A stretch of 64,000 bases of DNA from Candidatus Enterovibrio escicola (lineage in GTDB: Bacteria; Pseudomonadota; Gammaproteobacteria; Enterobacterales; Vibrionaceae): contig NZ_NBYY01000009.1 in NCBI RefSeq assembly GCF_002464935.1, positions 186,001-250,000 of the forward strand. Direction: 5' to 3'. The translations under genes were made by a program, and so were the position numbers. Under the pieces are notes generated by a model, which did no database searches, was not told the origin of the DNA, and saw only the letters and a list, made by a program, of their open reading frames with translations. Every line of letters starts with the position of its first letter. Positions within the stretch are counted from its first letter, which is position 1. Positions 1 to 64,000 of this stretch are shown in pieces.

Positions 1-654
1 TACAAAATCAACAATTGTCAACTACAAGAAATTTATTGCCTCAAATTCTATACTGGCACACTTAACAATGTGGATATCATTCTTCTTCAATCAGGCATTG
101 GTAAAGTAGCCGCTGCCATTGCTACCTCGGTACTGCTTGATCGATTTAAACCCTCCACGATCATTAACATCGGTTCTGCCGGAAGCTTCGATTCTTCTTT
201 GGATTTAGGTGATATCGTGATGGCCACCGAGGTGGCATATCACGATGTCGACGTCACTGCTTTTGACTACATTATAGGTCAAATGGCTGGTCAACCTGCG
301 ACTTTCACATCTGATGAAAGATTGATGGAAGTTGCAGAAAAAGCACTAACCTCAATGGTACCCATACCGCATGCCGTTCGTGGTATGATCTGCACAGGTG
401 ATAGTTTTGTTCACACCGATAAGCATAAAAACTACATTCGTAAACACTTCCAGAATGTGATAGCTGTTGAAATGGAAGCGGCTGCTGTTGCCCAAACATG
501 TCACCAGTTCAGAGTACCCTTCGTGGTGATACGAGCTATTTCCGATCTAGCCGACAAAAAGTCACCAACGACGTTTAAAACGTTCCTACCATTGGCAGCA
601 AAAAACTCGAGTACACTGATAGAAAAAATGATCTATTTACTTGATTCAGGATGA
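1..654 (+). CDS. mtnN: 5'-methylthioadenosine/S-adenosylhomocysteine nucleosidase (5' partial)
   Basis: Hydrolyses MTA and SAH to adenine plus the thioribose or ribosyl-homocysteine, feeding methionine salvage and removing inhibitors of methyl transfer. The frame is open from base 1: the residues before the GTG at 70 (ending FYTGTLNN) match the family, so the true start lies left of the window and the GTG is internal. Visible family features are the [11 protein letters not shown] segment, NIGSAGS, the VEMEAAA substrate-binding stretch and RAISDLAD near the end, which carries the catalytic Asp. The C-terminus is of normal length. About 15-20 N-terminal residues, including the first catalytic Glu, are outside the window. 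IS5 follows 32 bp after the stop. Identification is secure. Confidence 0.95.
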
Positions 655-685
655 CTGAAATCACCACACATTTTGATATCTTGCC

Positions 686-1657
686 GGTGTTGTGGATTAA
701 ATCAGGCCTATAACGGACTGATCCCAATTTTTTTACAGTCTTAATTTGTTTGTTGGCGAACAAACATAGCGAGTCTTATAATTTTATTCATCGCTTTCAT
801 ATTTGCCAGCCATTTACTAACTTGAGCATTATAATAACGAAGAATGAGTTTAGTCCTGAGCAACTGTTTATAGCGAAACATTGCTGTCTCTGCTAATAAT
901 TGTTTGTGATAAGCCCTATCCTTTTTCCACTCCGCCTGTTTGTCTTCTTTCAACACTTTTACAGCCTCATTTCTAGGATGCCCTTCCTCCCAGTACCCCG
1001 CGTTGCTTCGAGGTGGAATACTGGGTGTTATTCTTTTTTTTTTCAGTACGGGGTGACATGCTCTTGTGTCATTGGCTCCATCAGCACTGACTTGCTGAGT
1101 CTTTCGTCGTAATGAGTTAAGCAATGTAGCTAAAACCTCATTGTCACCTACAGAGACTAGGCTGATTTCTTCAGCAATAACTTCATGAGTAGACACATCA
1201 ACGGCAAGATGAAGTTTACGCCAAATACGCCACTTATTTTTATCCTGTTTACGTGTTTTCCATTCGCCTTCACCGTATACTTTTAGGCCTGTGGCGTCAA
1301 TAACGACGTGCTCGACAGCGCCTCTAGTAGGCAAACGGGACTTAATTTCTATGGTCTTTAATCTCTTGCTAATGCACGTGTGTGTATGGGATCTCAGCGG
1401 ATACTCATCAACGGAAAAACCGAATTGAGAAAGCCTTATAATCCACGAATAGAGAGATTAAAAATATCTTTCACCATCAGTGTTCTTTCAATTACGGTAT
1501 CCAAAAAGTGACTGAGCTTCGGTTTACTAATGCTTCATTATATTGTTTCCAGTTGCTGATCTTATGCTTGGCCTTTCCCCTCATCACCTCCCGCTTAATT
1601 CCATGATGAACTAATCGCAGGCATTGCGATTAGTTCAGATATTTGGGAAACTACACC
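686..1657 (-). mobile_element. IS5-family (IS903-like) element, decayed
   Basis: Ends resemble IS903-type inverted repeats: GGTGTTGTGGATTAAATC at 686 and the complement of a GGTGTAGTTTCCCAAAT end at 1657. The minus-strand transposase frame 741-1334 holds the C-terminal two thirds (VVIDATGLKVYGEGEW, RKLHLAVDVSTHEVIAEE, GHPRNEAV, ETAMFRYKQLL). The N-terminal part (1335-1560) is frameshifted and shortened relative to the copy at 4319-5219. Same family as 4319, 34539, 40640 and 55314. No clear 9-bp target duplication remains. Confidence 0.85.
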
Positions 1658-1659
1658 TT

Positions 1660-1975
1660 CAAAACTCTCACGGCAGACAACAGTACAGAATTCGCCGGTC
1701 AATAAGGAGGTTGCTAAAATCAACAGATGTTGATTTAAATTTTACTAAACCTTATCGATCAAGTGATCGGAGACTAAATGAGCATACAGATGGTCTGACA
1801 AGGAAACTCTCACCAAGAGGAACTGACTTCAACGAAATCAGTAATGAGGAAATTACCAAGATAAAACATAGCCTAAACACACGTGGTAGAGCGAGTTTTT
1901 GGTATCGCTCTCCGAACAATGTTCTTTCAGAGTATTTAATAGCAGTTTAAGATATAACACCTGTGCATTTCACTT
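1660..1975 (+). mobile_element. IS30-family transposase C-terminal remnant
   Basis: Frame 1624-1950 carries an IS30 DDE C-terminus: LNFTKPYRSSDRRLNEHTDG, then RGTDFNEISNEE and SLNTRGRASFWYRSPN, matching the family's NENTNGLIR...FPKGTD...LNNRPRK order. A stretch at about 1680 in another frame reads NSTEFAGQ (family NGKEFAGH), so at least one frameshift is present. The N-terminal half is missing. It lies directly against the IS5 end at 1657. Confidence 0.75.
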
Positions 1976-2235
1976 AACGGAGGGCGTAGCAGTTCCGAGT
2001 TTATGTGATCTCGGACTCGACCATCACGAGTTGTATCCTGATAAGTTTCGAGTGTTTATTTTTACTTCTTAAGTCAAAGTCAGTTTCATTGCGCGTAGCC
2101 TGATCTTCATTTGATTAAAAATCAAGAATATTCAAGTTGATTGAGTATATAAGTCTAACTGATTTCAAGAATCATAGCGATTCAAGTAATATGTTATTTT
2201 ACGAAAGATTTCTTATTTTGGAGGAGCGATAAACT
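1976..2235. other. tyrS upstream region
   Basis: No gene is recognisable. A short hairpin (CCGAG and CTCGG arms around 1997-2016) and AT-rich DNA lead to the tyrS ribosome binding site (GGAGGAGCG, ending about 8 bases before the ATG). A tyrS promoter must lie here or in the IS30 remnant, but I cannot place one with confidence. Confidence 0.4.
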
Positions 2236-3423
2236 ATGACGAGTATTGAGGCCGCGTTAGCTGAAATTAAACGTGGTGTGGAGGAATTGATTACAGAAGA
2301 AGCGTTAATTACAAAACTAAAAGAGAACCGTCCTCTTCGTATCAAGATGGGTGCAGATCCAACGGCACCCGACATTCACTTGGGTCACACTGTGATAATA
2401 AATAAACTGCGTACATTCCAAGTGTTGGGTCATGAAGTAATCTTCCTCATCGGTGACTATACCGCAATGGTCGGAGACCCAAGTGGAAAAAATTTCACAC
2501 GCCCTACGCTGAGCCGTGAGCAGGTTCTGAGTAACGCAGAAACCTACAAAGAACAGATTTTCAAAATTCTAGACCCTGAAAAAACCCGTATTGAATTCAA
2601 CTCAAACTGGTTACGGCAGTTGGGGACTGAGGGTATGATCCGTCTAGCAGCAAGCTCTACGGTTGCGCGGATGCTTGAACGTGACGATTTTAAAAAGCGT
2701 TACAGCAACAAGCAACCAATCTCTATTCACGAATTCATTTACCCGTTGCTGCAAGGATATGACTCAGTGGCTCTGGAAGCTGATATTGAATTAGGAGGTA
2801 CCGATCAGAAATTTAACTTATTGATGGGGCGTGAATTGCAGAGAAAAAACGATCAATCTCTACAGATTGTGATAACGATGCCTCTGCTGATAGGTTTGGA
2901 CGGAGTTAGAAAGATGTCCAAGTCAGCCAATAACTACATTGGTATTAGCGATGCACCTGATGAGATGTTTGGTAAGATAATGTCTATTCCAGATGATTTG
3001 ATGTGGAATTACTATGAACTGCTATCTTTCCGATCGTTGAACGAAATTGAGCAGTTAAAAACTGATATTATAAACGGGAAAAATCCCCGAGATGTGAAAA
3101 TTGCGTTAGCGAAAGAAATTCTGGTACGTTTCCACCTTGAAGTGGATGCGGAAGTGGTAGAAGCAAATTTCAACAACCGTTTCCAGAAAGGTGCAATACC
3201 GCATGAAATATCTGAGTTTTCCTTCCACCATGGTTTAGCGATTGCCAACCTGCTAAAAAATGCAGATTTGGTAGGTTCCACCTCAGATGCAATGCGTATG
3301 ATCCGACAAGGAGGTGTGAAGATAAATGGAGAAAAAGTTGATGATACCAAGCTAATACCTGCTGTAGGTACTGCGGTTTACCAAGTCGGTAAGCGTAGAT
3401 TTGCTCGTATCACGCTGGCATGA
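2236..3423 (+). CDS. tyrS: tyrosyl-tRNA synthetase
   Basis: Charges tRNA-Tyr with tyrosine using ATP in the cytoplasm. A class I synthetase of 395 residues, the short Vibrio-type TyrRS. The HIGH-like motif is HLGH (residues 48-51), the KMSKS loop is exact (226-230), and the [18 protein letters not shown] tyrosine/tRNA acceptor region lies between them. The C-terminal 60 residues form an S4-like RNA-binding domain ([16 protein letters not shown]). The start is supported by a strong GGAGG-type ribosome binding site. No truncation is seen. The gene stands alone, with transposon debris on both sides, so it is probably transcribed from its own promoter. Confidence 0.97.
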
Positions 3424-3504
3424 TCATAAAATATACGCCTATTCAATACTGCTCTTATCTGATAATCAACTCTTCAGCACTTCTTCTCAATCGACTTCCT
3501 GTTT

Positions 3505-4318
3505 AAGAAAAGTACCTGATGTTTTACGGTGTTAAAGAAAAAATAAGCCTTCTCTCCTCTCAGTTAGCGAAGTGATGATAATAGTGATATCTTTCCATTA
3601 ATCTGGGTATCGAGACTTTAAAACCGATTACATCCACGTTTGTTTACCGCTATCTCACCAATGAATTTCCTGAATTAGTCATCTAAACGCGAATACTCAT
3701 GCAAGGTATTTTGGTTCCTCTTTGCTATTACCTCACTCACCGTAAGGCAAGGCCGACAGGGATTGCCTTCGCTAATTCGTCTACACTACAAGTATATCAC
3801 AACATACCATTCTAAGACTTCAGGTTTTTAAAGGTATCTCGATGCGAGGAAAAATAACGATGGGGTGGTTCTACGACTTCAAATGATACCTTATATCAAT
3901 GATAAAAGTGGCATTATCTTAGTCAAAGTGACGACGGTTAACGTGTATGATAGAAAGCCTGTATCGGAAATGGTTGACGAGCTTTGACGTGTTTATACAG
4001 AGAGAAAGGTTATATATCTGGTTCATTGGAGCGGAAACTTGCAGACAAGGGAGTGACACTGATAACGGGTATGAAAAAACATGAAACCCAAAGTGATGAA
4101 ACTTTGGAGCCGCCTGATGCTCCGGAATCGATTTATTATTGAAACCGTTTTTGACCAACTAAAAAACATATCCCAAATTAAGAATTCTCGGCACCGTAGT
4201 TGTATCAGCTTTATGGGCAACTTGATGGCGTGGTTCATCGCGTATTCATTTCAACTAAAGAAGCCGAGCATCAAGATGATTCAGCTTGATAAGCAAGCGC
4301 TTATGCAGACCTGAGGTT
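3505..4318 (+). mobile_element. IS982-family element, 5'-truncated and frameshifted
   Basis: Runs from a piece of the transposase N-terminal region (like the PFRLSVSEVM...FHQS...YFK segment of the copy at 49644) to the right inverted repeat ending in ACCTGAGGTTA. The C-terminal frame 4081-4314 (MKLWSRLMLRNRF, ETVFDQLKNI, FMGNLMAWFIAYSFQ) is readable; the middle contains several stops. The right end joins IS5 sequence at 4319 at exactly the same point as the copy ending at 56313. Confidence 0.8.
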
Positions 4319-5219
4319 AATTACAAAGAGTAAGTTTAGGGCTGAGTAACTTTTTATAGCAAAACATCGCTGTTTCTGTTAATGAGCATTTGTCATAATC
4401 TCTGTCCTTTTTCTACTCCGCCAGTTTGCGATCCTTCAACACTTTTACAGCTTCATTTCTAGGATGCACTCCTACCAGTACTCCGCGTTACTTCCAGGTG
4501 GTATAGTGGGCGTTATTCCTTTGTTCTTCAGTATGTGGTGACATGCTCTTGTCCCATGGGCTCCATTAGTACTGACTTGTTGTATCTTTCGTCGTAATAG
4601 GTTAAGCAATATAGGTAAAACCTCATTGTCATCCACAGAAACTAAGCTAACTTCTGTAGAAATAACCTCATGAGTAGATACATCAACGGCAAGATGAAGT
4701 TTGCGCCAGATGCACTGCTTCTCCTTACCGTGTTTACGCTTTTTCCATTTACCTTCATAGTATATTTTTAGACCTGTAGCATCAATAACGACGTGGGCGA
4801 CAGCTCCTCGACTCGGCAAACGGTACTTAACTTTTATGGTCTTCAAACGCTTACTAATGCAGGTGTATGTAGGGGATATCATCGGGACATTCATCAATAT
4901 AAAAACCGAATTTAGAAAGATTTTTAATCCACGGAATGGGAACTTAAAGATAGCTTTCACCATCAGTGTCATTTCAATCTCGGTATCCTAAAATATAAAC
5001 CCACAGCCACGATGACCGTGATGCTTTAGAGCATGCAATACCTTAATAATAGCGATGGCTATCCAGAAAGTCACTAAGCGACGGTTGACTCATGCTTGAT
5101 TATATTGTTTCCAGTTGCCGATCTTATGCTTGGCCTTTCCCATCATCACCTCCCGCTTAATTCCATGATGATCTGATCGTAGGCATTGAGATTAGTTCAA
5201 ATATTCAGAAAACAACGTC
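4319..5219 (-). mobile_element. IS5-family (IS903-like) element, left end lost
   Basis: The minus-strand frame 4472-4972 carries the N-terminal two thirds of the transposase (SRGAVAHVVIDATGLK, RKLHLAVDVSTHEV, GAHGTRACHHILK). The C-terminal part (4319-4470) is out of frame. The right end at 5219 reads ...AACAACGTC, a decayed inverted repeat. The left part, including the 3' end of the transposase gene, was lost where it meets the IS982 at 4318. Confidence 0.8.
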
Positions 5220-5268
5220 ACCTGATATTCAATAAGGACTCGACAACCAACAGCGATGGAAAAAAGCC

Positions 5269-7299
5269 CTAACATAAGTTTAAAGGGGTAGACAACGCCT
5301 CTGCGAGCCCGCTGAAACGATGCGTTTTACGTCTAACAGCGATCTCCAAACTGGAGCAGGTGGCATAAATATCTAGCATTTCTATTGCTCGCGTTACCCC
5401 AGTATATACTAGTTCCCGTGTCATCACTGGTGTCGGCATTGGTGGTAAGACTAGGATAATGTGAGAAAACTCCGACCCTTGAGATTTATGGATAGTTATT
5501 GCATACGCTGTTTTATGCTCTGGTAAGCGACTTGGCAGGAAAGTTTTAAGTCTACCATTCGGCATTTCAAACACCACCCGCAAACTATCCTCCTGCTTAA
5601 CAACGATACCAATATCACCATTATACAAACCGAGACCATGATCATTTTGAGTAACCATGACGGGTCGACCAAGATAAGATTTTTCTTTTCCAAGAATGAT
5701 AAGCCTTTCTTTCACAAGTGCATTTTCGATTTCACGATTAAAACCCGCAACACCAAATTGACCTTCAGAAAGTGCACATAACAAGCGCACCGCGGAAAAT
5801 TTATGGAGAACTGCTGACATCGTTTCTCCCATCGATAACGCGTTAAGGTACTCACGATATCCTTCAACTGCTTGATGAACCGCAGCTGTATACACATCAC
5901 TATCCATCTCATGAAATGCAATGTCATCATAGCCTTGTGCAAAGATCTGTTGTAGACGACGTGAGTCTCCGGCATTGATCGCAAACGCCAATTGACCGAC
6001 ACCTGACTTGGTATGGAATCGATAACTTTTTTTTAGCAAACAAACACTGTCAGTTACAGGCTGGTTCGCGTTGAAGCATGCCAAAGAAAAGCCTGTTAAG
6101 GCTGAAAGTTGTTCCGCACATGTCGCACTATAAATATTTTTTGCATTTATACAAATATCACCCAGCACTGCCCCCGCTTCCACTGAAGCCAGCTGATCGC
6201 GATCTCCCAATAAAATAACCCGAGCATGATCAGGCAAGGCTGACAGCAATCTGGCCATTAAAGGCAAATCGACCATCGAAGCTTCGTCCACTACCAAGAT
6301 ATCTAAATGCAGCCTGTTACCTTCGTAGTGTCGGAATTTAACTCGGTTCATTATAACGCCCAATAGGCTGTGAATAGTTGATGCTTGTATAGGAATTTTC
6401 TCCCGAAGACTTTGAGATACCGGTAAATTCACCAACGCCTGACTTATAGATTTAGCCAAGCGATTAGCTGCTTTCCCCGTGGGGGCTACTAACTTAATTT
6501 CAAGGTCAGTCGGTTTATCACTGCTAAAAATCAGTGCTGCGAGCAACTTAGCAACCGTAGTGGTTTTTCCAGTTCCAGGTCCACCAGAAATTACAGAAAA
6601 TCGATAGCACAAGGCCACAGCTGCCGCAACCTTCTGCCAATTCAACCGCATACTATCTGGTATCAACGCAAGGTATTCACTCATATTAACATTAATTTTC
6701 AACAAGGCTACGAGAGCCCCAAAATCAACCTGTTCTGGTGAGGTTATATCAAGGTAATCTACCAGCTTTTGCTGCCGATCAACGTGGCTAAGATTCACAT
6801 CACTTTCCCAATCAGCATAGTGTATTTTTAGATCTGCAATATCTGGTGCAAACAAATCATCCAGTATTGATTTAGGATCGCACGCTACTTTGATAAGTAC
6901 AGCACGCTTTTTAATTTCATTGGCAACACAACGTTCAGCACACCAATAGCGGTGTAAATAGAGTCGTGTACCATCAAGCACTAGAGGTGAAGCTGTATCA
7001 CCATTCCCAACAACTGAAACCCGTAAGAACATATCTATAGCATTTTGAGGCTTAAGTAATTCTACCACACGAGCAGAATCAGAGGCAGGTAGATCAAACA
7101 ATCTAGCCACATCTAGAGACGATAAATCGATACAGACGTTCCCTTTACCCAGTTCATAACTCACCAATGCTGCCCATCCCACCATGGCTATATCTAAGTC
7201 ACCCAATTGTTGTCCAATAAAAAGGGCGAACTGACGGTCAATAGCACGAATAGTTCGACGATGATAGAGGAACTGAAGCAATTCACGACTCGTCAGCAT
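5269..7299 (-). CDS. recD: exodeoxyribonuclease V alpha subunit (RecD helicase)
   Basis: The 5'-3' helicase of RecBCD, which unwinds and degrades DNA from double-strand ends and is modulated at Chi. 676 residues, longer than E. coli RecD (about 608) but usual for vibrios. Walker A SGGPGTGKTT lies at residues 238-247 after the N-terminal RecB-contacting domain. VVDEASMVDLPLMARLL (Walker B, DEAS) and the helicase end motifs TIHKSQGSEF and YTGVTRA follow. The start overlaps the end of recB by 17 bp, implying translational coupling in a recC-recB-recD operon. No internal lesion is seen. IS5 debris begins about 50 bp beyond the stop. Confidence 0.95.
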   Translation of the reverse strand: MLTSRELLQFLYHRRTIRAIDRQFALFIGQQLGDLDIAMVGWAALVSYELGKGNVCIDLSSLDVARLFDLPASDSARVVELLKPQNAIDMFLRVSVVGNGDTASPLVLDGTRLYLHRYWCAERCVANEIKKRAVLIKVACDPKSILDDLFAPDIADLKIHYADWESDVNLSHVDRQQKLVDYLDITSPEQVDFGALVALLKINVNMSEYLALIPDSMRLNWQKVAAAVALCYRFSVISGGPGTGKTTTVAKLLAALIFSSDKPTDLEIKLVAPTGKAANRLAKSISQALVNLPVSQSLREKIPIQASTIHSLLGVIMNRVKFRHYEGNRLHLDILVVDEASMVDLPLMARLLSALPDHARVILLGDRDQLASVEAGAVLGDICINAKNIYSATCAEQLSALTGFSLACFNANQPVTDSVCLLKKSYRFHTKSGVGQLAFAINAGDSRRLQQIFAQGYDDIAFHEMDSDVYTAAVHQAVEGYREYLNALSMGETMSAVLHKFSAVRLLCALSEGQFGVAGFNREIENALVKERLIILGKEKSYLGRPVMVTQNDHGLGLYNGDIGIVVKQEDSLRVVFEMPNGRLKTFLPSRLPEHKTAYAITIHKSQGSEFSHIILVLPPMPTPVMTRELVYTGVTRAIEMLDIYATCSSLEIAVRRKTHRFSGLAEALSTPLNLC

Positions 7300-10200
7300 T
7301 ACTTACTCCATTATTAAATAACGTATCTAACCCATCAATCAGAGCTTTCGAAGGTTTAATATAGAAAATACCGTGTTGCATATCCGCTTCAATTCCACGG
7401 ATAAAAAGGTAATACACGCCACCAAAATGTTTCGTAATATCGTAATCTACAAGTCGCTGACTTAGAAATCGGTGTAGAGCTAGTGAATAAATTTGGTATT
7501 GGAAATCATAGCGATGCTCTACCATGGCAGAAGCGAGTGCGTCTTTAGTATAATCAGCAGATGAATCACCTAAGTAGTTCGATTTCCAATCCACCACATA
7601 ATAGCGACCTTTCCAGCAGAAGACTAAGTCAATAAAGCCTTTTAGCATTCCACTGACGGTATCAAATTTAAGATCCCCCGCCTTCGCGGAAAGGGTGTCA
7701 TAGCGTTTAATATGGCGATTAACACGATTACACTGAAGACTATCCAATGGCATGATAAATTCCATTTCCGTCAGTCGTGCCACATCATCGATTTTGGACA
7801 GTGTTAACCCGTCATTCAGAGGATGTGACACCACATCAGTCAGCAGTTTTTGTAGCACAGGAGTCCACGCCTCATCGTAGTTTTCCAGCGAAAGCGCATG
7901 GCGAATCATGTTTTCCACGTCTTCGTGGTACATATCTTGCCAGAATGAAACATGTTCAAACAAGGTATGCAGAAAGGTGCCATGTCTCTTACCACAGGGA
8001 AACTGAAAGATGGATGCGCAAGTCTCAAGGGTCTTATCAGATTCTAAAAGTAGTTCTTCTTTTGCATATACATCAAACTTTGTAAGTTCAGACAACGACG
8101 AGGGATACCCTTGATTTACCAGTCTCGAGTAGCTGGTTAGTTTCCAGTGATTACGAATAGAACCTTTAAAAATGCGAGCGGACAACAAATTAGTATAACC
8201 ATCTATAAATGGCAATTTTCCCATTTCATTACAGGGGGGAGGCGTAACCCTCATATGTACTTGTCCTTCTAATAGCGAGGAAACCGCAGTATGCAGTCCT
8301 TCCACATCTGCAGGTATCCCTCGTTGTATTAGATATCCCATAGCTGATTTGTGCAACCCAGTATCCCCATAAGACCTACGACCATTTTTCAGTGGAGCAA
8401 GACCTATGAAACAACCGTATATTGCACGAGTGAGCGCGACATAAATCAGGCGAAGATCTTCGGCTAAACGCTCTCTATCTGACATCTCAATAGCAAATTC
8501 TGAGTTCGTCAACTCCAAGACCGGGGTACTGTCATTTTTATGAAAAAATGGACGATCAGACGGACGAAAGTTGCAAGAAAATGGCAGATAAACTAGACCG
8601 TATTCCAGCCCTTTTGACTTGTGAATGGTGACGATTCTTACTAAATCACGTTCAGACTCCAACCGTACTTGTTGTTCTTCGCAGTTACCATTGGGACTGT
8701 CGATATGATCTACTAACCAGCGAAGAAGCGCATGATGGCTATCTAGAGTCTGGCTTTCTTGTTGTAGTAATTCACCCAAATGAAGTAAATCCGTAAGTAA
8801 TCGGTCGCCATTTTCCTCACATAATAAGCGTTCGGCAATCATACGGTGCTGTATCACTTTCCTCAGCATAGGCAGAACACCCCGATTAAACCATATCGTT
8901 TGATAGGTAGAAAATTCAATCACCACACGTTCCCACATTTCCTCATCATGGTTCAATGTGTCGATATCTTTCGCAGTGAGAGCAAACAATCTACTGGCAA
9001 GTGCAGTACGTAATGCACGATCATTATCAGGGGTCAATACCGCAGTTAACAAACGTTGAAGGTCTAGGGCTAACGGGCTGACAAAGACACTGTCTCGGTT
9101 CGACAAATACACCGACAAAATATCTTGCCGTGCCAACGCCTGCTTAACTTTGACCGCTTCACTTCTCGTTCGTACCAGCACCGTAATATTATTGGCCTTC
9201 ACTTTAATATTCCGTTTTCCGTTGTAAAAATAAGCACGCTTTTCTATTGCTGCACCAAGTATTTGATGAATACTACTGGCTGTGGCAGAAGCCATTTTTT
9301 CTTCATAGTCATTTTTTGTTTGTAGGTCGGTGCCTTCCTCCAACCAAAACGTCATTGCCACCTGAGTTTCACCGTTCAAACTCCAATAGCGACAGTTTGA
9401 GTTAGGCGAATGTTCAACTGCTAGGAACGGGATATCCTCTTCATAGATAAACGGAGCATAAGCATGTTTAAAGACATGGTTTACTGCCGCAACCATGTCT
9501 GCCGTCGAACGCCAGTTAGTAGAAAGATTATAATGGTTTTCTACCTGACGACGCGCATGAATATAAGTAAAAATATCAGCACCACGGAACGCGTAAATAG
9601 CCTGTTTTGGATCACCTATCATAAACAAACCACAATGTGGTGAATTTGCATATATATCACTAAAAATTTGATATTGCTGTGGATCAGTATCTTGGAATTC
9701 ATCGATCATCGCAACGGGGTATAAGGTACGAATACAAGTGGCAAGTAGTTTCCCATTGTCTTTCCGAAGAGATTCAGCCAGTTGCGATAATAATTCATCA
9801 AACGAAAGCCTACCAGATCGACGTTTTTCCTGTGCAAGAAGGTAGCGTACTTCTCGGATAGCGTGAGCAGTTAACATATCTTTCAATGTAAACGGTTTTG
9901 CAAGTAATCTATCAATTGCTTCAAACACAGGATGTTGAGGGGCTTCGCCTTTCTTAGTTTTCTCAGACAATGTATTCGCTGAAAATCGATTAAACTTGGT
10001 AGGAAGACAGTAATGAGACGTCGGTTGATTGGCCCACTTGCTTATTTCAGCTAACCAATTTGGCAATGTACGTTTATTATAAATGCGCTTATCCACACCA
10101 GAACTGTAAATTAACAATTCCAAATTGTTTACAGCTTCGAGCCATTTTATTTTTACGTCATCGATACGTTGAAGATTTCTTTTGTGCAAAGCAGCCAAAT

Positions 10201-10843
10201 CATCAGGCATAAGTGGAGCACTTATAGTCACCAACGGCCCCGAGAGGTACATACTAATTTCTTTCAACAATGCAGAGGGTCCATTCCAATAACCACTAAC
10301 CACACCAACAAGTGATCTCGCAAGTGGATAAAATTGTTGCCGCCAAAAGTCTGCGACCGCACGCTCATGCAGGGCTGTTTCGTCGGTTAAAAACTCGGTG
10401 GTAAACAAACTGCCTGATTCAAACGCATTTTGAGCCAACATGCGCCGGCAAAACCCATGAATAGTGTAGATGGCAGATTCATCCATTTGTCGCTCTGCTT
10501 GAAGCAACAATCGTTCTCCATCAGAGTGATTTGCCATTGCATCAAGCAATGGCTGTATCGCAGGATTACCACTTTTTCCCCTACTAAATGCCAAACGCGC
10601 ATCATGTATCCGTTCACGAATTCTATTTTTTAACTCTTGTGTCGCCGCCTCAGTAAAAGTTACCACTAATATCTTGTCGACGGTAAGCGGGATTTGATGT
10701 GCCGTTTCTTTCGAGCCATGTCCAAGTAGTAAACGGAGATAAAGCCCAGCAATCGTAAAGGTTTTTCCCGTACCTGCAGAAGCTTCAATTAATCGCTGAC
10801 CATGAAGCGGAAAAGACAGGGTATGGAGAGTTTGGTTTTGCAT
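7283..10843 (-). CDS. recB: exodeoxyribonuclease V beta subunit (RecB helicase-nuclease)
   Basis: The 3'-5' helicase and nuclease of RecBCD; in E. coli it also loads RecA after Chi. 1186 residues against about 1180 in E. coli. Walker A EASAGTGKTF is at residues 20-29; the UvrD-like motifs include MIDEFQDTDPQQY, GDPKQAIYAFRGADIF, ATSTNWRS-like TNWRST, TIHKSKGLEYGLVY and VALTRA. The C-terminal nuclease core keeps its acidic and basic residues: HGTFLHTLFEH, GFIDLVF and VVDWKSN. So helicase, nuclease and probably the RecA-interaction fold are intact. Overlaps recD by 17 bp. An IS982 lies immediately upstream, separating it from recC. Confidence 0.96.
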   Translation of the reverse strand: MQNQTLHTLSFPLHGQRLIEASAGTGKTFTIAGLYLRLLLGHGSKETAHQIPLTVDKILVVTFTEAATQELKNRIRERIHDARLAFSRGKSGNPAIQPLLDAMANHSDGERLLLQAERQMDESAIYTIHGFCRRMLAQNAFESGSLFTTEFLTDETALHERAVADFWRQQFYPLARSLVGVVSGYWNGPSALLKEISMYLSGPLVTISAPLMPDDLAALHKRNLQRIDDVKIKWLEAVNNLELLIYSSGVDKRIYNKRTLPNWLAEISKWANQPTSHYCLPTKFNRFSANTLSEKTKKGEAPQHPVFEAIDRLLAKPFTLKDMLTAHAIREVRYLLAQEKRRSGRLSFDELLSQLAESLRKDNGKLLATCIRTLYPVAMIDEFQDTDPQQYQIFSDIYANSPHCGLFMIGDPKQAIYAFRGADIFTYIHARRQVENHYNLSTNWRSTADMVAAVNHVFKHAYAPFIYEEDIPFLAVEHSPNSNCRYWSLNGETQVAMTFWLEEGTDLQTKNDYEEKMASATASSIHQILGAAIEKRAYFYNGKRNIKVKANNITVLVRTRSEAVKVKQALARQDILSVYLSNRDSVFVSPLALDLQRLLTAVLTPDNDRALRTALASRLFALTAKDIDTLNHDEEMWERVVIEFSTYQTIWFNRGVLPMLRKVIQHRMIAERLLCEENGDRLLTDLLHLGELLQQESQTLDSHHALLRWLVDHIDSPNGNCEEQQVRLESERDLVRIVTIHKSKGLEYGLVYLPFSCNFRPSDRPFFHKNDSTPVLELTNSEFAIEMSDRERLAEDLRLIYVALTRAIYGCFIGLAPLKNGRRSYGDTGLHKSAMGYLIQRGIPADVEGLHTAVSSLLEGQVHMRVTPPPCNEMGKLPFIDGYTNLLSARIFKGSIRNHWKLTSYSRLVNQGYPSSLSELTKFDVYAKEELLLESDKTLETCASIFQFPCGKRHGTFLHTLFEHVSFWQDMYHEDVENMIRHALSLENYDEAWTPVLQKLLTDVVSHPLNDGLTLSKIDDVARLTEMEFIMPLDSLQCNRVNRHIKRYDTLSAKAGDLKFDTVSGMLKGFIDLVFCWKGRYYVVDWKSNYLGDSSADYTKDALASAMVEHRYDFQYQIYSLALHRFLSQRLVDYDITKHFGGVYYLFIRGIEADMQHGIFYIKPSKALIDGLDTLFNNGVSNADES

Positions 10844-10957
10844 GAGTAACCGACTCGATATTGAAATATGCCTGTTATTTTATCAGTGCATCGACAATTT
10901 GTAATGTAAATAGACCTACTAATGCTATTTACAGATTAAGAGATACATAAGCTGATA

Positions 10958-11845
10958 AACCTCAGATCTGCATAAACACTTGCTTATCAAGCCGAGTCAT
11001 CTTGATGCTCGGTTTCTTTGGTTGAAGTGAATACGCGATAAACCCATATATTAAATTGACCAAAAGCTGATAAAATCACAGTGCCGAAAATGCTCGATTT
11101 GGGATATGTTTTTTCATACCCGTTATCAGTGTCACTCCCTTGTCTGCGAGTTCCTGCTCCAATGGATCAGAGATATAACCTTTGTCTCCGTATAAACACC
11201 CTTACAGTTCGTCAGTCATTTCCGGTAAAGGCTTCCTATCATCCACGTTATCCGTCGTCACTTTGACTTAGATAATGCCACCTTGGTCATTAATAATAAG
11301 GTATAATTTAAAGCCGTCTAACCACCCCATCATTTCTTTTCCTCGTTTCTAAGCACTTTTAAAAACCTAATGTCTAAAAATGCGTAGGTTGTAATAAACT
11401 TGTAGCTTAGACGAATAAACGAAGGCAATCTCTAACGGTGAGTAAGTTAAGAACAAAGCGGAACCAGAACAGCCTGTATGAGCTTGAGCATTTGCATGTA
11501 GCTGACTAATTCAGGATATTCGTTGGTGATTAAAAAGAAAACAAAGTGGATGTAATAGGTTTTAAAGTCTTAATACCCAAATTGATGGAAGGTGATCCCT
11601 ATCGTCATCACTTCGCTAACTGAGAGGCAAAAAGGCTTGTTTCTTTGTTTAACACCGGAAGAAATTAGGTGTTTTTCTCGTGCAGAGAGGAAAATCTAGT
11701 AGAAGTCGTTGATATTGACGAAAACAGCGTCTAGAAAACAGCGTCTAAGTTATTCATGCCAAGTACCTATTCGGTCAATAGTTCTTGTTAAACGATCAGA
11801 TTGTGACTGGGGCATTCAGTTCATTTCTTATGCACAGTTCAGGTT
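10958..11845 (-). mobile_element. IS982-family element inserted between recC and recB
   Basis: The right-type repeat AACCTCAGATCTGCATAA begins at 10958 and the left-type repeat (complement AACCTGAACTGTGCATAAG) ends at 11845, giving 888 bp. The minus-strand transposase is broken by many stops; short matches to the C-terminus and to the N-terminal FVEVDDFC region are all that remain. It occupies the position where recC and recB are adjacent, or flank ptrA, in relatives. No clean target duplication is visible. Confidence 0.82.
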
Positions 11846-11916
11846 TACTAAAGAACTGCAGCAAATAACATTTAGACATCTCGCTTTGTTTTCATAATTC
11901 AGATTGACAATTTTCG

Positions 11917-14900
11917 TTAGACTGTTTTCTCTTCTCCCAGAAGCACAGGTAACAAAACCTGAGTACTAATATTGAACATTTCATCCAATAAGGTATTTGA
12001 TGCTTCAGGCCAAACACGAGCAACGTATGGATTTTCCCTTTCCCCTATTTGTAGAAATTTCCCTTCATATACGCTGCGCATTTTTTGCCTCACCTTATCG
12101 CGTGCAGCTTCATCCGAAGCCCAGTGACCTTTTTTATCGATACATGCCTGTAAGCCCACCATTGCTGTATTCGGTAGATAAGGGTAAGGACGCTCAATAC
12201 CCTCGAAATAACCTTCCAAATAGCATGCCAAGCCACGAAGTGCCTCTTCAGGAGATATTGGAGCAAAAATTATATCATAATCGACGCCAAAGAATCTGGT
12301 TTCAAGTCCCTCGCCAGAGGTACACTGGCAAAGATGGTCAATCCATGTAGCTAGTCTGTCGCTAACTCTAACCTTTCCGCTGCGATACAATATACGGCCA
12401 GAATGATATCTCTCATCCAGCCAGCCCTGTAATTTAACTGTACCACGGGTGGTTGGCACTTGAATATTAACCTCTAAGGCATCTCGACGATCGTTAAATA
12501 GTGGCTTCAGCACGCCATATTGTGCCAGTGTAGATTCTTGTTCACTTTCCAGTATCAACTCACCAAAAGAGCTTAACGGCAGTGTTCCTGATGCTTTTTG
12601 ATGTTGTGCAAAAGTAGTCAGTGACTCCTTGTCACTACCTTTTTCAATCAAATGGGAAAGCAAGGCGTCATGTAATTGATATCGATGCAGGTTATCCAAT
12701 GTAAAAGGCTCAGTATCTTCCATTTCCCCATCCAGTGTTTCAAAAAATACTTTTAACCGCCGATTAAAAAAATATTGCACTGGTAAGTGCCAAAAGCGCT
12801 GTAGTTCAGTAAGTTCAAGAACATCTGAATTAAAATCGCTATCAACATCTAAGACATCATCACTAAAGAAAGGCGAAGCTTGTTCACCTTCCCCCTTGGC
12901 GGCAGCTAACCACTCATTAGCATAGCTTGCACGTGAACCGATAAACGCATCGCGGCTAAATGGCACTAAAGGATTATAGTGTACCAAATGTGCCAACAGG
13001 TATTTGCTAGATTCTATTTCTGCCAAAGGCTGATCACCCTCGACACAGTAACCATGACGACAATAATCCAACAATTCGGTCACCAAGATTGATGGAACTT
13101 TCTCCGAATTATCTTGCACAGATCGACCCACATAACTGATGTAAAAATACTGTTTTGCAGATTGTAGTGCTTCAAGGAACATATATCGGTCATCGTCACG
13201 ACGTGTACAATCACCCACTCGCGAACGGCCCGACATTAAATCAAAACCAACTGGGGCAATAATGCGGGGATAATCACTATCGTTCATCCCCAGCAAACAC
13301 ACCACACTAAATGGGATAGAACGCATAGGTATCAGTGTACAAAAGTTAACCTGTCCGGCGAGAAAGCTCTGACTGATCGGTACCAAGACTAGTTTTTCTT
13401 TCAGGTAAGCACGCACAATAGCGAGCGAAATCGAACCGCTAAAGCATGCATTTTTAAGTTCTGTTAACCAGTTATCCAACTGATCACGGATATGCCGACC
13501 AACAAGTTTTTCATTATTATCAAGTGTGAACATATCGTCAAAGAGTGACGTCAATATTCGTACCCATTCCTCACCAGTTTTCTCCTGAATTAACAGTAAT
13601 TGCACAGTGAGCAGAACATGAAAAAATTCACCCAGCTTACCCGCCACATCAGCTTCGAGTCCTTGCACTTCGTCATATGCTAGCACACCGTTAAACAATC
13701 CAGTTGCACTCTGCATGGCATAGCCCAATAACATTCGGTTTAATCCAAAAATCCAAGTGTTTTGATATTGCTTAGGGAGCGAGAAATGTGATGCTGTGGT
13801 ATCATTTAAACCCCAACGAATACCTGCTTCTTTTACCCAAAACTTCACTTTCTCGAACTGTTTATTATCAAAAGAAAAACGACGCAATACTGCAGGAAGT
13901 TCTAGGATTCCAAGCAACTCAGAAGCACTACAACGGCTATCTGGTAAATGAAGTAAATCTATAAATGTGCTTAAAATCCTACTTTCCTGATTGGTGGAGT
14001 GATCAAAAATAGAAAATGGAATAAAGCGCTCATCAGGTGCATTGCCAAATACAGCTTGGATCATAGGACTGTATGCGGTAATGTCTACTACCATCACCAC
14101 GATATCTCGCGGTGTAAGCATTTGATCACTTTCAAACATTTCCAGTAATCGATCATGCAGAACTTCAACTTCTCGCATAGGACTATAGCAAGCCTCTATC
14201 AATAGCGAACGATCATCGATTGATATCCCTATTTTGCTCTCACTGTGAGTAATTTCATGTAAGTTCCCAGGTTCGAGGAGATCCAAAATATCTGCCTGTA
14301 TATGATGAAGTAGAGAGTCTCGTGACACACTTATAAATCCCTGATCTACTTCATGACAGGAAAGTTCAGATATCATCAACAGAGTGTCATATCCTAATTT
14401 ACCCATCGATGCAAGAAGGCTGTTTCCTACTTCAACATTGTTGACTTCAGTCGTCAACATAACGGAAAACTGAGACCGTTCTTTTGATGCCGTCCTACGG
14501 CTTATACGTTCTTTCTGCACCGTCTCATGATGTGCCAGATAACGTTTATCTCTAATATCTCCCCAATAGTAACGACAGGGGTTGGTAAACATGTAATGCA
14601 CATCGATGTGTTCACCCAATAAATTAAGCGTCTCTAAGTAACGCGGAGGAAGTGCAGAGACTCCAAATATGAACACACGTTCAATACCAGATAGCCATCC
14701 GAGCTTTTTGGATTGAGGTTTCAGAGCATCAATGAATCTTTCATATAAATTCGCACTGTGAAAAGGTGATTGCCCCTGCTCTAAAGTGTAATCATAAAGT
14801 GCACGCCATAACTGGGGTTGCCAACGTTTTTCACCTTCAAGCTCAGGCACCATGTCTTCACTCTCCCACGCTTTTATCCATTCAGGACGATACACCAAAT

Positions 14901-15315
14901 ATTGGTCGTAGAGCTCGGAAATCTTGCACGCAAGATGATAGGTTTTTTCTTTATTCTCATCTCCATCTTCAAGATAGCGTTTAAGTTCTAAAAAATCTGG
15001 GTTATTAAGCTGTTCCGGTAACACCTTCATCAGCTTCCACGTCATAACTTCTTTATTAAATAAACTGCGTTGTGGTACATCAGATAGGATCTTAGTAAAC
15101 ATCTTCCAAATGAAACTTGCTGGCAAAGGAAATTCAACATTAGCAACAATTCCTTTTTCTTTCGCCATTTCAAACTTGAGCCACTGCGCCATGCCAAGAC
15201 TTTGAACCAAAATCAGTTCTTTCTGTAATGGGTTGCTCAGTGGCTTTTCATGAATGACGGCAAGTAACAGGTTTTTTAGCAGATCTAACTGATTCGAATG
15301 ATAAACAGTAAACAC
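11917..15315 (-). CDS. recC: exodeoxyribonuclease V gamma subunit (RecC)
   Basis: Scaffold of RecBCD that splits the DNA strands and recognises Chi. 1132 residues (E. coli 1122), full length. Family features: the N-terminal helicase-like fold starting MFTVYHSNQLDLL with ILVQSLGMAQWL, the FIFGVSALPP segment, MTPRDIVVMV-like LTPRDIVVMVVD, MRSIPFSVVCLLGMND, and the inactive nuclease-like C-terminal domain. RecC proteins lack Walker and nuclease residues by nature, so this absence is expected. The start is preceded by decayed non-coding DNA. The ORF is uninterrupted despite heavy IS traffic, which argues for selection on the whole RecBCD enzyme. Confidence 0.95.
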   Translation of the reverse strand: MFTVYHSNQLDLLKNLLLAVIHEKPLSNPLQKELILVQSLGMAQWLKFEMAKEKGIVANVEFPLPASFIWKMFTKILSDVPQRSLFNKEVMTWKLMKVLPEQLNNPDFLELKRYLEDGDENKEKTYHLACKISELYDQYLVYRPEWIKAWESEDMVPELEGEKRWQPQLWRALYDYTLEQGQSPFHSANLYERFIDALKPQSKKLGWLSGIERVFIFGVSALPPRYLETLNLLGEHIDVHYMFTNPCRYYWGDIRDKRYLAHHETVQKERISRRTASKERSQFSVMLTTEVNNVEVGNSLLASMGKLGYDTLLMISELSCHEVDQGFISVSRDSLLHHIQADILDLLEPGNLHEITHSESKIGISIDDRSLLIEACYSPMREVEVLHDRLLEMFESDQMLTPRDIVVMVVDITAYSPMIQAVFGNAPDERFIPFSIFDHSTNQESRILSTFIDLLHLPDSRCSASELLGILELPAVLRRFSFDNKQFEKVKFWVKEAGIRWGLNDTTASHFSLPKQYQNTWIFGLNRMLLGYAMQSATGLFNGVLAYDEVQGLEADVAGKLGEFFHVLLTVQLLLIQEKTGEEWVRILTSLFDDMFTLDNNEKLVGRHIRDQLDNWLTELKNACFSGSISLAIVRAYLKEKLVLVPISQSFLAGQVNFCTLIPMRSIPFSVVCLLGMNDSDYPRIIAPVGFDLMSGRSRVGDCTRRDDDRYMFLEALQSAKQYFYISYVGRSVQDNSEKVPSILVTELLDYCRHGYCVEGDQPLAEIESSKYLLAHLVHYNPLVPFSRDAFIGSRASYANEWLAAAKGEGEQASPFFSDDVLDVDSDFNSDVLELTELQRFWHLPVQYFFNRRLKVFFETLDGEMEDTEPFTLDNLHRYQLHDALLSHLIEKGSDKESLTTFAQHQKASGTLPLSSFGELILESEQESTLAQYGVLKPLFNDRRDALEVNIQVPTTRGTVKLQGWLDERYHSGRILYRSGKVRVSDRLATWIDHLCQCTSGEGLETRFFGVDYDIIFAPISPEEALRGLACYLEGYFEGIERPYPYLPNTAMVGLQACIDKKGHWASDEAARDKVRQKMRSVYEGKFLQIGERENPYVARVWPEASNTLLDEMFNISTQVLLPVLLGEEKTV

Positions 15316-15638
15316 AGATCAACTCTCAAGATCGATGATGGAGAGATAATGGCTGAATGGTTTCAATAGTACAATGTGATACAATGATAAAATATAAACT
15401 TTGGTAGTTTCATGAAACAAATAGACTCACGAGATGTCGGTTTTTTAATCATCACACAGCGACCGTGGAAAATTTCTACTGTAGAGAAATAAGTCAGCGA
15501 TATTGTATCAATATATATCCAACAACTAAAGTTGCAACAATCAGTTACAAAAATAAAATAATTGGAAGTTGATGGCAATATTCAATATCCATATTAATGG
15601 ACTACATCCAATCCACTGTTTTATAGGGAACGGTTGAA
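15316..15638. other. recC upstream, no recognisable gene
   Basis: AT-rich DNA. A 71-codon minus-strand frame (15363-15578) has no family features I recognise and is probably fortuitous. A recC promoter would be expected here but is not obvious. Confidence 0.3.
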
Positions 15639-15827
15639 CTAGTTTCCATAAGTGAATGTAAATGCGGCGTAGATCGGTAAAAATGACAATTTTTTCAGGC
15701 GTAAAAATGATCCAATCACTGCTGTAATAAGAAACACAAGACCAAGCAATACAGCGATGATAAATGACGAAGGCAACTGACTGTTAAATAGCCAATCAGA
15801 AAGAGGTTTGAAAGAGTCATAGTAGGT
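15639..15827 (-). pseudogene. C-terminal remnant of an unidentified membrane protein
   Basis: The minus strand has an open frame closed by TAG at 15639 and bounded upstream by another TAG at 15828. It reads YDSFKPLSDWLFNSQLPSS, then a strongly hydrophobic stretch FIIAVLLGLVFLITAVIGSF, then LRLKKLSFLPIY and FTFTYGN. The clean amphipathic-plus-transmembrane pattern and natural-looking C-terminus suggest the tail of a real gene that has lost its front. I cannot name it. Confidence 0.4.
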
Positions 15828-15939
15828 CTAACACCCTGAAGTATTTTTCTACAAAACTTGAGTTTAAATCTGAAAAGCTACACTTTCTAATCAAGTTGAT
15901 AATGCCATTCATTTTAAAGAAATCGAATGATGCTTAAAT

Positions 15940-16110
15940 TATATACATAATTTTGTCCCTTTCTTTATAAATGGTATCAGAAGTCCATTAACATTCTTAT
16001 TTAGCTCTCGTTTCCATGAAGAATAATGGTAGGCAAAGTAAATCTTAACATCCAAAGCTTTTGCTATCATCTCATCATGAATAAACTCTCATCTATTAAT
16101 TTCCGGAATC
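15940..16110 (-). mobile_element. IS30-family transposase fragment
   Basis: Minus-strand reading gives EFIHDEMIAKALDVKIYFAY followed by HYSSWKRELNKNVNGLL and a degenerate FPKG-like end, the conserved DDE-E block of IS30 transposases (NGKEFA...YFA.PY.SW.RG.NEN.NG). About 50 codons remain, with a stop near the front. A second IS30 remnant lies at 1660. Confidence 0.65.
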
Positions 16111-16124
16111 GCATAAACGTGATT

Positions 16125-16490
16125 TTTGCATGGCATAAATTCTTTATGCAACTGATAATTCTATTCAAACGATTTAATCGCGACTTGAATATTTAGTTTA
16201 TTTCTTATACGCAGCTCAGATATTATTAGGTAACAAAAGACACATTGCTTATAATAGGTTTTAAAATCACGAAACCTAGATTGATGAAAAGAGACTACAA
16301 TCATCATGACTTCACTGATTGAAGGGCGAAGAGGTTGTCTCTTTGTTTTAGCACCGAAAATCAGGTATTTTTTCTAGGAAAAAAGGAAATCCTGACACAA
16401 ATTGGCAAAAACAGCGTTTGAATTATTCATGCTAACATCTTTATGCAACTGATAATTTTACTTAAGCGATCAGATGACGACTTGGTAATT
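16125..16490 (-). mobile_element. two tandem IS982 left-end fragments
   Basis: 16125-16222 matches the first about 100 bp of IS982 on the minus strand (TTTATGCAACTGAT..., then ATTTCTTATACGCAGCTCAG). 16247-16490 repeats the same end plus part of the transposase N-terminal region (complement of ...CATCAATC.AGG.TTCGTGATTTTAAAACCTATTA). Both are heavily decayed. Two copies of one end in a row imply at least two insertions or a duplication. Confidence 0.6.
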
Positions 16491-16821
16491 TATACCAAAA
16501 TAACTTGTTATTGATCAATATCAGAAGTCGTAGATACGTTCGGTTTGAGATAAATCCTCATAGGAGAGATCAGTTTATTTCACAAGGATCTAACAATAAA
16601 ATTATCGCAATAACACCCTCCTATAGGTTAAGTTTACTGACGCAACACTTAATCTTATCCATTTTTGATGGAACTCAACACCTACAAAGGGATAAATTAA
16701 TCCTGACATACAGGATAGATAGGTCTCTAATAACCTTTCCAAGGTCATCAAACTAATTGAGGCTAAATTAAACATTCTACTCTAATAAGTAGACAATAAA
16801 CAAACTATAGGAAAATTAACC

Positions 16822-17120
16822 ATGCCCGTAATAATCAAATACGCGGTGGATCGCAATGGAGAAAAGAAAATAACTTTTACCTCTAGAACTGAAGCAGATT
16901 CCTATGACAAAATGCTCGAAATGGATAATGGACTGTTTAAATTATTGGGTAAAAGCAATGTAGTTACTAATGCAGATCTCAACGTTAAGGACTTACAATG
17001 TTCTTGGTTCAAAACTAAGAAGATATACTTTGTTCGTTGGATACTAAGTGTAAACCCACAACAAAACCGACAAAAAAGAAAGCGAAGAACATTAAAAATG
17101 ATGATGTTCAAGCTGCCTAA
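16822..17120 (+). pseudogene. yebG: YebG-family SOS protein, frameshifted
   Basis: The frame from ATG 16822 begins MPVIIKYAVDRNGEKKITFT, then SRTEADSYDKMLEMDNGLF, the YebG signature (E. coli: VKYVVIREGEEKMSF, KKEADAYDKML). After about codon 60 the frame is lost. A different frame then reads DTKCKPTTKPTKKKAKNIKN and ends DVQAA-stop at 17118-17120, a typical Lys-rich YebG tail and a natural stop. The predicted 124-residue product of the uninterrupted frame ends in unrelated residues. In E. coli yebG is a small LexA-controlled gene; no LexA box is evident here. A functional shortened form cannot be excluded. Confidence 0.72.
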
Positions 17121-17229
17121 AATATCAAAATTTTTCTTCATTCAATCTTCGACCTTACCACCTTCACTTATATACACTAGTATCTGCTGTCGATAAACCT
17201 AGAAATATAGACGAGGAGAGTTCCCGAGC

Positions 17230-18261
17230 ATGGAAAGTTATGCACTAGCATTTGGTATCGCCACTAAAAACAAAGCCGGAAAAATTATTGAAGCTTTTTT
17301 CCCAACCCCTGTACTCCATCCATCAGATGAACTGTATTTCAGTTTAGCTAATATAGTAGCTTACAAAGAAGGCAACAATGTTTGTGAGGTACAAACAACA
17401 CAATGTGAAGAAATTTCCTCTGTATTTTTCTCAGCTAATGAAAAAGAATCCGCTGCATTTACAATAAAAGCCGCCACGTCAAACCAACCATTGATCTTAA
17501 TTTTCCTCTCGGCAGACGAAAAACCTACAAGTATTGCTGAAAGCTTCCTGAAGCTTCAGTTGATTTCCCACCGCATTGTTAAACCACACAGCATTATTTT
17601 AGATGGTATGTTCAGTCTTATGCATAACATTGCATGGACTAGCCAAGGCGCTATCGATCTACCTGAACTTGCTGAACGTCAAATGAAAGCACGATTAAAT
17701 GGCAAAACGCTAACTGTACATTGTGTCGATAAATTTCCAAGGATGCTGGACTATGTTGTTCCATCAGGTATTCGTGTTGCTGATGCTTCACGAATTCGTT
17801 TGGGGGCATATGTAGGTGAAGGTACTACAGTGATGCATGAAGGGTTCATAAACTTTAATGCAGGCACTGTAGGTGTAAGCATGGTTGAGGGTCGTATTTC
17901 TGCAGGTGTGATGGTAGGAAAGGGTAGCGATATCGGTGGCGGGGCATCCATAATGGGTACACTAAGTGGAGGTGGTCAGCTCATCATCTCTATCGGAGAG
18001 AACAGTCTATTGGGTGCAAATTCTGGCCTTGGTTTCCCGTTGGGTGACCGTTGCACTATCGAATCAGGTCTTTATGTTACTGCGGGTACAAAAGTCACAA
18101 TACTTGACCCAAGCGGAAACGAAGTAGCGATCGTAAAGGCACGAGATTTGGCGGGTAAGTCAGATCTATTATTTCGACGCAATTCAGTATCAGGAAAAAT
18201 AGAATGTAAAGATAACAAATCAGCGATTAAATTAAATCCAGATCTTCACGCCAACAACTAA
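17230..18261 (+). CDS. dapD: 2,3,4,5-tetrahydropyridine-2,6-dicarboxylate N-succinyltransferase
   Basis: Succinylates tetrahydrodipicolinate in the succinylase branch of DAP/lysine synthesis, needed for peptidoglycan cross-links. 343 residues, the long DapD form found in vibrios and actinobacteria. N-terminus MESYALAFGIATKNKAGKII then EAFFPTP; the left-handed beta-helix of hexapeptide repeats spans roughly residues 180-290 (GAYVGEGTTVMHEGFINFNA, VEGRISAGVMVGKGSDIGGG, MGTLSGGG, GENSLLGANSGLG). GGAG-type ribosome binding site at 17215-17219. Convergent with dnaJ, 40 bp between stops. Intact. Confidence 0.95.
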   Translation: MESYALAFGIATKNKAGKIIEAFFPTPVLHPSDELYFSLANIVAYKEGNNVCEVQTTQCEEISSVFFSANEKESAAFTIKAATSNQPLILIFLSADEKPTSIAESFLKLQLISHRIVKPHSIILDGMFSLMHNIAWTSQGAIDLPELAERQMKARLNGKTLTVHCVDKFPRMLDYVVPSGIRVADASRIRLGAYVGEGTTVMHEGFINFNAGTVGVSMVEGRISAGVMVGKGSDIGGGASIMGTLSGGGQLIISIGENSLLGANSGLGFPLGDRCTIESGLYVTAGTKVTILDPSGNEVAIVKARDLAGKSDLLFRRNSVSGKIECKDNKSAIKLNPDLHANN

Positions 18262-18301
18262 ATATTCGGTAAAATATAATCTTTGATATCTGGCTCTTAC
18301 C

Positions 18302-19402
18302 TTAGTTTGTCAGATCATCAAAGAACTTTTTGACACCATCAAAGAAGCCCTCTGACTTAGGCTTGTGCTTTTTAGCTCCACTGCCACCTAGGGTTTCTTC
18401 GAACTCTTTTAATAGCTCTTTTTGCTTACCGATAAGATTTACTGGTGTTTCAACAACCAGCTTACAGATCAAATCACCGATGCCACCACCACGTACTGAT
18501 TTAACACCTTTACCACGCACTCGGAACATGCGACCGGTTTGTGTTTCAATCGGTACTTTCAGGCTTACACGACCATCCAGTGTTGGAACTTGAACTTCAC
18601 CACCAAGCGCAGCCATAGTAAAACTGACTGGAACTTCACAATAAAGATTATTACCATCACGTGTAAAAATTTGATGTTCACACACGTGAACTTGAACATA
18701 CAGATCCCCTGCGGGTAAGCCGTATTCTCCAGCTTCACCTTCACTCGTCAGACGGATACGATCACCCGTATCAACACCTGCTGGAATTTTAACACTAAGT
18801 GTTTTATTTTTTTGGACACGCCCTTGGCCATGACAGGAACTACAAGGGTCTTTAAGAATTTTGCCACGACCATGACATGTTGGACACGTTTGTTGTACTG
18901 CAAAAAAACCTTGTCGCATTTGCACTTGGCCTTGGCCGTGACAGGTTCCACACATTTGAGGTGAAGTTCCCTGCTTAGCACCGTTGCCTCCACAAGGCTC
19001 GCAGCTTACATACGTTGGAACATCAATTTCTCGGGTAACACCACGCACTGCGTCTTCCAAAGATAGTTCTATGTTGTAACGCAGATCCGAACCGCGACGG
19101 CTCCCCCCAAAAATATCACCAAATACATCACCAAAGATATCGCTAAAGTCTGCACTACCGCCACCCATGGTACCTTGTTCAAATGCAGCATGTCCATGTT
19201 GATCATACGCAGTGCGCTTTTTGTCATCAGTGAGGATTTCGTACGCAAGCTTTACTTCTTTAAATTTGTCGGATGCCGTTTCATCACCAGCATTCCGATC
19301 AGGGTGGAACTTCATGGCTAGACGTTTATACGCTTTTTTGATATCGCGCTCACTGGCACTACGGTCTACGCCAAGCACTTGATAAAAGTCACGTTTTGAC
19401 AT
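18302..19402 (-). CDS. dnaJ: chaperone protein DnaJ
   Basis: J-domain co-chaperone that delivers clients to DnaK and stimulates its ATPase. 366 residues (usual 375-385), the difference mostly in a short Gly/Phe linker. J domain at residues 1-70 with the HPD tripeptide in MKFHPDRN; Gly/Phe-rich [12 protein letters not shown]; four CxxCxGxG zinc motifs ([32 protein letters not shown]); C-terminal substrate-binding domain ending [13 protein letters not shown]. Downstream of dnaK on the same strand across a 246-bp gap with a hairpin. Confidence 0.97.
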
Positions 19403-19460
19403 TTTTTAGTCGTCACCTGTTTTATACTAAGCGAACCTTAACCCGCTTCGTATCATACAA

Positions 19461-19496
19461 CCACGGGCAGAGAAGTATCCTCCTACGCCCGTGTGG
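19461..19496 (-). terminator. hairpin in the dnaK-dnaJ spacer
   Basis: Arms CCACGGGC (19461-19468) and GCCCGTGTGG (19487-19496) can form a GC-rich stem with an 18-base loop containing a weaker inner pairing (AGTATCC/TCCTAC). No U-run follows on the minus strand, so it is more likely an attenuating or mRNA-stabilising hairpin than a full terminator; it would lower dnaJ relative to dnaK. Confidence 0.5.
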
Positions 19497-19648
19497 AATA
19501 GAACTGCTGTACCCATTTATTTTACTTGGAATCTTGAAACTACAGCTTTATTATTCCCAATCACATAGTTTAACTATGTCCCGTAATTCACTTACTTCTA
19601 GCTTTGCTACAACTGCAATTAATTTTAATTTAGATAAATTCGCTAACT

Positions 19649-21562
19649 TTATCTTTTATCGTCTTTAACTTCCTCAAACTCTGCATCGACGACATCATCT
19701 TCTTGCTTCGCTTTTACGGGAGAATCTTGCGACTGTGTTGCTTGTGCCTGCTGTTGTGCAATTTCCATTAACTTCTGAGAAACTGCGACCAGTGCTTGCA
19801 CTTTTTCATCAATTACTGTTTTATCTTCACTTTTACGTGAATCTTCCAAATCAACGATTGCCGCTTCGATCTTCTCCTTGTCATCAGCGGGAAGAGCATC
19901 ACCTACTTCTCCAACTTGCTTACGAGTACTATGTACCATTTGATCAGCTTGGTTGCGAGACGCCACTAGATCTTCAAATTTTTTGTCAGTTTCCTTATTA
20001 GCTTCCGCTTCTTGAACCATGCGTTCGATTTCTTCGTTGCCCAAACCACCAGATGCCTGAATCGTGATCTTTGTTTCTTTACCTGTAGTTTTATCTTTAG
20101 CTGACACATGGAGAATACCATCAGCATCAAGGTCGAAGACTACGTCAATTTGCGGCATACCACGGGGGGCAGCTTGGATACCCTCCAAGTTAAACTGGCC
20201 AAGAGATTTGTTATAGATAGCTTGTTTACGTTCACCTTGAAGTACGTGAATAGTCACTGCACTTTGGTTATCCTCAGCTGTTGAAAATACCTGATTTGCT
20301 TTAGTTGGGATTGTGGTGTTCTTCTCGATTAGCTTAGTCATCACACCTCCCATGGTTTCAATACCCAAGGACAGTGGGGTAACATCAAGCAGCAGAACAT
20401 CTTTCACTTCACCGGACAGGACGCCCGCTTGCACCGCTGCACCAACTGCAACTGCTTCATCAGGATTCACATCTTTACGCGCTTCTTTACCGAAGAACTC
20501 AGCCACTTTAGCCTGAACCAAAGGCATACGTGTTTGACCACCAACCAAAATAACATCATTGATGTCACTAACTGATAAATCTGCATCTGCTAGAGCAACT
20601 TTCAATGGATCCAGTGTACGTTTAACAAGATCCTCAACCAAGGACTCGAGCTTGGCTCGCGTTACTTTCACGTTCATGTGCTTAGGACCAGATGCATTTG
20701 CAGTGATGTACGGTAGGTTCACGTCGGTTTGAGTTGTTGAAGACAGTTCAATTTTTGCTTTTTCTGCAGCTTCTTTTAGACGCTGCATCGCTAGTGGATC
20801 TTTTCGCAGATCAATTCCTTGATCTTTCTTAAATTCATCAACTAAATAATTAATCATGCGGTTATCAAAATCTTCACCACCCAAATGGGTATCACCGTTC
20901 GTCGCCAATACTTCAAAGGTTTTTTCATTTTCTACTTCATCGATTTCGATGATTGAGATGTCGAATGTACCACCACCCAAATCGTATACTGCGACAGTTC
21001 GATCTCCACCTTCCTTATCCAAACCATAAGCCAGTGCTGCTGCAGTTGGTTCGTTGATGATACGCTTAACCTCAAGACCTGCGATACGTCCTGCATCTTT
21101 GGTGGCTTGTCGCTGTGCATCATTGAAGTATGCAGGAACCGTAATTACGGCAGCAGTGACTTCTTCACCCAAGAAATCTTCTGCTGTTTTCTTCATTTTT
21201 TTCAGAACTTCGGCAGAAATTTGAGGTGCGGCCATCTTTTCGCCTTTCGCCTCTACCCAAGCATCTCCATTATCAGCTTTAACGATTTTGAACGGCATTA
21301 TCTGAATATCACGCTGTACTTCTTCGTCTTCAAAACGACGCCCAATCAATCGTTTGATTGCATACAACGTACTTTCTGGATTAGTTACAGCTTGACGTTT
21401 TGCTGGTTGACCCACCAATGTTTCACCATCCTGAGTATATGCAATGATCGACGGTGTTGTACGATCACCTTCAGCGTTCTCGATAACACGTGGTTTGCCA
21501 CCGTCAAGCACAGCGACACAAGAGTTGGTAGTGCCCAAGTCGATCCCAATGATCTTACCCAT
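19649..21562 (-). CDS. dnaK: chaperone protein DnaK (Hsp70)
   Basis: ATP-driven Hsp70 chaperone for folding and stress recovery, working with DnaJ and GrpE. 637 residues from the ATG at 21562. The frame extends 27 codons further up, but [15 protein letters not shown] is the universal N-terminus and GGAG sits 8 bases before this ATG. Nucleotide-binding domain motifs: [40 protein letters not shown]; linker region [19 protein letters not shown]; acidic C-terminal tail. A sigma-32 promoter lies 45-73 bp upstream. Full length. Confidence 0.97.
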
Positions 21563-21606
21563 TTGGTTTTCTCCGAAATTCGTCTTATATGTTACGTTGA
21601 TATCTA

Positions 21607-21635
21607 ATATGGGGTGTCGGTATTCATGGTTCAAC
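21607..21635 (-). promoter_or_regulatory. sigma-32 heat-shock promoter of dnaK
   Basis: On the minus strand a -35 GTTGAAC (21629-21635) and a -10 CCCCATAT (21607-21614) are separated by 14 bp, against consensus CTTGAAA-N11-16-CCCCATNT. It lies between grpE and dnaK and would drive dnaK-dnaJ independently of grpE. Confidence 0.75.
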
Positions 21636-21771
21636 CCTAACAAAGAAAATTTTTTATTTCTTTTCTGTATCTGATGACAGTTAAAATAAGGGTATATTTT
21701 TTTATTTTAGCATCTCAAGGATAAAAATCTGCAACCTAGGAACTAGATAGTTTCTTATTCTTGCAATAGAT

Positions 21772-22371
21772 TTATATTTTTTCGTCAACGTTAGCCTCAG
21801 CAGCTTTAGATACCATAACCATCGCTGGACGTACGACACGTCCGTTTAATGCATAGCCTTTTTGCATCACAAAAATGACCGTATTTGGCGCATGGTCAAC
21901 ACTTTCCTGAATCGACATCGCTTGATGCAATTCTGGATTGAAAGGTTCTCCTTCTGGATTTAGCTCTATCAGTCCAAATCTCTCCACCGTGATTTTCATT
22001 GTTTTCAGTGTAAGTTCCACGCCTTCCAACATAGGCTGAAGCTCTTCGTTCTCCCCGTCTGCCATCTCAAGAGCACGTTCCATGTTATCAATCACTGGCA
22101 ACAACTCATTGGCAAAGCGTTCAAGCGCGAACTTACGTGCCTTATCAATTTCTAACTCAGTTCTACGACGAATGTTTTCTATATCCGCACGGGCACGTAA
22201 TAGAGTATCTTGCTGTTCTTTAACCTTTTCTTCACTGATTTCAAGCGCCACTTCAAGCTCGCTGATCCGAGTAATCATTGTAGATATTTCGGCATCAGGT
22301 TCATTTTCTACTTTCACATGCACTGTTTTATCATGAGATGCTTCTTGGATCTTATTTTCTTCTTTATTCAT
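21772..22371 (-). CDS. grpE: nucleotide exchange factor GrpE
   Basis: Releases ADP from DnaK to reset the chaperone cycle. 199 residues, typical. The acidic N-terminus ([20 protein letters not shown]) leads into a long helical dimerisation region with DALL-type heptads ([19 protein letters not shown]) and the C-terminal beta domain ([40 protein letters not shown]). Divergent from nadK with a shared 193-bp spacer carrying a sigma-32 promoter. The grpE-dnaK-dnaJ order is intact. Confidence 0.96.
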
Positions 22372-22456
22372 AACTCATGCTCTCTCCGACACGATATTCT
22401 GTGTTAACGCCCCAATCTTAAAGATATGGGAAAATTAATTTCAATAATTTCTCTTA

Positions 22457-22484
22457 TTATGGGGATGTATAGTTGTGTTTCAAG
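22457..22484 (-). promoter_or_regulatory. sigma-32 heat-shock promoter of grpE
   Basis: On the minus strand CTTGAAA (22478-22484, exact consensus) and CCCCATAA (22457-22464) are separated by 13 bp. It is 86 bp upstream of the grpE start and is the better of the two heat-shock promoters in this cluster. Confidence 0.85.
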
Positions 22485-22564
22485 GTGGCATACTTGGCAA
22501 AACACGACAAGTCTAAAAGCATCACTTACATATAGAGCAACTAAACAACCTAGGATCAAGTAAG

Positions 22565-23446
22565 ATGTCAAAGAGTTTTAACACTATTGCTCTGGTCGGA
22601 AAACCCAAAAATCAAGATGCAATTGCAACTCATAAGAGCCTTTACCATTGGTTAACTAAGCAAGACTATCGCACATTGGTCGACAGTCGACTTGATAACT
22701 ACTTACATATCCCTACTCAGGATTTTCATGATCTGCTTTCTATCGGAGAGAAGGCAGATCTTGCTATTGTTATTGGAGGCGACGGTAACATGCTAGGTGC
22801 CGCCCGTGTCTTGTCGCATTTCGACATTTCAGTGATTGGCGTAAACCGAGGTAATCTCGGATTTTTAACCGACATTGATCCAGATAATTACAAAGACGTC
22901 CTTTTTTCTGTTCTTACCAATGATTATGTCGAAGAACAACGTTTCCTGCTAGAAGCCGAAGTACGTAGTCATGGTCAGATCACAAGCCACAACACCGCAC
23001 TAAACGAAGCCGTACTTCATCCAGGGAAAGTGGCACACATGATTGAGTTCGAAGTGTACATTGATGATAACTTCGCATTTTCCCAGCGCTCAGACGGACT
23101 GATTATCGCAACGCCAACAGGTTCAACAGCCTATAACCTTTCTAGTGGTGGCCCTATCTTATCACCCAGTTTAGATGCAATTTCCTTAGTACCTATGTTT
23201 CCACACACGCTCTCAAGCCGCCCACTCGTGGTGGATGCAAAATGTCATATCAAACTGGTTGTATCACCTGATAATGGCAGCACACTGGAAGTTAGCTGTG
23301 ACAGTCAAGTATCTCTTCCCGTAAATCCTGGCGATGAAGTTCATATTTATCGCAGCCCCTCATTTTTACGACTGATACATCCAAAAAATTACAGTTATTA
23401 TAAGACACTACGTACTAAACTTGGCTGGTCTAATAAATTATTTTGA
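22565..23446 (+). CDS. nadK: NAD kinase
   Basis: Phosphorylates NAD to NADP with ATP. 293 residues, usual for proteobacteria. The GGDGNMLG nucleotide-binding motif is at residues 71-78; the second conserved block has [40 protein letters not shown] and [12 protein letters not shown]. The start ATG 22565 follows AGGATCAAGTAAG. Divergent from grpE, as in other gammaproteobacteria, where recN follows; here recN is reduced to a stub. Confidence 0.96.
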
Positions 23447-23503
23447 GCTTTCTTTTTTAATATCGTTACAAATTCCTCATCATTAACACCACGGAATAAC
23501 CTA

Positions 23504-23541
23504 CTGTAGATAAACACAGTTTGTGCTGTTCATATCAACAA
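23504..23541 (+). promoter_or_regulatory. two LexA-type (SOS) boxes left from the lost recN gene
   Basis: CTGT-N8-ACAG is exact at 23504-23519 (TACTGTAGATAAACACAGTT with flanks). A second site, CTGTTCATATCAACAA at 23526-23541, differs from CTGT-N8-ACAG by one base. Consensus in enterics and vibrios is CTGT-N8-ACAG. recN in E. coli has more than one LexA box and lies directly after nadK. The boxes now precede only a start-less recN stub. Confidence 0.65.
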
Positions 23542-23550
23542 AATAATAAA

Positions 23551-23609
23551 TATCGGTGTTTAAGTCTACCACTGCACATTACAATTCAGAACCTTACGTT
23601 TGTAAAATT
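23551..23609 (+). pseudogene. recN: 5' stub of recN (DNA repair protein RecN), cut by IS982
   Basis: Directly after the SOS boxes one frame (23566-23607) reads LPLHITIQNLTFVK. This aligns without gaps to the RecN N-terminus (E. coli MLAQLTISNFAIVR): T, I, N and V are identical and most other positions are conservative. The codon at the expected start is CTA rather than ATG. At 23610 the IS982 right repeat begins, so only about 14 codons remain and the ABC ATPase body is gone. The match is short; the location after nadK and behind LexA boxes is the stronger evidence. Confidence 0.55.
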
Positions 23610-24395
23610 AACCTCAGATCTGCATAAGCGCTTGCTTATCAAGCAAGTCATCTTGATGCTCGGCTTCTTTGGTTAAAATGAATACGCGATAAACCCCGCC
23701 AGCAAATTGGCTATAAAGCTAATACAACTACGGTGCCGAAGATGCTAGATTTTAGATATGTTTTTTAGTTGTTCAAAAACGGTTTAAATAATCAATTGTT
23801 TCCGGAGCATTAGGCAATCACAAAGTTTCATCACTTTGGATTTCATATTTTTTACACCCGTTATCAGTATAACTCCCTTGTGTGCAAGTTCCCGCTCCAA
23901 TGGATCAGAGATATAACCTTTGTCTCCGTATAAACACCCCTAAAGTTCGTCAGTCATTTCCGGTACAAATTTCCTATCATCCACATTAGCCATCGTCACT
24001 TTGACTGAGATAATACCACCTTCGTCATTGATAATGAGGTGTAATTTGAAGCTGTAAAACCACCCCATCGTTTCTTTTCCTAGTTTCTCAGCACCTTTAA
24101 AAACCTGATATCTGAAAATGAGGAGGTTTTAACAAACCTGTAGCTTAGACGAATCAACGAAGGTCATCCCTGTCGGTTTTGCCTGACGGTGAGTGAGGTA
24201 AAAGCAAAGTAGAACCAGAACACCTTGCATGCGCATGAGCATTCACGTGTAGCTGACTCATTCAGGAAATTCGTTGCTGAGGCAGAGGAAAACAAAATGG
24301 ATGTAATAGGCTTTGAAGTCTCGATATCTAGATTGATGTAAAGCTATCACTATCGTCATCACTTCACTAACTGCCAGGCGAAAAGGCTTGTTTGA
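23610..24395 (-). mobile_element. IS982-family element, right part lost
   Basis: Begins with repeat AACCTCAGATCTGCATAAGC at 23610 and continues on the minus strand through most of a decayed transposase as far as the N-terminal PFRLAVSEVM-like region at about 24390, where it stops abruptly against ISAs1 sequence. Several stops and frameshifts. Confidence 0.78.
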
Positions 24396-24411
24396 ATAGC
24401 CTTCTATTATC

Positions 24412-24550
24412 AAATATGCCGCCAAACATGGAAAATTACCACACGCTCTCTGACATTCTACTATTAATCGTTTGTGGTGTTATTACAGGATATGCAGGTT
24501 GAAGAAGAATAAAAGACTTTGGTACCGATCATCTCAATTAGCTCAAATTA
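24412..24550 (+). mobile_element. ISAs1-family transposase N-terminal fragment
   Basis: Plus-strand frame reads MPPNMENYHTLSDILLLIVC, GVITGYAG, a stop, then RRIKDFGTDHLN and KLRMG. This matches the H-repeat/ISAs1 N-terminal domain (H.L.DILLL.ICAVI.GAEGWE.I..FG..HL..L). About 45 codons survive. Confidence 0.65.
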
Positions 24551-24559
24551 AGGATGGGT

Positions 24560-24657
24560 CCCTCCGTTAGGTAAAATAAACGACAAAGTGATCGGTACAT
24601 TCATTGAATGTGAGTATTACCTTTAAATCATAATAAACCCATTAAATACATGACCTG
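24560..24657 (+). mobile_element. IS1-family right-end fragment
   Basis: Contains CGACAAAGTGATCGGTACAT (HDKVIGTFIE-like InsB C-terminus) and ends with the repeat ...CCCATTAAATACATGACC, matching the right end of the IS1 copy at 28085-28822. The rest of the element is missing. Confidence 0.6.
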
Positions 24658-24684
24658 ATGAGAAGGGAGGTGCTCTCATCACGG

Positions 24685-24935
24685 ATACACGCAAAACATG
24701 AAACAAAAGATAATGAAGCTTTCGGCTAGTCTAATGCTGAGAAATCGATTCATCATCGAAACAACCTTTGATTAACTTAAACATATATCCCAAGTAAGGC
24801 ATTTGTGACACTGAAGTTGTATGAGTTTAATGGTCAACCTAATTGCTAAATTCATTACGTATACGTTCCAACCACAAAACCTAGCCTTAAAATTATTCAG
24901 CTTGAAAAAGCCAAGCTTATACGGATTTGAAGTTT
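24685..24935 (+). mobile_element. IS982-family 3' fragment
   Basis: Decayed C-terminal transposase sequence: ATGAAACAAAAGATAATGAA (the 'kkxETxSDE' segment), LMLRNRFIIET-like and LLA.FI.Y.FQ-like pieces. It is more diverged than the other copies and ends without a clear inverted repeat. Confidence 0.55.
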
Positions 24936-25046
24936 CTTATTTCGACTCTCTAACCAAAATAGACATAAATGCACACTGGTAAACAGCTAATAAGGGAGGT
25001 AGGACTCAATGATAAACTTGAATTCGCGCAATGAAAGTATATCTCA

Positions 25047-26636
25047 TTAAGGAGATAAACTACCACCAAAATACTCCGCTAGGTACTGTTCAAAGTTCAC
25101 ACCGTCACTCTGCTCCACGTTTCGCTGACGTTGAAGGCTCGCTTCACTTTCTTTTCGGAATTGTGCTTCGGTGAATTTTAAATAGTCACCCTTAGAGAAA
25201 AGAGCAGCATTGTCAGCGGCAATCCCCAACCCGACCTTGCTAATACTCTCTTGGGAGATAATCTTTTTTAGCAAACGTGCTGACAACGTTTTTTCAGGAT
25301 AATCGAACCACGTCACTAAATCTCGGCAAACTGACTGGTATTTATCACCTCCATATGCTTTATCCATGACGACAGAAAGATCAGTTAAGTCTGCAAAAAC
25401 ACGATGCCCCCACTCAGTTTGGGTTAGCTGCTCACCGTTACAACCAATTTGTAAAGTTAGATTTGGCTTACGTCCTCCCATCACCACTTTATCCCAGTTT
25501 TCACGCCAACATCGAAGTTCACAATCCGCCATCAATTCTGATGGCGACAATACACACCAAATCACGAACAAATCAAGGAAGTAAACTTGTGTTTCATCAA
25601 TACCTATCGGGCTGAATGGATTAACATCAAGAGAACGTACTTCAATGTACTCCACACCACCCCGTTCTAGTGCATCTGACGGTTTTTCCCCACTCTTCGT
25701 CACCCGTTTAGGGCGAATTGGCGCATACAGTTCGTTTTCAATTTGCAGCACATTCGTATTAAGTTGACAATAGCCAGATGCATCTTTCACACCAATATCG
25801 GCAAACTCTACCGATGGTGTTCGCATTGCATCCCGTACACCCTCCAAGTATTGCGCAAGGTTATCAAACCCAATTTTCAATACACCCTGTGTGCTATTTG
25901 TATAACCAAAATCACTCAAACGAAGTGACGTTGCATAGGGCAAGTAGTATGTCCCTTCCTTACCAATGGTTTCAAAGTTCATAGCCCTCTCTGTATTTTT
26001 GATGAACGAACCACAAAGTGCAGGTGACGCACCGAACAAATATGGAAGTATCCAACCAAAACGGTAGTAGTTTCTGATCAATCCCAAATACGCATCAGAT
26101 ATATATTCTTGAGTTGTGTACGTTGTCTGATCTCTAATCCACAGTTGCCAAAAACTTTGAGAAAATGAGAAGTTGAAGTGTACACCGGAGATAACCTGCA
26201 TGATGCTATCATAACGATGTTTTAGACCTTTACGGTAAAGAGTTTTCATTCGACCCACGTTTGATGTGCCATATTGTGCCAAGTTTATCTCATCTTGATT
26301 TCCAACATAACAAGGCATGGACAGTGGCCACAGCATTTCGCCATCAAGTGAACGATATGTAAATCTGTGGATATCCTGTAACTGAGTCAGTGTTTCAGAT
26401 ACTGAATAGCTTACTGGGGTGATAAATTCCAGCAGTGATTCAGCAAAGTCAGTAGTTATCCACTTGTGCGTTAAGGCTGATCCTAATACCGGAGGATGGG
26501 CAGAAAGCGACAATGTTCCTTCCGACGTGATACGCAGAGCTTCGCGTTCAATACCTCGTCCAAGACCCTTTAGCGCATTGGGATGTTCAGACAGCGCCGC
26601 CAACCGTTGAGAAAAACTAATCAAGGCTGTACTCAT
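25047..26636 (-). CDS. gshA: glutamate-cysteine ligase
   Basis: Joins glutamate and cysteine in the rate-limiting first step of glutathione synthesis. 529 residues (E. coli 518), the proteobacterial type. Conserved blocks: [19 protein letters not shown] near residue 25, [61 protein letters not shown]. The start has no competing upstream Met, and the N-terminus [15 protein letters not shown] is family-like. In Vibrio luxS usually follows; here the next 90 bp and beyond are IS debris. No frame disruption. Confidence 0.95.
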
Positions 26637-27022
26637 TTATATTAGAAAAGACTAAAACCGACAAGCTTAATCACTCTGATCAGTAAAAGCCATCTCATTG
26701 TTTTAATTCATGAGCTCACTATACCAAAACAACTTGAAGAAGCTCAATTTTAGAGGTCATCAGTGCATTCAATTCGAGAACGACTCTCATAGAAATCAGT
26801 TTAGTTCACGGGAGTTTAACGAAGAAATAGACATTTATCTGCCCACGTAAAAAACGTTTACTTACTCTATAAACTTGATGTTATCCCTTTTTAAGGGAGC
26901 GCACTCCCCTTATATAAGGGATGCTTTGATCATGACATCAGTAAATCTCGCTGAAACCTGCACTCCAAATTATTTTAGGATAAACGTAGGAAGTTCGATT
27001 TTATCGCAAACTGAAGTGCTAA
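26637..27022. other. gshA upstream region with tandem palindromes
   Basis: No gene seen. Contains three overlapping palindromes at 26884-26920: TCCCTTTTTAAGGGA, GGGAGCGCACTCCC and CCCTTATATAAGGG. The middle arms extend to AAGGGAG/CTCCCCTT. It could be a terminator of a deleted gene or part of the gshA 5' region; no U-run follows on either strand. Confidence 0.4.
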
Positions 27023-27895
27023 GTTAGTTTGAACTACGCATAAGAAATTAACTAAATGCCAAAGTTGCGATCTGATTGTTTAAAAAAACTATTGACTACA
27101 TAAGAACTTGGGCATAAATAACCTAAACACTGTTTTCGTCAATGTCGACGACTTCTGCTGGACTTTCCTCCATGCATGGAAAAAACATTTAATTTCTTCC
27201 GGTATCAAATAAAGAAACAAACCTTTTCGCCTCCCAGTTAGCGAAGTGATGAGGATAGTGACAGTTTTCCATCAATTTTGGTATCGAGACTTTAAAACCT
27301 ATTACATCCACTTTGTTTGCAGCTACCTCACCAACGAATTTCCTGAATGAATCAGCTACACACAAATACTCAAGCTCATGCAAAGTGATTTGGTTCCGCT
27401 TGGCTTTTATCTCACTCACCGTCAGGGATTGCCTGTGTTGATTCATCTAAGCTGCAGGTTTGTTACAACCTACGCATTCTCAAACATCAGGTTTTTAAAG
27501 GTGCTGCGACACGAGGAAAAGAAACGATAGGGTAGTTTTACGACTTCAAATTACACGTTATTATCAATAATAAAGGTGATATTATCTCAGTCAAAGTGAC
27601 AGTGGATGATAGGAAATCTGTACCGGAAATGACTGACGAACTTTAGGGGTGTTTATACGGAGACAAAGGTTATCTCTCTGATCCATTGGAGCGGGAACTT
27701 GCACACAAGGGAGTTATACTGATAACGGGTGTAAAAAAGAATAGGAAACCCAAAGTCATGAAACTTTGAGATCGCCTGATGCTCCGGAAACAATTGATTA
27801 TTGAAACCGTTTTTGATCAACTAAAAACATATCCCACATCGAGCATTCTTGGCACCGTAATTGTCTCAACTGTATGGTCAACTTCCTGGCTGGGC
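27023..27895 (+). mobile_element. IS982-family element, right end replaced by IS6 sequence
   Basis: Left repeat (GTTAGTTTGAACTACGCATAAG) at about 27023, then decayed transposase: VEVDDFC region, DRKSVPEMTDEL-like, PLERELAHKGVILITGV, RKQLIIETVFDQLKT. At about 27895 the sequence switches into IS6 at a short shared stretch (GGGCTCATCG). Multiple stops. Confidence 0.75.
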
Positions 27896-29160
27896 TCATC
27901 GCATAAAGAAGCCTGTCGCATCTTCGTAACGGATGGACGAGATATATATCAAGGTAAAAGATCAGTGGAAGTATTACCCTTTGGCTGTTAATAAGTTCGG
28001 TAATATCATTAATTTTCTACTGTACAAACACCGTGATGAGAAAGTAATTATACCTTCTTCAACAAGGTAATAGCCCATAACTGTGGTCATGTATTTAATA
28101 GGTTTTTCTGCGTATAAAATGACTTTCTTTTGCATAGTGATCATGAGAGCTATCCTTGACGTTCAATGTTGTTTTTACCCGCAAAAAAACAGTTAAAAAG
28201 CAGGATATCGGCCTTGCTGGACACTAACGATATCGTTGCCAAGCATGTTGCTGAACCTTCCAGCTTAAATACATATAAAGGGCTTATAAGGCGGAATTAA
28301 AAGAGCAACTTGTTGAACTTGCTATGAATAATTCGGTTGGCCGCGTTTTAAAAAACTTACACTACACTGTATAAGCACATTCCCTCTTGATGTACTAGAA
28401 GTGGTGCTTATCTGCGAAGTAGATGAGCAATGGTCTTTCTTAGGTAATAAAAATACCCCTCGCTGGCGCGAGGTATGCTTGGGAGCCTTGATTGGAAAGA
28501 ATCATTGCTCACGTATTAAGGTGTCGTGGAAGAAAGATATTTAATTTACTTTTTAATTGGTTACCCATATTCAATATTTTATTTTAGTGTCGGGCGGTTT
28601 CAATGTGTACGAAATCCTTCCCGAAACTAAACACATTGTTGGCAAATTCTATACACCACGCATTGAGAGGGAAAATTTAACCCTCCGTACACGCTTGAAA
28701 TAACTCAACCGAAAAACTATTGAATACTCAAAATCAACGGAAATGCACGAAAAGGTGATCTGTATATTCATTAAACGGTAGTATTACCTTTAAACCATAA
28801 TCAACCTATTGAATACATGATCATAAGGGTTTACCTGAAAAGATGTGATTAATAAGAGTGGTGCCAATGCGTGAGCGTTGCATAATATCAAACTCTAGTT
28901 TACGTGGAGGATGCTCAACTTAATTTAAGTATTCAAGTTAGACATTTTAACAACCTAATCGAACAGAACTACCGGAAAGTCAAAGGTAAGATGCATCAGT
29001 TCCTAGAATGGAAATTAGATAAAGGAACCACCGCAATAACTTGCTGGCATAGAGCTGTGATCGATGATTAGAAATAGACAACTCAAAAACCCAAAGAATT
29101 TATATGGTTGGGATAAATTCTACGCGCTTACCGTCTAATTTTATTTAAAAATCAATATGC
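27893..29160 (+). mobile_element. IS6-family element split by an IS1 insertion
   Basis: 27893-28084 matches the DDE N-terminal part seen at 32880-33060 (NKKPV..S.W.DE.YI.VKGKWKYY). 28823-29160 continues with the C-terminal half (VRHFNNLIEQNYRKVKGKMH, QFLEWKLDKGTTAI) and the tail PKEFIWLG. The IS1 at 28085-28822 sits between them. The first about 70 codons of the transposase and the left end are absent. Stops occur in both halves. Confidence 0.72.
28085..28822 (+). mobile_element. IS1-family element nested in IS6
   Basis: 738 bp bounded by inverted repeats GGTCATGTATTTAATAGGTTT and the complement GATCATGTATTCAATAGGTTG. Inside are InsB-like pieces: LEVVLICEVDEQWSFVGNK, IAHVF-type region, FYTPRIERENLTLRTRL, RKTIEYSKSTEMHEKVI. 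The reading frame is broken several times. Flanks ATAACTGT (28077-28084) and ATAAGGGT (28823-28830) look like an 8-bp target duplication with two differences. Confidence 0.78.
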
Positions 29161-29190
29161 TTCTACTTCTGCATAATTTTTTAATTAAAC

Positions 29191-31755
29191 CTAAATTAGT
29201 GCCTTCAAACGATACAAAGCGTCTAATGCTTGGCGTGGGGTCAAATCATCTAATTCTATCTCAATTAAAGCTTTTTCTGCATCGCTTAGCTCCATAATCG
29301 CATATAATTGTGATGCGGGGAGATGTATATCTTCACCTGTTACCACGTTATATCCACTAGCTTCGAGTTGTCGGAGCTTGTGTTTAGCACGTTGAATCAC
29401 TGTTTTTGGCACTCCCGCTAGTCCTGCTACAGCAAGACCATATGATTTGCTAGCTGCCCCTTCCTGAACAGCATGCATAAATGTAATTGCATCACCGTGT
29501 TCGATTGCATCAAAATGTACGTTTACTAGGCCACTTATCTGACCAGAAAGCTCTGTCAGTTCGAAATAGTGTGTTGCAAATAAGGTCATGGCATTGAGTT
29601 CTTCTGCCAACCACTCCGCACTCGCCCATGCTAGCGATAAACCATCATAAGTACTTGTTCCTCTACCAATTTCGTCCATGAGGACGAGACTGTTTTCAGT
29701 GGCATTATGAAGAATATTAGCGGTTTCTGTCATTTCGACCATGAAGGTAGATCGCCCCGATGCCAAGTCGTCGGATGCACCGATACGGGTGAATATACGG
29801 TCAACCGTTCCTAAGGTTACCGATTTTGCTGGTACATATGAACCAATATGTGCTAACAAGGTTATCAACGCTGTTTGACGCATATAAGTTGATTTACCAC
29901 CCATGTTAGGTCCCGTAATAATGAGCATACGACGGTTTAGATCTAAAATGGTTGGGTTAGCAATAAACGGTGCATTGAGTACTTGTTCTACCACTGGATG
30001 ACGCCCATCCTTAATATTGATACCACGAGTGTCTGTGAATATGGGTCGACAATAATTAAGCGTTTCTGCACGTTCTGCTAGGTTTGCTAACACATCCAGT
30101 GTAGAAAGTGCATCTGCTGCAGATTGCAACATTTCTAAATGTGGTAACAACTTATCAAATAGATCTTCCCATAGTTTTTTCTCAATCGCTAACGCTTTAG
30201 TTTTCGAGTTAAGTACTTTATCCTCGTGCGCTTTTAATTCGGGAATAATATAACGCTCAGCGTTTTTTAGCGTCTGTCTACCCACATAATGTGGGGGCAC
30301 TAAATGACTTTGACCACGGTTAACCTGAATATAAAAACCATGTACTTGGTTGTAGCCAACTTTTAAGGTATCAATGTTATGGAGTTCCCGTTCCCGTTGC
30401 TCGAGTTCTTCAAGAATACGGGTTGCACCCTCGGCCAATTCACGCCAGTCATCTAATTCTGAGTTATAACCTGTCGCTATCACACCTCCATCACGAATCA
30501 CCACTGGAGGTACTTCTACAATTGCCTCTTCCAAGAGGTGTGTTAGTTTAGGCATAGGTGCTGAAGCGTATTTCAACGGAGTAATAGAGTCGTCAGAGAG
30601 TTCATCAAGCAGCATTTTTATCTCTGGAAGTTGTTGCAAGGCACTGCGGAGTTTAGCTATGTCACGAGGGCGTGCTGAACGTAGCGCCAAGCGCGCCAGA
30701 ATGCGTTCCATGTCACCGATAGGGTTCAAGGCACGGGTAAGCTCAACATACATACCGGATTCTTTAAGCACGTCTATAGCATCCAATCGTTCATTGATGA
30801 TAGTGCAATTACGGACAGGCTGATGGAGCCAACGTTTAAGCAAACGGCTACCCATGGGGGTAGTGGTTTTATCTAACACGGAAGCTAAAGTGTTCGCAAG
30901 CCCACCAGATAGATTTTGGGTAAGCTCTAAGTTACGACGGGTTGCCGCATCTAGTATCACCGATTGAGCTTTATTCTCTTTCACCAAGGTACGAATATGT
31001 GGCATCGCAGTCCGTTGAGTATCTTTGATGTATTGCATCAAACATCCGGCAGCAGCAAGTCCGAGTGAACACTTTTCCACACCAAAACCTACTAAATCTC
31101 TAGTGTTGAATTGCTGGTTGAGCTGCCGTTTGGCTGTATCGAGATCAAATTCCCAAATAGGTCGACGTCGGCTTCCTTTACACATTCCGATGAGAGAAAT
31201 ATGGGTAAAGTCTTCTGGATATAATAATTCTGCAGGCTGTGTACGTTGAAGTTCCGCCCTCATTTCTTCTTCGGTATTTGGTTCGCTCAACAAGAAACGA
31301 CCAGAGGTGATGTCAAGTGTGGCATAGCCAAAACGGTCTCCGTGCATAAAAATAGAGGCAAGCAGGTTATCAACACGTTCACTAAGTAGTGCTTCATCTG
31401 AGACAGTTCCTGGCGTAATGATACGTACCACTTGTCGTTCTACCAGACCTTTCCCGATTACCGAATCTCCAATTTGCTCACAAAGTGCTACGGATTCTCC
31501 CATTTGAACTAAACGTGCTAGATATCCTTCAACTGCATGGTAGGGGACACCAGCCATCGGTATAGGTACACCTGCAGACGCGCCGCGTTTGGTTAGAGAA
31601 ATGTCGAGAAGTTCTGATGCACGCTTTGCGTCATCATAAAAAAGCTCATAGAAATCACCCATTCGATAGAAAAGAAATTCTTGAGGATGTTGAGCTTTTA
31701 ATTTTAGGTATTGTTGCATCATAGGTGTGTGGTGTTCTACTACTTGTTCTGTCAC
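29191..31755 (-). CDS. mutS: DNA mismatch repair protein MutS
   Basis: Recognises mismatches and small loops and recruits MutL. 854 residues (E. coli 853). Mismatch-binding domain I has [15 protein letters not shown] with the Phe-x-Glu region and [14 protein letters not shown]. The ATPase has Walker [15 protein letters not shown], then [35 protein letters not shown] and ATHYFELT. The C-terminal helices are present. No lesion, so mismatch repair appears retained although neighbouring recombination genes are lost. Normally next to rpoS, here about 11 kb away. Divergent from pncC, 108 bp apart. Confidence 0.97.
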
Positions 31756-31863
31756 GGTTTACCTGCGATATTACAAAATGTGGATAATATGATAAGGATA
31801 CTAGAATCGCTGTAAAGTGTCCTCCTCACGATGCTGGAAAAATGAAGTAAAGCAGAGGGAATA

Positions 31864-32364
31864 ATGGAATATTTATTAAAATTGGCCATGCAAATTGGCA
31901 TTTTTCTGAGAAATTCAGGTGAGATTGTGACAACTGCAGAGTCTTGTACCGGTGGCGGTATTTCGTATATACTGACGGAAATTGTAGGGAGCTCGGCATG
32001 GTTTGAACGTGCATTTGTGGCTTACAGCAATGAGGCTAAATATGAATTGCTCGGGGTAAAGGAAGAAACACTAGTAACTTGTGGCGCCGTCAGTGAAGAA
32101 GTGGTAGCTGAAATGGCATGTGGTGCAGTGAGCGCCTCCAATGCAGATTATGGCCTTGCCGTAAGCGGCATTGCTGGTCCCCTAGGTGGTAGTGAAGCCA
32201 AACCAGTTGGCATGGTATGTTTTGGTTGGGCAACGAGGTCGGGAGTGGTGACTGAAACTAACCTCTTTAAGGGAGATAGGTATGTGATTCGTCGTAATGC
32301 CATCGCTCACAGCTTATGCGGATTTCAGTCCTATCTTGAAAACCAACAATCAGAGCGAGAATAA
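31864..32364 (+). CDS. pncC: nicotinamide-nucleotide amidohydrolase (CinA C-terminal type)
   Basis: Deamidates NMN to nicotinate mononucleotide, recycling NMN made by DNA ligase. 166 residues, the stand-alone CinA C-terminal domain of enterics and vibrios. Signature TTAESCTGGGISYILTEIVG, then VAYSNEAKYELLGV, GAVSEEVVAEMACGA and AVSGIAGPLGGSEAKPVGMV. In relatives recA starts within about 100 bp after this stop; here IS91 sequence begins at once (32366). Confidence 0.93.
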   Translation: MEYLLKLAMQIGIFLRNSGEIVTTAESCTGGGISYILTEIVGSSAWFERAFVAYSNEAKYELLGVKEETLVTCGAVSEEVVAEMACGAVSASNADYGLAVSGIAGPLGGSEAKPVGMVCFGWATRSGVVTETNLFKGDRYVIRRNAIAHSLCGFQSYLENQQSERE

Positions 32365-32365
32365 A

Positions 32366-32855
32366 ATACATATCAATTAACCACTATCGGGAGCAAATAA
32401 ATCTAAGAAGACACCGTGCTTGGGTAGAAGAGACTAACCAACTCCATCCCTCTCCCACAAAACACACATTTTAAGAAATGAAGACCTGCTACCTCTTAGA
32501 AAAGATCTGCTACAGCTGGATACGTTTGGTGTCGCTCATCATTACATCTACCAAGTCGCCTGCTGACATAGCTATCACTTCCATACCCCTTCTTACAAGC
32601 TCGCTATAACTTCAAGGCCATAAACCCAAAATGCAAACGCTTCTAATTGGAGTGATTATGGAAAGGAATACGAAGTTATCTAGACAAAATTAAGACAACT
32701 TGCCAATAGTTCACTCTAGGAAACAGGTGAACGCCTATTTTGACCATACTTTCCCGTATATAACATTTTCCTCATTTCAGACAATCTTTCCCCTTAGAAC
32801 TAAAGTTAACTCTATGTTACCCTTGACCGCAACCCAAGCATTTAGGTAAGTGGCA
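32366..32855 (-). mobile_element. IS91-family remnant with internal deletion
   Basis: 32366-32620 matches the 3' end of the IS91 copy at 41355 (shared block ATATCAATTAACCACTATCG, then the region encoding SYTKRISYVEF). 32720-32855 matches its 5' end (AACGCCTATTTTGACCATAC...GTAAGTGG). The middle is mostly deleted. The element abuts the pncC stop on one side and IS6 on the other. Confidence 0.65.
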
Positions 32856-33352
32856 AAGCCCTTTGCTGGAACAGCAGGCTCGTCGAATAAAAAACCTGTC
32901 GTCTCTTCGTGGTGGATGAACGAAACATATATCGACGTAAAAGGTAAGTGGAAGTATTACTATTTGGCTGCTGATAAGTTTGATAATGTCAATAATTCTC
33001 TACTGTGCGAACACAGTGATGAGAAAGTAGCTAGAACCTGCTTCAACAAGGACATTAACCATAACGGTTTACCTAGAAAGGTGGTAATTGATAGGAGTTG
33101 TACCAATTTGCTAGCGCTGCATAATATAAACATCCAACTCTGCTTTACAGGAAGGATGCTCAACGTGATTGAAATGCTTCAAGTTAAGTATTTGAATAAC
33201 TTGCTCGAGCAAAGCTACCGGAAAGTAAAGGTAAAATGCATCAGTGCCTAAGATGGAAATCAGATAAAGGAGTCACCGCAACACTCACAGGCAGCCTAAT
33301 TGAATCTAAAAATTAGTATGTTTCTACTTCTGTATAACTTTGCGACAAAATC
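32853..33352 (+). mobile_element. IS6-family transposase remnant
   Basis: Frame 32850-33251 encodes NKKPVVSSWWMNETYIDVKG, KWKYYYLAADKFDN, FNKDINHNGLPRKVVIDRS, RMLNVIEMLQVKYLNNLLEQ and YRKVKVKC, the IS6 DDE domain. The canonical DETY is NETY, so the first catalytic Asp is lost. The N-terminus and left end are missing; the right end finishes near TTTGCGACAAAATC, an IS6-type repeat. Confidence 0.78.
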
Positions 33353-33354
33353 TT

Positions 33355-33465
33355 TTTTGGAGGGAACGTATAAGCAACGGATCAAGCAAGCAGCTTGATC
33401 ATAAAACGCACACCACTTCAGTGCCGAAGAATGCCCTATTTGGGATATATTCTTAGTTATTATCT
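33355..33465 (-). mobile_element. fragment of a diverged IS982-type element
   Basis: GGAACGTATAAGCAACGG and CTTCAGTGCCGAAGAATGCC resemble the 3' region of the element at 63685-64000 and, more loosely, the other IS982 copies (GTGCCGA.AATGCTCGATTTG). About 110 bp survives. Confidence 0.4.
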
Positions 33466-34001
33466 GAATTCAAGCATAACTGAATGAACAAACCTAAAAA
33501 TGGTCCCAGATGAAAATAGGAGCTTCCCTCAAATAGGGATCAATCAGGGTCTAGGAAATGTTTAGGGTTCAACCCGTCTACCGTTATTTTTAAAGAAATA
33601 TCATTACCAGATTGGTTGTAAGGTGTCGCACTTCAGACTCGGATGCAAGGTCAACTACTATCTCGATGAGAATATGTGTCCAACAGACAATATATCCTAT
33701 CTTAATCTACACTTGCTATCCAGATCTTCTGGATACAAAAACCACAATGTATATATTTATTATGCAAAATATCATTGACTAACTGGAGTTGGCCTAATAT
33801 ATAAGCCATATTGAAAATATTAAACTCATACAAATAATAAATGCATGAGTGAATACCTGTCCAAAGGACACTAAACAAAGGAAAATAGTAGTTAAAAATT
33901 CCTTTAGTAGTTTAAGATGCCATGTAAATTTACTTCGTGCAGATATGCAGACCGAACAAACTCAATAAAAAGAAAGTTGTAATTATTCAAGGAATAGAAA
34001 A
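33466..34001. other. csrA upstream region
   Basis: AT-rich and without a recognisable gene. In Vibrio lysC precedes csrA; I see no trace of it. The csrA ribosome binding site (AAGGAAT, 33989-33995) lies at the end. No confident promoter call. Confidence 0.35.
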
Positions 34002-34214
34002 ATGCTTATTTTGACTCGTCGCGTAGGTGAAACGCTGATGATTGGTGATGAAGTAGCCTTGACTGTACTGGGTGTAAAAGGCAACCAAGTACGTATTGGT
34101 GTGAATGCACCGAAAGAGGTATCAGTACACCGTGAAGAAATCTACATGCGTATCCAAGCTGAAAAAGGTAATGCTGCTCCGTCTATTGGTCATTTTTATG
34201 CAAAACGTATTTAG
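34002..34214 (+). CDS. csrA: carbon storage regulator CsrA
   Basis: Small RNA-binding dimer that blocks or stabilises mRNAs with GGA motifs, controlling carbon flow, motility and virulence or host traits. Residues 1-55 are essentially the family consensus ([52 protein letters not shown]), including the L4/R44 RNA-contact residues. It is 70 residues long, several more than the usual 61-65: the tail [15 protein letters not shown] may result from loss of an earlier stop. An intact tRNA-Ser gene follows 200 bp later, the usual Vibrio neighbour. Confidence 0.95.
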
Positions 34215-34332
34215 AATTTCCAAAACCTCGATCCAGACAAGCAGTCTTTATGTTATTGTCTAATAGCTAATTTAAACAGAGATCAATGAATTTAGTACGC
34301 AGTTCATTATCAATCTGTCTAGGAAATGAACA

Positions 34333-34349
34333 AACACCTTATAGGTGTT
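34333..34349 (+). terminator. weak hairpin after csrA
   Basis: AACACCT and AGGTGTT form a 7-bp stem with a 3-base loop. Only a weak U-run follows (GATTTCTC). It lies between csrA and the tRNA-Ser promoter, where a csrA terminator would be expected. Confidence 0.35.
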
Positions 34350-34369
34350 GATTTCTCAAGATAAAGTGT

Positions 34370-34397
34370 TTGACATATCCGTGGCTCGAAGTAATAT
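34370..34397 (+). promoter_or_regulatory. sigma-70 promoter of tRNA-Ser
   Basis: TTGACA at 34370-34375 (exact -35) and TAATAT at 34392-34397 (-10) with 16 bp between, 15 bp before the mature tRNA 5' end. Confidence 0.7.
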
Positions 34398-34412
34398 GAC
34401 CATCCGCAAGTC

Positions 34413-34505
34413 GGTGAGGTGGCCGAGAGGCTGAAGGCGCTCCCCTGCTAAGGGAGTATATGGTTTATAGCCGTATCGAGGGTTCGAATCCCTCCTTCAC
34501 CGCCA
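34413..34505 (+). tRNA. tRNA-Ser (anticodon GCU)
   Basis: Class II tRNA with an encoded CCA end. Acceptor strands GGTGAGG and CTTCACC; anticodon loop CTGCTAA with arms CCCC/GGGA-type pairing around it; a long variable arm (TATATGGTTTATAGCCGTAT region); T arm GAGGGTTCGAATCCCTC. Anticodon GCT reads AGC/AGU serine codons. In vibrios a tRNA-Arg(ACG) run follows; here IS5 begins at 34539 instead. Confidence 0.95.
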
Positions 34506-34538
34506 TTTTTACCTTGCCTGTTTTTCATATATCAGGGT

Positions 34539-34912
34539 GGCGTTATTGATCAAATCAGACCCATAATGCACTGATCCAAATCTTCTTTACAGTCTTAATT
34601 TATCTGTTGGCAGACAGGCATACCGAGTCTTATGACTTTATTCATTACTTTTACATTTGCTAGTGCTTCAGCAACTTGAGCATTGTAATCACGAAGAGTA
34701 AGTCTACTAGGGCTGAGTAACTGGTTTATATCGAAACGTTGCTGTCTCTTATAATGCGCGTTTCTCATAATCCCTATCCTTTTTCCAATCCACCAATTAA
34801 TCTTCTTTTAACGCCTTTACAGCTTGATTTCTAGGATGCACTTCCCAGTCTCCCGTATTGCTTAGAGGTGGAATACTGGGTGTTATTCCTTTGTTTTTCA
34901 GTACGTGATGAC
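34539..34912 (-). mobile_element. IS5-family (IS903-like) partial element
   Basis: Left repeat GGCGTTATTGATCAAATCAG at 34539, then the 3' part of the transposase gene on the minus strand (ends like those of 686-1657) up to the GNTPSIPP..N.GYWE region at about 34880. Cut off near 34912 where IS66 sequence begins. Frameshifted. Confidence 0.72.
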
Positions 34913-34929
34913 GTAATCGTTCACCAGTC

Positions 34930-35925
34930 CCCCATTGAAAAGAAATAAGTGATAATCATATCCCACTCGACAATTCCTATTGAGTGATCTTCTCAGTCTA
35001 CCAAACTGACTTCATGAAAAAAAAAGCATTATTAAAATAAACTACCCACGGTAGAATCACTAGGTTCCGAGCAAGCCAACACACTCATCCGTGAATTATA
35101 GAACAAGCTTTGTGAGTAATGAAAATAGGTTGCCTGCTAGTTCAAGGAACTCATCAGGCTCTCCATCATCAGACACCCCCGCAGCGAAGAACGCGCAAAA
35201 AAATCTCAAAAAACCAGTAAGCGAGTTCAAAGAAACTGATTACATCGTGTGTTATCAGCCAGATACCTGCTACACCCAATACGGTGGGAATTTTATTCCT
35301 AATACGGAGTTTACCCATTATCATTAAGTCTTTGAGTTACCCAAAGCATCGTTGGATATTACTAAATATCAGTTATTTTATGGTCGGTGCCAGCACTATA
35401 ACCATACCGTCCGAGCCAATTTGCTAGATGATGTCCCATCAAGTCAGTTAGGCCCTCGGTTGCTTAGCAACATTGCCGTTTTATCTGGGCCAATATCACC
35501 TAAGTGTCCATAACATCCAGCGCCTTTTTATGGATCAATACGGTACGTATTTTTCTATCGGACTGATTAGTTAAGCCCGAGGACGAGTCAGTAGTATGTT
35601 AACACCGTTGCATCAGGCGCTGAATGACCCTATAAAACAATCTGCTGTTATTCATCTAGATGAAACAATGCACAAACGAAATAGGGAAACGGCTACCCGA
35701 TGGATCTCACTCCTCAGTGGTAGTAATGCGGTATATCAGACCATTCGTTATCGTCGTAATGAGGAAACAGCAAAAGAACTGCTGGATGAACAGTGCCACG
35801 CGATAGTGATAACCAACCAATGTGGTAGTTATAACTGGCTAGATCCTACGCGACACCAGTTCTGTTCAGTTCCATTCACCTGTTCTGTCCGTGGTGGAAA
35901 CTTGTAAGAAACATGAGCTATCTGC
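34930..35925 (+). mobile_element. IS66-family transposase remnant
   Basis: Three broken frames in order. 35091-35327 carries the Ser/Lys-rich N-terminal linker. 35330-35500 reads ELPKASLDITKYQLFYGRCQ then SQLGPRLLSNIAVLSGP, the IS66 zinc-finger and YGPRL region. 35596-35907 reads AVIHLDETMHKRN, RWISLLSGSNAVYQTI and VITNQCGSYNWLD, the DDE core. Stops and small deletions separate them. The C-terminus is missing. Confidence 0.75.
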
Positions 35926-36034
35926 ATTGGATGTCATTAGTAATATAGTGTCATCGATAATCGGCAAGCAATCCTATCTCAACGTGTTTAATCTCATAAA
36001 TACCTAATCAAACCACCTCTGGTGAACGCTTACG

Positions 36035-36827
36035 GTCAAAAACGATTTCAATAATAAATCATTTCTAGAGCATTAGGAGGCTCTAAAGTTTCATCACTTT
36101 GGGTTTCATCTTTTTTTCACACCCCTTATTAGTATCACTCCTTTGTTTGCAAGTTCCCGCTCCAACGGATCAGAGATATAACCTTTATCTCCGTATAAAC
36201 ACTCCAAAATCTCATCAGCTATTTCCGCCACAGGATTTCTATCCTCCACGTTATCTGTCATCACTTTGACTGAGATAATACCACTGTGGTCATTGTGTAA
36301 TTTAAAACCTTAGAACCATCCCATCGTGCCTTTTCCTCGCTTCGTGATACTTTTAAAAACTGATATCTGAGGATGCGTAGGTTGTGATAAACCTATATCT
36401 TAGACAAATCAACGAAGGCAATCCCTGACGGTGAGTGAGGTAAGAGCAAAACGGAACTAGAACACCTTGCATGAACTTACAGATTCGTGTGTAGTTAATT
36501 AATTCAGGAAATTTATTGGTGAGATATCGGCAAAAAAAGTGGATGTAATAGGTTTTAAATCTCGATATCCCGATTGATAGAAAGCTCTCATTATCGGTAT
36601 TACTTCGCTAACTGAGAGATGATAAAGTTTGTTTCTTTGTTTGTTTGAACATCGAAAGAAACCAAGTGTTTTCCCATGCAGGGAGGACAGTCTGGCAGAT
36701 GTCATCGACATCAACGAAAATAACGTTGAAGTTATTCATGCCCAAATCCTTATGCAGTTACTAGTTTATTTCAAACGAGCAGATGGCGACTTTAGCATTT
36801 AGTTAATTTCTTATGCGCAGTTCAGGT
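36035..36827 (-). mobile_element. IS982-family element, 3'-truncated
   Basis: Minus-strand copy from the GTTTTTGACC-type C-terminal region (36035) to the left repeat (complement AACTGCGCATAAG, ending about 36827). Recognisable pieces include PLERELANKGVILI-type, TDNVEDRNPVAEIADE-like and the FDHVDD N-terminal area. Many stops. Together with the plus-strand copy at 39820-40313 it flanks alaS in inverted orientation. Confidence 0.75.
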
Positions 36828-37003
36828 GACGCTAGAAAGTTCCTGAAGAGCAAAGTGCTATTCCTCAAATAAACCGTGTGGTTTAGTCTCGGTTGTATCC
36901 TGTAGACGAAAATAACTTGAAGATACCATGCTATTTTAATAGTGATGGTCACTCCAGAAAATTAGGGATTTTGTACGAAAAACCACTTATCTAATACATA
37001 ACC
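36828..37003. other. spacer after alaS
   Basis: No gene or clear terminator seen between IS982 and the alaS stop codon. Confidence 0.3.
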
Positions 37004-39583
37004 CTAGAGACGTTCAGATAGCCATACTGTCACAGAGTCCAGCGCCATTGATAATGCGCTAGCATTACTGCCACCCGCTTGTGCCATGTCAGGACGGCCA
37101 CCACCTCTACCACCTACTTGCTTGGCAACCATGTTCACCAACTCACCCGCATTTATTTTACCAACAATATCGTTGGTAACACCTGCAAGCAACGTGACTT
37201 GGTCGTTAGTTACGTTACCTAGGAACACTACACCACTACCCATCTGGTTTTTCAGATCGTCAATCATGGTTCGCAGCACTTTTCTATCAAAACCATCCAA
37301 TCTACAAATCAGGACGTTAACACCCTTAATTTTCGTCAACTCAGTCATAAGACTTTCACTTTTCTGTACAGCTACTTTTTCTTTTAATTGTTGGATTTCT
37401 TTCTCAAGCACTTTAGCTCGATCCTGATATTTATTTATCTTCTGAATAAATTCTTGCTGTTGTCGATAGAAAGCATTTTCAGCACCCTGCCCTGTTACTG
37501 CTTCAATACGGCGAATACCTGCTGCAATACCGCTTTCTGATATAATCTTCAGCATACCAATATCGCCAGATCGACTCGCGTGCGTACCACCACAAAGCTC
37601 GATAGAAAAATCACCTATAGTCAAAACACGTACCTGTTCGTCATATTTCTCGCCAAACAGGGATATTGCACCTTTTTTTTTCGCGGCGTCGAGGGACATC
37701 AACTCGGTCGAGATGTCATTATTCTGACGGATTTGTGCATTCACTAGTTTCTCAACGGCACGCATTTCATCCGGATTAACAGCTTCCGGATTAGAAAAAT
37801 CAAAACGTAATCCCTCCTTACGAACCAAGGAACCTTTCTGTTGGACATGTTCACCCAATACAACACGCAGAGCTTCGTGAAGCAAGTGGGTAGCGGAATG
37901 GTTAAGTGCAATTGCCAGACGGTGCTCAGCATCTACTTTTGCCTTTATGGTGTCACCCACGGATAGATTTCCGTCTACTAGATTGCCGTGATGGCCAATC
38001 ACTGAACCGTATTTCTTGGTATCAATAACTTCGAACCTACCAGCATCAGTGCTGAAAAAACCTACGTCTCCACTTTGGCCCCCTGATTCTGCATAAAACG
38101 GTGTTTGATCCAAAACAATCACTGCTTCGTCAGGCATTGAGAGGGTCTCAGTGTACATACTACCCACGGAGATATATGTGATCATGCCATGACTCTCTGT
38201 CGTGCCGTATCCCATAAATTCAGTGTTGTTGTCAACTTGTATAACTAAGTTATGGTCATTGCTAAATTGGCTCGCTTCACGAGCATGTCGACGTTGTTCT
38301 TCCATCGCAGTTTCGAAGCCTTTTTCGTCGATGCTCAATCCGCGCTCACGTGCTACGTCGTTAGTCAGATCTATAGGGAAACCATATGTATCGTAAAGTT
38401 TGAACACGCTTTCGCCATCTAACACACCACCTTTAATATTTTCCAACGCATCGTTCAGAATTGCCATACCACGGTCAAGGGTACAAGCGAAGCTTTCTTC
38501 TTCAATTTTTAGCACTTTCTCAACTAAACCTTGCTCTTGTTTCAGTGCTTCACCCGCCATACCCATAACTTCTACAAGGGGACCAACCAATTTATATAAG
38601 AATGCGCCATTTACACTCAGTTTATTTCCATGGCGAACTGCGCGACGAATAATACGGCGTAACACATAACCACGACCTTCGTTTGATGGCATTACTCCGT
38701 CTACAATCAGGAATACACATGAACGAATATGATCGGCTACAACCCTCAGAGATTGATTAGACAAGTCTTCATGGCCAATCACGTCAGCTGCTGCTTTAAT
38801 TAACTTCTGAAAAATATCTATCTCATAGTTAGAATTAACGCCTTGAATAATAGCAGCAATACGTTCAAGACCCATACCCGTATCTACGGAAGGCTTAGTC
38901 AATAATTCCATTGTGCCATCGGCATGACGGTTATATTGCATAAATACGTTATTCCAAATCTCAATGAAGCGATCTCCCTTTTCTTTTGTAGAACCGGGAG
39001 GACCACCCCAAATATGATCACCATGGTCAAAGAAAATTTCGGTACACGGGCCACAAGGACCTGTATCACCCATTTGCCAAAAGTTATCTGACGTATAAGG
39101 AGCACCTTTGTTGTCATCAATACGTATGATACGGTCTGCTGAAACACCAATCTTTTCGTTCCACAATGAAAACACTTCGTCATCTGTTTTGTAAATGGTT
39201 ACCACCAGTTTATCTTTGGGTAGTTTCAAAACATCGGTTAAGAATTCCCACGCGTAACTAATAGCACCTTCTTTGAAATAGTCACCAAAACTAAAATTAC
39301 CTAACATTTCAAAGAAAGTGTGGTGACGAGCAGTAAAACCCACGTTTTCAAGATCGTTATGTTTACCACCTGCACGAACACATCGCTGAGCTGTAGTAGC
39401 ACGTGTATAATCACGTTTCTCGATACCAAGGAAGCAATCTTTAAACTGGTTCATACCTGCGTTTGTAAACAACAGTGTTGGATCATTTACAGGTACGAGC
39501 GAAGAACTCGGCACGATTTTATGCCCTTTACTTTCAAAGAACTTAAGAAACGCTGTGCGAAGCTCGTCAGTACTCATGTACAT
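37004..39583 (-). CDS. alaS: alanyl-tRNA synthetase
   Basis: Charges tRNA-Ala and edits mischarged Ser/Gly. 859 residues (E. coli 876). Class II motifs: [14 protein letters not shown] (motif 1), [20 protein letters not shown] (motif 2) and GMGLERIAA (motif 3). The editing site has [13 protein letters not shown] (HxxxH) and [15 protein letters not shown] (CxxxH). A coiled C-Ala oligomerisation domain ends [14 protein letters not shown]. The start codon used opens [20 protein letters not shown]; the second Met (MSTDEL, 39577) is equally possible. Normally follows recA-recX. Confidence 0.96.
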
Positions 39584-39615
39584 TGGATAATCCTGAAGTT
39601 AATGTTAAATCGCAT

Positions 39616-39792
39616 TTAGTGCGACCGACTAGAGTCATTTAGTACCCATTGTAACCAACCAGACCAGTTGCGGAAAGAGGTGGAAAGAAGTTTCCGTGCT
39701 GTACAAGCCATAAGAGGTGGATGTTTTTGTTTTTCAGGAATCAATATTCCTTTTTTAGAGGAAGATGACAGGGGTAATTCATTTACGATGCC
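39616..39792 (-). pseudogene. possible C-terminal remnant of recX
   Basis: Upstream of alaS on the same strand an open frame between two TAA stops ends at 39616. It contains IPEKQKHPPLMA and, near the end, SFRNWSGWLQWVLND. RecX C-termini carry an EKQK-R-x-R-F-L-M-x-RGF segment and end with (D/E)QI-like helices, so EKQK...LMA and the QWVL ending are suggestive but far from conclusive. recX is the expected gene at this spot. The 5' part is missing, replaced by IS982 from about 39820. Confidence 0.35.
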
Positions 39793-39819
39793 TTACTGTC
39801 AATTTAAATCTTGGTTAGC

Positions 39820-40313
39820 TAAAAAGTATCACAAAGCGAGGAAAAGGAACGATGGGGTGGTCCTACGGTTTCAAATTACACCCTATTATCAATAACTACA
39901 GTGGCATTATCTTACGTCAAAGTGATGACGGATAACGTGGATGATAGAAAACCTCTGGCGGAAAGGGTTAACGAGCTTTGGGGGTGTTTATGCGGAGATA
40001 AAGGTTATATCTCTGATCCATTGCAGCGGGAACTTGCAAACAAGGGAGTGACACTGATAACGGGTGTAAAAAAAGATGAAACCCAAAGTGATGAAACTTT
40101 GGATCCGCCTAATGCTCCGGAAATGATTTATTATTGAAATCGTTTTTGATTAACTAAACAACACATACCAAATCGAGCATTCTCGGCACCGTAGTTGTAT
40201 CAGCTTTATGGTCAACTTGCTGGCGGGGCTTATCGCGTATTCATTTCAACCAAAGAATCCGAGCATAAAGATGACTAGGTTTGATAAGAAAGCGCTTAGG
40301 CAGATCTGAGGTT
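39820..40313 (+). mobile_element. IS982-family element, 5'-truncated
   Basis: Starts in the KRGKGTMGW segment (AAAGCGAGGAAAAGGAACGA) and runs to the right repeat AGATCTGAGGTTA at 40313. The readable part is VKVMTDNVDDRKPLAERVNE, LWGCLCGDKGYISDPLQREL, ANKGVTLITGVKKDE, then frameshifts. This is among the better-preserved C-terminal halves. Confidence 0.8.
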
Positions 40314-40411
40314 AGTAAAAAAAGACCAACCGAGCAGAACTTTATTGAAAGAGGGGATGAATAGCTTAACGTCTTTCATCGACATGACTTTTGAACAATC
40401 AGCATCATCCG

Positions 40412-40432
40412 TCTCTCCAAAGACAGGAGAGA
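40412..40432. other. short perfect hairpin
   Basis: TCTCTCC and GGAGAGA arms (7 bp) around the loop AAAGACA. No U-run on either strand. It lies in otherwise featureless DNA (40314-40639) between IS982 and IS5 fragments. Confidence 0.4.
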
Positions 40433-40639
40433 TATTGATTAAACTTTAATCTTTTTGTATTTCGTATAGGACGATATGAATTCAGTATACACCCTTACTA
40501 GATTTTGAATGTGAGGTAGATTAAACGAAACAGAGCAATCTTCCTCATAGAGAAAATCTTAAAATATCAACCCCTTTATATACCCTCTCTTATCGGGTAA
40601 TGGTTTACGGCGAACTTACTGAATTTTTTCGAAAGAATG

Positions 40640-40915
40640 GGCGTTGTTAATTAAATCAAGCCTAAAAGTATACGACGAAGGTGAATGGAAAACACGTAAA
40701 AACGTGTAAGGAGAAGCAGCGTATCTGACGCAAACTTCATCTTACCGTTGATGTGTCTACTCATGAGGTTATTGCTGAAGCAGTTAGCCTAGTTTCTGTG
40801 GGAGACAATGAGGTTTTACCTATATTTCTTAACCCATTACGACGAAAGATATAGCAAGCCAGTGCTGAAGGAGTCTTTGATACAAAAGCATGTAACGACG
40901 TACTGTAAAATACCA
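40640..40915 (+). mobile_element. IS5-family (IS903-like) internally rearranged fragment
   Basis: Begins with repeat GGCGTTGTTAATTAAATCAA, then jumps at the shared GCCTAAAAG into the middle of the transposase (KVYDEGEWKTRK, STHEVIAEAVSLVSVGDNEV, LNPLRRK) on the plus strand. In other copies this repeat is at the 3' end of the gene, so an internal rearrangement has joined it to the DDE part. Ends about 40915. Confidence 0.65.
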
Positions 40916-40941
40916 AATTTACATTCAATGCAATCTTTTTA

Positions 40942-41065
40942 TACTACAACACCGCCCCAAATAGTTGCGGTGTTGTAGTGTATGAAAATACAGAAACAAA
41001 AGAACCTAGTTTGACATCTTCCCCTACGTTCGCGCTTCGTGACTATCGAAATAGAGGATGTAAAA
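40942..41065 (+). repeat. strong hairpin plus second stem, possibly an IS200/IS605-like relic
   Basis: CTACAACACCGC (40944-40955) and GCGGTGTTGTAG (40967-40978) form a perfect 12-bp stem with an 11-base loop. About 33 bp later ACATCTTC and GAGGATGT (about 41011-41057) can close a second, larger structure; GAGGATGT-A is reminiscent of IS200/IS605 right ends. No transposase coding is left. The hairpin has no U-run after it on either strand. Confidence 0.35.
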
Positions 41066-41084
41066 TGCGTTATTATTTATATGT

Positions 41085-41345
41085 ATAGGGTCTCAACAAA
41101 TCAAGGCAATAATCATAACGTTACCGAGCTTCATAAACTAGAAAGCCCGCTTAATGAACTGCTGGAACAAGGCGTATAGCTGTTATTGGTTCAAGCTATA
41201 GAAGCCGAGGTTTAATCCTTGCTCGATAATTTTACATCACTCCAAACTAACGGAAAGCAGGGAGTGGTTCACAAGGACCATTTTCCTGAACGGCACCTAC
41301 AAACTTAGCTCGGTGACATGACCGTCAAAGTTCTAAAGGTTCGAG
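41085..41345 (+). mobile_element. IS256-family transposase N-terminal fragment
   Basis: Plus-strand reading gives ITELHKLESPLNELLEQG, LLLVQAIEAEV, SLLDNFTSLQTNGKQGVVHK, DHFPERHLQT, LGDMTVKVLKVRDR, with two stops. This is the IS256 N-terminal block (L.QAVEAELQ.FL...R..VVRNGY.PER.IQTGIG...V..P.VRDR). The catalytic part is absent. Confidence 0.72.
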
Positions 41346-41354
41346 ATAGAATAA

Positions 41355-42260
41355 AAACCATATCAATTAACCACTATCGGAAACAAATAAATCAAGGAAT
41401 ACACCATTCTTTGGGTAGGAAAACCGAACTAACTCCATCCCTTTCCCACAAAATACACATTTTAGGGGATTACGACCTGCTACTTCTTCGAAGAACTCTA
41501 CATAGCTGATACGTTTGGTGTAGCTGATCATTGCATCTACCAAGTCTCCTGCTGCCCTCGCTGTCACTTGAAGAGCATAATATCTCACTCGTTGAAATCC
41601 TTTAGGAAGAATGTACTGAACTAGCCTGCCAACAAATACCTGAGCATCCACTGTCTCATACGTTTTCAACTTCGTTTTATATCATTGATAGTAATACCTA
41701 ACTTGATGACAGTCATACCCAACTATCCTAGATAAGCCTATCGGCGGTGATGACAAATATTGGGTTAGGTATCGTATTAACCCTCGGTAGCTTTTGCTTG
41801 GGACTTTATTTTTACGACCCTTGTTAGGGTGGCATATAAACCATCAGGATAATTAATCCGTAAGGTTCTTATCACATATTGACGCGCAGAAAACTCAATC
41901 GCCATTAACTTCAGTAAGTATTTTTGCCAAAGTAATCGTAGCTGAGATAACGATAAATGCTGAAATCCTTTCCAATCCTAGTTTGAAGGAAAGAATGCAC
42001 TTTCAGTCAGTATCACATATAAATGCGATTGTAGTTACCATGATGACTATAGGCATAGATGACAACAATGACGGCGATTTAACAAGCATCAGTCTTAAAG
42101 TATGCCTGAATCAACTCTGATAATCAGGCGGACGCCTATTTTGACCATACTCTTCCGTGCATAACGCTTTCCACAGTGCGGATAAGCTTTCCCCTTACAA
42201 CTAAAGTTAACGTTATATTACCCTTAACCGAAACCAAGCATCGCTAAGTGGAAAAACCAT
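41355..42260 (-). mobile_element. IS91-family element, decayed
   Basis: Minus-strand frame 41367-41669 encodes FVGRLVQYILPKGFQRVRYY, ARAAGDLVDAMI and RISYVEFFEEVAGRNPLKCV, FCGKGMELV, the C-terminal part of IS91/ISCR Y2 transposases. Upstream sequence (41670-42260) is out of frame. Its outer ends are shared with 32366 and 32855. Confidence 0.72.
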
Positions 42261-42587
42261 TTTCTGAGCTTCCACACTTAAGAATCTTAACAAATCATGA
42301 ATAATAATAATCGGTATCATAGCGGGGATGACTGGATACGAATATGACCAAATTCGTAGTAAAAAGATGTTTAAAGAGAAGCAACTTCGATTGGATACCT
42401 TTCAAATTAATTCATACATTTTATCTGTTCAATCGTGCTAAATGTATCACAGAAAGGGACATGCCTTCAGCCCCACTACATATAGTTTCTAAGAGGAAAT
42501 TCCTAGATAAAATGAAACAAAAAGAGACCATAAGACAAGAAGGAATTTTCAAAACATCCAACATACGACCACAATTTAGATTGTTAA
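42261..42587. other. region downstream of rpoS
   Basis: A plus-strand 86-codon frame (42344-42604) runs into the rpoS 3' end. It has no recognisable domain, a weak ribosome binding site and AT-driven composition, so I do not call it a gene. No terminator is evident. Confidence 0.3.
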
Positions 42588-43562
42588 TCAATGTTTCGTA
42601 TTAAACAAAGATTCAATATTTAATCCTTGGTGAGTCAGCATATCACGAAGACGTCTCAGCCCTTCCACTTGAATTTGACGAACACGCTCGCGCGTCAAAC
42701 CGATTTCTAGACCAACATCTTCCAACGTTGATGCCTCATGGCCAAGTAACCCAAAGCGACGCGCTAGTACTTCTCTTTGTTTTGGGTTAAGTTCTTGTAG
42801 CCAATTCACAATAGACTTTTTCATGTCATCGTCTTGGGTTGTGTTTTCTGGACCGCCCTCTTTCTCGTCTGGGATGATATCAAGCAAAGCTTTTTCAGAG
42901 TCTCCACCAATCGGGTTATCCACGGAACCAATTCGCTCGTTAAGACGTAGCATACGGTTAACATCCGCAACTGGCTTATCGAGCTTCCCTGCAATATCTT
43001 CGGCTGTAGGTTCGTGATCAAGTTTTTGTGCTAATTCACGAGCCGTCCGCAGATAAACATTTAATTCCTTAACCACATGAATCGGAAGACGAATAGTCCG
43101 CGTCTGATTCATAATTGCACGTTCAATCGTTTGGCGTATCCACCACGTTGCATATGTTGAAAAACGGAACCCGCGCTCGGGATCAAATTTTTCAACAGCA
43201 CGGATTAATCCAAGATTACCTTCCTCTACGAGATCAAGAAGAGCTAGACCACGATTAGAGTAACGCCGAGAAATCTTAACCACCAGACGTAGGTTACTTT
43301 CAATCATACGTTTCCTAGCCTCTTCATCACCACGTAAGGAACGGCGGGCGTATAGCACTTCCTCTTCAGACGTTAACAATGGGGAATAACCTATCTCGCT
43401 AAGATAGAGCTGTGTTGCGTCTAAAGCCTTAGATGAAGCAGTAAGGGAAATTGACTCTTCAGCTTCCTCTGTTGATTCAATCTCATCTATCGATTCGATA
43501 TCTAGTTCCTCAATAACTGCATCGTCAACAACCAGATCTTCTGCGGTATTACTCTGACTCAT
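42588..43562 (-). CDS. rpoS: RNA polymerase sigma factor RpoS
   Basis: Stationary-phase and general stress sigma factor. 324 residues from ATG 43562 ([15 protein letters not shown]), which has GAGAGGTG upstream; an upstream in-frame Met at 43613 adds 17 unlike residues. Region 1.2 [17 protein letters not shown]; region 2 [40 protein letters not shown] and [17 protein letters not shown]; region 3 [10 protein letters not shown]; region 4 [34 protein letters not shown]. Intact. Downstream of nlpD, whose coding region normally holds the main rpoS promoter. Confidence 0.97.
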
Positions 43563-43616
43563 AGCACCTCTCAATTTGGCGTAGCAGCAAGACAGCACAG
43601 CAAAAACTGTCACAGT

Positions 43617-44531
43617 TTATCGCTTGGGTAAGTACCTCAACGGGTTTACCGATTTTCCTTTATATCGTATCTCAAAGTGTAAACGGACATTGTTCGTACC
43701 TGAACGACCCATCGAAGATATTTTTTGACCCTTTTTGACACTCTGTCGTTCTGAAACAAAAATATGATCATTATGTGCATAAGCGCTTAGGTAATCATCA
43801 TCATGCTTAATGATAACTAACTTGCCGTATCCACGTAGCGCATTACCCGTGTAGACTACCTTACCATCAGCCGATGCCTCGATGCTCTGACCACGTTTGC
43901 CTGAAATATCAATTCCCTTATTTCCTAATTCTGAGCTAGAAAAACCAGATACAATAATCCCTTGTGTTGGCCATTTCCAAGACACCTTTTTATTTAACCC
44001 TGCAGGCTTGTTTGTAGATCTATCAACATCTGGTCTATTTTTCATTACAGACAAACTGTACTCCTTCGCTTTTTGCTCTTCAACCAGTTTCTTGTTTTGG
44101 AACAGAGATCCAGAGTTATGCTTAGGAGCACTTTTTTGATTATTTTTCGTAGAGTTAGACGATAATACTGTGGTAGGTACTGGTGCTGTAACAGCTGTAA
44201 CAATAGTATCTGCTGACTTAATGGGGACTGCTGTTTTTTTGCCATAAGTAGGTGAGGTATACTTTTTCTGCCAAATATTTAACTTTTGTCCAGGGAAGAT
44301 AATATACGGTGATACAATATTATTAGCACTGATGACCTCACTAACATCCTTGCCAGTGACGTAGGCAATATAATATAACGTATCTCCTTTTTGTACAGTA
44401 TAATAGCTGCCACGGTAGCTTCCACGCACGATTTCCTCATAGTCAGATCCAAGATTAGAGACTGGTGCAGGACTCAATCCTACACATGCAGTTATACACA
44501 CTAGAAAGTGTAAGAAAAATAGAATCTTCAA
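43617..44531 (-). CDS. nlpD: murein hydrolase activator NlpD
   Basis: Outer-membrane lipoprotein that activates the amidase splitting septal peptidoglycan. 304 residues. The N-terminal hydrophobic segment ends in an ITAC lipobox (Cys16). LysM domain at about residues 38-86 (YYTVQKGDTLYYIAYVTGKD, IIFPGQKLNIW); Ser/Lys/Asn-rich linker; M23 domain from about 190 (GIDISGKRGQSIEASADGKV, GYGKLVIIKH, YAHNDHIFVSERQ, VRLHFEIRYKGKSVNPLRYL). The zinc-site first His is missing (NKGIDI), typical of catalytically dead EnvC/NlpD activators. pcm, usually upstream, is not found. Confidence 0.92.
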   Translation of the reverse strand: MKILFFLHFLVCITACVGLSPAPVSNLGSDYEEIVRGSYRGSYYTVQKGDTLYYIAYVTGKDVSEVISANNIVSPYIIFPGQKLNIWQKKYTSPTYGKKTAVPIKSADTIVTAVTAPVPTTVLSSNSTKNNQKSAPKHNSGSLFQNKKLVEEQKAKEYSLSVMKNRPDVDRSTNKPAGLNKKVSWKWPTQGIIVSGFSSSELGNKGIDISGKRGQSIEASADGKVVYTGNALRGYGKLVIIKHDDDYLSAYAHNDHIFVSERQSVKKGQKISSMGRSGTNNVRLHFEIRYKGKSVNPLRYLPKR

Positions 44532-45150
44532 TTAAATTGAAACTCCTACCATCTAGGTAGACCTACACAAGAACTCATAATTTACTTGCAACAATAGAAA
44601 TGAAACATATAGCTTCTACTGCCAAGATTTCTATATTGTTACCTTTCCATGTCACTTTATAAAGCACTTGATCTGCTTTTCCAAGAAGAAAAATTAAAAT
44701 CCCTCCCTCCGCACGCGAATCACAAAGTACGAACGGAAACGCGAGTGAAGCTAATTACATCGAATGTCCATTTTCTTACAAAACCTTTCCACTACTCACC
44801 GTATTTTGTGAAGATATGATACCACAATAATTTGAAGAGGCAGGTGTCATCGAGCTTTATTGATGTCATGGCCAAGACATCTCTTTGTGAGTGTAGTGCG
44901 CTCTATCAAGAAGGGATAACAGCGAATATGGAGGCAGCAAACTCATCTTACGGGAAAACATCTTTAAGTTATGTTGGTATATAAGTTAAACTATTTGCAT
45001 CATTGCTTTGCAAGAATTTGGAGATGTTTAATTCGTTCCACTGAGTAAATATGCTCTACCGATCACGGACAGTACACATTAATAGATTATCACTTGTTTA
45101 CACAGTAACTGAAGAAGTGAATGTAAATAATTCACTAATGATAATCATAG
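44532..45150. other. surE-nlpD gap where pcm is expected
   Basis: In relatives pcm (protein-L-isoaspartate methyltransferase) fills this slot on the minus strand. I find no minus-strand methyltransferase motif here. A plus-strand PRHLFV at about 44872 resembles a Pcm segment but is on the wrong strand. No IS is recognised either, so the loss looks like old decay or deletion. Confidence 0.4.
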
Positions 45151-45897
45151 TTATTCCGTTGTGTTACTAACCCATTGAGACAATGCTTCTAAGCTATCGT
45201 ATGCTGTTAAATCGACATGCAAGGGTGTCAAAGAAACACACTTATTTTCAATAGCATAAAAATCAGTACCCCATCCTGCATATTGGGTCATCCTTGGAGG
45301 GCAAATCCAATAAATAGCCTTTCCTCTTGGGTCTGTCTCACAAATCATGCCTTCTGCGCGATGTCTTGAACCCAAATGCGTTACTTGCCAACCTGCTAAA
45401 TCATCCCATATACAATCAGGCACGTTAATGTTTATTATCCGATTCCTTGGCAAGGATTGCTCTCGATCACCCAATACAACTTTCTTCACTACTTGCGCTG
45501 CAGTATGAAAATGCATAGATCCACAAAGAGAGACAGCTATTGCTGGTGCACCAAGAAGAAATCCCTCTGTTGCAGCGGCAACCGTGCCAGAATATAACAC
45601 GTCATCACCCAAGTTCGCTCCGTGATTAATCCCAGTGATCACGAAATCGATCTTTTCAGAAATAAGCTCATTCATGGCTATATGAACACTATCTGTCGGT
45701 GTACCTTGCACGGCATATCTACGTTCACCAACCTGCCGAACACGCAACGGATTTTCTAGTGTAAGAGAGTTTGAAGCACCTGAGTGATTTCGATCCGGTG
45801 CAACGACGGTGATTGTTGCTATTTCAGACAGTGCGTCTGCCAGTATATTAATACCCTCTGCAAAAACACCATCGTCATTACTGATCAGTATATGCAT
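45151..45897 (-). CDS. surE: 5'/3'-nucleotidase SurE
   Basis: Metal-dependent nucleoside monophosphate phosphatase linked to stationary-phase survival. 248 residues from ATG 45897, chosen because [11 protein letters not shown] is the family N-terminus and GGAG precedes it; the frame extends 8 codons further. Conserved NDDG metal site at residues 7-10, [50 protein letters not shown] and [20 protein letters not shown]. Intact, in the ftsB-ispD-ispF-truD-surE-nlpD-rpoS line. Confidence 0.95.
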
Positions 45898-46244
45898 CAG
45901 GTTCTCCATCCATTGAATCATCTTATTTATTGATAATTTCTCGCATCACTGCAATAGCAAAGCACCCTACAGACAACAAAAAACTAATTGTTAACACTCT
46001 TTCATCCTGCGTCCTCGATATATCCTACAATAAAAGAATCAGTGACAGACGAGCATCGCGAGAACAGATTACAAGCAATAAATACTGGCGCTTGATCGAT
46101 AATATTTTTCTCTAACTTTCACGCTTACACTTATGTCAGCGATATCTTATCATCAGTCCTCGATCCCTAGATTTTCCATGAGAATTTACCCAACAACACA
46201 ATATCTTTGCTTACATTCAACACAAACTTCAAATATTCATAGCC
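45898..46244. other. decayed DNA between surE and truD remnant
   Basis: Nothing coding is recognised. It probably includes the unrecognisable 3' end of truD. Confidence 0.3.
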
Positions 46245-46905
46245 TTGTATAAACTACTCACTTAGCACATGACCATGTGTTAATTTCCTGTTCAATATGT
46301 GCTAACAACACCATATGAAACAGGTATGACCGCACTGCGGTCAAATAAAAACCACGTTTACTTTTGTTACGAATCCAGAATTTATCTTGTCCTAAAAATT
46401 GAGCAGTTATATAATTAGATGTCTTTTAATAAAGACATTAATCTACCAGAGAAATTTGGGATCACTTTGTTACGAATATCGTCAATAAGCAACCAGATGG
46501 GCGCGTTCTCATAAGAATCAGTGACGAGAAACGATTGCTAATTAAATCGATTGAACGCAGTTTTTGTTGTAAAGAGTGGCTGCTAAAATCACATCGACAC
46601 CTTTTTTGCATGGTATAGAACTCGCTTAAGTCTTGATCACTGTGTATCGGAAAGTACACACTAAACTGCTGTTTTGTCATTGCGGGTACTCTTTCAGTCC
46701 CGACCACATCACATGTTTTGCAAACTCATTCACGACAGATCTGGTATTTCCACCCATCTTAATGAAGAAAGATGAAAAAATGTTCTCCGTGTTCGACTGA
46801 TACAAAACCAAAAGTTTGACTTACAGAGAAATACTCTGACTTTTTTAAGCAGCAAGTTACTATTAGTTTACCAGGCTGGCAGCCCAACGAAGTCATTACA
46901 TTAGT
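46245..46905 (-). pseudogene. truD: tRNA pseudouridine synthase D, multiply frameshifted
   Basis: Normally makes pseudouridine 13 in tRNA-Glu. Family segments occur in order but in different frames on the minus strand: GKLIVTCCLKKSEYFSVSQT and FGFVSVEHGEHFFIF (N-terminal), SVVNEFAKHVMW, MTKQQFSVYFPIHSDQDLSE with KLRSIDLISNRFSSLIL (E. coli VTEQW...KLRLGALKGNAFTLVL), DIRNKVIPNFSG (VPNYFG), and RNKSKRGFYLTAVRSYLF with HMVLLAHIEQ (RNRKMRSFLLSAARSALF). It lies between ispF and surE as in relatives. The catalytic GxKD-type region is lost. A clear inactivated gene. Confidence 0.8.
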
Positions 46906-46917
46906 GAAGTCATTACA

Positions 46918-47400
46918 TTAGTCATCGACTTCCCTACGGATAATCACCACTGCTTCACAGGCAATACCTTCTTCACGGCCTGTAAAACCGAGTCGTTCTG
47001 TTGTGGTAGCTTTCACATTAATATTACTGATGTCCGTTTCTACATCTTGTGCAATAACCATACACATGGCATCAATGTACAGTGCCATTTTTGGTATTTG
47101 TGCAATAATAGTCACATCAAGATTACCAATTACGTATCCTTTCTTCTTCACTTTTTCGTAAATATCGCGCAGTAGAAGACGGCTATCAACTCCTTTCCAT
47201 TCAGCATTTGTATCAGAAAAGTATCGACCCATATCACCAGCAGCGATCGCGCCGAGTAGGGCATCACAGACTGCATGTATGGCTACATCACCATCTGAAT
47301 GGGCAATCAACCCTTTCTCGGAAGGAACCTTCACGCCACCCATTAAAACAGGCCCCAACCCACCGAATTTATGAACATCAAATCCGTGTCCAATACGCAT
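46918..47400 (-). CDS. ispF: 2-C-methyl-D-erythritol 2,4-cyclodiphosphate synthase
   Basis: Fifth step of the MEP isoprenoid pathway, cyclising CDP-methylerythritol 2-phosphate. 160 residues, normal. Metal-binding [11 protein letters not shown] (Asp8, His10), [38 protein letters not shown] and the C-terminal [20 protein letters not shown]. Starts 29 bp after the ispD stop. Intact, just upstream of the truD pseudogene. Confidence 0.96.
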
Positions 47401-47429
47401 TATAATCAGTCCTCACTAGGTGAAATCAA

Positions 47430-48158
47430 TTAGTTTGTGCGTTGCGCCAAGAAAAATGCCACCAGTTCCAAGTCTTCAGGCTGAGTAACCTTAATGTTAT
47501 CTGCACGACCTGTGACCAATTTCGGTGCCCCACCCACAAGTTCAATAGCCGATGCTTCATCGGTCACAGTAAGTGAATTATTGAGTGCATGTTGCAAAGC
47601 ACCACATAATTGCTTACGTTTGAACATTTGTGGCGTAAGCGCATGCCAAAGCTGCTTACGGCATACAGTGATCTCGACAACACCATCGTTATTCGCACGT
47701 TTCATGGTATCGCGTACTGGAGACGCCAACAATGCACCATCAGGGTGTAGAATTGCTGCTGCTATCAAAGTATCAATGTCGTTATGACTAACACAAGGTC
47801 TGACCGCATCATGTACCATGATCCATTCAGCATCCGTAGCTTTCAACCCTGCCAACACAGAATCAATTCGCTCTTCGCCACCCGTTGTCACAACAATACG
47901 CAGATTTGATGCCAACGAAGTGTTGTAAAAGTATTCGTCTTCAGCACCAATGGCAATAACTACCTGAGAAATGGCAGGGTGTGCAAGCAAACAGTGTACC
48001 GTGTGCTCGAGTAGTGTTTTATGATCTATGATCATATATTGTTTGGGCCATGTTGCACACATGCGCTTTCCGATTCCAGCTGCTGGCACAATAGCCACCA
48101 CATCTGGAACTGTAGTTTGTGGCAAACACACTTGTACATTACTAGCTGAGGTTTTCAT
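47430..48158 (-). CDS. ispD: 2-C-methyl-D-erythritol 4-phosphate cytidylyltransferase
   Basis: Third step of the MEP pathway, transferring CMP to methylerythritol phosphate. 242 residues. The CTP-binding N-terminus is VAIVPAAGIGKRMCATWPKQ; the central MVHDAVRPCVSHNDIDTLI and VRDTMKRAN and the C-terminal QTFKR-like HALTPQMFKRKQL, TDEASAIELVGG are all present. 32 bp after ftsB. The N-terminus is about 10 residues longer than in E. coli (MKTSASNVQVCLPQTTVPDV); a start further in cannot be excluded. Confidence 0.95.
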   Translation of the reverse strand: MKTSASNVQVCLPQTTVPDVVAIVPAAGIGKRMCATWPKQYMIIDHKTLLEHTVHCLLAHPAISQVVIAIGAEDEYFYNTSLASNLRIVVTTGGEERIDSVLAGLKATDAEWIMVHDAVRPCVSHNDIDTLIAAAILHPDGALLASPVRDTMKRANNDGVVEITVCRKQLWHALTPQMFKRKQLCGALQHALNNSLTVTDEASAIELVGGAPKLVTGRADNIKVTQPEDLELVAFFLAQRTN

Positions 48159-48190
48159 GTTTGTCTTCGTGTTAATGAGCCGAGTGTGGA

Positions 48191-48463
48191 TTAATCGCCA
48201 ACAATGCGGAAAAAAGTTTCACCTTGTTTTATCATCCCCAATTCATTACGAGCACGTTCTTCTATAGCTTCGTGTCCACGCTTAAGATCAGCAATATCTG
48301 CATATATTTGCAGGTTTCGCTGATGGAATTTATCATTGGTTTGTATCGCTAACTTGGCCACATGATAGACATCAAAATAATCTGTGATTCCATTTTTTCC
48401 CCACCATAGTTGATATTGGAGCCATCCGAACAAGACAAATAGCAACACTGCCAGCATTTTCAT
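48191..48463 (-). CDS. ftsB: cell division protein FtsB
   Basis: Bitopic inner-membrane protein of the FtsQLB divisome complex. 90 residues. Transmembrane helix at residues about 3-18 (MLAVLLFVLFGWLQYQLWWG), then a periplasmic coiled coil (NDKFHQRNLQIYADIADLKR, EAIEERARNELGMIKQGETF). In relatives eno lies immediately upstream; here eno is 12 kb away, across an inserted block. The local promoter is unclear. Confidence 0.93.
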   Translation of the reverse strand: MKMLAVLLFVLFGWLQYQLWWGKNGITDYFDVYHVAKLAIQTNDKFHQRNLQIYADIADLKRGHEAIEERARNELGMIKQGETFFRIVGD

Positions 48464-48884
48464 CGCTATTTATTAACCATGACATGATCTAATTGTTGCT
48501 TTGTTTGTCCGAGAATCAGAACACAACCATAAAATTAATATTTTCAAATTTATCCCTTTCACACAAGTAGTGCCTAGATAAACACGAAGTTATCGCTATA
48601 TTAGCGAAAGAGATTATCATAAACTCAATTTTTCAGATAAACTCTTATCGAATCCTGTGCTAGAAGAAAACTTTAAGGATGGATCAATGATGGCACAGTT
48701 ACCCGCAAAAAAATGAAGGAACACCTGAAATACGAATATATATCTCAGTAATCTCAGTGTGTACATTAAAGATCAAACCTCAAATAAGTCGTTAGCGCAA
48801 CGCGGGATTTCTTTATACACAGATCTTCCGGAATATTCACTATGATACCGTAATTCTCAACATTCATTTTTGCATCTAAAAAAT
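48464..48884. other. ftsB upstream, no recognisable gene
   Basis: AT-rich spacer separating ftsB from an IS1 remnant. It has a small TCGCTATATTAGCGA palindrome at about 48591. It must supply a new ftsB promoter since eno is no longer adjacent. Confidence 0.3.
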
Positions 48885-49592
48885 GTCACCTACCTAATAG
48901 GATGGTTATTTTTTAATAATAATACTCACGTTCAATAAATCTACCAATCACTTTGTCGTGTATTTTAGTTGATTTTAAGTATCCAATCCTTCTCAAAATG
49001 AGTCGTCTCAGGCGTGTACGGAAGGTCAAGATTTCCCTCTCAATGCGTTACATATAGAGCTTGCCAACGATGTATTTATTTTCAGGAAAAGATATCATAT
49101 ACCTTAAATCCAGCTTGGCACCAAAATACAAGATTGAATATAACTAACAAATTAGAAAGTAACATTGAGGCTCTTTCTCTCACGACAACCGAATGCGTAA
49201 GCAATGCTTTCCTTCAATCAATAGTTCCAATTATACCAGAGACAGCATTGGTTATTTTTATTACCACGCAGACCCATTACTCATCTACTTCGCAGATAAG
49301 CACCACTTCCTTGACATCAAAAAGGAATGTGGACACACTCTTGGGTGTAAATATTTAAAACTAGGACATCAGCATTAATGCTGATGTATAACACTAGATA
49401 AAAGTCTTGGATACCGAGCATTGTTCAACCTAAGTTCAGTACCTTGCTCCTTTATCCCCGCTAACAATCCATGTATGTATTGTATATGCAAACTGGAAGA
49501 TTCTGGAACATGACTGGCAATGATTAGTGTAAGAGTTACCATGTAAAGGCATGGTCTGTTACACGAAAACAACCCGTTAAATATATGACTAT
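48885..49592 (-). mobile_element. IS1-family element, decayed
   Basis: Complement of 48885-49040 reads RIEREILTFRTRLRRL, RRIGYLKSTKIHDKVIGRF, IEREYY, the InsB C-terminus. 49290-49320 is the complement of the DVLEVVLICEVDE region of the copy at 28085. Outer ends match: complement of 49592 starts GTCATATATTTAACGGGTTG, and 48885 begins with ATGTCACCTACCTAATAGG. About 708 bp, frames broken. Confidence 0.7.
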
Positions 49593-49643
49593 CTTGGATA
49601 TGATGTAGTTTGGATGAAAACTTCCTCATTTCCTCTCTTAACT

Positions 49644-50621
49644 AACCTGAGCTGTGTATAAGAAATGAACGAAATGCCCAAGTCTCGATCTGATTGTTTG
49701 AAATAACCTATTGACTGCGCAAGGACTTGGGGATGAATAACTCAGACGCTGTTTTTGTCGAAGTCGATGACTTCTGCCAGACTTTCCTCCCTGCATGGGA
49801 AAAACACCTAATTTCTTCCGGTATCAAACACAGAAATAAGCCTTTTCGCCTCTCAGTTAGCGAAGTGATGACGATGGTGATAGATTTCCATCAATCTAGC
49901 TATCGATACTTTAAAACTTATTATATCCACTTTATTTACCGCTACCTTACCAACGAATTTCCTGAATTAGTCAGCTACACGCGAATACTCAAGCTCATGC
50001 AAGGTATCCTAGTTCCACTTTGCTCTTACCTCACTTACCGTTAGGCAAGGCCGACAGAGATTGCCTTCATTGATTCGTCCAAGCTACAGGTTTATCATAA
50101 CCTCCGCATTTGCAGATATCAGATTTTAAAAGTACTGCAAAGAGAGAAAAAGGCACGATGGGGTGATTCTACGGCTTAAAATTACACCTTATTATCAATG
50201 ACCAAGGTGGCATTATTTTAGTCAAAGTGACGACGGCTAACGTGGCTAATAGAAAGCCTGTGTCGAGAATTACTGACGAGCTTTTAGGGTATTTATATGG
50301 AGACAAAGGTTATATCTCATGACCCATGTGAGCGGGAACTCGCAGACAAGGGCGTGCTACTGATAACTGGTGTGAAAAAGAATATGAAACCTAAAGTGAT
50401 GAAACTTTGGGATCGCCTGATACTCCAGAAACAATTCATTATTGAAATCGTTTTTGACCAACTAAAAAACATATTCTAGATCGAGCATTCTCGGCACCGT
50501 AATTGTATCAGCTTTATGGTCAACTTGCTGGCGGGTCTCATCGCGTATTCATTTCAACCAAAGAAGCCGAGCATCAAGATTACGTGGTTTGATAAGCAAG
50601 TGGTTATGCAGATCTGAGGTT
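49644..50621 (+). mobile_element. IS982-family element, the longest copy
   Basis: 978 bp with both repeats: AACCTGAGCTGTGTATAAG at 49644 and ...CAGATCTGAGGTT at 50621. The N-terminal frame 49727-50044 (MNNSDAVFVEVDDFCQTFLP, RLSVSEVMTMVIDFHQSSYR, LTNEFPELVSYTRILKLMQ) is stopped by a CAG-to-TAG change at about 50042. Further frameshifts follow before VTTANVANRKPVSRIT, LADKGVLLITGVKKN, LQKQFIIEIVFDQLKN. Not capable of making transposase. Confidence 0.88.
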
Positions 50622-50819
50622 AGCTAGCTGGTACAACTCAGAATAAAATGGACTAATGGATCGAAGAAAGTTATGAGCAAGGAGGCTTCATCTTACAAAT
50701 CATCCTCGAATATGACAGTTTTTACTGTCTCTTGACATTTCAAATGTACTTAAAAAACTACTCTTATACGGAGTTTAAGCTGTCTAATTAGAGTCTAATT
50801 ATAGGAAGATACGGATAAA
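50622..50819. other. spacer after serA
   Basis: No gene. A CTAATTAGAGTCTAATTA repeat near 50785 is the only structure; no convincing terminator. Confidence 0.3.
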
Positions 50820-52049
50820 TTAGTGAAGAATGCGAGCACGTAGTGTTCCCTCGATGGCTTTTAGCTTCTCCAGTGCATTTGCGAAGTGCTTCCTCTCGAC
50901 ATCAATCACGACATAACCGTATTCCTTATTCGTCTGCAGATACTGACCTGCAATATTGATGCCTTCTTCTGCGAAGATGATGTTAATTTTAGTCAGAATG
51001 CCTGGTTTATTTTGGTGTATGTGTAGCATGCGCAATGTACCTGCATGCTCTGGCAACACTACTTCAGGGAAGTTTACAGAAGACAATGTAGAACCGTTGT
51101 CCGAGTATTTTACGATCTTACCCGCAACTTCAATACCAATATTTTCCTGCGCCTCGTGCGTCGAACCGCCAATATGTGGCGTCAGGATGACATTATCAAA
51201 TGACTGTAATGGCGACGTAAATGGATCATTGTTAGTTTGGGGCTCCGTCGGAAATACATCAATCGCGGCGCCACTAACGTGACCATTTCCTAGAACATGG
51301 CAAAGTGCATCGATATCGACTACGCTACCACGCGCTGCGTTGATAAACACAGTACCTGGTTTCATGAGTGCAAACTCTTCACTACCCATCATGTTCCGCG
51401 TAAATTCAGTTTCAGGAACGTGAAGTGAAATAACATGACTCTTATTCAAGAGCTCAGACAATGACCCCACTTGCTGTGCATTACCCAGTGATAATTTGTT
51501 TGCAATATCGTAGAAATAAATACGCATTCCCAAATTCTCAGCCAAAATTCCCAGCTGAGTACCGATGTGACCGTAACCGATAATGCCAAGTCTTTTTCCA
51601 CGTGCTTCGAAAGAATCATCAGCCGATTTTATCCATTCACCCCGATGTAGCATGGCATTCTTTGCAGGAATACCTCGAAGCAAAAATAAAATTTCTGCCA
51701 GTACCAATTCAGCAACACTGCGGGTATTAGAAAAAGGGGCGTTAAAAACTGGAATACCTCGCTTCGCTGCTGCAGTTAAATCAACTTGGTTGGTACCTAT
51801 ACAAAAACAACCGATGGCGACCAGTTTTTTAGCTTTTTGAATAACTCCTTCAGTCAACTGAGTACGCGAGCGAATACCAACGAAATGGACATCTTCAATG
51901 GCCTTTTCTAGTTCTTCACCTGCCAACGAACCTTTGTGATATTCAATATTATTGTAGCCCGCGCATTTCAGTACTTCTAACGCGCTAGAATGGAGACCTT
52001 CAAGTAGAAGGATCTTTATTTTACTTTTTTTAAGTGACACTTCAACCAT
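50820..52049 (-). CDS. serA: D-3-phosphoglycerate dehydrogenase
   Basis: First committed step of serine synthesis, 3-phosphoglycerate to phosphohydroxypyruvate. 409 residues from ATG 52049 (MVEVSLKKSKIKILLLEGLH), preferred over an ATG 8 codons upstream on family length (E. coli 410). NAD-binding GKRLGIIGYGHIGTQLG; catalytic region NAARGSVVDIDAL and ILTPHIGGSTHEAQENIG; C-terminal ACT domain (IHQNKPGILTKINIIFAEEG, NIAGQYLQTNKEYGYVVIDV) for serine feedback. rpiA lies upstream on the same strand, the usual gammaproteobacterial pairing. Confidence 0.95.
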   Translation of the reverse strand: MVEVSLKKSKIKILLLEGLHSSALEVLKCAGYNNIEYHKGSLAGEELEKAIEDVHFVGIRSRTQLTEGVIQKAKKLVAIGCFCIGTNQVDLTAAAKRGIPVFNAPFSNTRSVAELVLAEILFLLRGIPAKNAMLHRGEWIKSADDSFEARGKRLGIIGYGHIGTQLGILAENLGMRIYFYDIANKLSLGNAQQVGSLSELLNKSHVISLHVPETEFTRNMMGSEEFALMKPGTVFINAARGSVVDIDALCHVLGNGHVSGAAIDVFPTEPQTNNDPFTSPLQSFDNVILTPHIGGSTHEAQENIGIEVAGKIVKYSDNGSTLSSVNFPEVVLPEHAGTLRMLHIHQNKPGILTKINIIFAEEGINIAGQYLQTNKEYGYVVIDVERKHFANALEKLKAIEGTLRARILH

Positions 52050-52259
52050 ATGAATTTTAGCCTTTATAAACAACAGTAAGATAAAACCAGAATCAGAAAG
52101 TTAATTTTTGCAAGTTAGGTGTGTTAATCAGTAACTTAAGGTAACAAACAGTGCTTAGAAATGTATTAAAAATTACCTTACTTACATAACAAATGTTTGA
52201 GTTACATGTCAAAGAAAACTACGAAGCTATATAGATAAAGTTTGTGCACTAAGCAAAAA

Positions 52260-52916
52260 CTAACTTTTCAACACACCCTTTTGTGTACCTTCTAGCACCA
52301 CATCCGCACCACGGTTTGCGAACAAACCAACCGTTACCACACCAGCAATAGCATTAATTTTGTTTTCCAGTACTTTCGCATCGATGATTTTCAGATTATG
52401 TACATCCAATATCACATTGCCATTGTCTGTAATACAACCGTGACGATAACAAGGATCACCCCCCAAATTGACCAACTCACGACCCACATAAGAACGAGCC
52501 ATTGGGATTACTTCTACAGGAATAGGAAAACGCCCCAATACATCAACTTTCTTGGTGTCGTCAATGATGCAGATAAATTTCTTTGCAATTGCCGCCACGA
52601 TTTTTTCTCCGGTTAGTGCCGCGCCACCACCTTTAATCATGTACTTGCTAGCATTAATTTCGTCTGCACTATCAACGTAGATATCCAGATACGCCACTTC
52701 ATTGGAATCAAAGATCGGAATACCGATTTTATCCAAACGTTCACTCGATATAACAGAACTCGACACGACACCTTTTATCTGATCTTTCATTGTATCTAAG
52801 GCATCGATAAAGTAATTAACGGTTGAACCAGTGCCAACACCTACAATACTCCCTTTAGTTACGTATTCTAATGCAGCCCAGCCCGCCGATTTTTTCATTT
52901 CATTTTGAATCAACAT
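52260..52916 (-). CDS. rpiA: ribose-5-phosphate isomerase A
   Basis: Interconverts ribose-5-phosphate and ribulose-5-phosphate in the pentose phosphate pathway. 218 residues, identical in length to most. [15 protein letters not shown] phosphate loop, [40 protein letters not shown] with the catalytic Glu/Lys, [10 protein letters not shown], and the end [15 protein letters not shown]. coli has R where GEK is written here (TREK), a mild variant next to the catalytic Glu. Precedes serA. Confidence 0.95.
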
Positions 52917-53222
52917 AATTTCCTGTTAATTTGGATGGAGACGCATAGCTACCAACGAACCCGTAATTGTACAGATGGAAATGCCTATACAGTTGAAAAT
53001 GCCTCTCGCGTAAAAGTTTTGCAGGGAGTATACAACGATTATCCTCCAACATAAGCGGATCTCATATTCAATATGTTGGTTTTCGTCTAGAAAATGATCT
53101 TTGATGGTTACAACTCCTGTTAGAACACATGATATCTGCAGTAGTAGACAACTGAATTGCGAATTATACTGCCGAACCATGCAACTGATTGAATATATGA
53201 CACATAATCTGTTTAATACACC
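52917..53222. other. spacer between fau and rpiA
   Basis: No gene recognised. It must contain the rpiA promoter on the minus strand; no clear match is visible. Confidence 0.3.
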
Positions 53223-53846
53223 CTACCTATTCCATTCCCACACACGTGACGGCGTTAAGATAGAAGATAGTGGGACATCCCACGCTTCCACTGGTAATAT
53301 CTCAACTTGTTGGAAATCGTATGCTAGTCCCAAAGCGTGAGGACCCGCACCCATATTCCACCATGATGCCAGTGTCCTATCGTAGTATCCGCCCCCCATA
53401 CCAAGACGTTGACCTGATCCATCAAATGCCACTAGTGGTGTACAAATGATATCCAGTTTGGATACTGATAACACCTCACTCACATTAAACTTAGGTTCGA
53501 GAATACCGTAGCGATTCGGTATCAAATCGGTATTAGGACAGTAATGTAAAAAAAGTAAATTTCCGTTACTAAAAGGATGAATCACGGGCAGATAGACCGC
53601 TTTTCCCTGTCTCCAACAATATTGGATCAATGGCTGGGTACCAAGCTCACCATCTACTGAAAGATAAAAGGCAATATAGTTTGCACATCTTACTACCTCG
53701 AAATTCTGAAAATGCGTTAATAACTCACACGCTGCAACACGTTGCTTTTCAATACTTAACGCACGACGCTTAGTGCGGATGAGCTTTCGAAGTTCAATGC
53801 GCTGTGCAGAGAGTGTGATTTTATCGTGCATCAACGATCCGTACAA
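53223..53846 (-). CDS. fau: 5-formyltetrahydrofolate cyclo-ligase
   Basis: Converts 5-formyl-THF to 5,10-methenyl-THF, recovering folate (also called ygfA or MTHFS). 207 residues from the first ATG; a second ATG at 53831 (MHDKITLSAQRIELRKLIRT) is closer to the family N-terminus. An AGGAT sequence supports the first. Conserved blocks: RKLIRTKRRALS, IAFYLSVDGELGTQPLI, VYLPVIHPF, DIICTPLVAFDGSGQRLGMG with the ATP-binding GMGGGYYDRTL, and LGLAYDFQQVEILP. Directly downstream of the 6S RNA slot and zapA, as in relatives. Confidence 0.93.
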   Translation of the reverse strand: MYGSLMHDKITLSAQRIELRKLIRTKRRALSIEKQRVAACELLTHFQNFEVVRCANYIAFYLSVDGELGTQPLIQYCWRQGKAVYLPVIHPFSNGNLLFLHYCPNTDLIPNRYGILEPKFNVSEVLSVSKLDIICTPLVAFDGSGQRLGMGGGYYDRTLASWWNMGAGPHALGLAYDFQQVEILPVEAWDVPLSSILTPSRVWEWNR

Positions 53847-53849
53847 TCA

Positions 53850-54050
53850 ATGTATATCCTGTTAGGAAAGATCTCAAAGTACTGTTATGATAGTTCGCTC
53901 TTGAACCCTATAATTTAAAGGGCTCCGAAGACAAAGGCATAATAATTTCAATACCCTCCCAGCCTACTCAATAACCTATAATGAGTTTCCCTTAGTCGTA
54001 CTTACCTGTTCAGTAACCAACTTCAGTTGTCAAATACTCCAAAAGCAGAC
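53850..54050 (-). ncRNA. ssrS: probable 6S RNA locus
   Basis: Called mainly on position: ssrS lies between zapA and fau in gammaproteobacteria, and this 222-bp spacer has the right size and orientation. On the minus strand it contains AGGGTTCAAGAGCGAAC (E. coli 6S has AGGGTTCAAGGG) with CCCT/AGGG pairing before it, and a 3' TTTGAGATCTTTCC like the 6S 3' end. I could not confirm the full closing stem by eye, so ends are approximate. Confidence 0.42.
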
Positions 54051-54068
54051 AGGTACGATCAAAGCCGT

Positions 54069-54401
54069 TTAACGTTGATCAGCAATCGTTTGTTTTAGTA
54101 CCCGAGCACTATGTTTTAACAATGCTGCTTCAATCGTTTGTTGTAACAGCAAAACTCGCTGCTCCATTTCATTCGTGGTGCTGACAGTTCGCTTTCTTTC
54201 TTCACGAAGCTCATTGCAAAGATTAAGAGCAACGATAGTGATTAGTTGCTCTGTATTCGTTACTTTAGTGCGCCCTGACAATTCATGCAACCGCTGATCA
54301 AAATCATTTGATGCTTCGATGAGTGATTGTTCCTCACCAATTGGACAATTCACCTGCATGATTTTACCGAGGATTTGAATTTCAATAACCTGCGTAGTCA
54401 T
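54069..54401 (-). CDS. zapA: cell division protein ZapA
   Basis: FtsZ-ring stabiliser that bundles protofilaments. 110 residues, normal. N-terminal globular domain MTTQVIEIQILGKIMQVNC then PIGEEQSLIEASNDFDQRLH, ELSGRTKVTNTEQLITIVAL, and a C-terminal coiled coil (NLCNELREERKRTVSTTNEM, EQRVLLLQQTIEAALLKH). Followed by the 6S slot and fau. ygfB, its usual divergent partner, is 3 kb away behind IS insertions. Confidence 0.94.
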   Translation of the reverse strand: MTTQVIEIQILGKIMQVNCPIGEEQSLIEASNDFDQRLHELSGRTKVTNTEQLITIVALNLCNELREERKRTVSTTNEMEQRVLLLQQTIEAALLKHSARVLKQTIADQR

Positions 54402-54639
54402 AACTTCTTTAATCCCCCTTCAAAGGATGATGCTACACCTTGACGTAACGGGAACAAACTATAGGAAATGACAGGTTAAACTGCAAGTCCATCCTAGCTT
54501 CGAAGTGCTTATCAATGCACTGGACAATCAAAAAGTCATCCATGTGATGGAAATCAGTACACTTCCAACCATGCCTATATAAATAACACCGAAACGTGAC
54601 GACTTTAATACCCAATCAACTTGAAGGTACACATTTTTA
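54402..54639. other. zapA upstream DNA
   Basis: Formerly the zapA-ygfB divergent promoter region. No gene; the zapA promoter is not confidently placed. Confidence 0.3.
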
Positions 54640-55310
54640 CACCTGAAATTTATCGTTCATTTAACATGTCAAAAAGTCTGTAATATCGAGAAAAAGTGCG
54701 GTGAGAAATTGATAAATGGTCTCTTTGGAATCACGTTTATTTTTAGAGTCAGCATTGTTCTACAAACTTTCATTCATCACCTTCAAAATCCTTCCTATTG
54801 GATTTAGATTCGGACTATAAGTAGGTAGACAGTGGAGCTAGATATTGAGGATGAATAAGGCATATCTAACTAGGTCACCTCAGTGAGGTCCTGCTCCGTC
54901 TAAGATTATATGCAACCTATTTAGTAAATGGATAATCATCTCATCTTTGCAAAAGAACTAACAATCTTTGCGCTGTCGGTGGTATCCTATTCGCTATCAT
55001 CTATATTTTTAATATCAGAAAAATTAAGCATACCCATAATATTCAAGCAACTACGACTCCCTGTGATTTCAAGTGCTTTATCTTATCTAGGACGTATACA
55101 TGCGTGCTTTTTGTCGTTTGCGTTTGATAAACGTCGTCAATGAATATAAAAAAATTTATCCTAGGTGCAGGCGGTTTTTGGGATCATCATAGTGACTAAT
55201 TAAATTACGTTGTTTTCTACGTCAGACTTTCTGGGAATACCTATAGGTATATTATAATTGAAGTCATGATGATGGAGCCATGCAGACAATTCCAAGAATT
55301 GTATATTCTA
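54640..55310 (-). mobile_element. IS630-family transposase remnant
   Basis: Minus-strand reading gives LHIILDGAGPH, then LHCLPTYSPNLNPIGRILKV and MNESL, later TDFLTC.MNDKFQV. This is the DDE end block of IS630 (DQGPYH...LPTYSPNLNPIERLWK.MNE...RINDNFQ). Stops and a missing N-terminus. It separates zapA from the IS5/IS982 nest. Confidence 0.68.
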
Positions 55311-55313
55311 TTC

Positions 55314-57073
55314 GGCGTTATTGATTAAATCAGGCCTATAACGCACTCATCCCAATCTTTTTTATAGTCTTAATTTATCTGCTGGCAGACAAGCATACCA
55401 AGTTTTATTAACTTTGTTCATCGCTTTCATATTTGCCAGCGATTCAATAAATTGAGAATTGTAATTAACCTGAGCTGCGCATAAGAAATGAACTAAATTC
55501 CCAAGTCGAGATCTGATCGTTTGAAATAACCTATTAACTGCACAAGGACTTGGTCATGAATAACTTAGACGCTGTTTTCAGAGATGTCGACGGCTTCTGC
55601 CACACTTTCCTTCCTGCATGAAAAAACCTAATTTCTTCCGGTATCAAACAAATAAACAAGCCTTTTCGACGAAAAATTAGCGAAGTCATGACGATAATGA
55701 TAGCTTTCCATCAATCGGGATATCGAGACTTCAAAACCTATTACATCCACTTTGTTTGTCGCTACCTCACAACGAATTTCCTGAATTAATTAGCTACACG
55801 AGGATGCTCAAACTCATACAAGGTGTTCTAGTTCCGCTTTGCTCTTACCTCACTCACCCTCAGGCAAAGCTGACAGGAATTGCCTTCGTTAATTCGTCCA
55901 AGCTACAGGTTTGGCATAACCTACGCATTCTCAAACATCAGGTTTTTAAAGGTACCTCGAAGCGAGGAAAAAGAACGATGGGGGTGGTTCTATGGAGACA
56001 AAGGTTATATCTCTGGTTTATTGGAGCGGGAATTTGCAGAAAATGGAGTGACACTGATAACGGGTGTAAAAAAATATGAAACCAAAAGTGATGAAACTTT
56101 AGAACCACCTGATGCTCCAGAAACTATTTATTATTGAAACCATTTTTGACCAACTAAAAAACATATCCCAAATCGAGCATTCTCGGCACCATAGTTGTAT
56201 CCGCTTTATGGTCAACTTACGGGCGGGGCTTATCGCGTATTCATTTCAACCAAAAAAGCTGAACATCAAGATTACTAGGTTTGATAAGCAAGCACTTATG
56301 CAGATCTGAGGTTAATTACGAAGAGTAAGTTTAGGGGTGAGCAACTGTTTATAGCAAATTATAGTGAAACATTGCTGTCTCTACTGATGAGTAGTTTATG
56401 ATAACCCCTGTCCTTTTTCCACTCTGATAGTTTTTCCTCTTTTAAAGTCTTTACAGCTCCATTTCGAGGATGTCCTTCCTCCCAGTACTCCGCGTTGCCT
56501 CAAGGTGGAATACTTAGCGTTATTCCTTTGTTTTTCAGTACGTGGTTACATGCTTTTGTGTCATAGGCTCCATCAGCACTGACTTGCTGTATCTTTCGTC
56601 GTAATGGGTTAAGCAATATAGGTAAAACCTTATTATCATCTACAGAAACTAGGCTAACTCCTACAGCAATAGCCTTATGAGTAAACACATCAACGGTAAG
56701 ATGAAGTTTACGCCAGATACGTCGCTTATCCTTACTGTGTTTACGTGTTTTCCATTCACCTTCGTCGTATAATTTTAGGCTTGTAACATAAATAACGACC
56801 TAATCGGCATCTCCTCGACTAGGCAAACGGTACTTAACTTTTACGTTCTTACGAACGCATGACTAATGCAAGTGGATGTAGGTAATTTAAGTGAGACGTT
56901 CATCAACGTAAAAAATGAATTGAGAAAGCCTTTTAACCTACGAAGTGGGAGTATTAAAAATACCTTTCACCATCAGTGCCGTTTCCATCGCAGTATTCGA
57001 AAATATAAACCTATGGCCATGATAATCTGATCGTAGGAATTGCGATTAGTTCAGATATTTGGGAAACAACGCC
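55314..57073 (-). mobile_element. IS5-family (IS903-like) element carrying a nested IS982
   Basis: Left repeat GGCGTTATTGATTAAATCAG at 55314 and right end ...GGGAAACAACGCC at 57073. The IS5 body is interrupted at 55467-56313 by IS982. The remaining minus-strand transposase (56350-57000) has VDDNKVLPILLNPLRRKIQQ, VSADGAYDTKACNHVLKN and stops. Flanks ATTCTATTC (55305-55313) and ATTATATGC (57074-57082) agree at 7 of 9 positions, a decayed 9-bp target duplication as IS903 makes. Confidence 0.8.
55467..56313 (+). mobile_element. IS982-family element nested in IS5
   Basis: Left repeat AACCTGAGCTGCGCATAAG at 55467, right repeat ending GAGGTT at 56313, AATT on both sides as a likely target duplication (IS5 target ...TTGTAATTACGAAG). 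About 130 bp shorter than the copy at 49644: an internal deletion joins GGGGTGGTTCTA to the GGAGACAAAGG segment. Frames 55756-56079 and 55880-56137 hold the remaining transposase pieces. Confidence 0.85.
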
Positions 57074-57443
57074 ATTATATGCTAAATAACTATTCAACAT
57101 ACATCACAATTTAAAGGGTATGATGATAAATCGGAACTCTAAGATGCGCTATGAGAATCAGAGTTAAAATAGTTGAAGGGTGGCTGTTTCATGGATGCAC
57201 AGAGCTTAAGAAATCATCTCGGTACTACAACCTTCTGATGCAAGCAGTACTGATTTTACACGATCGAGGATTCGAGCATCACGCATTATATCATGCTAGC
57301 TTTCGTGCAGGTGTTTTTCCTTGAAACGGTAACTGTCACAGCACGTAGTTTTAAGCTAAGTTCATCAAAAATCAAGCATCTTCAATGGTCACGGGGTTAT
57401 AGGGTATATATTATAAACATGTTTAGCCAGCTTGTGATGAGAA
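57074..57443. other. unassigned DNA before the ygfB remnant
   Basis: No gene or IS recognised; probably the old ygfB promoter region plus decayed DNA. Confidence 0.3.
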
Positions 57444-57957
57444 GTGATACATATGGTAAAGAATGAACGGCATTTAAGGTTTCCTAACTTAACCCAAGTA
57501 ACTTTACCAAGATACATCAACATTGCTACCATGCTTTGTGGTAGATTAAACCATCAACTAAGCACTAGGAAGCTAATATTGTACAATTGCACTAACCACT
57601 ATCAAGAGTTGTTCATCCAATCACAAACAATGCTGCCACGAACACTTAGTATATCGATGAACAATTAACTCAGTTGACTTCTGCTTCAAACCCTTACTTC
57701 CTAGCGACAATTACAGCCTTCTGAATCATCTTTATGCATTGTCAGAATGGGTGAATTCTTTTAGTGCTGGTATTCAGCTTGGCATCGATTACGACGATGC
57801 CATGGAAGAGGAGCAAGCTATTTTGTTTGAACAAGTGATAAAACATATTCAATTATACCATGACTTACATACTGAACTTGGTATAAAGCCCGATGATAGT
57901 GCAACTCACAACAAGCCAACATCGGCTAATTTTGGTTGGGGACTTAGTAGGACATGA
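57444..57957 (+). pseudogene. ygfB: YgfB/UPF0149-family protein, degraded and fused at its 3' end
   Basis: 57454-57667 reads LRFPNLTQVT, ATMLCGRLNHQLST, LILYNCTNHYQELF and MLPRTLSISMN, resembling the Vibrio YgfB N-terminal half (LTGMLSGGL...W.PILFDYTN). After a frameshift near 57668, FKPLLPSDNYSLLNHLYALS and EWVNSFSAGIQLG follow, then a shortened FEQVIKHIQLYHDLHTELGI. The spacer helix between is deleted. The stop overlaps the ubiH start (ATGA at 57954), so pepP, normally between ygfB and ubiH, has been removed. Family assignment from memory of Vibrio YgfB is fairly good. Confidence 0.6.
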
Positions 57958-59162
57958 ATACGTCTGCACCTGTGACACATAAATTTGATGTCGTCATCAC
58001 GGGTGGCGCAATGACAGGTGCCTCTCTGGCATTAGCAATTGAACACTTTACTAATGCTGGCTTGACCGTTGCGGTTGTCGAAGTGGCAATTCTGGACGAT
58101 ACTAAGTTTAGCTGTGACGCCAGAAGCATTGCCTTATCTTACGGTAGCTGCCAACTACTTGAACGCATTGGCGTTTGGCAGTCTTTAGCACCGTTTGCCA
58201 CTGTCATCAACACCATCCATATATCCGATCAAGGACACTTTGGTTTAACTGACATACATGCTAACAATGAAGACATCCCATTTTTAGGGAATGTTATTGA
58301 GCTAGCTGATGCTAGACAGGTATTTCATCAGGCGTTATGGAATACAACTAACGTAACGCTTTTCTGTCCCGCAGCAGTGTCATCCGTCGAACGAACCATC
58401 GATGAAGTACTGTTAACTCTGAATGATGGTCAAACATTAAAAACCAAGTTATGGGTTGCTGCTGACGGCACGATATCATCGTGTTGTAAAATGCTCAGCA
58501 TTGACCATCATGAACATGACTTCAAGCAAATAGCGCTGATTGCCAATATCACAACTGAATTACAACACAAAGGCCATGCATTTGAACGCTTTACACACTC
58601 AGGTCCCCTCGCTTTACTACCCCTATCTCGAGGGCGTTGTTCTTTAGTTTGGTGTTTAAATTCAGAAGACGCATCCGTACTTTTAAGAAGCAGTAATAAC
58701 GAATTCCTAGATGCACTCCAGCGCACTTTTGGTTGGCGCTTGGGCCGTCTAGTGAGTGTTGGTCAGCGTCGCTTGTATCCACTAATTTTACACCAATCAA
58801 CACGTATAATTAGCCATCGTTTTGCTGTAGTGGGCAACGCTGCACAAACACTTCACCCTATCGCAGGACAAGGGTTTAATCTTGGACTACGTGATGTAGT
58901 AACACTGGCAGAAGAAATTTCATCAATGTACCAGCAAAATCAAGATTGTGGTGAAATGGAAATGCTACAGAGCTATCAACAACGGCGATTTCCTGACAGA
59001 AATACCATTATTGCTATTACATCAGGGCTTGTCCATGGTTTTTCCAACACATCGTTACCATTAACGTTTGGTCGAAATTTAAGTTTGGTGGCCTTATCTG
59101 TTTTCAATGGATTAAAAACTCCTTTATTTCAACACGCAATGGGATTAGTAAGACGACCATGA
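57954..59162 (+). CDS. ubiH: 2-octaprenyl-6-methoxyphenol hydroxylase
   Basis: FAD monooxygenase that hydroxylates the C1 position of the ubiquinone ring precursor. 402 residues. N-terminal Rossmann FAD motif DVVITGGAMTGASLALAIEH (a GGAMTG form of GGGxxG), then VVEVAILD; ARSIALSYGSCQLLERIGVW as in UbiH; ADGTISSCCKML second FAD segment; C-terminal FAVVGNAAQTLHPIAGQGFN, LGLRDV. Ends in the overlap ATGA with ubiI (4 bp), implying coupling. Intact despite the ygfB-pepP deletion just upstream. Confidence 0.93.
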   Translation: MNTSAPVTHKFDVVITGGAMTGASLALAIEHFTNAGLTVAVVEVAILDDTKFSCDARSIALSYGSCQLLERIGVWQSLAPFATVINTIHISDQGHFGLTDIHANNEDIPFLGNVIELADARQVFHQALWNTTNVTLFCPAAVSSVERTIDEVLLTLNDGQTLKTKLWVAADGTISSCCKMLSIDHHEHDFKQIALIANITTELQHKGHAFERFTHSGPLALLPLSRGRCSLVWCLNSEDASVLLRSSNNEFLDALQRTFGWRLGRLVSVGQRRLYPLILHQSTRIISHRFAVVGNAAQTLHPIAGQGFNLGLRDVVTLAEEISSMYQQNQDCGEMEMLQSYQQRRFPDRNTIIAITSGLVHGFSNTSLPLTFGRNLSLVALSVFNGLKTPLFQHAMGLVRRP

Positions 59163-60373
59163 AAATGATTAATGTTGATATCGCCATTATTGGCGGCGGT
59201 ATCGTTGGACTGACTTTCGCTGCTGCACTAGCTGATAGCGATTTACGTATCATTGTTATTGAAGATAAAGTTCAAGAACCAACACTTAGTGATTTGCCAA
59301 ATCCTCGTGTATCAGCACTAAACCGTGCCAGCGAATTCATACTGAGAAATATCGGTGTGTGGGAAGATCTTTCCTCTCACCATAACAACTCATATCAAAA
59401 GATGTCCGTGTGGGAGCAAGATAGCTTCGGATCAATTGAATTCGATGCCTTAGATTTAGGTCAACCAAATCTTGGTCATATCATCGAAAACCAAGTGATT
59501 CATTTAGCGTTACTTGACCGCATAAAACAGCAGCATAACGTAATATTGCTTTGTCCCAACAAATGTACCTCCATGCGGTTTGGAGAAACAGAAACATGGC
59601 TAACACTTGATTCTAGTAATTTAATTACTACAAAATTGGTTGTCGGCGCTGATGGCGCAAACTCTTGGGTCCGAAATCAGCTTTCAATACCACTCACCCA
59701 TTGGGATTACGGTCAAAGTGCACTGGTTACCAATATCCGCACCACTGAACCACACAATAGCGTTGCGCGTCAAATATTCACACCTGACGGACCTCTGGCT
59801 TTTTTACCACTATCACAACCAGATCTCTGCTCAATCGTATGGTCGCAATCGCCTCGGCTTGCGAACGAACGTCATAATATGCCAGACCACAAATTTAACA
59901 AAATACTCACGGCAGAATTCGATGCACGACTTGGACTGTGCTTTGTTGAAGGTGAGCGAGCTGTATTTCCACTAAAAATGCGCTATGCACGTGATTTCGT
60001 CGTCAATCGGGTCGCTCTGATTGGTGATGCTGCTCACACTATCCATCCACTTGCAGGACAAGGCGTGAACCTTGGTTTGTTAGATGCAGCAACGCTGGCA
60101 CAAGAATTACGTCGCCTTCATGACGAAGGAAAAGACATTGGCAAGAAAGCTCATCTGCGTAGCTTCGAACGCTGGCGTAAAACCGAGGCAACACAGATGA
60201 TTGCGATTATGCAGGGATTTCGTGATTTATTTTCTGGTGACCATCCAACTAAGATACTATTTCGAGGCATAGGTTTGATCGTTGCCTCTACACTGCCAAG
60301 TATTAAGGTGCAGTTTATTAAGCATGCTCTCGGGATAACTGGAGATTTACCAGAATTAGCTAGGAGAAAGTAG
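59159..60373 (+). CDS. ubiI: ubiquinone hydroxylase UbiI/VisC type
   Basis: FAD monooxygenase for C5 hydroxylation of the octaprenylphenol ring. 404 residues (E. coli 400). FAD-binding DIAIIGGGIVGLTFAAALAD, VSALNRASEFILRNIGVWED, LVVGADGANSWVRNQLSIP (DG motif), GDAAHTIHPLAGQGVNLGLL with the second FAD site. Overlaps ubiH by 4 bp. The gene pair is convergent with eno, a neighbour not usual in vibrios. UbiF-type specificity cannot be separated by sequence alone, but position after ubiH supports UbiI. Confidence 0.92.
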   Translation: MKMINVDIAIIGGGIVGLTFAAALADSDLRIIVIEDKVQEPTLSDLPNPRVSALNRASEFILRNIGVWEDLSSHHNNSYQKMSVWEQDSFGSIEFDALDLGQPNLGHIIENQVIHLALLDRIKQQHNVILLCPNKCTSMRFGETETWLTLDSSNLITTKLVVGADGANSWVRNQLSIPLTHWDYGQSALVTNIRTTEPHNSVARQIFTPDGPLAFLPLSQPDLCSIVWSQSPRLANERHNMPDHKFNKILTAEFDARLGLCFVEGERAVFPLKMRYARDFVVNRVALIGDAAHTIHPLAGQGVNLGLLDAATLAQELRRLHDEGKDIGKKAHLRSFERWRKTEATQMIAIMQGFRDLFSGDHPTKILFRGIGLIVASTLPSIKVQFIKHALGITGDLPELARRK

Positions 60374-60385
60374 GTTATAAGGTAC

Positions 60386-60410
60386 AAAAAGAGGACTACT
60401 CTTTCTTGTT
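60386..60410 (+). terminator. putative terminator after ubiI
   Basis: AAAGAG and CTCTTT (60388-60393 and 60399-60404) form a stem with a 5-base loop, preceded by A5 and followed by CTTGTT. The A-tract and T-rich tail suit a weak bidirectional intrinsic terminator between ubiI and eno. Confidence 0.45.
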
Positions 60411-60517
60411 ATTATCCTTCACTACCCAACTACACAGAAACCAAAAAACTCCCAAGAAGACCACCCAGCTCCCACTCGGAACTATTTCTCAATTTAAATT
60501 AGTTTAGAACAGAGCTA

Positions 60518-61819
60518 TTACACTTGGCCTTTAACTTCTTTGCGACCATAGAAAGGTGCGAGTACACCTAGTGCTTCTTCTATCCGGATCAGCTGATTAT
60601 ATTTAGCAACACGGTCGGAACGGCTCATAGAACCAGTTTTGATTTGGCCAGCCGCAGTTCCTACCGCTAGATCTGCGATAGTTGCATCTTCAGTTTCACC
60701 TGAACGGTGAGAGATCACTGTAGTGTAGCCTGCATCTTTTGCCATTTTAATAGCAGCAAGAGTTTCGGTCAGTGACCCAATCTGGTTAAACTTGATCAAG
60801 ATAGAGTTAGTGATGCCTTTTTCTATGCCTTCGGCAAGGATCTTAGTATTAGTTACGAACAGATCATCACCAACCAATTGAATTTTGTCACCCAATAGTT
60901 CAGTTTGGTGCTTAAAGCCAGCCCAATCAGACTCATCCAAACCGTCTTCAATAGAAATAATAGGGAACTTCTCTACCAAACCTGCTAGATAGTGGTTGAA
61001 CTCTTCAGAAGTAAATGTTTTTCCTTCACCTTTCAGGTTGTAGGTACCAGTTTCTTCATTGTAAAACTCAGACGCTGCACAGTCCATCGCCAGTGTAACG
61101 TCTTGTCCTAGTTCGTAACCTATCGATTCAACCGCTTCTTTGATTACAAGAAGAGCATCAGCATTAGATTTTAAGTTAGGAGCAAAACCACCTTCATCAC
61201 CAACTGAAGTGTTCATTCCTTTAGATATCAATACTTTAGATAAGCTGTGGAATATTTCTGAACCCATACGAACAGCTTCTCTTAATGTTTTCGCACCAAC
61301 AGGCTGAATCATAAACTCTTGGATATCTACGTTGTTATCAGCGTGTTTACCACCGTTGATGATGTTCATCATGGGAAGAGGCATGGAGAATACGTTTGGA
61401 GTGTCGTTTAGATCAGCGATATGCTCGTACAGTGGTATGTTTTTCGCTGCAGCTGCAGCTTTTGCATTCGCCAGAGAAACAGCTAGGATTGCATTAGCCC
61501 CAAACCTAGATTTGTTCTCAGTACCATCTAGGTCAATCATAATTTGGTCGATTTCTGCTTGGCGAGTCGCATCCTTACCTCTTAGAGTGTTTGCAATTTC
61601 ACCGTTCACAGCTTCGATCGCCTTCAGTACGCCTTTACCTAGGAAACGTGAGTTGTCTCCGTCACGCAATTCCAATGCTTCACGAGCACCCGTAGATGCA
61701 CCAGAAGGTGACGCAGCCATACCTACGAAACCACCTTCTAGGTGAACTTCTGCTTCTACCGTGGGATTACCACGTGAATCAATAATTTCACGACCCAGAA
61801 CTTTAATAATTTTAAACAT
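60518..61819 (-). CDS. eno: enolase
   Basis: Interconverts 2-phosphoglycerate and phosphoenolpyruvate and is a degradosome component in relatives. 433 residues, standard. [50 protein letters not shown]; metal ligands in [12 protein letters not shown] and [11 protein letters not shown]; catalytic Lys region [31 protein letters not shown] and [17 protein letters not shown]. Follows pyrG by 74 bp on the same strand, the conserved pyrG-eno pair. Confidence 0.97.
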
Positions 61820-61893
61820 TAATGTTTCCTTTAATATATCAATTGGTTATAAAGTATATAAGAGACTACACAATCGTCATAATTGCTCTTTAT

Positions 61894-63684
<1,791 letters not shown>

Positions 63685-64000
63685 AACCTAAGATCTGTAT
63701 AAAAATAATCTAGAATTTAAAAAATCCAAGTAATTTCAATGCTAGGTTTCTTTGGTTAGAACGTATAAGCAATAAGGTGGACAATAAGGTTTACTACACT
63801 TCGGTTTCGAGAATGCTCGATTTGGCACCTGTTTTTAACTGATCAAAGATTGTCTCGATGATAAAACGTTTTCTCAACATAAAGCGGTCCCAAAACTTCA
63901 TCACCTTTTGTTTCCTGTTCCTCCGTTTATTCGTAATAAGACTAACCTATTTCTTGGTGAGTATGCTCTCAAGGGAACCAGATATATATTTTTTATCTTC
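63685..64000 (-). mobile_element. diverged IS982-family element, continues past the window
   Basis: Starts with AACCTAAGATCTGTATAA, matching the IS982 right repeat, and on the minus strand carries a distant version of the C-terminal transposase (KTFYHRDNL-like, EQETKGDEVLGP). It differs from the other copies at many more positions and shares features with 33355-33465, so it may be a second IS982 subtype. Confidence 0.55.

Follow-up and report, generated by a model that had tools for sequence, protein, structure and literature searches.

Genetic Organization of the pncC–alaS Region

The window, which is the whole stretch of 64,000 nucleotides analyzed from 'Ca. Enterovibrio escacola' MJ02, a luminous symbiont of deep-sea anglerfish, carries an intact mutS (29191..31755, minus strand; TIGR01070) next to an intact pncC (31864..32364, plus strand), which matched PF02464 and scored above the cut-off of TIGR00199 and below that of NF002975. 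At the old pncC–recA junction, pncC runs into an IS91-family remnant with an internal deletion (32358..32868, minus strand), whose repeat has matches genome-wide. A remnant of an IS6/IS240-type transposase comes next (32850..33353, plus strand; PF13610, DDE_Tnp_IS240, on 32850–33248), longer copies of which are 74–78% identical. It is followed by csrA (34002..34214, plus strand), assigned by PF02599, NF002469, and synteny, and by a tRNA-Ser(gct) gene (34413..34505, plus strand) found with ARAGORN. An IS5-type remnant (34539..34912) repeats positions 686–1057, which overlap an IS5 transposase ORF at 744–1334, and an IS66 transposase remnant lies at 35596..35907 (plus strand; PF03050).

An intact alaS (37004..39583, minus strand) was identified by synteny and by 78% identity to the relatives G005, G016, and G007; its orientation is reversed relative to pncC and csrA. 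The gene is enclosed by two IS982-type remnants, one at 36034..36827 (minus strand; PF13612 on 36109–36264) and the other at 39822..40322 (plus strand; PF13612, DDE_Tnp_1_3), at the old recX–alaS junction. The two are inverted with respect to each other (86% identity between 36036–36354 and 39822–40149), and the main window copies of the latter are 82–88% identical. A preliminary description had placed a truncated IS982 at 39820, in agreement with this result. Beyond it lie a second IS91-family remnant (41348..42266, minus strand; PF04986, Y2_Tnp), which shows 79–82% identity and belongs to the same family as 32358–32868, and rpoS (42588..43613, minus strand; NF004207 and synteny).

The stretch 39616–39792 (58 codons), which had been read as a possible recX tail or pseudogene, was found to be neither, with no Pfam match and no similarity to recX. 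It belongs to a conserved non-coding leader of alaS (39606..39716, minus strand), which aligned to the recX–alaS intergenic stretch of the free-living relative G005, 29 to 142 bases past the recX stop, and gave shorter alignments to two further relatives. The adjoining 39741–39821 matched recX and the recX–alaS intergenic stretch no better than shuffled sequences did (199 to 232 of 300 scored as high).

Absence of recA from the MJ02 Genome

RecA, which is central to DNA recombination, is nearly universal. A profile search of the whole MJ02 draft (2,645,619 bp, 39 contigs, completeness of 99.73%) returned no gene of the RecA family, while all 14 control genomes were positive, and searches of the locus revealed no recA between pncC and alaS. 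Weak tblastn and blastn matches to RecA or RecX in two flanks of the window (E value of 0.3 or worse) were attributed to chance. The RecX profile is a weak control, being positive in eight of the 14 control genomes. Within the family, RecA was present in 327 of 329 genomes searched, including two of just 1.0–1.1 Mb; the only two without it were MJ02 and its sister species 'Ca. E. luxaltus' CC26. These results bear out the preliminary proposal that recA is missing from its conserved place with nothing resembling it in the interval, and no intact copy was found at another locus of the 39-contig draft. Judged from the sequence, and with the same absence in CC26, recA appears to be really gone from MJ02.

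Rearrangement at Insertion Sequence Remnants

In free-living relatives, the genes are ordered rpoS/mutS–pncC–recA–recX–alaS–csrA. In MJ02, this block has been cut up at decayed insertion sequences, and recA and recX are missing where pncC and alaS parted: pncC leads through the IS91 remnant to csrA and tRNA-Ser, alaS is reversed between the inverted IS982 remnants, csrA lies on the pncC side and not 3′ of alaS, and rpoS adjoins alaS in place of mutS.

The preliminary description correctly had IS91-type sequence adjoining pncC but set its start 2 bp after the pncC stop (32364). The edge was located at 32354–32360, mostly at 32358, and thus begins inside pncC, in its final one to three codons, so that the remnant supplies the pncC stop. 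A 1650-base IS91 query, for which 40 of 280 candidates were scored, had at least 65 other matches in the genome. Among the matches listed, the highest identity is 87%, and 21 of the 65 start at query position 5–11, which is the same edge. The family was established on the sister copy in the window, where Y2_Tnp on 41370–41669 overlaps the repeat 41348–41569. A match to an IS91 zinc finger in a sister locus was discarded as family evidence because it falls outside the repeat itself, and the assignment therefore rests on Y2_Tnp.

Insertion sequences lie at the joint next to pncC and at those flanking alaS. The earlier suggestion of breakpoints on both sides of the missing gene holds in this respect, but it overlooked csrA, tRNA-Ser, and the inversion of alaS. 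Since these genes lie between the joints, with alaS inverted between two IS982 remnants, 32364 and 39820 do not mark the opposite edges of the same deletion, and a single excision bounded by insertion sequences was rejected. One event with matching ends was likewise rejected, as the element beside pncC is of the IS91 family and the one beside alaS of the IS982 type, and at least three inversions are needed to explain the block order with the flanks fixed. The joints are the product of a multi-step rearrangement at insertion sequences. It is assumed that IS91, IS982, and other copies drove the inversions and a deletion during an expansion of transposons, which may have happened while RecA was still there or through RecA-independent events.

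An artefact, either a misjoin at repeats or a recA gene on an unbinned contig, would be conceivable for an Illumina draft binned with MetaBAT, and the flanks are rich in repeats, with no more than 40 of the 280 candidates above scored. However, the longest exact repeat was 40 bp at the left joint (11 best other copies compared) and 33 bp at the right joint (compared with the rest of the window only), so that misassembly is unlikely given paired reads of 250 bp at 58x coverage (PMC6020299). Moreover, one contig runs through the locus, the completeness is high, the four-contig genome of CC26 also lacks recA and retains a remnant of it, and several other recombination genes are absent from MJ02 as well. 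An assembly or binning error is therefore considered very improbable.

Other Recombination and SOS Genes

RecN, LexA, and RuvB were not found in MJ02 by profile searches, the LexA profile being a weak control (positive in 10 of 14 control genomes), and RecF is a scrap at most; all four are intact in each of the seven relatives tested. The place of recN after nadK, which adjoins recN in four of six relatives' loci examined, corresponds to 23447..25046 in the window, where no recN remnant was detected (no tblastn match at an E value of 1). Matches to the RuvB profile in MJ02 were rejected as RuvB; they belong to a protein that we take to be RarA and to other AAA proteins, and their frame lengths match those of such frames in relatives. 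Both mutS and dinB are intact in MJ02. An exact LexA-type box lies 5′ of dinB in four of five relatives and in neither symbiont, although dinB of CC26 has a LexA-like box with one mismatch at −64, and the free-living relative G002 also lacks a LexA box before dinB.

The preliminary description held that a cell without recA would be incapable of homologous recombination and SOS induction. The state of lexA, recN, ruvB, and recF, together with the lack of an exact LexA box before dinB, supports this expectation: MJ02 would be without RecA-dependent recombination and without an SOS response, and dinB may have been freed from LexA control. Homologous recombination could in principle rely on a recombinase unrelated to RecA, or on an annealing protein such as those of the RecT/Red-beta type, outside the RecA profile, and genes of mobile elements are abundant (PMC6020299). 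RuvB, RecN, and intact RecF are missing, however, and the insertion sequence copies among the matches listed have diverged strongly and give no hint of homogenisation, which makes such a substitute highly unlikely.

Retention of RecBCD without RecA

The reading frames of recD (5269..7299, minus strand; Walker A kept; above the cut-offs of NF008127 and TIGR01447), recB (7283..10843, minus strand; helicase and nuclease motifs kept; above the cut-off of TIGR00609 and below that of NF008128), and recC (11917..15315, minus strand; above the cut-off of TIGR01450 and below that of NF008289) are open and intact in MJ02, and the motifs checked are conserved. Divergence was compared by dN, because synonymous sites are saturated and dN/dS was unavailable for most pairs. 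The recBCD dN values were 0.18–0.22 between MJ02 and G005, similar to the 0.17–0.25 of the free-living pair. The comparison leaves out nlpD (MJ02, G016), surE (G007), and pncC (G016), and the controls besides alaS and mutS (rpoS, gshA, ispD, surE) showed no acceleration in MJ02.

These genes might be intact by inertia alone, next to decay, and CC26 is already without recD at its place. However, both lineages have intact recB and recC, none of 300 recBCD sets remained stop-free in a neutral simulation at 2% substitution, and Buchnera is reported to retain RecBCD (PMC5698493); inertia is thus an unlikely explanation. The time that MJ02 has spent under selection without RecA is judged from the age of its insertion sequence copies. 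We suggest that RecBCD, an enzyme that processes DNA ends, has been kept for RecA-free work, most likely the degradation of linear DNA and the trimming of broken or reversed fork ends.

Comparison with the Sister Species CC26

Like MJ02, CC26 lacks recA, recX, and recN and keeps recB and recC. The two differ in that lexA and ruvB of CC26 are broken yet recognisable, a recA scrap of 29 codons still adjoins pncC, recD is a mere scrap behind recB, and other genes lie between pncC and alaS; mutS was not found in the CC26 stretches examined. The recA scrap has 12 non-synonymous differences from G005 at 66 sites, and its pN is 0.18 to each of G005, G016, and G007, which differ by none among themselves; across the same codons, G014 and G005 are also 5.5 non-synonymous changes apart. 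Synonymous divergence between MJ02 and CC26 is saturated, and the scrap has diverged too little to fit an old loss common to both. As far as 29 codons can indicate, the two losses look independent, and recA of CC26 probably eroded at its original site in an event of its own.

A single loss in the common ancestor of both symbionts, with loci that then decayed differently, would suit their sister relationship (PMC6020299; bootstrap of 81 in a tree without pncC, though just 0.25 for alaS alone) and the shared lack of recA, recX, and recN and of intact copies of lexA, ruvB, and recF. Against it stand the low pN of the scrap beside saturated synonymous sites between the symbionts, a short shared stem (0.04 compared with 0.28–0.31), the recognisable lexA and ruvB of CC26, and the different gene content between pncC and alaS. 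We regard a shared loss as improbable.

Taken together, we assign a probability of roughly 0.87 to the reading that recA and recX were truly lost from MJ02 amid the break-up of a block joined by insertion sequences, that RecA-dependent recombination and the SOS response went with them, that RecBCD was kept for RecA-free work, and that the loss in CC26 was separate. A broader proposal is more tentative, at slightly less than even odds: RecA and the SOS circuit may have disappeared separately from the two symbionts, which live outside host cells, with selection keeping RecB and RecC in both and RecD in one for a RecA-free role, for example the removal of linear DNA and the restoration of broken forks. 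If so, RecBC without RecD in CC26 would be a natural minimal version of this machine.

Relation to Known Systems

Hendry et al. (2018) reported that most of the symbionts' genes for DNA repair and recombination were gone, with two left in CC26 and three in MJ02 compared with 11–12 in relatives, and the main text of that paper contains no occurrence of recA (PMC6020299). MJ02 presents recA loss in a genome-reduced symbiont, with no RecA gene, a disrupted ancestral locus, and other recombination genes lost. Such loss is itself ordinary in reduced symbionts; the useful detail is the retention of RecBC(D) without RecA in two lineages. The pair represents two apparent losses of recA that have reached different points, in bacteria believed to live part of the time apart from their host. 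It offers a way to test whether selection maintains a RecA-free function of RecBCD and whether genomes cease to rearrange after RecA is lost.

Buchnera and Blochmannia are intracellular and inherited and have much smaller genomes than MJ02. Both are described as lacking RecA and having very few other recombination proteins (PMC1193525). MJ02 shares the RecA-minus, RecBCD-plus state reported for Buchnera, and CC26 does so only partly, as its recD is not intact. In contrast to these insect symbionts, MJ02 is extracellular and reported to be environmentally acquired (PMC6020299; PMC6773444), and its genome of 2.6 Mb is full of transposon remnants. Independent losses of recA in related lineages have also been described for the Calyptogena clam symbionts Ca. 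Ruthia and Ca. Vesicomyosocius, in which decay of the recA frame was followed by larger deletions (PMC3202245). The genomes of the clam symbionts are without mobile elements or long repeats, whereas the joints in MJ02 are remnants of insertion sequences. Insect endosymbionts had already shown the RecA-minus, RecBCD-plus pattern, and MJ02 shows it in a bacterium with an extracellular way of life.

Absence of recA and recX

The window, G000:C5:186001-250000, belongs to the genome of MJ02 ('Ca. Enterovibrio escacola'), which comprises 2,645,619 bases in 39 contigs. It is described as the genome of a symbiont of the anglerfish M. johnsonii, sequenced at 58x coverage (Hendry et al. 2018, Table 2, PMC6020299) with 250-bp paired reads and with four circular plasmids among the 39 contigs (PMC6020299). 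The assembly of CC26 ('Ca. E. luxaltus') has four contigs, the first of 1,604,691 bases. The two are reported as sister lineages (PMC6020299), and a small RecB, RecC and AlaS tree grouped them with a bootstrap of 81; AlaS alone gave only 0.25.

A RecA profile search of the MJ02 genome returned no match at E 0.001, with all 14 control genomes positive, so the copy at another locus that the preliminary description had asked about was not found. RecA was present in 327 of the 329 genomes of the family, missing from MJ02 and CC26 only, and was retained by two members of just 1.0 and 1.1 Mb. recA might lie on an unbinned contig, but it would then have to have been overlooked in both species. Sensitive tblastn and blastn searches with four RecA and three RecX queries from relatives gave chance-level alignments only (E 0.3 or worse) in 32200-37100 and 39500-42700, confirming that nothing between pncC and alaS resembles recA. 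The RecX profile, tested on five genomes, matched neither MJ02 nor CC26; because this profile is weak (8/14 controls positive), the absence of RecX rests also on these searches of the locus flanks. In another genus, recA was seen as two overlapping frame pieces (G029:C38:52361-53145), perhaps a sequencing frameshift.

Gene order and joints of the locus

The order rpoS, mutS, pncC, recA, recX, alaS is kept in four relatives (G005, G016, G007 and G003), as the preliminary description had expected for pncC to alaS. In relatives G002 and G014, recA adjoins pncC, and alaS was not seen on the fetched contig stretch. In other genera, recA lay at most 2 kb upstream of alaS at 58 of 79 named loci with at least 3 kb of sequence before alaS, and at 14 of the 16 among these that were classed, by name, as Vibrionaceae. 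In G003, a genome of the same genus as MJ02, recA is interrupted near codon 173 by an element of approximately 10.9 kb (L122, G003:C6:58001-78000, 4561-16564). The element encodes a complete RecA of its own, which shares 79% identity with the G005 protein, together with a phage-integrase-type protein barely above the Pfam cut-off, and it resembles the island described in recA of Vibrio cholerae (PMC4405046).

The block in the window begins at the left with gshA and mutS (minus strand), followed by pncC (plus), IS91 and IS6-type remnants, csrA and tRNA-Ser (plus), IS5, IS66 and IS982 remnants, alaS (minus), further IS982, IS5 and IS91 remnants, and rpoS (minus) at the right end. With the flanks fixed, this order requires at least three inversions or, by our own reasoning, one inversion and one transposition. 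The IS982 remnants flanking alaS are mutually inverted and 86% identical over their overlap, as expected if, as we infer, alaS was turned round by recombination between them. Beyond these genes, pcm (44578-45059) and truD (45881-46908) gave short matches in different frames, like decayed pseudogenes, with intact neighbours.

At the left joint, the IS91-type sequence abuts pncC as previously noted, but its edge lies at 32354-32360, mostly 32358, inside the last pncC codons rather than 2 bp after the stop. The IS91-type query had 65 other listed matches, 21 of which start at this same edge, so the edge appears to be a natural terminus of the element. At the right joint, 39606-39716 is a conserved alaS leader. 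The G005 sequence to which it aligns lies between 29 and 142 bases downstream of the recX stop; G016 and G007 gave shorter alignments, and no recX similarity is left beyond the leader. The 58-codon frame at 39616-39792, previously taken for a recX tail, was therefore rejected as a recX remnant and is an open reading frame lying in non-coding sequence. Misassembly at these IS joints had been raised against a true loss. Of 280 candidate copies, 40 were scored, and those listed share no more than 87% identity with the left-joint repeats. The longest exact match was 40 bp at the left joint, where the 11 best other copies were compared, and 33 bp at the right, where the comparison was confined to the rest of the window; 250-bp reads should be able to separate them.

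Probable separate loss in CC26

In CC26, a 29-codon scrap of recA remains in place beside pncC, with 12 non-synonymous differences from G005 at 66 sites. The same stretch has no non-synonymous differences among G005, G016 and G007, and 5.5 in the more distant G014. Synonymous divergence between MJ02 and CC26 has reached saturation (pS 0.75-0.78), so a far more diverged scrap would be expected if recA had been non-functional ever since the two separated. Judged from these 29 codons only, CC26 probably lost recA separately, well after the split. Such independent losses would agree with the separate transposon expansions described for the two symbionts (PMC6020299).

Retention of RecBCD and MutS

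Intact recD, recB and recC lie within the window at 5269-15315, roughly 17-27 kb away from the site of the missing recA, and the helicase motifs checked and the RecB nuclease motif are the same as in relatives. Non-synonymous divergence between MJ02 and G005 (recB 0.192, recC 0.184, recD 0.222) is similar to the values of 0.188, 0.165 and 0.249, respectively, for a free-living pair. By the same measure, alaS (0.119 vs 0.053) and mutS (0.112 vs 0.068), the latter also intact, are accelerated in MJ02, and rpoS, gshA, ispD and surE are not. Simulated neutral substitution of 2% introduced a mean of 8.5 stops into the recBCD frames and left them stop-free in 0 of 300 runs; the left-joint IS copies are at least 13% apart among the matches listed.

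CC26 has kept recB and recC, and its recD is a frameshifted scrap of about 50 codons behind the intact recB (L197, G004:C1:1408001-1426000, 8793-8937). In the CC26 stretches near pncC (L112-L114, G004:C1:1198001-1258000), mutS was not found. In E. coli lacking RecA, RecBCD continues to degrade linear DNA and to trim the ends of reversed forks. RecBCD cannot initiate recombination without RecA, and these two RecA-free activities may be what favours its retention. Three remaining genes of 'DNA repair and recombination' are reported for MJ02 and two for CC26 (PMC6020299), counts that, at a guess, would fit RecBCD and RecBC, respectively.

Other recombination and SOS genes

The pathway survey covered MJ02, CC26 and seven relatives. 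RecN was present in 7/7 relatives and matched in neither symbiont; in the window, recN is missing from its usual site after nadK (23447-25046). LexA, RuvB and RecF were intact in 7/7 relatives. LexA had no match in MJ02 (profile positive in 10/14 controls), and lexA is broken by a stop in CC26. RuvB had no match in MJ02, and ruvB of CC26 is in two broken pieces. In MJ02, RecF gave a single weak match of 51 positions that contains a stop, and in CC26 it gave none.

Both symbionts have an intact dinB, and MJ02 has further, broken frames of the DinB family. An exact CTGT-N8-ACAG box, which we take to be the LexA box motif, stands at -35 to -40 before dinB in 4/5 relatives (missing in G002) and upstream of dinB in neither symbiont. 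MJ02 has two-mismatch candidates at -79 and -148, and CC26 has a two-mismatch candidate at the old place (-38) and a single-mismatch candidate at -64. Because lexA is gone in MJ02 and broken in CC26, SOS control looks, from sequence, to have been dismantled, which goes beyond the loss of induction proposed earlier.

Comparison with known symbionts

Loss of repair genes in general has already been published for these anglerfish symbionts (PMC6020299). The name recA is absent from the main text of PMC6020299 and PMC6773444, the sole 'reca' string in the latter being another word in the reference list. Loss of RecA has been documented in Buchnera and Blochmannia (PMC1193525), Calyptogena symbionts (PMC3202245) and Serratia symbiotica SCc (PMC3213167), and Buchnera is described as maintaining RecBCD despite having no RecA (PMC5698493). 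The loss of recA in MJ02 and CC26 adds to these documented RecA-less symbionts.
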